From the NCBI RefSeq assembly GCF_029504735.1, contig NZ_JAQFIP010000022.1, forward strand, positions 1 through 34,207: a stretch of 34,207 nucleotides of DNA. Direction: 5' to 3'. Shown in pieces: positions 1 through 34,207 of the stretch. Source of the DNA: Ereboglobus sp. PH5-10. Lineage in GTDB: Bacteria; Verrucomicrobiota; Verrucomicrobiia; Opitutales; Opitutaceae. Positions within the stretch are counted from its first letter, which is position 1, and every line of letters starts with the position of its first letter. The notes beneath the pieces were generated by a model. It was not told where the DNA came from, searched no databases, and was given only the letters and a program-made list of their open reading frames with translations. The translations under genes and the position numbers were made by a program.

Positions 1-95
1 GGGCTCGCAGTTGCAAAATATCACCGACGCGGTCCATTGCATAGTGCAGGGGGGCGCATCCGGAACCAACAACATTGATGCCGATCCGCTTCTGC
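1..95 (+). repeat. Direct repeat copy A inside the giant gene
   Basis: Bases 1-95 are identical to 1426-1520, an offset of 1425 bp or 475 codons, so the reading frame is kept. The repeat may extend left of the window. It encodes the end of a beta-helix, with motifs such as QNITDAVHCIVQGG and NNIDADPLL. The two copies diverge immediately after base 95. Confidence 0.95.
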
Positions 96-3000
96 TGCCG
101 ATAGGTGAATCAATGGGGCATCTTGTGGCGATGCTATCGGCAGGCAGTCCTGCTATAGGATCGGGTCAATCGCAGGCCGAAGCAGCGGTTGGTATAACAA
201 TACCGCAGGCTGACGGCCGAGGAATGCCTCGTCCTGAACATCCGACAATAGGAGCATATGAGTGGACCTCCTCATCAATGATAATATCGAGCCAGCCACA
301 AGTAAACATGGACGTCGCACCGAATGGCGCCGCCGTAACAATATCATCCACGGTCAGCAACGCGGTAAGATATGAGTGGTATTTTAAGAATGACGGTATG
401 TTCAATTATAGACTGTTGAACGAAACACAGACATCCGAGTGGAATATAATAGCGGGACCGGGAAGTTACGGCTGGTATCGCATGGTGGCATATGACGCGC
501 AGGGAAATCAGTTGGCCGCAGAGCCGGTGTTGGTGAGGAGTCCGCGGGTTTACGTGAGCACGACAGGCAGTGACGAGAACGACGGATCGTCATGGGCGAC
601 GGCGGTCGCGAGCGTGCAGCACGCGATAGAAAACTGCTTCGGCAATGAGGTATGGGTTGCGAGCGGGACGTATGTGCCGATGGGTCGTCCGAACGGAGGG
701 AGCGAGACGGACAACCGACAGAGGCATTTTTCGTTGAGGAACAACGTGTCGGTGTATGGGGGATTTGCGGGGACGGAGACGGCGCTCGGGGAGCGGGACC
801 TGCTGGCGAACGAGACGATCCTGTCGGGGGACTTTAACGGGAACGACGTGTATGACCCAGTGTCAGGGGCGCTCAAATCGGGAAGCAGTGAGAACGCCTA
901 CTATGTATTTTACCATCCGCAGCCGATGGGAGTGCAACTGAATAATACAGCGGTGCTTGGCAATGTGACGATACGGGGCGGAAGTCCCAGCAGCTCGTTG
1001 AGTTCAGGGGGAGGCATGCGGAACCTCAACAGGGCAAGTCCGAGATTGGTAAACTGTGTGTTTACAGGAAACCTGCATGCGGGCCTGTATAATGGGAGCT
1101 GGTCGAGTCCGGAGGTGATTGGATGCGCGTTCAACGGGAATGCGGGTGCGGCCGGAGTGTATGACAAGGATGATGCATCGCCGGTATTGGACGGATGCAC
1201 GTTCTATAGAAACAGCGGCAATGGATTGCAGCACGGGTATAGCGGGACGGCAACGGTGGTGAACAGCACGTTTTACAGAAACGGGGGCCACGGTGTGTAT
1301 GTGCATTGGAATACAAACGCCGTGGTGATAAACTGCACGAGCACCGAAAACGAGGGAGGCGGGATTGTGCTCGACACGACGAGTGGTCCGATGAAGGTGA
1401 TAAATAGCATAGTATGGGGGAACAAGGGCTCGCAGTTGCAAAATATCACCGACGCGGTCCATTGCATAGTGCAGGGGGGCGCATCCGGAACCAACAACAT
1501 TGATGCCGATCCGCTTCTGCGGGAATTTGAAAATTATGGTGGGGTGGTTTCGATAATTCCTGTTGCATTTGGGAGTTGCGCAGTTGAAGCAGGCATCAAT
1601 CAAGCTGAACTTGGTGATTCTGTAGTATTGCCAACGGTAGATGCTAGGGGAGTGGATAGAACCGCATTTTCAAGACCGACAATTGGAGCTTATGAGCCGC
1701 AGGCAATCATACCTAGTGGACAACCCTTAATTATGCCGATATTGGGCACGGGGGCCTATACCATTGGTTCTGATTACACACTCAATGTGGTTTGGAGCGA
1801 AACTCGTGCAGAAATGGGATTTGTGTTCAAGTGGTATAAAGACGGGCTACTTGTTCCGATCGAAACAAGTAGTCGTTTGTCGGAGCAAGCATTCAGACTA
1901 GGAACATCGGATTATCGCGTCGAAATCACACTTGATGATAAATCTTGGTCTGCTGAATATACGGTGACGATTTATCCAAGTGTAATTTATGTTTCTGGGA
2001 CAGGTGATGATGCAAACGATGGGACGTCCCCGGTAACGGCCAAGCGTTCTTTGGACAAGATTTTGGCGAACCTTCCCTACGGCGGAAACTTCACAATTAA
2101 TGTGCTCGGTGACTCATCTGTATATGCCGTTAATGATCTATATACGCTCACTTCGGGCGTGACGCTGAATATCGAAGATGGCGCGATCATAAAGTTTGCC
2201 GATGGTGCGGGGCTTAATGTTGAGGGTGGTGCGACCCTGAATATTGGTAAAGCCGTTCTCACTCATCTCGCTGATGACACTATCGGTGGTGACACAAATG
2301 AAGACGGCAACCGCTCCGTGCCAAGCCACAATCAATACACAATAACAGGTTCCGGTCAGATTTCGATTTCGGCAGACTGCGACTTTCGATTTAAGACCTT
2401 CGAATACGGCGGAACACTTTCAGTCGATCAAATTTGGATTGGGAACAGGGTTTATCGCATCACCTCCGATGTGGTTGTGCCAAATGGCGTGAGTTTGACG
2501 ATCCTTGAGGGCGCTATTCTGAAGTTCGACCAAAGCAAGCGCATCACCGTGCAGGCAGGAGGTTCTCTATATGTGGCAGGTGCAAGGAACAATAATGTGA
2601 TTTTCACCTCCATTAAAGACGATGTTCATGGTGGCGACACGAATGGCGACGGAATAAGCACTATTCCCTCAATGGGCGATTGGCGGAGTTTGCTCATCAG
2701 CGGCCATGCGGATTTCAGGCATTGCAAATTGCTTTTCGGCGGCAACACGAATTCAGGAGGTTGGTCGGGCGCGGAAGGCGGAGTCATCACCTATTTGAAC
2801 GGGTCAACAGGTGTCGTCGACTCATGTCTGATTTCGGATGGAAAATTTGATGGTGTTTCCTCATACTCCCCCAGTCTACTGGTGGAAAATACGACTGTAT
2901 TTTATTGCGATAGGGCTATCCAAGTCTTGGGTGGACAGGCCGATTTGGTTAATTGTGTGTTCTATGGAATGACAGGTAATCATGGAGTTCTGGCACACGG

Positions 3001-6000
3001 CGGCATCGTGAGGATGTATAACAGTGTTTTGTCCAAGGTTTCCTCCAGCTTTATCTATGCGGGTTCGTCAATAACGATAAAGAACTGTCTTTTCTGGAAC
3101 CCTGCGGGGTATGGTCCCCAATCCTACAGTGCGGTAGGATCAAATGGGAATCTGTGGAGCGATCCTCTTTTCCATGCTGCCGAAAATGGCGATTTCACCC
3201 TGAAAATCGGCAGTCCGTGCATTGATGCAGGGGACGGCTCTGTGGCCCCTGAGCGTGATTTTTTTGGGCAAGAGCGGGTCGATGACATGTATGTGGAAAA
3301 TACGGGCACGCCGGCATCAAATGGGGCGTGCCCGGATATTGGCATTCACGAAATGAGCGCCAATGCGGTTTCGGATGTCGATTTGGCAGTGAGCAAAGTG
3401 GTCATCCCTGCGTCGGCAAATGTCGGGGATACGATTCAAATAAGATACACGGTTACCAATGTCGGCAGCCTGCCTGCGCGCGGCACCTGCCGCAACGAAA
3501 TCACGTTTGTCGGTAATTCCACCATGCCCAATAGAAGCGCGAACGCTATCAGCTCGACACTGAGCCTTGAGCCTAATGAGAGCGTCGAGTTGACCGCAAG
3601 TGTCACCGTGCCGAGCTTGGCGGAGGGCGACTGGCATTTGCAGATTCTACTGAACCCTGACAGGGCTATTTTTGAAGGACGCAATACTGACAACAATCTC
3701 TACACGACATCGGATGTGATACGCATCAGCATGGCGGCATTGGGTGGGACGACCACGGCCGTAATCAACGGCAACTCCAGCCAGACCTTCAGAGTCGAGG
3801 CCTCCGCCAGCGAAGCGGGCACAATCTTGATCTATGCGCCGGAAGGTTTGAACATCTATGGTGCCTTTGGCTATGTGCCGGGTGTCGGACAGAGCGACAT
3901 AAAGGCCGTTTATTGCGGCGATGGTGTTTACGCCATCACGGTGCCGCAGGGTGAAGGCAGCATGTATTTGACGGTCGAAAACCCAACCATTGCTGATAAA
4001 ACCATTCAGATAGAAAAACCTACTGCGGCACTGAGCATTCTTGGCGTGAGCACAAACACGCTTCCAAATACCGGGCAGGTGACACTTTCTCTATATGGCA
4101 CGGGATTTACAGCGTCCTCACTTGTGGAGTTTCGGAGTAACGGCCAAACGATTCTACCTAATCGCATCACTTGCATTTCGCCAGTGGAATTGTCCGTAAC
4201 GTTCGCCTTGGATAATGCGACAGCGGGCGACTATGATATTATAGTTAGCAACGGTTTCAGTCAGGTGACATTTGATAGGCCGATTCAAGTATTGCAGACC
4301 TCCGTGGGCCCAAAGCTCACGGTGACTCTCGAAGTGCCTTCGGGCATCCGCCCGGAGCGCTGGAGCATGCTTGTGGTCAATTACACCAATGAGGGTGACG
4401 CGGATGCCCACGCGCCAATTATCACCCTGTTTGGCGAGACGGAGGTGTTCTTGTCACCAGACAACGGAGTGGAAGAATTTGAGCATTCGATTCGTTTGTT
4501 TGGACTGGCCCAGGATGGCAACCCCTTGGTCATCGCGCCTGGAAAGAGTTATAGCATGCTTGTGCAGTTCAAAACCGCAAGCACGGGTTCGGCTGTGGTG
4601 ATTAGCAATTTGGTATATAATCATGGGAAAGATATTATTGCGTGGAGTGGTCTCTTTAATCTTGCGTCAAGCGAACCGGAAAAACTCCAGCGACTCTATG
4701 ACGCGTATGGCGCAGAGAACACAACCGGCTACTATGACGCCATTTTCGCGGATGTCCAAAAGTGCGCGGATATTGGCATTCGCCCAATTTGCGCGGAACA
4801 TTTCTTCCGCATAAAATCCCTATGCCTCCCCGAGTCTGAATACGCCATTGTGAAAGGAACACTGCTGCACCGGGACACGGGAGCGCCGGTGCCGGATGTT
4901 GTAATTCATGCTTGCACGGCAGAACAGTCATCCAGCGTAGCCGTCTCCAAGACAGATGCCAATGGGCGATTTTTCTTTTATGGGATTGGAAAAGGAACGC
5001 TCGTGTGCGCGAGCAACACCTTGGATGTCGAGGCCATTATTCCCATTAACGATAACATCACAGAACATGTGGAAGTTGATCGCGCTCTCTTGTTCTGCCA
5101 AAAGGAAGAGATCGAAGAGGCTGAGACAAGACAGGACTTGAGCTCTCTGCATCTTGTTGGCATAGGAGGTATGCAATTGTGCGTAGGGTTAAATAATGGG
5201 CTTTTGTTCGCGGCTGATATGTCCAAACTGGCGCAATACACTTACTATAAGTCAGAAAAAACATACTCATCCGTTGTTGTCCCTGATTCACAGGATAATC
5301 CGAATGAAATAGTTGTCTTCCTGCTTGATGGTGGTGGCAAAAAGATATCGAAAGCCACTCTTCAAATAACCGCGCACGGGGATTTTCAGTGGGTAGATTA
5401 TAAAGAGCATATTGAAAATTTTGATTATGATAAAATTGTGTTAATTTCTGATGAAATAGGAAACTACACCGGGGTTGCTCTTGATTTAGAAGCTGGTTCG
5501 GGTTCATCGTTGAGATATTACAAATTAAATAAAAATGAATTCATTGATATTCCGATTATATTAATGGATTCCACGTTTGCATCAACTTTTTCCATGCCTC
5601 CTATTAAGACAAATTTCACCATACCGTTTGCAGTTGGTGATATAAAAGTGTCAATCGAGATTACGGGTGATCAGGAAACCGAGGAAAAGTGTTGCGATTG
5701 GTTGCAGTCATCTGGGTTCAAGGGGACGGGGGCGTTGCAAATGAAATCATGGACAAAAATTGTTACTGGAGCCGCGATCAGCACTGGGGTGGATATTAGT
5801 GGAAAGTGGGATCGCAAATATACGTGCCAATTGAATGCGCAGGCAAATAAATGCAATCATGCACCTATAAGATTGCTCTCAGAAGAAAGAGCGCTTGGAG
5901 GTTTTGTTTGGGTAGACCTCACCAGGTCTGTTCCTTTGCCTCTAAATCTAGGAAAGCTTTCTGGAAAAATCCGGGCGAAAATTGGTTATAATAATAAATT

Positions 6001-9000
6001 ATTAACTATAAATGGAAGTGAGACAACAAAACACGAGGCAAGTATGGAGTTTTCTTTGGTCGGTCAAGTCGCAGCTCAGGCGGCGCTTACGAATGCTCTC
6101 AAAGATGCGCTTGAACCCGAAGATGCTGCATATATAAAAGAATTTACGATAGGGATCACCGCCGCTAGCGCCAGAGCTGATGTTGGTGTTTACTATGATT
6201 CAACGAAAGGAATAAGAGGTATAAGAGAGGAGCTCTCATATAAGGTAGAAGTGACTAAAGTGTTTAAATGGGAAGGTATGCTAACTGAAGATTCCTCCAC
6301 GCTACTTAAGCCTAAATTCACTTGGGATCCTGATATTCAGAAATATTTCGACTCCAAATCTAACAAGAGCTCGATGTCGATGAGCAAAGCCGTCAATTAC
6401 CTACTGCCTGAAACGACGCTTTTGTCCGCGATGTCTCCGTTGGATGACATATCTGTAGACCTATCACACAATACTGTGTTTGCGCCAGGGCAACTACAGG
6501 ACGGTTATCCGTTAAACAATGAATTCCCATGTTTAATTGGGACACAAGATGGAAACACACTAGCATGGATTCGGCAGGTCGTGTCTGACGGCTTGAGTAT
6601 GGGGAAATTGCTAGTTGGCGACATTCGGAATGATCAAATTGAGGGTTTGCGGGAATTATCCCAAGGGGATGTCAATGTGACCGGCTTGTCCATGCTCGCC
6701 ATCAATGATAGTGATCTTCTTGTTGTTTGGGCGCAGGCGGAGCCATTGCGGGATTCCGAGAACGCGTTCAGGCGATCAATCTCCCGTTTTGACACAAGAT
6801 TATATTATGCAGTGCGCAGTTCGGGAGCTTGGTCTTCACCCAGAAGAGTTACCAATGCTGACGTCGTGGAGACCAGACCTAAGCTGGGATTCGATTCACT
6901 GAAAAACGTCCCTGTTGTTGTGTGGATGGGTATGAATGATTCTGGTGAGCATACAATTATGTCGGCGTCCTACAATGCCGATATATGGCAACCCCCCAAT
7001 GCGGTTTTATCGACTATAAATAATATCGAGGCTATAGAAATTTCCTCTTGGCGTAAAAATGACACGCCCGCCCAGTTGCTGGTGTCTCTCTGGCAGGGGA
7101 GTGACAACCAGGTTGTGAGGAGTGGTGTATTAGGGGCATCTGGATGGGCAATGGACACATTCACCATTCCGGTGATGCCTGTTACTGCTTCCAGCGAAAC
7201 CGAACAAGCCACAATTACTTCCTATGCATCTTTAGCAATGTCTCAAAATCCCATCTTTTCGATGGCTTCAGCCCCCTCCGATGGCTGCAAGGAGGATTGC
7301 CGTTGTGGATGCGGACTGGTTTATTTTTGCGGCTGTCCTGTGGCAACATGTCCATGCAAGGGAGAATGCAAGGGCGATGGTATAAGCTGCTGCGATTGTG
7401 TTGATAAAAATGGCATTCCTATTCATCGTTCAAATGACCCCAACGAAATGACAGGCCCAGCAGGAGCTGGAGAACAGCGCTATGTGATTCCCGGCGAATG
7501 GCTCGATTTTAAGGTGTATTTTGAAAACATGGCCACTGCTACGGCGGCTGCACAGGAGGTGCATGTCAACAATGCGCTCAGCCAGTATTTGGACTGGAGT
7601 TCGTTTGAATTTGCCGAGGTTTCGTTTGCCAACCAGATCGAGATGGGGCTGCGCGGTTTGAAGAGCGGACAGATCGAGGTCGCGCAAAAGGGCACCAGCA
7701 CCAAGGTGCGCGTGGAGGCTTCGTATAATGAAAGCACCGGAAAGGTTTATTGGTATATGCGGTCGGTTGATCCTTCCACCGTCGACAAGTGGCCGCTTGA
7801 TCCTTATGCGGGCTTCCTGTTGCCGAACGACGAAACGGGGCGCGGCGAGGGTTACGTGGCTTATCGCGCGAAGGTGAAGGCCGACGCGCCACATAATGCG
7901 CGTATCGACAGCAGCGCGGATATTATATTTGATTACAACGAGGTGATCGTCACCGATCCGGCTTGGTTCAATACCGTGTATGCCGAGGGGTTGACTGCTC
8001 CGGAAATCACCACGCCGCCATCCGACGCTACAAAGGCGCTTGGAGCTTCAGCGTCGTTTACCGTGGCCGCCACGGGTTATGAGCCGATGTCGTATCAGTG
8101 GTTTAAGGACGGTGTTGCGCTCGAAGGCCAAACATCTGCGACGCTCACGTTGTCGAGCGTGCTGGCTGACGACGCGGGCCTTTACACGGTCGCGGTGACA
8201 AACATCTTCAAGTCGGTCACGAGCGAGCCGGCTTCGTTGACTGTTTTGACTCCGCCCGAGATTGCTTGGGCACCCAACGCCGGCAGCCAGACCGTGCAGG
8301 ATGGCGCGACGGCGACGTTTGTCGTGGAAGTGACCGCCGGCAGCGCGCCGTTCACCTATGCGTGGTTCAAGGACAATGTGCTTATCGCGAGCGCTACCGC
8401 CGCCTCCTATACCACGCCCGCCGCGCTGCTCTCCGACAATGGCGCGGTTTATAAGGTCGAGGTTTCCAATGCCGCCGACACCGCATCGCTGAATGCCACG
8501 CTCACCGTCGTTGCGAGTCCGAAGACTATTGCGGATCAATATAAATCGCAAATCGAGGATCCGGGCACGGCAACGGTCACGATTTCGGGCACGGTTGATT
8601 TTTCGCTGGTTGGCGGAATCACGATTCCGTCCGGCAAAACCATTGAGGGTGCGGATGCCTCCTCAACGATTATCGGCGGCGTCACCATTCCGGCGGGCGC
8701 GAGCGGCAATGTCATTATCGGCATCAACTTCACCGAGGGCACGCTGACAATCAACGGTGCGAGTGATGTGGAGGTCACGCATTGCACGTTCACCGACACG
8801 CCCGTCACCATTACGGACGGTGCGGACAATATTTCCTTCTCGTGGAATGAATTCACCGCGACGGGCGGCGGCAGCGGCTCGGCGATGACCATTTCCAACG
8901 CAGGCGCGGGCACAGGCATCCTCCTGCACAATAATCTGTGGGGTGACGGGCTGAAATCCGACATGCCGGGCGTGACCAATGCGCGCGTTTACATGTATAA

Positions 9001-9994
9001 CAACTACTTCACCGCAACGGGCAACACCACCGCAACCGTTGCCGGAGCGGGCGCGCAAATCCTCTCGGTCAACAACATCTACGAAGGCACCCACAACCCG
9101 CTCACCACGCAGTCCACCGGGTTGCTGCACGCGTCGGGCAACAGCATGATTTCGACCACCGGCACGACCGAGCCGGGCAATGACGAGGTGTTTGTCCCCT
9201 CGTATTCGCACATCATCAACCCCGCCGACACCGTCACGAAAGCCTCAATCGCGGCGAATGCGGGCAACACTGCGGGTAAAAACTCCAGCACGCCCGCGCA
9301 AATGAGCGGCACCGCCGGCATCAGCGCAACCGTGACCGGCTCCGGCGCGAGCAAGACCAATGTCAGCGCCCATGTGCCCGCGATGGGAGGCTTTACTCTC
9401 GCATCAACTGCGACCGGCTTTGCGCCCGCTGCGCGGCAGTGGTATCTCGACAACTTTGCCATCGCCGGCGCGACTTCCGGCTCCTACGCCGTTATCAACG
9501 CAAACGCCGCCGCGCACGCCGGCACCTATGCCGTGGCATTGACGGCCGGCACGGGAGAAATCGTGACCTCCGGCGCGTTCACGGTGACGGTGGGCGCGCT
9601 CGCGCCGCCAGTCATCACGTCGAATCCCGTGTCGAAAACAATCAATGTCGGCGGCAGCGCGACTTTCACAGTTGTCGCCACCGGCGAGAGCTTGTCTTAC
9701 CAATGGAGGAAAGGCGGATCGAGCATTGCCGGCGCCACCGGCGCCTCCCACGCAATCACCAACGCGCAGCAATCGCACGCGGGCAACTACAGCGTGCTCG
9801 TGATGAATCCGTCGGGCACAGTCACCAGCAGCGCCGCCACGCTAACGGTGACCACCACCAGCGGCACCGGCGGCAACAACGGCGGAAACAACAATTCCGG
9901 CGGCGGTGGAGGCGGCGGCGCGGTAAGCCTCTGGTGGCTGGCCGCGCTCGCAGCATTGGCGGTTGGGCGCCTCATCGGACGGAGGACTCCATAA
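2..9994 (+). CDS. Giant secreted mosaic surface protein (5'-truncated by window edge)
   Basis: The frame is open from base 2, so the N-terminus and signal peptide lie outside the window. The TTG at 11 is internal, because the same codons recur at 1436 inside the protein. Residue numbers here count from that TTG. Domain order: end of a beta-helix (1-85, ending in a PTIGAYE motif); Ig-like (about 90-175); DUF1565/pectin-lyase-like beta-helix (179-562); Ig-like (about 563-656); second beta-helix (658-1115); CARDB-like (1121-1240); IPT/TIG-like (1341-1430); carboxypeptidase-regulatory-like (1614-1670); an AT-rich unrecognised part; a BNR/propeller-like stretch (about 2170-2410); a 12-Cys cluster (2426-2463); a module starting DPNEMTGP (2476-2660); two Ig domains (2663-2835); pectate-lyase-like helix (2836-3090); two more Ig domains; Gly-rich linker; hydrophobic segment (3304-3322); Arg-Arg tail. 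The tail resembles GlyGly-CTERM/PEP-CTERM sorting signals. A role in adhesion or polysaccharide binding at the cell surface is inferred. No catalytic site was identified. Confidence 0.9.
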   Translation, partial: GSQLQNITDAVHCIVQGGASGTNNIDADPLLLPIGESMGHLVAMLSAGSPAIGSGQSQAEAAVGITIPQADGRGMPRPEHPTIGAYEWTSSSMIISSQPQVNMDVAPNGAAVTISSTVSNAVRYEWYFKNDGMFNYRLLNETQTSEWNIIAGPGSYGWYRMVAYDAQGNQLAAEPVLVRSPRVYVSTTGSDENDGSSWATAVASVQHAIENCFGNEVWVASGTYVPMGRPNGGSETDNRQRHFSLRNNVSVYGGFAGTETALGERDLLANETILSGDFNGNDVYDPVSGALKSGSSENAYYVFYHPQPMGVQLNNTAVLGNVTIRGGSPSSSLSSGGGMRNLNRASPRLVNCVFTGNLHAGLYNGSWSSPEVIGCAFNGNAGAAGVYDKDDASPVLDGCTFYRNSGNGLQHGYSGTATVVNSTFYRNGGHGVYVHWNTNAVVINCTSTENEGGGIVLDTTSGPMKVINSIVWGNKGSQLQNITDAVHCIVQGGASGTNNIDADPLLREFENYGGVVSIIPVAFGSCAVEAGINQAELGDSVVLPTVDARGVDRTAFSRPTIGAYEPQAIIPSGQPLIMPILGTGAYTIGSDYTLNVVWSETRAEMGFVFKWYKDGLLVPIETSSRLSEQAFRLGTSDYRVEITLDDKSWSAEYTVTIYPSVIYVSGTGDDANDGTSPVTAKRSLDKILANLPYGGNFTINVLGDSSVYAVNDLYTLTSGVTLNIEDGAIIKFADGAGLNVEGGATLNIGKAVLTHLADDTIGGDTNEDGNRSVPSHNQYTITGSGQISISADCDFRFKTFEYGGTLSVDQIWIGNRVYRITSDVVVPNGVSLTILEGAILKFDQSKRITVQAGGSLYVAGARNNNVIFTSIKDDVHGGDTNGDGISTIPSMGDWRSLLISGHADFRHCKLLFGGNTNSGGWSGAEGGVITYLNGSTGVVDSCLISDGKFDGVSSYSPSLLVENTTVFYCDRAIQVLGGQADLVNCVFYGMTGNHGVLAHGGIVRMYNSVLSKVSSSFIYAGSSITIKNCLFWNPAGYGPQSYSAVGSNGNLWSDPLFHAAENGDFTLKIGSPCIDAGDGSVAPERDFFGQERVDDMYVENTGTPASNGACPDIGIHEMSANAVSDVDLAVSKVVIPASANVGDTIQIRYTVTNVGSLPARGTCRNEITFVGNSTMPNRSANAISSTLSLEPNESVELTASVTVPSLAEGDWHLQILLNPDRAIFEGRNTDNNLYTTSDVIRISMAALGGTTTAVINGNSSQTFRVEASASEAGTILIYAPEGLNIYGAFGYVPGVGQSDIKAVYCGDGVYAITVPQGEGSMYLTVENPTIADKTIQIEKPTAALSILGVSTNTLPNTGQVTLSLYGTGFTASSLVEFRSNGQTILPNRITCISPVELSVTFALDNATAGDYDIIVSNGFSQVTFDRPIQVLQTSVGPKLTVTLEVPSGIRPERWSMLVVNYTNEGDADAHAPIITLFGETEVFLSPDNGVEEFEHSIRLFGLAQDGNPLVIAPGKSYSMLVQFKTASTGSAVVISNLVYNHGKDIIAWSGLFNLASSEPEKLQRLYDAYGAENTTGYYDAIFADVQKCADIGIRPICAEHFFRIKSLCLPESEYAIVKGTLLHRDTGAPVPDVVIHACTAEQSSSVAVSKTDANGRFFFYGIGKGTLVCASNTLDVEAIIPINDNITEHVEVDRALLFCQKEEIEEAETRQDLSSLHLVGIGGMQLCVGLNNGLLFAADMSKLAQYTYYKSEKTYSSVVVPDSQDNPNEIVVFLLDGGGKKISKATLQITAHGDFQWVDYKEHIENFDYDKIVLISDEIGNYTGVALDLEAGSGSSLRYYKLNKNEFIDIPIILMDSTFASTFSMPPIKTNFTIPFAVGDIKVSIEITGDQETEEKCCDWLQSSGFKGTGALQMKSWTKIVTGAAISTGVDISGKWDRKYTCQLNAQANKCNHAPIRLLSEERALGGFVWVDLTRSVPLPLNLGKLSGKIRAKIGYNNKLLTINGSETTKHEASMEFSLVGQVAAQAALTNALKDALEPEDAAYIKEFTIGITAASARADVGVYYDSTKGIRGIREELSYKVEVTKVFKWEGMLTEDSSTLLKPKFTWDPDIQKYFDSKSNKSSMSMSKAVNYLLPETTLLSAMSPLDDISVDLSHNTVFAPGQLQDGYPLNNEFPCLIGTQDGNTLAWIRQVVSDGLSMGKLLVGDIRNDQIEGLRELSQGDVNVTGLSMLAINDSDLLVVWAQAEPLRDSENAFRRSISRFDTRLYYAVRSSGAWSSPRRVTNADVVETRPKLGFDSLKNVPVVVWMGMNDSGEHTIMSASYNADIWQPPNAVLSTINNIEAIEISSWRKNDTPAQLLVSLWQGSDNQVVRSGVLGASGWAMDTFTIPVMPVTASSETEQATITSYASLAMSQNPIFSMASAPSDGCKEDCRCGCGLVYFCGCPVATCPCKGECKGDGISCCDCVDKNGIPIHRSNDPNEMTGPAGAGEQRYVIPGEWLDFKVYFENMATATAAAQEVHVNNALSQYLDWSSFEFAEVSFANQIEMGLRGLKSGQIEVAQKGTSTKVRVEASYNESTGKVYWYMRSVDPSTVDKWPLDPYAGFLLPNDETGRGEGYVAYRAKVKADAPHNARIDSSADIIFDYNEVIVTDPAWFNTVYAEGLTAPEITTPPSDATKALGASASFTVAATGYEPMSYQWFKDGVALEGQTSATLTLSSVLADDAGLYTVAVTNIFKSVTSEPASLTVLTPPEIAWAPNAGSQTVQDGATATFVVEVTAGSAPFTYAWFKDNVLIASATAASYTTPAALLSDNGAVYKVEVSNAADTASLNATLTVVASPKTIADQYKSQIEDPGTATVTISGTVDFSLVGGITIPSGKTIEGADASSTIIGGVTIPAGASGNVIIGINFTEGTLTINGASDVEVTHCTFTDTPVTITDGADNISFSWNEFTATGGGSGSAMTISNAGAGTGILLHNNLWGDGLKSDMPGVTNARVYMYNNYFTATGNTTATVAGAGAQILSVNNIYEGTHNPLTTQSTGLLHASGNSMISTTGTTEPGNDEVFVPSYSHIINPADTVTKASIAANAGNTAGKNSSTPAQMSGTAGISATVTGSGASKTNVSAHVPAMGGFTLASTATGFAPAARQWYLDNFAIAGATSGSYAVINANAAAHAGTYAVALTAGTGEIVTSGAFTVTVGALAPPVITSNPVSKTINVGGSATFTVVATGESLSYQWRKGGSSIAGATGASHAITNAQQSHAGNYSVLVMNPSGTVTSSAATLTVTTTSGTGGNNGGNNNSGGGGGGGAVSLWWLAALAALAVGRLIGRRTP
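1426..1520 (+). repeat. Direct repeat copy B inside the giant gene
   Basis: This is an exact copy of bases 1-95 in the same frame. After 1520 the two copies code for different sequence (LLLPIGES versus LLREFENY). That pattern fits a recent tandem duplication of a beta-helix module or gene conversion confined to this block. Confidence 0.95.
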
Positions 9995-10044
9995 CAATAC
10001 CCTCCGCCACTCCTTTTTCGCCGGGTGATTTTTGCTATGACTTT

Positions 10045-10063
10045 GCGGCGGTTTTTACGCCGC
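10045..10063 (+). terminator. Possible terminator of the giant gene
   Basis: A hairpin with arms GCGGCG and CGCCGC and a 7-base loop lies about 50 bases after the stop codon. It has no immediate T tract; a T-rich run follows only about 16 bases later. This is a weak candidate. Confidence 0.3.
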
Positions 10064-10226
10064 GAGTCTTCCGCTTGCTTTTTTGGAAACTTTTCCGCGC
10101 CAACTGATCGCAACGCCATTCGGTGGGCGGTGATACGAAAACCGTGAAAACATGCGGTGGCAGTAGGGCAAAAGCAGGTGTGTCGCAAAAAAATGAAAAA
10201 TATTTTCAGGGGGAAAAGTGACCCCC

Positions 10227-10253
10227 AATATGTTAGGATAACATAAACATATT
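10227..10253. promoter_or_regulatory. Nested palindromes, operator- or iteron-like
   Basis: The core ATGTTAGGATAACAT is a perfect inverted repeat with a 3-base centre. It is nested inside a wider pair, AATATGTT and AACATATT. Such nested palindromes are typical of repressor or initiator binding sites. The binding protein is not known. Confidence 0.4.
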
Positions 10254-10413
10254 ACTACCGTTTTTTAGTGCCAGGTTCATGCATCGTCAACATCAAAATA
10301 CACTTTCGCGCATTGACAAAACGCCATTTTTATAAATGGTCCCGCTCCGTCAGCGGTTCTTTATACATTCTTCGTTAACTCAAAACCAACCAAGTCCCTC
10401 TATTATTTCCAAA

Positions 10414-10436
10414 GCATGAATTTTTCAAATTCATGC
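10414..10436. repeat. Perfect inverted repeat (10-bp arms)
   Basis: The arms GCATGAATTT and AAATTCATGC are separated by TTC. This is the longest perfect hairpin in the upstream region. No T tract follows, so it is not an ordinary intrinsic terminator. Confidence 0.6.
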
Positions 10437-10733
10437 CATGACGCTCGGAGTAACCTCTCGATGCGCGTCATTGCAGGCTGAACCCCCTCGGGCCTGCTGA
10501 GACACCACATAATAACATCGCCACGTAATGCCGGGTCGGCACGCATGCGGATGAATATATATCCATAAACTGGATACGTTATTACATCTTCACGTGCGCT
10601 TAACCGTCACAAGGCAACGCTATGTCTCCATATATTTTTACACTTTAACGATACATAATTCGTTGAACTACAAGCGCGGACTGCAAACGCAAACAACCTA
10701 AACAAACCAACAACCATTAGAAAGTTAGAATAA

Positions 10734-12431
10734 ATGACAGAAGCAAAACACACCACGCCAAAAACCATAACCACAAATCGAAAAGAAACAAACATGACAG
10801 AAGCCACACCCATGCATAAAAACACCGATGTCCATAACGGTGCGCCTGCGAGCTCATTGCTCATCAATAAAAATGGCTTGTTAGCAATTGATAAAATCCT
10901 CGAGTTCATCGCGGAAAGCAATTTCACACCCATAGAAAAGTCCATGGCGCGTGACTTTCTCTTGGCACCAAACATGATATCTAAAGCCCTCAAAAACTAT
11001 GAGGATTGCGGCGTTTCGGGAGAGGATGAGCTTAAACTCCTTTCATTTTTTGTTATTACTTCCCGCAAGCTGGATCGCCCGCTCGCGCTCATAACGCAAG
11101 CGCCAGCAGGCACCGGTAAGTCGACCGTTCAGGATGTGACACTTCAATTCGTCCCCGATAATGAGCTCGTCAAGCTTACAACGGCGTCGGCGGAGTCGTT
11201 CTATTACATCGATGGCGGACTTGAACACAAAGTCCTTGCTTTCGAGGAGCTTGCCGGTGTCAACAAGGTTGCGCATCCGCTCCGGGTTCTACAATCCGCC
11301 GGCGTCCTCACGAAGGCGGTGACAATCACGAAAGGCAGTGACCGGCGCATGCGTGTTTATGAAGTGCACGGCCCGGTGACAATCATGGTCACGACCACTG
11401 CCGTTGATGTAGAGAGAGAGCTCCTCAGCAGATGTATGATCGTTCACACGGACGAGAGTTACGCGCACACGAAACGCATCATGGAGCTGCAGCGTCTGAA
11501 CGGAACCATCGAGGGCCTTGAACGTGCCGAACGCAAAAAGCAGATTGTGCGAATCCAGCAATTGGTGCAGTCGATGCTCCTCCCGCTCAAGGTGATGAAT
11601 CCATTCGCGAATGACATGACCTTCCCCGTGGAAGGCGCCAACGCACGACGCGACCACGACAAATACCTCACCCTCATTTACGCCATCGCGCTTTTGCATC
11701 AATTCCAGCGGCCGATAATGATGCACACAATCGCAAGGAAAACCATCCCTTATATAAACATTACTATCGACGACATTGAACAGGCAAATCACCTGATGGG
11801 GCATTTCTTCGGAAGGAGCGTGGGCGATCTCTCACCCGGACCGCAGGCACTCCTCACGAAGCTGGTTGGTATGCTCGAAACGAAATGCGCGGAGGAAGGG
11901 GTCTCCCAAGAATTCCGCCGCTTCACGCTCGACGAATATCGCGCCTTCACGCAGTCGGCGGCGTCGCAAAGTCGGAAGCACCTCAACACGCTTGTGGCCT
12001 CAGGCTATGTGGAAGAATTTCGCGGCAAAAACGGCACACCCTTTGAATATATTCTTTTATATAAGCCAACTTTGGATGCCAAAAAGCCCTTCGTGGCGGG
12101 TCTCGTGGATGTCGAAACCTTGCGCAAAAAATACGCTGCCTCCACGCCCGAATCTGCCAGTGTGACGGCGGCAAATGCAGCCTCGGTTAAAACCAAAGCA
12201 AATGGCGGAGAGGCCATGCCGCATCCGCATACGGACGACACCTCCACGCCCAAACCGACGAACACTGCGCCGGCCGCGCCGCACACCAACGGTAAGGCCG
12301 CCTCAAAAAGCGAATTGCAAACAACGCCAACCCCCAAAAGGCGCAGAAGCAAAAACATTAATGATAAGAGCCAGGCCGATTTCGGACTGTTTTTCGGCGA
12401 CGCACCCGGTGGCCTTTTCGACCAAACCTGA
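10734..12431 (+). CDS. Primase-associated P-loop ATPase, mobile-element type
   Basis: This 565-residue protein carries a P-loop, PAGTGKST (Walker A, residues 124-131), followed by VQD. An acidic motif AFEELAG (169-175) serves as the likely Walker B. TTTAVDVERELLSRC (220-234) and HTDESYAHT follow. An RRDHDKYLTLIYAIALLHQ block and a C-terminal winged-helix-like part come next. This motif set matches the ATPase half of long CHC2 zinc-finger primases found on bacterial integrative elements, where the usual P-loop is SSAAGKSTLQD-like. The N-terminal CHC2/TOPRIM primase half is absent, because only about 100 unrelated residues precede the P-loop. The tail (about 480-565) is Pro/Thr/Ala-rich and then basic. 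Two start codons 60 bases apart (10734, 10794) share ATGACAGAAGC, and neither has a clear ribosome site. A role in replication of an integrated element is inferred. Confidence 0.8.
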   Translation: MTEAKHTTPKTITTNRKETNMTEATPMHKNTDVHNGAPASSLLINKNGLLAIDKILEFIAESNFTPIEKSMARDFLLAPNMISKALKNYEDCGVSGEDELKLLSFFVITSRKLDRPLALITQAPAGTGKSTVQDVTLQFVPDNELVKLTTASAESFYYIDGGLEHKVLAFEELAGVNKVAHPLRVLQSAGVLTKAVTITKGSDRRMRVYEVHGPVTIMVTTTAVDVERELLSRCMIVHTDESYAHTKRIMELQRLNGTIEGLERAERKKQIVRIQQLVQSMLLPLKVMNPFANDMTFPVEGANARRDHDKYLTLIYAIALLHQFQRPIMMHTIARKTIPYINITIDDIEQANHLMGHFFGRSVGDLSPGPQALLTKLVGMLETKCAEEGVSQEFRRFTLDEYRAFTQSAASQSRKHLNTLVASGYVEEFRGKNGTPFEYILLYKPTLDAKKPFVAGLVDVETLRKKYAASTPESASVTAANAASVKTKANGGEAMPHPHTDDTSTPKPTNTAPAAPHTNGKAASKSELQTTPTPKRRRSKNINDKSQADFGLFFGDAPGGLFDQT

Positions 12432-12447
12432 GCCAAAGTGCGCCCGC

Positions 12448-12484
12448 AATGCCCCCGAAGCCTCGCGCTTCGGGGCATTTTTTT
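12448..12484 (+). terminator. Intrinsic terminator of the primase-like ATPase gene
   Basis: The stem is ATGCCCCCGAAGC against GCTTCGGGGCAT, with one bulged C. The right arm is followed by seven T. It starts 17 bases after the stop codon and faces the end of the convergent Fic gene. Confidence 0.93.
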
Positions 12485-12518
12485 GTCCATTCAAAATTGC
12501 CCCGGAACCCGCCCGCCC

Positions 12519-14003
12519 TCAGTCAAGAATCGTCGGCAGGCCGAATGGAGCGGCGTGTTCGTCGAGCGCCTTGGTGCCGCGGAAATATTCGTGGGTTTTT
12601 TCAAACGACTCGAATGGCATGCGGCTGTTTAGCTCAATGAGCTTGTGGCCAAACGCGATGAAGGGCTCGGCGTCGCTTCGCAACGTGAGCGCCTCCAGCA
12701 CCGTCAAATAATCGCTGCGGAAAGAAGTGGGGATGATCAGGCGCATTCGGCCCGCCGCCTCCAGCTCCGCATTCATGCCAAGGCGCGAGATGCGTCCGTT
12801 GCCATCGTTGAAGGGATGCACCTCCGCCATGAGAAACAGCACGTAAAGCGCCCTCGCGACCGGCGACGGCAACGCGCGTCCCAGCGTCCATCCGCGCGCG
12901 AGTGTTTCAACAACGAGCTCCGGCGCGACAAACACCCGCGAACCAAATTCGTTGTTTCGCGTTTTCAGGACACCCGGTTCGACCGACGCCCTGCCGGCCA
13001 TCATGCGGGCATGGCGTCGTTTTATGAGGTCGATCAACTCGGACGGGCTTTCCGGCACCGCTGCGCTGATATTGGGATCGGTGGCAAGCCGATAGGTTTC
13101 GCGCACATCGTGAGCGTCCTCGGGACGCGCGCTTTGCAGGCGCCCGGCCGCCGCGCCGGCGTAAACAATTGATTGCGCTTCTTCGACGGTGAATTTTGTG
13201 CCCTCGATGAAGTTCGAGAAATACGCCTCCCAAAAGGCCCGGTTGTCGAACTCCGGGGCCGGGGGCGCCGGCAGCTCCTTGAATGCTTCCGCCGCGAGGC
13301 GCGCGTGAAGGTTGCGGAAAAGAATGTCCCGCTCGGGGTCGTAAGGTTTTCCGTGGGCGCGCGAACGCGAAAGGTCGCTTGTGAGCCGGTAGGCGGAACG
13401 CCGCCCCAGCAATGCGTCGGCCAGATTTTGAAATTCCCGCTGTTCATTTTGCCAGCCAAGCCGCTCCGCCAGTCCGGCTGTGCGCGTTCGCATCTGTTCA
13501 AGCCAGACCGTGCCGAAGATGCGAATCTGGCGGTCAATCCAGTGCTCAAGTTCGGATTTCGAGAGGATTTTTGGTTCATCCCCGGCGCGCGCGCGCGCAA
13601 TCTGCATGTTCTCCAAAAGCGCGCGCGGCTGGCTTGCAGTGAATAGCTTTTCGCTGTCACCAAATACCACCGGAATGTCGTCGGGTTGCGCCGCCGGGCC
13701 TCGCCAAAGCCGGATTTCCAAACCGGGCAACTTGCGCACGGGAGCCACCGCGTCCGGCACGCTTATATGAAGTTTGCCCGCGGGTGACAGTTTGTTGTCG
13801 ATTGCAGAGCGATGGCTGATCACCGCGCCCGGATAAAAATGCGCGATAATCTCCAGGCGGTGCCGCTGCACGATAGTTTCGACAGGCGAGGTCATGTCGT
13901 CCGTGTAAATCTTCGTGGCAATTTTTCGCAGTTTTCCGTATGCGACTGCACGGGCGATTTTACTGGAGCGGATTGGATTGGATGAGCCGAAAGTCAGGGA
14001 CAT
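12519..14003 (-). CDS. Fic family protein with AbiEi-like winged-helix N-terminus
   Basis: From the chosen start the protein is 494 residues. The Fic active-site motif HPFNDGNGR is at 396-404. A flap-like segment (about 343-361) precedes it. The inhibitory motif SNFIEG (263-268), of form (S/T)xxxE(G/N), lies upstream. Fic enzymes transfer AMP or a related group from a nucleotide to a target hydroxyl, and the inhibitory Glu blocks ATP binding until released. The first 120 or so residues (KIARAVAYGKLRKIATKIYT, then AVISHRSAI) resemble the winged-helix domain of AbiEi-type antitoxins, suggesting DNA binding and autoregulation. The frame is open to 14090. Start 14003 is preferred because the domain begins there and a promoter candidate lies just upstream. 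No ribosome site is seen. The gene lies beside the Avs-like gene on the same strand, so a toxin or phage-defence role is inferred. Confidence 0.93.
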   Translation of the reverse strand: MSLTFGSSNPIRSSKIARAVAYGKLRKIATKIYTDDMTSPVETIVQRHRLEIIAHFYPGAVISHRSAIDNKLSPAGKLHISVPDAVAPVRKLPGLEIRLWRGPAAQPDDIPVVFGDSEKLFTASQPRALLENMQIARARAGDEPKILSKSELEHWIDRQIRIFGTVWLEQMRTRTAGLAERLGWQNEQREFQNLADALLGRRSAYRLTSDLSRSRAHGKPYDPERDILFRNLHARLAAEAFKELPAPPAPEFDNRAFWEAYFSNFIEGTKFTVEEAQSIVYAGAAAGRLQSARPEDAHDVRETYRLATDPNISAAVPESPSELIDLIKRRHARMMAGRASVEPGVLKTRNNEFGSRVFVAPELVVETLARGWTLGRALPSPVARALYVLFLMAEVHPFNDGNGRISRLGMNAELEAAGRMRLIIPTSFRSDYLTVLEALTLRSDAEPFIAFGHKLIELNSRMPFESFEKTHEYFRGTKALDEHAAPFGLPTILD

Positions 14004-14049
14004 AAATTTTCTATAGTTGGAGCATTGAAACAGACATGGCATGTCAAAT

Positions 14050-14078
14050 TTCATATAAATAAAAGACAGATGTGCCAA
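14050..14078 (-). promoter_or_regulatory. Candidate sigma-70-like promoter of the Fic gene
   Basis: On the minus strand TTGGCA (14073-14078) and TATGAA (14050-14055) are 17 bases apart. Transcription would begin near 14043 and leave a leader of about 40 bases before the ATG at 14003. That disfavours the longer reading frame starting at 14090. Confidence 0.4.
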
Positions 14079-14106
14079 TTTTAACAACAATAAACTGCTG
14101 ATCGAG

Positions 14107-14120
14107 AGGACATTTGTCCT
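14107..14120. promoter_or_regulatory. Palindrome upstream of the Fic gene, possible operator
   Basis: AGGACATTTGTCCT is a perfect inverted repeat (6-bp arms, TT centre) about 30 bases upstream of the candidate -35 box. It would suit a dimeric winged-helix autoregulator such as the N-terminal part of the Fic protein. This is inference only. Confidence 0.35.
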
Positions 14121-14623
14121 GAAGGCGGAGGCAATAAATTTCGGAAATAGTCGTCGATATCATCGAAAAAGAAAAATTTAAGATGATTAGGAGTTAGGTG
14201 CGCAAACTTTCATTATATTTGAGCAATCATGACGTTCACCGCCACGTCTATGCTTCGGTGCACTCAACCTCAACAGGGTGCCAAGCGGCGAACAAGCCGG
14301 GCGGCATCCGCCCCGGAAACCGGTGCCGAAACGCCCCCCCCGAAACGGGAGGCGAAACCGAGGCCGACCTCGAGGATTCCGACCTGCGGACTGGTTCAGC
14401 TCCGTTCAGCTCACGTTTCTAAGCAGCAGCTTGCCTTTGCAAGGGAACTGGAAAAATCCTCATCGACCTGCACGCTATTCATGCCAGCTTCGGTGTAGCT
14501 TTGTCTTCGACAAAGCCGTAAAAGACGACAAGGTTTTTATGTTGGATTAACCTTTTTCAACGATGCAGGTATCAAAAGTTTGTTTGTAGCACACGGCGAG
14601 GAGGCGCGAACGGGGGCCGATCT
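14121..14623. other. Intergenic region between the Fic and Avs-like genes
   Basis: No gene recognised. Short open frames on the plus strand (14198-14422, 14229-14498, 14278-14550) overlap one another, have no ribosome site and resemble nothing known. A perfect hairpin, GCTTTGTC/GACAAAGC with loop TTC, lies at 14498-14516, downstream of the minus-strand Avs-like gene. A sharp GC-rich patch (14230-14400) sits in otherwise AT-richer DNA. Confidence 0.5.
14498..14516. repeat. Perfect hairpin downstream of the Avs-like gene
   Basis: The arms GCTTTGTC and GACAAAGC (8 bp) flank a 3-base loop, about 110 bases past the Avs-like stop codon. It lacks a T tract on either strand. It may stabilise an mRNA 3' end or be a weak terminator. 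Confidence 0.5.
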
Positions 14624-17600
14624 TTAGGCTGTGTGTTTGGCGATTAACTGCTCTGTATTTTCGGCTTGGAGCAAAGTTACTTCAAATGCCTGCAATTTGG
14701 TTTCCGAAAGAATTTGTTCAAAGATGTCAGGTCGCATCATCAACGCACCACCCGATAGCCGGGGCGTTTCGTCTGCGAATCCATGGTCGCCCAAAGGGCG
14801 ACATCTCCACCAGCGAAAAGCCACCGCCAGTTTTTCGTCAGCATCGAAAAGATCGAGCGGGCCAATCTCCGGGCGTCCGGATAGATTCAGTGTGTTGGCC
14901 AGATTAGGAGCCAGGCCGAGCAGTTCGTGAAACTGGAACGGAGTTCCAAACAATGAGTGACCGGCGACTGCACCTGAAAAACCACCCAAGGGGAAGAGCG
15001 GTCGAGCCTTACGCCTCCAATCCCAGTTGTTTGATTCACGGAGAGGCAACATTCTCTGCGGCAGTGGCTCGATTTTGTCATTAAGCATCACCCCGGCTGT
15101 CACGCGTGTGCTCAACTTGATTTCATCGAAGCTGGATTCCTTCGCGAAATACGTCTCGAAATATGCAATCCGCTTCCAACCGGAAAGTTCGCCGTCCGGC
15201 ACAGATTGAACTGGATGCACGCCATTAGATATTGCCGCAGGAAGAGGCCACGACGGGCGAACGCGTCGGCTCCAGTAGTGACGGGCGGGAATCTCCGCAT
15301 GTGGCAGTAGCAAAGGCAACACTTCGAGCCAGACACGGTCGTCCCACTCGCCCTTCAGCCATAAGTGCTCTTCAAGTCCCGTCAGAACCTCGTTCAAGCT
15401 GTCTGTAAAGAGTTCATTTTCCCATCCATGAAACATTGCCCAAGGATAGCTCCTTCTCGAAATAGACATGCGCGCCTCACGACGGTCTTGCATCCTGTCC
15501 TTATGCAACTCATCGGAACGCATTATAGTTTCGAACCGCCCCGCCACGAGCTCCGGAAATTCCGGCCAAAATTTGGCGACCCGCTGCACGACATCATGAA
15601 CGTCAAGTGACATGATTGCTTTTATTTTATTTAATGGCAACGCGGTCGGCACTATCGGTTTCGTTCGCGCAGGTCTCCCGCTTACGGTGACCCTCGCGCG
15701 GGTTAAAAGCATCAACGCGAGTTGTTCGGTGCCGCAGCGTCCGGAGGCAATGAAGGCATTTAGCTCAGCGACGAGTGCCTGAGTGATGACGTAAGGTGTA
15801 GGCTCAAACTGCTCCAAGAGGTTTAGCAACCATAGTTGATGTGTGAAGCAAAGCGATGCCTTCAGTATCTCGCGGAAAGCAATGACGCATTTGGCAGGAT
15901 CACGCTGCACTAGCCACGCCGCGGCACAGAGTGCTGTGGTTTTGCGGCGAAGTTCCGGATGGGAAATGCGAGCCAGAATAAGAAATAGCGCGGCATCGTC
16001 GGGTGTCCACGTTGGCACCGCAGTCGGCTCGAATGAGAGGAAGGGGCCTTGCGCAGCCTCATGCCCGGGCAGGCGGACCAATATGGATTCGCACGCTTCA
16101 TCCCACATGGCAGTGGCAAGTGCGATATCGTCGTGGCGTCCGAGGAACCCGATGACGTGTTGCGTCACGCCCCACTCGCCATTGCGGTGCATCATTTCCT
16201 GCGCGAGGACGGTCAATGCAACGGGACGAGAATTTTTAAAAGCACGCATCAACAAATCTTCGTGGTTTTCGTCGCCAAACGACATCCACCCTCCGCCTCC
16301 GCGATGACCCGCAAATGCGAGCGTCAGCGCATGTGCAGCCAGTTCGGTCTTGCCAGCCGATTCCAGCGCCTTGCCAAGGCCCGTGAGCAAGTCGGCCCAA
16401 GTGCCGAATCGGTTCGAGCGGGCGATGAAGGTGAGGATTTCCTCAATCTCAGGGCGATGGCTGTCGGACCATCCGACCATCGGAACTTTACAATAGTCCA
16501 AGAGCGCCTCGTTGGAAACCTCACGCCCATGGAGAACTTTTTGGAAACGTTGAAGCAATGCCAGCGGAGTTTTGGGTGGCTGCCAACGGAGCTTTGGCGG
16601 GATCGAATCACTTGGCAGGGCTGGCGTGTTGTCCTTGTGCTTGGGGTGACTGATATCCGGATCGCCGACTGGAAGCACGAATCCGGATTTTTTGGCAAAG
16701 TGGAGGAGTGTGTCGTAGGCTTTTTGGGGGTGTTCCACGGGATCGCCATGCACAGTTGCAGCCATCAACTGAAACTCAAGGCCGGATGCTGCAGGGTTTT
16801 GGTTACGCAGTAAATCTATCCGGCCGAGGCGCCGTTTGACTTCTTCGACGTCGGATGGGCCTTCAACCAGCTGTTCCAATCGGCAGCGCCACCGCGTGTC
16901 CATCGTGCTGACGTTTTCGAGCCAGTGAACGAGGCCGTCTTCAAGCCGATAATCGTAACTCCCCCCGTCATCCGTCATTGAGCGCCCAAGCAGCCACGCC
17001 GCGGAGGACTCGTCCACCGCAAACAGCCTCTTGAACCACGTTCCAGCGGAATGCCTTGTTTCTCTCCCGTCCGTGTGAAGAATCACGGCATGAACCATGG
17101 GCAACAGCTTCGCAAGCCGTTCAAGCAACTGTGGCTTACCAGCACGCATAAGCCCCTCGATGCTGTTGAGTAGTTCGAAGATCGTGGTATCTTTGCGCAT
17201 CCCATAGGCGCAAAGATGGAGGCATGCGGTTTTCCAATGCTCCAGCGCGGCCACACGATCGCCCATCGTAATTAGAAGCGAGGCGAGCGCCATTTCGGCG
17301 GACGCTATTTCGTGGTAGAGTCCGCCATCGTGTTGGTTTCGAATGAGCGGTTCGATCTCGCGTCGAATCGACGCATGGAGCTCCTTGCGCCTCGCAAACG
17401 GTGCGACCAGTTCAACCAGGGCGTATGCAGTAAGTGGACCAGATTTCGAACGTTGAAGCGATGTTGTCGTGCCCGAGGAAATTTTCTTTAGATGCGCAAT
17501 AACGCAGCGCCATTGTTCGGAGGTCTGGAGGAGGTTGAGGGCGACTTCGAACGATTCGTGAATGGCGCCACGCCCGAAGTAAAGGTCGCAGGCGCGCGGT

Positions 17601-20600
17601 GAACCTTTGAATGGGTTGACATCCGTTGCCAATGCGCGGAACGCGTCAACGACTTCTTCGGCCGCATTCGCAGGCGAGTGGACGGCGCGGCGTTCGATCC
17701 GTGCGAGTTCGATGACGAATGCCAGCCAGTTCCGATACCAACCCGAACCTCGAGTTCGAATTTCCTCCGCATCGAGGAGCTTTGGCTGGACGTAGGCGGC
17801 GATCCGAACGCTGAGGACCCACTGCGGTAGCGCCTCGCCCTTGCCGATTCCCCGGCCTCCCACGCCGATCTCATATTTACCGAGGTCGTTCGTCCAATGC
17901 GTCAGGAGCTTTGGGTCAGCCCCGAGCCGTAGGGCTTCGATGGCGCGGTGGGCACTGGTGGTGCGGCGCGCGACGCGGGTGGCTGCAGCCTTGCGGTTCT
18001 GCGCATTCAACGTGCGCCGCGCGAATTCGAGGTCGAAGATTTCAGCGATGATTACATTGCATTTAGACTCTTTCGTTAGGTGCGGCAGGTCGTCGGCTCC
18101 CGCCACTTCTGCCCACCGGCGCGCGAGGCCAGCGACGTAGCCCGAATCAACGTCGTCGCCGGCTTTACCCAGGAATTCGACCAACCGAGCACGGAGGCGA
18201 TCACCCTCGCCCGTGCGCGCACGGCCATGGAAGCGAGCCATCTCTGCTCGCATGTCCTGCTGTTCCTCGGAGGGGCGCGGTTTGCGGAGGTAAGCATGCC
18301 ATGGTGGACTAACGCCGGCATCTGCGCAAAATGAGCAGAGCTTGAGGCCTTCCGAGACATCGAATGTCGGCGCACCGTCAAAGGATAGACGCTGCGCAAG
18401 GTTGTCGGCCCCGAAAATCGCGGCGTAGGTCGTGCCATATTCGTAAACATCGTTGAGATTATCGTTGCATGTTCCGAGCGCGCGAATGAGTTCACCGGCA
18501 CGAACCAGTTTAGGGAAGTCTTTAACGTCCGATGCGACGCGGGAATACACGCCCAAGTTTGCCGCGATCGCATCAGTGGGATGGCCCTCCGCCACAGCTT
18601 TCACGACGAAGTCGCGGTCAATTCGATCGAATACCTCGCAAGCTCGTTCGGCGCGGACAAGATTTGGCAGCAAAAACCTGAACGCCCGCGAATCGCTCAA
18701 GAAGCCTTTGCCATCCAGCCAAGCAATTACGTCTTTTAGGCTCGGGGCAAGGCCGTTCGCCTTGGTGGCGGCCGTTTCGAAAAGGTGCCGTCTAAAGCTT
18801 TCATGGTAGATACGCAGCCCGCCTTGTCCGCGTGTCCGCTCAAGAATCGGTGCGAGTTGTGTGAGGAATTCCTCGATGCGGCCACGGAAAAGAGGGAAAA
18901 TTTCCTGCAATTCCTCGGGCGTGATCCCAAAGTCGATCAGGCCCATGACCTCGCCCACCAACCGTCCGCCAGTATCCAAGCTGTCGAGCAAAAATTCGTA
19001 GTAAGTGGAGAGCTTGCCTTCATTTGCCGGAAGAACACGGAGAAGCGTCAATGGCTCCGCGCCAGGACTGGCCTCAAGCCGGCGTTCCAGCTCTCGGCAG
19101 AGGTAGGTGCAGTAAAGCGCATTCCCCTGTGAGCGCCGCGTTAATTCGGCAATGAGTGCGCTCCGATCGTCATCCCGACAACACTGTGCCTTTAATTTCT
19201 TGCCCAACGGAATCCGCCCGAGGAACGCTTCGACCTCTGGTTCTTCCCAATCCGGCACCGACAGGACTGTGCCCGAGCGGGCGAGTTGTGTGATGTGATC
19301 TCCAGGCTGAGAGCCGACAAGCACGCTGACATTCTCGGGAAGCTTCAGTGCCAACAAGTCTCGCGCGATCTGCGTATCCGCTGGGGCAAGCGTCCGCGCA
19401 TCGCGAAGCACCCGGGCGATGTGATCAAGGCCGTCAACGATCACAACCAGCCGTGGCGCGGGATTCATCGCACCTGCGGCATCGAGCAACGCCTGCAACT
19501 CTTGCGGTCCAGCGGCGTATCGCGTCGGATTGCGTTCGCTCAGCTCCGGCACCGCATCGACGATCTCGGCGATTAGGTTGCCGTAAAAGGTATTCAAGGT
19601 GATCCGACTTTGCACGAGCGGATCGCCGGGCTCGAGGTAGCAATAGTGCGCAGCGACGATTACTTTTCGTGCTCGCAGTTTTTTCATGAGATCGGTCAAT
19701 TCCCATGACTTGCCGGCACCAGGTTTTCCGGAGAGCACAGTGATCCCTCCTGCCTTAACTTTTTCGTTAAGTTTTCGCCGAAGTTCGGGCATCGAGACGA
19801 AGACGCCTGCATTGAACGGAAATTGCTGCGAGATCCGACCGTAGTCGGTAATCAATCCAAGCTCCGCTATGACCACATCCGGAGTCAAAGTCGAGCGAGC
19901 CAAGTCAGTTCCGCGGGTTTTGTAAGCAAGGAGGATGAGTTGCGCGGCAGCCTCGACCGGTCCTCGTTGCTGGTTTGGATAACGTCCGAAGCCAACGCGA
20001 TCCCCCAGCACGTTTAGCAGCAATTGCTCCATCGGACCGGCGTGGTCTAGATCGAGCGACGCCCGTGGGCATTCTAATTCGATGATCAGGCGTTTGGCGA
20101 ATGCCACAAAAGCGGCGCGCTTTGTGTTCTTCAGACACCTGAACTGGGGTTGCCCTCGCTTCGGCCAGATGACGTCAACATCAAGTTGAAAACAGGAACT
20201 CTGGCCTCCAAACGAACTTGGCGCGGTGGAATGTTTAAGAAGGCACCGGTCATCCTTTGCATTAGGAATGCGCCATGTGACGCAAACCCGATACTCCGTC
20301 GCGCGAACCTTTGCGGGATCAGATAGCCAGGACTTTATTAGTTGGTCGAGGCGAAGGTCGCAGGAATCGCTGGTAAGGAAAGACCGTTCAAATGCCTTCG
20401 GCGACTCGCTGTGTTTGAATTGTCGGCGAACTTTGGTTCCGTCATCCATTACGCTCAACAGATCGTCGAAACGGTCGTAGGCATGAAACTTCGCATCCAC
20501 TGTTGTAGATTGCACTCGCTCCACCAAGCTGCGTGCCAGAAAATAAGCGGTAACGATGTCTTGGTAAAAATACCCTTTATGAGCTGCTGCGAGATTGGCC

Positions 20601-20602
20601 AT
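14624..20602 (-). CDS. Avs-like antiviral STAND NTPase with N-terminal Cap4/DUF4297-type nuclease
   Basis: This 1992-residue protein has three parts. Residues 1-230 resemble Cap4/DUF4297 dsDNA nucleases of the PD-(D/E)xK fold: GYFYQD (10-15), DRFDD (43-47) and RQFKH (60-64), giving the D...QxK signature. Next is a STAND/NACHT-type ATPase with Walker A GKPGAGKS (292-299), Walker B VVIVDGLD (386-393), a GSQPGDH segment (430-436), GNALY (493-497) and YHESFRRHL (599-607). From about 650 to the end is a long, mostly helical region without recognised domains, suited to a sensor solenoid. Avs proteins have this effector-ATPase-sensor order. They sense phage proteins such as terminase or portal and then degrade DNA. 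Size and nuclease type are closest to Avs3, but the sensor is too divergent to assign. The gene stands alone. The ATG at 20602 has no ribosome site but begins the nuclease domain correctly. Confidence 0.88.
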   Translation of the reverse strand: MANLAAAHKGYFYQDIVTAYFLARSLVERVQSTTVDAKFHAYDRFDDLLSVMDDGTKVRRQFKHSESPKAFERSFLTSDSCDLRLDQLIKSWLSDPAKVRATEYRVCVTWRIPNAKDDRCLLKHSTAPSSFGGQSSCFQLDVDVIWPKRGQPQFRCLKNTKRAAFVAFAKRLIIELECPRASLDLDHAGPMEQLLLNVLGDRVGFGRYPNQQRGPVEAAAQLILLAYKTRGTDLARSTLTPDVVIAELGLITDYGRISQQFPFNAGVFVSMPELRRKLNEKVKAGGITVLSGKPGAGKSWELTDLMKKLRARKVIVAAHYCYLEPGDPLVQSRITLNTFYGNLIAEIVDAVPELSERNPTRYAAGPQELQALLDAAGAMNPAPRLVVIVDGLDHIARVLRDARTLAPADTQIARDLLALKLPENVSVLVGSQPGDHITQLARSGTVLSVPDWEEPEVEAFLGRIPLGKKLKAQCCRDDDRSALIAELTRRSQGNALYCTYLCRELERRLEASPGAEPLTLLRVLPANEGKLSTYYEFLLDSLDTGGRLVGEVMGLIDFGITPEELQEIFPLFRGRIEEFLTQLAPILERTRGQGGLRIYHESFRRHLFETAATKANGLAPSLKDVIAWLDGKGFLSDSRAFRFLLPNLVRAERACEVFDRIDRDFVVKAVAEGHPTDAIAANLGVYSRVASDVKDFPKLVRAGELIRALGTCNDNLNDVYEYGTTYAAIFGADNLAQRLSFDGAPTFDVSEGLKLCSFCADAGVSPPWHAYLRKPRPSEEQQDMRAEMARFHGRARTGEGDRLRARLVEFLGKAGDDVDSGYVAGLARRWAEVAGADDLPHLTKESKCNVIIAEIFDLEFARRTLNAQNRKAAATRVARRTTSAHRAIEALRLGADPKLLTHWTNDLGKYEIGVGGRGIGKGEALPQWVLSVRIAAYVQPKLLDAEEIRTRGSGWYRNWLAFVIELARIERRAVHSPANAAEEVVDAFRALATDVNPFKGSPRACDLYFGRGAIHESFEVALNLLQTSEQWRCVIAHLKKISSGTTTSLQRSKSGPLTAYALVELVAPFARRKELHASIRREIEPLIRNQHDGGLYHEIASAEMALASLLITMGDRVAALEHWKTACLHLCAYGMRKDTTIFELLNSIEGLMRAGKPQLLERLAKLLPMVHAVILHTDGRETRHSAGTWFKRLFAVDESSAAWLLGRSMTDDGGSYDYRLEDGLVHWLENVSTMDTRWRCRLEQLVEGPSDVEEVKRRLGRIDLLRNQNPAASGLEFQLMAATVHGDPVEHPQKAYDTLLHFAKKSGFVLPVGDPDISHPKHKDNTPALPSDSIPPKLRWQPPKTPLALLQRFQKVLHGREVSNEALLDYCKVPMVGWSDSHRPEIEEILTFIARSNRFGTWADLLTGLGKALESAGKTELAAHALTLAFAGHRGGGGWMSFGDENHEDLLMRAFKNSRPVALTVLAQEMMHRNGEWGVTQHVIGFLGRHDDIALATAMWDEACESILVRLPGHEAAQGPFLSFEPTAVPTWTPDDAALFLILARISHPELRRKTTALCAAAWLVQRDPAKCVIAFREILKASLCFTHQLWLLNLLEQFEPTPYVITQALVAELNAFIASGRCGTEQLALMLLTRARVTVSGRPARTKPIVPTALPLNKIKAIMSLDVHDVVQRVAKFWPEFPELVAGRFETIMRSDELHKDRMQDRREARMSISRRSYPWAMFHGWENELFTDSLNEVLTGLEEHLWLKGEWDDRVWLEVLPLLLPHAEIPARHYWSRRVRPSWPLPAAISNGVHPVQSVPDGELSGWKRIAYFETYFAKESSFDEIKLSTRVTAGVMLNDKIEPLPQRMLPLRESNNWDWRRKARPLFPLGGFSGAVAGHSLFGTPFQFHELLGLAPNLANTLNLSGRPEIGPLDLFDADEKLAVAFRWWRCRPLGDHGFADETPRLSGGALMMRPDIFEQILSETKLQAFEVTLLQAENTEQLIAKHTA

Positions 20603-21172
20603 GGTTTGCCAGACGGGGTGGAATTAGGAGGCGTTAAAAGGGTAGTCAAATAATCCCGGCAGCTTGCTCCGGCTTGGTTGGCTGAGCGTGCATGAGCGTT
20701 ATTTGCATATTAGCGGGTGAGCGTTGGCGAAATTGTTCAAATGCCCATCGGAGCTGGCTTGCTCCGAGGATCTTTACCGAGTGTGAAAAATGTATGAGGG
20801 GATGCTTGGAGTGAGGAAAGTGCAAAACAGCGGATGTGCGTCGAAGAGGAGATGCCGAGGCGAAGGAACGGCTTCAAGTGGCGAGTGTTGTCGGTCGCGG
20901 GGAAACGAACATGTGCAGATTCGCCGCCGGAGCGATTTCCCGAGGGGCTTAAACATTTAAAAATCTAAAGTGGGCGCGAAAGTTTGCGCTGAAACCATCG
21001 GGCTGCTCGGAGGCACTGGCGTTTAGAATGTCAACGCAGGGGGGTGAGGCATTGGGTGATGCGAGATCGGGAGGCTTGGAGTAACAAGAACGGGATAATT
21101 GGTGGCTCAAAAAATTAGGAAAATAAACTGAAAGGAACCTTTTGGATTTTGCGGGAAGCTTTTCATACTTAC
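20603..21172. other. Divergent intergenic region (570 bp)
   Basis: It lies between the minus-strand Avs-like gene and a plus-strand gene, so it should hold both promoters. No convincing -35/-10 pair was found. A short hairpin CGGAGC/GCTCCG is at 20749-20766. The purine-rich sequence AAAGGAA at 21131-21137 may be a ribosome site if the downstream gene starts at TTG 21149. No gene is recognised here. Confidence 0.5.
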
Positions 21173-22063
21173 ATGGTCATGAACTCACACGCTCATGCGC
21201 ACAGCACCACCACAACAACCGAAGGACAGGATTTCCAGTTCTTCCAATTGCAGATTCACCTTCTGCTTTCCAAATGCATCGGCCTCGGCCGGGTTCTCTT
21301 CGCAATTCAAAAATCCGGCTGCTACCGGCCATTCTACGATACCATCGAAGCATTTTGCCTCGGCGAGTATAAGTTTCAGGCCGTTCAAACGCGCAATTAC
21401 CTGAAGGCTGGGGAGGTTGTGACAAACCTCCTTGACGAGCTTCACCACGCTCCCGTCCCTGATGCCGCCTTCATTAGCAAAGTCGAGATGTGGTCAAACG
21501 TGAAGGCCGCGTGCGAGCTTGCCGAGGTGGCTCAGAAAAAGCGGGCGATTGTGTTGAAGAAAGCCTTCGAGCTGTCTGGGCCTGCGGGGCCAACCGCACC
21601 CAAAATCAAGGACGCAATCGCCAAGGTCGTCCACGACACCGATGAGGCCAACGAGGACAAGCGCACTACCCAGCGCCACAAGAACATCCTTCAGCTCAAC
21701 AGCGTAATATACTTTGCGAGGAAGAATCCTCATTGTGGGCGCGAGGTCGATAGCAGCGTGGAGGTGATCATGCGCAATATGATGGAACGAAAGTCGGTGA
21801 AGTTTACCCGCGCGAAAAACGCATATGAAGAAAACCGTGTCAACGCACCCGACAGCCCGCCGAGAAAAACATGGGCCGCTGACCGCAAAAAAGAGGCGGA
21901 GAAAAAGAAGGAGGTGATGAAAGCCAAGGCTCAAAAGAAGGCCGCCCGAAAGGCGGAGCGGTTGAAGTTGAAATCGTCGATCCCGGAGCCGCAACTCCAT
22001 CAACCGTCTTCGGAGCAGGAGAATTTGAAATCACGCCAGAAGGGAGCGCCGGCAAATAGCTGA
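21173..22063 (+). CDS. Hypothetical protein with basic, Lys/Ala-rich C-terminus
   Basis: Not recognised. From ATG 21173 it is 296 residues; the frame is open from TTG 21149, and ATG 21179 is another possible start. The first half is predicted to be globular and helical (FFQLQIHLLLSKCI, then FYDTIEAFCLGEYKFQAVQ). The last 90 or so residues are strongly charged, with runs such as KKEAEKKKEVMKAKAQKKAA that suggest a coiled coil or nucleic-acid-binding tail. It ends 10 bases before an excisionase-like gene on the same strand, so the two are probably cotranscribed. The context, an island gene beside an excisionase-like protein, suggests a mobile-element accessory role. No function can be named. 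Confidence 0.65.
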   Translation: MVMNSHAHAHSTTTTTEGQDFQFFQLQIHLLLSKCIGLGRVLFAIQKSGCYRPFYDTIEAFCLGEYKFQAVQTRNYLKAGEVVTNLLDELHHAPVPDAAFISKVEMWSNVKAACELAEVAQKKRAIVLKKAFELSGPAGPTAPKIKDAIAKVVHDTDEANEDKRTTQRHKNILQLNSVIYFARKNPHCGREVDSSVEVIMRNMMERKSVKFTRAKNAYEENRVNAPDSPPRKTWAADRKKEAEKKKEVMKAKAQKKAARKAERLKLKSSIPEPQLHQPSSEQENLKSRQKGAPANS

Positions 22064-22073
22064 CGAAGGCACA

Positions 22074-22439
22074 GTGTGCATCCCCGCCGAAGAGTGGCGA
22101 GCCATGAAGGCGGACCTAGCGGAGATAAAGGCGGTTCTGTCTGGGCTCGCGGCAAACGCGAATACCAATACAAAACCCCTCACGAACGTCATTCCAGATG
22201 ACGCTCGCGAAGCTTTGTTCGCGCGCGAGGCCGGAAAGGCGCGTGGGTTTTTTTCGGTGAAGGAATTCGCCGCCGCCGTCGGCAGACACCCGCATTTCAT
22301 TTCCGACCATTGCAAGGCGCGTTCAATCAAAACTGTGTTTGGGCGAAAGCCCTATCGCATCCCCTTCAGCGAATACGAGGCGTGGATGCGGAAAACTGAC
22401 GAGAAGACCGGCCCGCGCAGCAAACTGCGGGCGTTATGA
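22074..22439 (+). CDS. Excisionase-like helix-turn-helix protein
   Basis: This 121-residue protein starts at GTG 22074. GAAGG (22065-22069) lies at good ribosome-site spacing, and the previous gene stops 10 bases upstream. Residues about 58-110 (FFSVKEFAAAVGRHPHFISD, then KPYRIPFSEYEAWMRK) match the excisionase/MerR-like HTH_17 pattern: a helix-turn-helix with a wing carrying YRIP and a final E.W. Such proteins bind DNA to direct excision or to regulate integrative elements. The N-terminal 40 residues form a probable short helix and a Thr/Asn-rich linker. No integrase is seen nearby. The family assignment is fairly secure; the role in excision is inferred. Confidence 0.75.
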   Translation: MCIPAEEWRAMKADLAEIKAVLSGLAANANTNTKPLTNVIPDDAREALFAREAGKARGFFSVKEFAAAVGRHPHFISDHCKARSIKTVFGRKPYRIPFSEYEAWMRKTDEKTGPRSKLRAL

Positions 22440-23045
22440 AGCATTGAAATCCTCTCGCAGCGCAACCTCACCCTGCCGCGCTTGCCAGCGACGGCGTTGT
22501 GAACCGGGGTATTTTTGAGGCACCTTTTTTGTTACTCGAAAGTCTGGGCTAATAAAGGTCGAAAAGGCGAAAGTCCGGCCATTAATTCGTTATAGAACAT
22601 TCTAAAAATAAATAGATTAGCGAATCAGCAGACCCGGTGGCCAATAGTTAGTGCAATGGGGTGAGGAGATGGAGGGAGGAAGATCCGGTGTTGTGGTTTT
22701 GTTGGTTGGAAACAGGTGTATGAGGGTAGGATTGGAGCGGGGAAAGGACAATAAACACCAGTTGCGGGGACTCGTGCTGGACGCCCGAGTCACTCAACAG
22801 GCGATAGTATCGCTTGCCTCAAATGAGGTGATTTTTAGCATTAAAACTGCGGAATTCTTATTGAGACTGTCCCGCTCCTCCGCGACCACGATGCCGATTG
22901 GAGTTGGTGAAAGAAGTTGCGCAGGGTCTGGAATGGTCCGAATTTTTTGTCAAAAAAATCCGGCAAAACACAAACCAAACGCAAACCAGGAGACGCTCTC
23001 ATAGGGAAATTGAAGGCTCCAATAGGGTCCACCACTTTTCCGGCC
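22440..23045. other. Intergenic region at right end of the accessory region
   Basis: No gene is supported. An open frame at 22651-23004 has no ribosome site or family resemblance. An AT-rich patch (22580-22625) contains the near-palindrome TAGAA-CA-TTCTA at 22593-22604, flanked by TTCG and CGAA. It could be a promoter or recombination site but nothing proves it. This region marks the shift from accessory genes to the GC-rich core genes beginning with fumA. Confidence 0.45.
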
Positions 23046-23078
23046 AAAGCCGCTCTTCATGGGGCGGCTTTTGTTTTT
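23046..23078 (+). terminator. Intrinsic terminator-like hairpin upstream of fumA
   Basis: The arms are AAAGCCGC and GCGGCTTT, followed by TGTTTTT. It lies 180 bases before fumA on the same strand. It could end transcription coming from the accessory region, end an unrecognised small RNA, or act as an attenuator in the fumA leader. Confidence 0.65.
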
Positions 23079-23260
23079 GGCTGAATCGGTTTGCGGTGGT
23101 TTGGGGCAACAGTGATGCGGGATCGCTTCGGCGCGGATTTTTTATCCCTTCCCAATCGTCGCCCTTCCGTTTACTTTTCCAGCTTTTCAAAACGCCCAAA
23201 CCTCGCACCATCCACACCCACTCATTCATCAAACTTCTCATTCCCTCCCGCATTCATCCC

Positions 23261-24907
23261 ATGGCCACACCTGAATTCTTCTACCAAGACACATTTCCGC
23301 TCGGCGCGGACGAAACCGAATACCGACTCCTCTCCAAGGAAGGCGTCTCGACCACCACGCTCGACGGCAGGGAGATCGTGAAAGTCGCGCCCGGGGCGCT
23401 CGCGTTTCTCGCGCAGCAAGCCATGCACGACTGCTCGTTCATGCTCCGCCCGAAACACCTCGCGCAAGTCGCCGCCATCCTGCAAGACCCCGAGGCCTCG
23501 GCCAACGACCGCTACGTCGCGCTCACCATGCTCAAGAACGCCGAGATCGCCGCGCAAGGCATCCTCCCGTTCTGCCAGGACACCGGCACCGCCACCATCG
23601 TCGGCAAAAAAGGCGAGCAAGTCTGGACCGGCGCCGACGACGCCGAGTTTTTGTCGAAAGGCGTTTACGAGTGCTACACCAAGGAAAACCTCCGTTACTC
23701 GCAGACCGCCGCGCTCAACATGTATGAGGAAGTCAACACCGGCACCAACCTCCCCGCGCAGATCGACCTCTACGCCACGCCCGGCTCCGAATACAAATTC
23801 CTCTTCGTCGCCAAGGGCGGCGGCTCCGCCAACAAGACCTACCTCTACCAGGAAACCAAGGCGCTCCTTAACCCCAAATCGCTCGAAAAATTCGTGACCG
23901 AGAAAATGAAATCGCTCGGCACCGCCGCCTGCCCGCCCTACCACCTCGCGTTCGTCATCGGCGGCACCAGCGCCGAGACCTGCCTCAAAACCGTCAAGCT
24001 CGCCTCGACCAAATACTACGACGCCCTCCCCACCACCGGCAACAAGCACGGCCGCGCCTTCCGCGACATTGAGATGGAGGAAAAAATTCTCAAAATTGCG
24101 CAACAATCCGGCATCGGCGCGCAATTTGGCGGCAAATATTTCGCGCTCGACGTGCGCGTCGTCCGCCTTCCCCGCCACGGCGCCTCGTGCCCCGTCGGCC
24201 TCGGCGTCTCCTGCTCCGCCGACCGCAACATCAAGGCCAAGATCAACAAGGACGGCATCTGGCTCGAAAAAATGGAAACCAACCCCGGCCGTTTCATCCC
24301 CGAAAGCGAGCGCGTTCTCAAGGACGACAACATCGTCAAAATCGACCTCAACCAGCCGATGGACGCCATCCGCGCCACGCTCTCGAAATATCCCGTCACC
24401 ACGCGCGTCGCGCTCAACGGCACCATCATCGTCGGCCGCGACATCGCCCACGCCAAGCTCAAGGAACGTCTCGACTCCGGCCAGGGCCTGCCCGACTACA
24501 TCAAAAAGCACCCCATCTACTACGCCGGCCCCGCCAAGACGCCGCAAGGTTACGCCTCCGGCAGCTTCGGCCCCACGACCGCGGGCCGCATGGACAGCTA
24601 CGTTGACCTCTTCCAATCCAACGGCGGCTCGCTCGTGATGATCGCCAAGGGCAACCGCAGCCAGGCCGTTACCGACGCGTGCAAAAAACACGGCGGCTTC
24701 TACCTTGGCAGCATCGGCGGCCCCGCCGCGATCCTTGCGAAGGACAACATCAAAAAAGTCGAGCTCCTCGAGTATCCCGAACTCGGCATGGAAGCCATCT
24801 GGAAAATTGAAGTGGAAGACTTCCCCGCGTTCATCCTGGTGGACGACAAAGGCAACGACTTCTTCGTGAACGGCTGCGCCGCCTGCGGCACGCCGGAGAA
24901 AAAATAG
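23261..24907 (+). CDS. fumA: Class I fumarate hydratase (4Fe-4S)
   Basis: It interconverts fumarate and L-malate in the TCA cycle in the cytoplasm. From ATG 23261 the protein has 548 residues, the same as E. coli FumA. Its three cysteines for the oxygen-labile [4Fe-4S] cluster fall at 105 (FCQDTGT), 224 (AACPPYH) and 318 (GVSCSA), the E. coli positions. The N-terminal alpha-type and C-terminal beta-type halves are fused, as usual ([11 protein letters not shown] and GSIGGPAA lie in the C-terminal half). The open frame extends upstream to 22898, but that part is not conserved-looking and crosses a terminator-like hairpin. No ribosome site precedes the ATG. The codons for the last residues before GTPEKK are duplicated exactly at 26304-26344, so the 3' end may have been replaced by an insertion. 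Confidence 0.97.
24846..24886 (+). repeat. 41-bp direct repeat, left copy (fumA 3' end)
   Basis: Bases 24846-24886 are identical to 26304-26344. They code for [13 protein letters not shown] near the fumarase C-terminus. The neighbouring bases differ on both sides. It is a candidate attachment-site core or recombination junction. Confidence 0.95.
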
Positions 24908-24932
24908 TCCAGTTTAATTCGTTTTAACCAAG

Positions 24933-24967
24933 ACAATGGGTGTCCTGCGCGAACCCATTGTTTTTTT
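24933..24967 (+). terminator. Intrinsic terminator of fumA
   Basis: A perfect 9-bp stem, ACAATGGGT/ACCCATTGT, with an 11-base loop is followed by a run of T. It sits 25 bases after the fumA stop codon and immediately before the GIY-YIG gene. Confidence 0.95.
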
Positions 24968-24990
24968 GTTTTATAGTATAAAATAAAAAC

Positions 24991-25878
24991 ATGAATTTTA
25001 ATGATTTACTGATAAAAAATAACATCGATCCCAGCCATGTCATCATGTTGCGGCATCGTCCATACGAGCCCGCACTCAACAAGGCTTTTCTTTGGATCGC
25101 CTCGGAGCGGCATGATTTATTCGACGCATATCAAGCGACGCAGCCCATTCCCTTGGAGAAAGCCATGGCGCGGCTGACGGGCTCCGGATATATAGCCTCT
25201 TTTATTGGTCACAAGCCGGGCCGGGCTTTGTTTGTAGGGATATACAAAATTGAATCATCGACGCCACTGTCGTATGCGCAATTTTGGAGTCGTGCGGAGT
25301 TTAAGGAGCTATCCGAAAGATTCGGAATGGCGGGATTTCAAAAAGATAAAAATCATCCGTCACTACTGTATTTTAACCTGAAACCCACCGGCATTCATGC
25401 CGACTGGAATGGCAAATTGACAATTGCCTGGACGCCGCCCGAGCGTTCGTGGTGGAGGCGGGCTCATAGAAACGACATGCGCATTGTGTCCATACTGGAG
25501 GAAAGCGCCTTGCTTAAACCCGTTCCAAAATGGCGCGAAATCAACCTGTCGTGGCAGGAATTGCAGGCATTGCCGCAGCAATGGCGGGTGGCACTGGCCC
25601 AGTGGCGCGGTGTATATTATATTTTCGATGAATCAGACGGCAAAGGTTACGTGGGCTCGGCTTATGGCGAATTTAATATATACGGGAGATGGCTTAATTA
25701 TGCCAAAAGTGGACATGGGGGGAATAAGCTGTTGAAAAATCGCGATCCAAGAAATTTTCAATTTAGCATAGTTGAACGTGTTTCCCCCGACATGCCCCCG
25801 GATGAAATTATCTCATTGGAGCGCACTTGGAAAAAACGGCTGCACACGGAGGCTCCGAACGGGTTGAATGAAAATTAA
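24991..25878 (+). CDS. GIY-YIG domain nuclease family protein
   Basis: This 295-residue protein has its GIY-YIG nuclease domain at the C-terminus: GVYYI (207-211), GYVGSA (219-224), the conserved Arg in YGRWLNY (233) and the probable metal-binding Glu in SLERTWKKRL (277). The first 200 residues form a separate domain of unknown function (GYIASFIGHKPGRALFVGIY), perhaps for target recognition. The start ATG follows an AT-rich stretch containing TATAAA 8 bases upstream, with no ribosome site, so the transcript could be leaderless or nearly so. Base composition is clearly lower in GC than fumA upstream. The gene sits inside the interval bounded by the 41-bp fumA duplication. It may be a homing- or restriction-type nuclease; the substrate is unknown. 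Confidence 0.9.
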   Translation: MNFNDLLIKNNIDPSHVIMLRHRPYEPALNKAFLWIASERHDLFDAYQATQPIPLEKAMARLTGSGYIASFIGHKPGRALFVGIYKIESSTPLSYAQFWSRAEFKELSERFGMAGFQKDKNHPSLLYFNLKPTGIHADWNGKLTIAWTPPERSWWRRAHRNDMRIVSILEESALLKPVPKWREINLSWQELQALPQQWRVALAQWRGVYYIFDESDGKGYVGSAYGEFNIYGRWLNYAKSGHGGNKLLKNRDPRNFQFSIVERVSPDMPPDEIISLERTWKKRLHTEAPNGLNEN

Positions 25879-25893
25879 ACGAATGTATGTGAA

Positions 25894-26289
25894 ATGGCGT
25901 TCAGCCTAAAGTTTTCCTGCGGTTCGTGCGGCTTCTCGATCAGCGGCTGGGATGAGGGCAATCCGTATGTCGAGCATCCGCCGGGCAAGCGCACCTATTG
26001 TTATCATCCGGCGAGGGAGGACATCATGCGCGAAGTGGCGAAGCAGGCGTTGGGAAGATCCGCGACCGATGAAATGCTCGACGCATTTATCAACAAACAT
26101 TCGGGAAACGCGCCCGCTCACCTTTGCCTTGATTGCGGACACACGACGCTGCTCGACCCCGGCAGGGACGGGATGGCGTGTGGTAAATGCAACTCGTCCA
26201 ATCTGCGCGACACATTCAATCTGACCGGAGCGAAATGCCCCAAATGCGGCGGAACATTTTTCGAGGGCGCATTTGATGCGGTTTCATAG
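25894..26289 (+). CDS. Small zinc-ribbon protein, hypothetical
   Basis: This 131-residue protein has four CxxC pairs: CGSC (9-12), CLDC (78-81), CGKC (96-99) and CPKCGG near the C-terminus. This points to one N-terminal knuckle and two or more zinc ribbons. It starts 15 bases after the GIY-YIG stop codon on the same strand, so the two are likely cotranscribed. It also lies between the two 41-bp fumA-end repeats and may be a partner or DNA-binding adaptor of the nuclease. No specific family is recognised. Confidence 0.8.
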   Translation: MAFSLKFSCGSCGFSISGWDEGNPYVEHPPGKRTYCYHPAREDIMREVAKQALGRSATDEMLDAFINKHSGNAPAHLCLDCGHTTLLDPGRDGMACGKCNSSNLRDTFNLTGAKCPKCGGTFFEGAFDAVS

Positions 26290-26303
26290 GACAATGACGA
26301 ATT

Positions 26304-26344
26304 ACAAAGGCAACGACTTCTTCGTGAACGGCTGCGCCGCCTGC
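26304..26344 (+). repeat. 41-bp direct repeat, right copy
   Basis: Exact copy of 24846-24886. The distance between copies is 1458 bp. The identical reading frame and sharp edges argue for a recent duplication or site-specific insertion rather than convergence. Confidence 0.95.
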
Positions 26345-26359
26345 AAGTCCAAAGAAATC

Positions 26360-26385
26360 AGCATCGATATCCTCGATGCTTTTTT
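26360..26385 (+). terminator. Intrinsic terminator after the fumA-end fragment
   Basis: The stem AGCATCGA/TCGATGCT (8 bp) with a 5-base loop is followed by five more T. It probably was the native fumA terminator. It now ends transcription of the GIY-YIG/zinc-ribbon pair, facing convergent queF. Confidence 0.9.
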
Positions 26386-26399
26386 AGGGCCGAATTAAT

Positions 26400-26774
26400 T
26401 CAGCGCGGGCGTTTTGCCCTGCCGCCTTTCGCGCTCCACTCCGCCGTCACGATCGACGTGAACCCTCCGCGCGCCTTCCATCGTGAAACGACCGTGAGCG
26501 AGCGCGGTTTCATCGCGCGTCCGAGGTCGTCGCAAATCGTGTTGGTCACCGCCTCGAAAAAACTGCCCTCGTTGCGAAACGCGTGGAAATACAGCTTCAG
26601 CGATTTCAACTCCACGCACACCTTGTCCGGCACGTAGCGCACCGTGATGTCGGCGAAATCCGGATGTCCCGTCATCGGACACAACGAGGTAAACTCATGA
26701 TGCGTGTGCTCGATCACATAATCGCGCACGGGCGCGGGATTGGGAAACGTCTCAAGAATCTTCGGATCAACCAT
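26400..26774 (-). CDS. queF: NADPH-dependent preQ0 reductase (7-cyano-7-deazaguanine reductase)
   Basis: It reduces preQ0 to preQ1 in queuosine biosynthesis for tRNA anticodon modification. From ATG 26774 the protein is 124 residues, a type I (single-domain) QueF. The catalytic Cys is in SLCPMTGHPDFAD (Cys32), with the Asp at 39. The QueF signature ELKSLKLY is at 55-62, followed by FHAFRNEGSFFE. The open frame continues to 26870, but the extra 32 residues are unlike the family. A weak GGTAGG lies upstream of the chosen start. It is downstream of, and co-directional with, the DUF3592-like gene, about 80 bases apart. The other queuosine genes are not in the window. Confidence 0.95.
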   Translation of the reverse strand: MVDPKILETFPNPAPVRDYVIEHTHHEFTSLCPMTGHPDFADITVRYVPDKVCVELKSLKLYFHAFRNEGSFFEAVTNTICDDLGRAMKPRSLTVVSRWKARGGFTSIVTAEWSAKGGRAKRPR

Positions 26775-26857
26775 GACGCAAAACCTACCAATCGCCGTCG
26801 AGCCGTGTCCACTCGCAACCGTGCGCAAATCGCATCCGGCCCCGAAAAAGGGGGCGC

Positions 26858-27745
26858 TCACATGAACCACGCCTCGGGCAGTTCCAGCTTCCGGCGTTTT
26901 GCGCCGCGATCCCTCGGATCATACAGGCCGAACACCGCGCGTCCCGAGGACTCCAGCGCGCGCAGATATTTTATTTTTCCGGGCGTGTGCGATGCGTATG
27001 AATAAACGCCGTCGTCCATCGCATCATCAACGCGTTCGCACTCGGCGCGATAACGCAGCTGCTTGTTGATTTCCACATTTGTGGAAACGATTTTGCGCAC
27101 GCGGAACTCACCCACCATGCCGTTTTTTAACATCCACTGCCGCCGCAAGGGCGCGTGGATTGCAACAACCACCACGATCGCGCCGACGAGTGGAAAAATC
27201 AGGACAAACAAGGTGGCCGCCGAACCCATGCTCAATCGGGAATCCTGAATGCGCGCGGTGGATGGATTTCCCCCAATGTATAATACGTCCACCTTGTCGC
27301 CTTTGTTCCATGTCCGCCCGGTTGTGTAGCACACGCCTTGAACGACCTCGCCGCTTTCACTTGGCGTGAACTCAAAGGCATAACGATAAACCGGTGTTTC
27401 ATTTATCGACATATTGCTCTTTTCAGCCTCCGAGACGCGTCCGGTCGTTACCAAGTGGCTTCTGTCAAGCTGCCAGTCCCGGTGCAGGTTGTATGGGAAA
27501 AAGATCCATGTGAAAACTCCGCCCAGAACTAGAAAAAACAGGCCGAATAAAAAAACTCCGGCCGCTTGGGTTTTTATTCCCGCCGCGCGTTTTATCACAG
27601 GCGGGATTTCCCGTCTCGGCACAGGCGCGAGCAGGAACGCCGCCAGCGCCTCCCCGGCCTCGCGCGTCAAGCTCGGCATCGCATGCCCCGGCTGGCTGCC
27701 GGAAGCATCGCGCGCGCGGTCGCCAAAGCTGCCATTTTTATCCAT
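26858..27745 (-). CDS. DUF3592-like membrane protein
   Basis: Two hydrophobic segments, GVFLFGLFFLVLGGVFTWIF and TLFVLIFPLVGAIVVVVAIH, flank an extracytoplasmic domain of about 80 residues. That domain contains the DUF3592 hallmarks TTGRVSEAE, YRYAFEFT and KGDKVDVLYIGGNPSTARI. A second similar beta-rich part follows the second membrane segment. The function of this family is unknown. Starts at 27757, 27745 and 27679 are all possible; 27745 (MDKNGSFG) is chosen. GGAGGA occurs about 13 bases before it. It is divergent from the helicase gene and probably in one transcript with queF. Confidence 0.85.
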   Translation of the reverse strand: MDKNGSFGDRARDASGSQPGHAMPSLTREAGEALAAFLLAPVPRREIPPVIKRAAGIKTQAAGVFLFGLFFLVLGGVFTWIFFPYNLHRDWQLDRSHLVTTGRVSEAEKSNMSINETPVYRYAFEFTPSESGEVVQGVCYTTGRTWNKGDKVDVLYIGGNPSTARIQDSRLSMGSAATLFVLIFPLVGAIVVVVAIHAPLRRQWMLKNGMVGEFRVRKIVSTNVEINKQLRYRAECERVDDAMDDGVYSYASHTPGKIKYLRALESSGRAVFGLYDPRDRGAKRRKLELPEAWFM

Positions 27746-27876
27746 GCCACAAGGCATTCCTCCCCGCCCTCATCGCGTCAACCAACAAAGCGCCGCGCGT
27801 TGCCGCAAATCGCGTCCCACTCAGAAAAACATTTCCCTGTTCGCGCCCATGCCTCAGCGTCTGGGTTTCTCACGCC

Positions 27877-29964
27877 ATGGATTCCCCGTTCGACTCCGAA
27901 GAAACCGACACGCCCTTCAGCCCGCCGCCGCAACCCGCGCAGCCGGTCCGCCTTTCCACGTCCACTTTCTCCGCCATTCCGCAATCCGCCGTTCCCGCCA
28001 TCGACTTTCGCGCCTCGCTCAACGACGAGCAATACGCCGCCGTCACCGCCGAGCCCGGCCCGCTCCTCGTCCTCGCCGGCGCGGGTTCCGGCAAGACGCG
28101 CACGCTCACCTACCGCGTCGCCTACCTGCTCTCCAAGGGCGTGCGCCCGGGCGAGATTCTCCTGCTCACCTTCACCAACAAGGCCGCCAAGGAAATGCTC
28201 CACCGCGTCAACGACCTCACCGGTGTCGAGCCCAGCCGCTTTTGGGGCGGCACATTTCACTCCATCGGCCACCGCGCCTTGCGCATGTTTGGCGAGGATA
28301 TCGGCCTGCCGAAAAACTTCACCATCCTCGATGCCGACGAAGCCGAGTCGCTTCTCAAACAAACCGTCGATGCCGAGAGCAAGGGCTTCTTCAAGGACAA
28401 GACCAACCCGAAGCCCGGTCCGCTCTTCAACGTCATTTCCCTCTCGCGCAACACCCAGCTTCCGATTGGCGACACGATCGAAAAATACTTTCCCCAATAC
28501 AAGGACATCGCCTACCTCATCCCGCCCTTTGCCGCCGCCTATGAAAAAAAGAAGCGCGAGCAAAACGTCTGCGACTACGACGATCTCCTCGAATACTGGC
28601 TGCGGCTCCTTCAAAAATCACCCTCTGTCACCCAGTATTTTTCCGAGCGATTCCGGCACATTCTTGTCGACGAATATCAGGACACCAACACCGTGCAGGC
28701 GCAGATCGTTGACTGCATCGCCACGCATCATCGCGTGATGGCCGTGGGCGACGACGCGCAGTGCATCTACTCATGGCGCGGCGCGGATTTCGAAAACATC
28801 GCGACATTTATGGACCGGCATCCCGGCACCGCCATCCACCGCATCGAAACCAATTACCGCTCCACGCCCGAAATACTCAATTTTGCCAATCGAATACTCG
28901 ACGCCCAGCCCCACCGTCGGGCCGAGCTTGCAAAGGAGCTTCGCGCCGCCCGGGGGCACGGCATGCGCCCCCAAGTCGTCCAGACAATGGACGACCGTGA
29001 ACAAGCCGACTTTGTCATTCGTCGCATTCGCTGCCTTGTTGACGAGGATGGCGTCTCCCCCTCGGAAATCGCCGTGCTCTACCGCTCGCACTTCGTGGCG
29101 ATGGAAATGCAGCTCGCCCTTTCCCGCGCCGGCATGCCCTACCACATCACCAGCGGCGTGAAGTTTTTCGAGCGCCAGCACATCAAGGACATCGTCGCCT
29201 TCGTCCGCTTCGTCTACAACCCCGCTGACGAACTTGCATGGCAGCGCATCGCCTGCCTCCTTCCGAAAGTCGGCGAAAAAAGCGCGCAAAAAATCCACGC
29301 TGTCGCGCGCGAACACGCCGCGCTCATGCGGCAGGACTTAATCGCCGTCCTCGAAACCGACGACGTGAAAACCAAGGTGCCCAAGGGCGCGCTCGACGAC
29401 TGGCCGAGCTTCTGCGCCTCGCTCTCCGAAGTTGCCGAAACCATGCGCGCCGCGCCGCCCGCCAAGGCGTTCGACATGGCGGTCAACGGCTGGTATGGCG
29501 ATTATCTCCGCGGCGCCTTTGCCGATTACATTGACCGCCTTGAGGAGTTGAAGGCGCTGGTCGGTTTCGCCTCGCGCTATGAAACGATGCAGGACCTCCT
29601 CGCGCAAATCGTGCTCCTCAACGGCGAGACAAGCGACCGCCAGGTCGATCCCGACGCCGAGGCGATCAAGCTCACCACCGTGCACCAGGCGAAAGGCTTG
29701 GAATACGATGTCGTGTTTGTGATTGGCGTTGCCGACGGTTATTTCCCCGGACGCCGTGCGATTGAGGACGGCGATGTCGAGGAAGAGCGCCGCCTCTTCT
29801 ACGTCGCCTCCACGCGCGCGAAAAACGAATTGTATTTATGTTATCCGAAAGTCGCGACCCGCGCCGGCCCCGGCGGCATGCTCCTCGAACCCAGCCGCTT
29901 CCTAAAAGAAATCGACACCGGCCTCTACGACATCCTCAAGCCGCCCCGGCGGAGTTATTGGTAG
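27877..29964 (+). CDS. UvrD/PcrA/Rep-type superfamily 1 DNA helicase
   Basis: This 695-residue ATP-dependent 3'-5' DNA helicase has all SF1A motifs: Q motif LNDEQYAAV, Walker A AGAGSGKT (67-74), Ia LTFTNKAAKEM, GTFHSIG, Walker B VDEYQD (264-269), GDDAQCIYSWRG (291-302), NYRSTPEIL, LTTVHQAKGLEYDVVFV and EEERRLFYVASTRAK. The first 45 residues are Pro/Ser-rich and disordered. The C-terminus is short, without the long UvrD tail. It acts in repair or in removing replication blocks. UvrD, PcrA and Rep cannot be separated by eye, so no symbol is given. The ATG has no ribosome site. The gene is divergent from the DUF3592-like gene. Confidence 0.95.
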   Translation: MDSPFDSEETDTPFSPPPQPAQPVRLSTSTFSAIPQSAVPAIDFRASLNDEQYAAVTAEPGPLLVLAGAGSGKTRTLTYRVAYLLSKGVRPGEILLLTFTNKAAKEMLHRVNDLTGVEPSRFWGGTFHSIGHRALRMFGEDIGLPKNFTILDADEAESLLKQTVDAESKGFFKDKTNPKPGPLFNVISLSRNTQLPIGDTIEKYFPQYKDIAYLIPPFAAAYEKKKREQNVCDYDDLLEYWLRLLQKSPSVTQYFSERFRHILVDEYQDTNTVQAQIVDCIATHHRVMAVGDDAQCIYSWRGADFENIATFMDRHPGTAIHRIETNYRSTPEILNFANRILDAQPHRRAELAKELRAARGHGMRPQVVQTMDDREQADFVIRRIRCLVDEDGVSPSEIAVLYRSHFVAMEMQLALSRAGMPYHITSGVKFFERQHIKDIVAFVRFVYNPADELAWQRIACLLPKVGEKSAQKIHAVAREHAALMRQDLIAVLETDDVKTKVPKGALDDWPSFCASLSEVAETMRAAPPAKAFDMAVNGWYGDYLRGAFADYIDRLEELKALVGFASRYETMQDLLAQIVLLNGETSDRQVDPDAEAIKLTTVHQAKGLEYDVVFVIGVADGYFPGRRAIEDGDVEEERRLFYVASTRAKNELYLCYPKVATRAGPGGMLLEPSRFLKEIDTGLYDILKPPRRSYW

Positions 29965-30100
29965 GCGGAGGAATGAGTTGAAGGGCTGGGGAAAGTGCGT
30001 GAAATGGTGGAGGAAAATGAGAAGTTGAGACAAACAGTTCACCCCAAAGGCATACAAAAAGGGATCACATCTTATTTTTTGCAGGGGCAAAAAAACACGC

Positions 30101-30185
30101 TTGCGCCCGGGAGCGCGGCAAGACGGCGCGCTGCGCCGCACAAACCTCCAAACCTGCGGGCAAGATGCCCGCGCTCCTGGCGCAA
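30101..30185. repeat. REP-like palindromic element
   Basis: Terminal inverted repeats TTGCGCCCGGGAGCGCGG (30101-30118) and the complement of TTGCGCCAGGAGCGCGG (30169-30185) match except for one mismatch and one extra base. Inside are smaller hairpins, GGCGC/GCGCC (30125-30137) and CGGGC/GCCCG. It lies between two convergent genes and could act as a two-way terminator. Its form is that of a dispersed repeat, but only one copy is in this window. Confidence 0.7.
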
Positions 30186-30255
30186 AGCCGTATTCGAATG
30201 GCTCGAAAAAAGCACCCCAAGCTTTCACTGTGGCAAAAGTAGATTTTTCACTCAT

Positions 30256-30861
30256 TCACCGCCACCAGCGTTGGTTTTCGTTTTCTTTGCGGCGTTGGGT
30301 GGCGTCCTCGGATTCGGTGAAGAGGATCGGGGCGTCGGGGCGGGAGTCGTTGCGGATTACGGGGCGCGTGGGGCGGTCGATCATTCGGTAATAATAGGTG
30401 CCATCATCGTCGTTGCCTCCGATGCGGAAGACTTCGACCGCGACTGAGTATTTGTTGTCGGCCGGGTTCCAGAAAACGACCTGCGTGGTGTTGTATTCCC
30501 ACATGGCGTTGACCGACCATTGACGGAAAATCGCGTCCATTACCAGAAGGCTCATGTATCGGGCGTTTTCGGGCGGGGCAGGGGTGTCGGATGGTTTTGG
30601 AGCGTCGCTGCCGGAGGCGGTGGCGGCTGGTGCGGGAGACTGCTGGTCGGTTGCGGCGGTGTCGGTTGGTTGCGCGGTGCCGGAGCTCTGTGTTCCTGAA
30701 GGGGCGGATGGTTGCTCTTTTTCGGGACGATTCAGGTAATCGCTGACTGTGTAGAAGGTGAGCGCGCCGAGAATAAAACCGACCATGATCCACGAGGGAA
30801 TTTTCGAGGCCTTTTCTCGCGGCGAGCGCAGGTCTTCTTCGGTGTTGTTGTCGGCGGACAT
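30256..30861 (-). CDS. Hypothetical membrane-anchored protein
   Basis: Not recognised. From ATG 30861 it has 201 residues. A charged N-terminus is followed by a single membrane segment, IPSWIMVGFILGALTFYTV. A Pro/Ala/Thr/Ser-rich linker of about 60 residues comes next. A C-terminal domain (about 105-185) contains MDAIFRQWSVNAMWEYNT and a YYYRMIDRPTRPVI segment. The layout suggests a single-pass protein with a periplasmic domain. The frame extends upstream to 30990, but that part runs through heptamer repeats and is unlikely to be coding. It follows acpS by about 150 bases on the same strand. Confidence 0.75.
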   Translation of the reverse strand: MSADNNTEEDLRSPREKASKIPSWIMVGFILGALTFYTVSDYLNRPEKEQPSAPSGTQSSGTAQPTDTAATDQQSPAPAATASGSDAPKPSDTPAPPENARYMSLLVMDAIFRQWSVNAMWEYNTTQVVFWNPADNKYSVAVEVFRIGGNDDDGTYYYRMIDRPTRPVIRNDSRPDAPILFTESEDATQRRKENENQRWWR

Positions 30862-30866
30862 ATAAA

Positions 30867-30894
30867 AGGAGTCAGGAGTCAGGATACAGGAGTC
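30867..30894. repeat. Heptamer tandem repeat upstream of the membrane-anchored protein gene
   Basis: Four consecutive 7-base units: AGGAGTC, AGGAGTC, AGGATAC, AGGAGTC. A degenerate fifth unit (AGAAGAT) follows. They sit just upstream of the ATG at 30861. Heptameric intergenic repeats of this type are found in several bacterial groups. Confidence 0.8.
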
Positions 30895-30992
30895 AGAAGA
30901 TGATGAATGAGGAAAAGTAGTGGGTGAGTGAAGAGCGGGGATTGTTGGTTTGCTATGTTTACTTCTGGCACTCTGGCTTCTGCCTCTCATTT

Positions 30993-31013
30993 TTCATTCT
31001 GCATTATTCATTA
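30993..31013. repeat. Second heptamer repeat at the acpS 3' end
   Basis: Three related 7-base units, TTCATTC, TGCATTA and TTCATTA, run into the acpS stop codon. It is a different sequence from the repeat at 30867 but has the same period. Confidence 0.55.
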
Positions 31014-31478
31014 GCGCGAAGCGCTCACCAAAACGGCGACGGCCATGGCGACGGTGTTGGTGTGCGAGAGGGTGATGAGGACATGCGTCGCGCCGACGCG
31101 GGCAAGGAGGTCGCGGGCTTTTTCGTCGAGCTGCACGAGCGGTTCCTGGCGCGTGCCGTGATAGACGGAGACGGAGTGCCAGCCGATTTCGGCACCGATG
31201 CCGGTGGTGAAGGCCTTGGCGACGGCTTCCTTGGCGGCGAAGCGCGCGGCGAGGTGCTGGTGCGGATCGCCCATGCCCATGCAGTAGGCGATTTCGCCCG
31301 GCGTGTAAACGCGTTCGAGAAAACGGTCGCCCTGTCGCTCGTGCACGGCGCGGATGCGCTCGATGTCGATCACGTCGGCGCCGAGTCCCACGAGCACTCC
31401 GCCTTGCGGCATGTCGGGGAAGGGGATGTGCGGGCCGGGTTGCGGGCGTTCGCGAAGGGCGTTGAGGTCAGTGTCCAT
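31011..31478 (-). CDS. acpS: Holo-[acyl-carrier-protein] synthase
   Basis: It transfers 4'-phosphopantetheine from CoA to the serine of apo-ACP, activating fatty-acid synthesis. The metal-binding Asp is in VGLGADVIDIERI, and the second motif ARFAAKEAVAKAF holds the conserved Glu and Lys. ERVYTPGEIAYC lies between them. From ATG 31478 it has 155 residues, about 25 more than usual at the N-terminus. Start 31412 (MPQGGVLVG) would give a typical 133 residues. Neither start has a ribosome site. It lies 138 bases downstream of pdxJ on the same strand, a pairing common in bacteria. Confidence 0.95.
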   Translation of the reverse strand: MDTDLNALRERPQPGPHIPFPDMPQGGVLVGLGADVIDIERIRAVHERQGDRFLERVYTPGEIAYCMGMGDPHQHLAARFAAKEAVAKAFTTGIGAEIGWHSVSVYHGTRQEPLVQLDEKARDLLARVGATHVLITLSHTNTVAMAVAVLVSASR

Positions 31479-31616
31479 GGAAATTTTTTTAAGCCAATGG
31501 CCGCAAAGAGGCACTCTACGAGTCTGCGAGTGGCCTGACAAAAGCGCAAAAAAATGTCAGCGAAACAGGAGGCTTTTCTTTGCGCATTTTTGATGCCTTT
31601 TTGTGGCTATTATTTC

Positions 31617-32363
31617 TCAGCGGTTCATTCGGGTTTTCATTTCGCGGACGGCCTCGTCGATTCCGGTGACGAGCGCGCGGCTGATGATGCTGTGGCCGAT
31701 GTTGAGCTCGTGCAGGTGCGGGAGGTCGCGGATTTGTTCGATGTTGACGTAGTTGATGCCGTGGCCGGCGTTGACGCGGATGCCACAGTTGTGCGCAAGC
31801 GCGGCGCCGGTGGCGAGGCGCTTGTATTCGGTGTCGCGGGCGGTGTCGTCAAAATAGGCGTTGGCGTAGGCGCCCGTGTGCAGTTCGACAAAGGGCGCGC
31901 CGAGTTTGGCGGCGAGTTCGATTTGCGCGGTGTCGGGATCGATAAAGAGGCTCGTCTTGATGCCGGCGGCGGTCATCGCGTCGATGGTGGCTTTTACGCG
32001 GTCGCGGTTGCCGGCGACATCGAGGCCGCCCTCGGTGGTGACTTCCTCGCGGTTTTCGGGAACGAGGCAGACGTATTCGGGTTTTAGTTTGAGCGCGAAC
32101 TCGGTCATGGCGGGCGTGCAGGCCATTTCGAGGTTGAGGCGCGTGGCGATGGTTTCGCGGAGCCGCCACACGTCGCGTTCCTGAATGTGGCGGCGATCTT
32201 CGCGGAGGTGGACGGTGATGCCGTCGGCGCCGGCGCGCTCCGCGAGAACGGCGAGCGTGACAGGATCGGGCTCGACGTTTCGGCCGACGGTGGACGCGGC
32301 TTGTTTGTAACGGGCCTGGCGGAGCGTGGCGCAATGGTCGATGTTGACACCAAGGAGAATCAT
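31617..32363 (-). CDS. pdxJ: Pyridoxine 5'-phosphate synthase
   Basis: It condenses 1-deoxy-D-xylulose 5-phosphate with 3-amino-1-hydroxyacetone phosphate to form pyridoxine 5'-phosphate in the DXP-dependent vitamin B6 pathway. The 248-residue length is normal. The N-terminal [15 protein letters not shown] is the family signature. [50 protein letters not shown] and ELNIGHSI are further conserved blocks of this TIM barrel, including catalytic His and Glu residues. The gene starts at ATG 32363 without a ribosome site and is divergent from the VC0807-like gene. It leads a probable transcript with acpS. Confidence 0.97.
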
Positions 32364-32490
32364 GCGGGCGAGCGTGGCAGCATTGGGGCTGGCAGGAAAA
32401 CACTAAAGTGCGTTTGTCCGATGGCGCGCCGTCGTCTTGCTTCCATTTTTTCCTTTCTGAACGGCGGCGTTTGCATAAGCAAGTGGGCGC

Positions 32491-33270
32491 ATGTCCACAC
32501 CAGATGAGAGCCAGCCCGTCGTTCCCGCAGCCGCATCGCCCGCGTCCGGGGCGTCCGCCAAACCCGCGCCGAAAAAGGAAAACATGCTGCTCAACCTCAT
32601 CTGCAACATCGCGCTTCCGACGCTGATATTGATGAAGTTCAGCTCGGACAAATGGCTCGGCCCTCTGTGGGGGCTGCTCGTGGCGCTGGCGTTTCCGGTT
32701 TGCTACGGCGCGTGGGACATGGCGACGCGCAAGCATGCCAACATGATTTCGATCGTGGGGTTTTGCGGCGTGCTGCTCGGCGGCGGACTCGGGTTGCTGA
32801 AGGTGAGCGGCTTCTGGTTTGCCGTGAAGGAGGCGCTCGTGCCGTCGATCATCGGCATCGCGGTGCTCGTCTCGGCGCGCTTGAAAAAGCCGCTTGTGCG
32901 CGCGCTCATCTACAACGACCAGATCATCGACACGGCGCGCGTGAAGGCGGCGCTTGAGGAGCGCGGCACGCACGGCGCCTTCGAAAAATTGCTCGCGGGC
33001 GCGAACAAGTGGCTCGCGCTGACGTTTTTCGTGAGCGCGGTGCTGAATTTTTTTCTCGCCCGCCGACTGATCACGGCGACACCGCGCACGGAGGAATTTA
33101 ACTCGCAACTCGGCCAGATGCAGCTCTGGAGCTGGCCTGTGATCGTGCTCCCGAGCATGGTCATGCTGATGGTGATTTTGTGGAAACTGCTCGGCGGCCT
33201 GCAACGACTCACCGGCCTGGAGCAGGACGCGATTTTCCGCGGCGGGGAGAAGGACGGGCAGGGAAAATAA
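32491..33270 (+). CDS. VC0807-like multi-pass membrane protein
   Basis: This 259-residue protein has a Pro/Ala-rich cytoplasmic-looking N-terminus (1-30) and about six membrane segments. Among them are LICNIALPTLILMKF, GLLVALAFPVCYGAW, ISIVGFCGVLLGGGLGLL and VPSIIGIAVLVSARL. The pattern around PTLILMKF, PVCYGAWD and LTFFVSAVLNFFLARR resembles the VC0807 family, whose function is unknown. No transporter signature is evident. It converges with the TRIC-like gene, with a shared hairpin between them. Confidence 0.8.
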   Translation: MSTPDESQPVVPAAASPASGASAKPAPKKENMLLNLICNIALPTLILMKFSSDKWLGPLWGLLVALAFPVCYGAWDMATRKHANMISIVGFCGVLLGGGLGLLKVSGFWFAVKEALVPSIIGIAVLVSARLKKPLVRALIYNDQIIDTARVKAALEERGTHGAFEKLLAGANKWLALTFFVSAVLNFFLARRLITATPRTEEFNSQLGQMQLWSWPVIVLPSMVMLMVILWKLLGGLQRLTGLEQDAIFRGGEKDGQGK

Positions 33271-33299
33271 TTTCGACCGGGGAGAACGCCGGCAATCAC

Positions 33300-33327
33300 G
33301 AGGGCGCCTAATCGCGCTCGCGCCCTC
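33300..33327. terminator. Convergent GC-rich hairpin between VC0807-like and TRIC-like genes
   Basis: A perfect 8-bp stem, GAGGGCGC/GCGCCCTC, with a 12-base loop overlaps the TRIC-like stop codon. It has no T tract, so it may work as a weak two-way terminator or as mRNA 3'-end protection. Confidence 0.5.
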
Positions 33328-34009
33328 ACTCTCCGCCGCGAAACAAGCCTGCCATCTTGCGCAGGCGCGCGCGGTTTGTGCCGCTGCGGTGCGCGCGGAT
33401 TTTTGGCAGCGACCAGTTGAAACGCACCGCGATCACGCGCAGCGCCACGATGAACACGATGCACGCCACCGCCTGCCAGTGCCACGTGAGCCGGTCGGAC
33501 GCCAGCGCGCGCAGAAGGAAATAAAACGCGCCGCCCGCGATCGACACCGACGCGTAGAGTTCCTTTTGAAACAGCATCGGTCGCTCGCCCGAAAGCACGT
33601 CGCGGATCACGCCGCCGCCCGCGCCCGTGATCGTGCCGAGCAGCACGCACACGAGCGGCGAAAGCCCGTGGTCGATTCCCTTTTGCATGCCCACGAGCGT
33701 GAACACGCCCAGCCCCGCGCCGTCGAAAACGATGTTCCACCAGCCGAGCTTGTGGATGTATCCAAGAAACAATGACGACACGATGATCGCCGCCAGCACC
33801 GTGATGATCGTCGCGTGGTCGGACATCCACGAAACCGGCCCGACGCCCAGCATCATGTCGCGCAGCGTGCCGCCTCCGATCGCTGTCGCGAAGCCGAGCA
33901 CCGCGATGCCGAACAAGTCATAGTCCTTGCTGATGGCGACCGACACGCCCGACACCGCAAACATGAACGTGCCAATGATATTGAGAACGACAAAAAACAG
34001 ATGGTCCAT
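33326..34009 (-). CDS. Trimeric intracellular cation channel (TRIC/UPF0126) family protein
   Basis: This 227-residue membrane protein has about seven hydrophobic segments. The family repeat appears twice: AIGGGTLRDMMLG in the first half and GAGGGVIRDVLSGERP in the second. It also has FDGAGLGVFTLVG and an N-terminal IGTFMFAVSGV. Bacterial TRIC homologues form trimeric cation channels; the UPF0126 members (YicG, YadS) have been linked to small-molecule or ion transport. The C-terminal tail is basic. The start ATG 34009 lacks a ribosome site. Confidence 0.92.
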   Translation of the reverse strand: MDHLFFVVLNIIGTFMFAVSGVSVAISKDYDLFGIAVLGFATAIGGGTLRDMMLGVGPVSWMSDHATIITVLAAIIVSSLFLGYIHKLGWWNIVFDGAGLGVFTLVGMQKGIDHGLSPLVCVLLGTITGAGGGVIRDVLSGERPMLFQKELYASVSIAGGAFYFLLRALASDRLTWHWQAVACIVFIVALRVIAVRFNWSLPKIRAHRSGTNRARLRKMAGLFRGGE

Positions 34010-34207
34010 TTGCGAGAAAATCGGCGACGCTGTCCGATGGACCGCGTCTGTGCAAGCGCGCTTGAATCCAATATTTCAAACTACCCCAACAATGGACGGT
34101 TGTCAGAAAAAGCCGGGAGGTCCAGACAGAAGTTGACCCATCGGGGCATCGAGAAGGAGTGGGGATAGAAGCAGGACGCGAGGGTCGATTTGAGGGGACT
34201 TTTCGCG

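Follow-up and report, generated by a model that had tools for sequence, protein, structure and literature searches.

A hairpin-rich non-coding stretch precedes the gene of a predicted MCM-type ATPase in Ereboglobus sp. PH5-10

Results

Organization of the locus

The window analyzed here is a stretch of 34,207 nucleotides of Ereboglobus sp. PH5-10 (contig NZ_JAQFIP010000022.1), in which a gap at 9995-10733 separates a giant surface-protein-like ORF (11-9994) carrying Ig, beta-helix and choice-of-anchor domains from a 565-aa ORF (10734-12431), termed P0001 (Table 1). Up to position 10111 the gap is common to the 3' flank of a paralogous surface-protein gene: the approximately 100 bases that follow the surface-protein gene (10010-10111) share 87% identity with the paralogue (C31:8721-8824, same genome), and this shared segment contains a 6-pair GC hairpin. 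The remaining block has a GC content of 37-52% in sliding windows, and its hairpin-rich part a GC content of 44% as compared to 60% over 400 kb of the genome. This low GC is only partly special, as the mean of 24 ordinary gaps of the host is 48%. The first 63 codons of the 565-aa ORF are also low in GC (42%, and 48% at third positions, as compared to 49-57% in the remaining codons), so that the block and the start of the gene may belong to a single DNA segment.

Table 1. Features of the gap and of the neighboring gene (window positions).
Feature	Coordinates	Strand	Basis or remark
Non-coding block without related DNA found	10112..10733		from the paralogue-shared 3' sequence to the helicase start codon
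Hairpin-rich non-coding stretch	10208..10576		stem counts, DNA fold
Stem GGGGG/CCCCC, 5 pairs, loop 8	10209..10226		perfect-stem scan
Palindrome TATGTTA-GGA-TAACATA, 7 pairs	10229..10245		operator-like by shape only
Stem, 6 pairs, loop 4	10324..10339		perfect-stem scan
Stem, 5 pairs, loop 5, then T-rich tail	10342..10356	+	weak terminator-like site
Perfect stem, 10 pairs, loop 3	10414..10436		perfect-stem scan and single RNA fold
Imperfect stem, long	10438..10471	+	RNA folding
Stem, 5 pairs, loop 3	10529..10541		perfect-stem scan
Stem, 6 pairs, loop 5	10560..10576		perfect-stem scan
A+C-rich stretch entering the ORF start	10675..10800	+	sequence, skew
P0001, 565-aa ORF, predicted MCM-type AAA+ ATPase	10734..12431	+	sequence relatives, AlphaFold model, fold search
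Duplicated block: 3' end of the ATPase gene, following bases, Fic gene	12046..14323		95.8% identity

The block 10112-10733 occurs once in its own genome, where the next match is 17 nt long (E 0.59); a REP-like or other repeated element was dropped as a candidate on this ground. A search of 251 other genomes of the family, in each of which two first-look candidates were scored, gave only a 34-nt and a 23-nt match, both taken as chance. Related DNA was likewise not detected in 56 other genomes among relatives (up to nine candidates scored), in plasmids and phages, or in 117 relative loci compared by short-word BLAST up to E = 1. The collection of homologues that an earlier note on this DNA had called for, as a basis for testing covariation in the stems, therefore yielded no homologous non-coding sequence in any set searched.

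Inventory of the hairpins and surplus over chance

The earlier note had singled out 10208-10576 as a non-coding stretch with at least nine inverted repeats, more than expected by chance. The five hairpins that it named are all present, and its count is fair if 10209-10226, 10529-10541, the imperfect stem 10438-10471 and an alternative pairing at 10227-10253 (8 pairs, loop 11), which overlaps the palindrome 10229-10245, are included. Only the hairpin given as 10230-10244 needed amendment: it exists, but its true extent is one base wider on each side (10229-10245). No ORF of at least 60 aa overlaps the stretch, which agrees with its description as non-coding. Eight pieces were also folded singly as RNA and two of them were not unusual; for 10475-10499, 82 of 200 shuffles folded equally well, and for 10324-10339, 24 of 200.

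Perfect stems with loops of 3-8 bases were counted in the stretch and in 300 dinucleotide shuffles of it. Seven stems of at least 5 pairs were found as compared to 2.1 in the shuffles, one of which reached seven; four stems of at least 6 pairs as compared to 0.51, with no shuffle reaching four; and two of at least 7 pairs as compared to 0.12, a value reached by 2 of the 300. Folded as single-stranded DNA, the stretch deviated from its shuffles with z -5.59 (none of 100 as good) and z -4.77 (none of 200) in two runs and with z -3.17 in a third run of 20 shuffles only. As RNA, none of 100 shuffles folded as well as the plus strand (z -2.63) or the minus strand (z -3.15). Shuffling of stem counts and fold energies thus upholds the claim of a surplus over chance.

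It is to be noted that the stretch was chosen by eye from a whole window read for oddities, and its surplus is less pronounced when measured against its own genome. Among AT-rich overlapping windows of 369 nt (about 416 kb of sequence), 18 of 658 have at least four stems of 6 pairs or more and 36 of 658 at least seven stems of 5 pairs or more, and with windows of any composition, also overlapping and with overlapping stems merged, the former count is reached by 111 of 10,620. DNA folding of AT-rich non-overlapping windows, with 25 shuffles each, gave z below -3.17 in 2 of 85 and below -4 in none; with windows of any composition and 10 shuffles each, z was below -3 in 10 of 180, below -4 in five and below -5 in four. 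The density of stems of at least 6 pairs is 10.8 per kb in the stretch and 3.3 per kb in the ordinary-gap control, which consists of 24 host gaps only (6,124 nt). The hairpin surplus is real as compared to shuffled sequence and moderate as compared to the genome itself, of which the stretch ranks in the top few percent, with other windows equal to it.

Searches for RNA families, repeats and control signals

The earlier note had raised the possibility of a replication origin or operator array, or of a large structured non-coding RNA, and proposed a search against Rfam. With the Rfam 15 covariance models, no family reached its gathering score anywhere in the window, and when matches up to E = 5 were allowed in 9900-10900, the sole one (E 4.1, 10026-10092) lay outside the hairpin stretch. 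No tandem repeats were detected in 9900-12600, no over-represented words of 6-9 bases in 10112-10733 or in 10208-10576, and no iterons or repeated short direct repeats near P0001. No sigma-70-type promoter was detected in 9950-10950, as compared to 2.0 in shuffles, and the two terminator-like sites of the same interval are no more than chance (1.5 in shuffles). A dif-like Xer site was considered and dropped, as TTATGTTAA, which we take to be the dif-like core, has five matches with at most one mismatch in the window for 3.1 expected.

The neighboring gene encodes a predicted MCM-type ATPase

P0001 had been described as a primase-like replication gene of a mobile element. Its attribution to a mobile-element family of replication-type ATPases can be retained; the protein corresponds, however, to the helicase half of such enzymes and contains no primase. 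Searches of P0001 against Pfam and NCBIfam gave no match, and neither did a sequence search of the PDB with A1; a single PHROG of unknown function was matched (E 4.3e-7), a second one reaching E 0.22 only. The AlphaFold model of P0001 has a mean pLDDT of 76.6, residues 1-44 and 477-565 being unreliable. When this model was compared with solved structures, MCM helicases ranked first (Z 22.7 over 281 residues, rmsd 3.3, 11% identity), and the MCM match obtained with Foldseek has an E value of 7.7e-9 and a TM-score of 0.38. The SaPI5 and PriRep1 chains are matched weakly in the fold search (7ola, E 3.4e-4; 7pds, E 9.9e-4). An unnamed protein heads the matches among predicted viral proteins (E 6.8e-22, 20% identity), and two named Sulfolobus virus proteins rank among the first five. 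On the basis of the predicted fold, we regard P0001 as the MCM-type helicase half of a primase-helicase.

The sequence of P0001 aligns with the C-terminal half of CHC2-TOPRIM-ATPase proteins at 31-40% identity, most alignments starting at about residues 60-70. In all three relatives scanned, the ATPase is preceded by CHC2 zinc finger and TOPRIM domains, and P0001 has no such half. A remnant of it was searched for in the gap with the N-terminal parts of 64 relatives, on which 30 residues of the ATPase half had been left: among the 960 rows obtained, the best 25 fall in the ATPase gene, 158 lie wholly in the gap, and the best gap match (E 0.025) is on the opposite strand and runs across a stop. 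Several homologous queries match at this one spot; a profile of the 64 N-terminal halves gave nothing better than E 8 in the window, and the putative remnant was rejected as chance. No XerC-type recombinase gene lies beside P0001 (best match in the window, E 5.1), two XerC/D-like frames being located elsewhere in the host genome, on contigs C1 and C2, and no HTH or other regulator gene was recognized adjoining it.

P0001 is strongly diverged. Alignment A2 comprises 60 of 79 relative loci, hand-picked to shorten the list. At 77 of 179 near-invariant positions P0001 differs from its family, whereas the next worst of 61 rows does so at 16%. It retains the invariant G128-K129 and R233, which we take to be the Walker A motif and the arginine finger, respectively. 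Since its 565-codon frame is open and the Walker A lysine and R233 are kept, the gene is not simply wreckage. The duplicated block that begins within its 3' part has a second copy at C11:103413-105689, where the cut-off 3' end of the helicase gene is accompanied by the Fic gene; an ORF fragment beside that copy resembles an ISL3-type transposase. The 129 codons shared by the two copies of the helicase gene differ at 16 residues, with dN 0.057 and dS 0.100 when the first four codons are left out, a ratio that would fit weak constraint in at least one copy.

Relatives of P0001 form a widespread family of CHC2-TOPRIM-MCM proteins

A first scan of genome contigs with P0001 alone detected no relative, and none was found in phages or, with P0001 and with A1, in viral contigs. 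With the host counted, relatives were present in 7 of 95 genomes in the first relatives search, in 20 of 387 genomes of the phylum and in 20 of 252 genomes of the family. They were also found in 28 plasmid records and at 79 genome loci, the latter among the best 80 of at least 538 confirmed candidates. Among these 79 loci of the best 80 candidates, the frame exceeds 900 aa in 64 and is shorter in 15, some of them truncated at the end of a contig. Of the 79 loci, 73 contain a XerC-type gene. Closed short frames occur at L076 (577 aa) and L103 (535 aa), so that P0001 is not the sole shortened frame of the group. In annotated plasmid records, members of the family are labelled 'CHC2 zinc finger domain-containing protein' or 'toprim domain-containing protein', and the recombinase 'XerC'. 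Of four annotated plasmid records, three show a divergent HTH gene ahead of the relative's gene and the fourth is not clear, which suggests that CHC2-TOPRIM-MCM genes may be under repressor control.

The fusion of a DnaG-type primase (CHC2, TOPRIM) to an MCM-type ATPase is widespread (L047-L125; plasmid loci L025-L027), and a search of open-licence papers returned none on this fused family. At the plasmid loci L025 and L026, the gene follows a large hemagglutinin gene that carries a repeated unit. ATPases that stand alone, about 400 aa long and with 31% identity to P0001, also exist (L126, 6707-7903; L127, 6038-7174; L128, 3080-4273); serine resolvase genes adjoin those of L126 and L127, and the sizes and order of the ORFs in L128 are similar.

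Upstream regions of the relatives

Of 82 relative loci, 60 had a long enough frame with 400 bases in front of it. In these 60 regions (400 upstream bases and the first 30 of the frame) we counted 82 stems of at least 6 pairs for 42.8 expected, or 3.2 per kb, which is close to the ordinary gaps of the host and far below 10208-10576. In a comparison over equal lengths, the 430 bases that precede the start codon of P0001 (10304-10733) contain three such stems, and 7 of the 60 relatives have at least three; the best-placed 430 bases that were tried (10147-10576) contain five, a number reached by one relative of the 60, L113. L113 has six stems in this region, and L058 and L071 have four each. These 60-locus counts indicate that hairpin richness is no general trait of the family and that single relatives equal it.

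Discussion

Interpretation of the hairpin-rich stretch

We tentatively favor, at somewhat less than even likelihood, an account in which the hairpins are separate DNA palindromes within a lineage-specific control and leader segment placed before an orphan, diverged helicase gene. Such a segment would terminate read-through coming from the surface-protein gene before it, present the operator-like palindrome 10229-10245 to a repressor, and provide the helicase mRNA with a leader ending in the unstructured A+C-rich start region. The gene behind it would be the helicase half of a mobile-element primase-helicase that may have lost its primase half and its recombinase; the promoter, operator, terminator and leader functions of the segment are likewise putative. 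This account is consistent with a hairpin surplus that is real and yet made of stems sharing no repeated unit, with the low GC of both the block and the 5' end of the gene, with the divergent HTH genes of the plasmid relatives, and with the long frames and XerC-type genes of most relatives, which have no counterpart beside P0001. It is weakened by the search for a sigma-70-type promoter in 9950-10950, which detected none, by terminator-like sites at chance level, by the lack of a recognized regulator gene alongside and by a low GC that ordinary gaps of the host partly share. The hairpin density, which exceeds that of ordinary gaps and the mean of the relatives, is also something that a plain control region need not show.

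Next in probability, but unlikely in our estimation, the stretch could be drifting intergenic DNA whose surplus is without function, an extreme case that came to notice through the reading of a whole window for oddities. In favor of drift, 18 of 658 AT-rich windows reach its count of stems with at least 6 pairs, z falls below -4 in 5 of 180 windows, and the three stems of 10304-10733 are equaled or exceeded in 7 of 60 relatives over the same length. The low GC of ordinary host gaps (48%), the departure of P0001 at 77 of 179 near-invariant positions (next worst, 16%) and the cut-off copy of the 3' end of its gene also speak for it. Against it, none of 300 shuffles reaches the observed number of stems of at least 6 pairs and none of 200 the DNA fold, and the 565-codon frame is open with R233 and the lysine of what we take to be Walker A in place. 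We consider it still less likely that the stretch is an origin or helicase-loading site of a former element, with hairpins forming in single-stranded DNA and P0001 binding or melting the stretch. In favor of an origin, the stretch has a high AT content for this genome, lies next to the gene of the predicted MCM-type ATPase (Z 22.7, 281 residues, rmsd 3.3), and shows its strongest deviation as single-stranded DNA (z -5.59 and -4.77); a repeat-bearing intergenic region beside cch2 is also the origin proposed for SCCmec (PMC7581432). However, iterons are lacking, the primase half and the recombinase are absent beside P0001, and the regions upstream of 60 relatives are on average far poorer in hairpins. 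The more specific proposal that a stand-alone MCM-type helicase, split from its DnaG-type primase, acts on the upstream hairpin array as an iteron-free loading site or origin appears highly improbable; if true, a helicase loading on hairpins without a primase would offer a small system for studying how MCM-type rings open DNA without a loader.

The least supported of the readings, and in our judgement a very unlikely one, is that either strand encodes a structured RNA, be it a non-coding RNA or a 5' leader with its own function. Both strands fold better than all 100 shuffles, and the stretch is non-coding and situated near defense-type genes, but the z values (-2.63 and -3.15) are modest, Rfam gave no match at threshold and none within the stretch up to E = 5, and no related sequence was found in the sets searched. 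We therefore rank the control and leader segment above drift, drift above an origin or loading site, and the latter above a structured RNA.

Comparison with known systems

P0001 resembles the CHC2-TOPRIM-ATPase systems with XerC in that it matches their C-terminal half (31-40% identity), and differs from them in lacking the CHC2/TOPRIM half, XerC and a recognized adjacent HTH gene. Its ATPase is also far more diverged and has a non-coding block of 0.6 kb in front. A parallel can be drawn with SCCmec cch2 and SaPI rep, for which the published account (PMC7581432) places the origins downstream of the helicase gene, the one proposed for SCCmec being an intergenic region beside cch2 with inverted and direct repeats. 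A helicase gene of a mobile element stands beside intergenic inverted repeats in both cases, whereas the stretch described here is upstream, contains no iterons and has no primase partner beside the gene. GOLLD and ROOL are large structured RNAs of mobile elements. The stretch shares with RNAs of this type a non-coding character and several stems, and differs in having no Rfam match and no conservation known here.

As it stands, the hairpins are of small consequence and amount to a single control region, or drifting gap, of which no relatives are known. The CHC2-TOPRIM-MCM family is the more useful observation, as it brings together a DnaG-type primase and a predicted MCM-type ATPase near a XerC-type recombinase, and would thus link a bacterial primase with a helicase fold that is known best in archaea and eukaryotes. 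According to one report (PMC5862659), MCM-family helicases in bacteria had previously been described in phages only, and MCM-like ones are reported there in integrative plasmids.

Other genes of the window

Three genes downstream of P0001 are of defense type: the product of 12519-14090 is a Fic protein (SoFic model, E 1.9e-13), that of 14624-20602 a 1992-aa AAA/NACHT protein with a weak match to Avs1b (4e-4), and that of 24991-25878 a GIY-YIG protein matching UzuA (8.9e-77). A third, partial Fic sequence is carried by contig C35 of the host genome.
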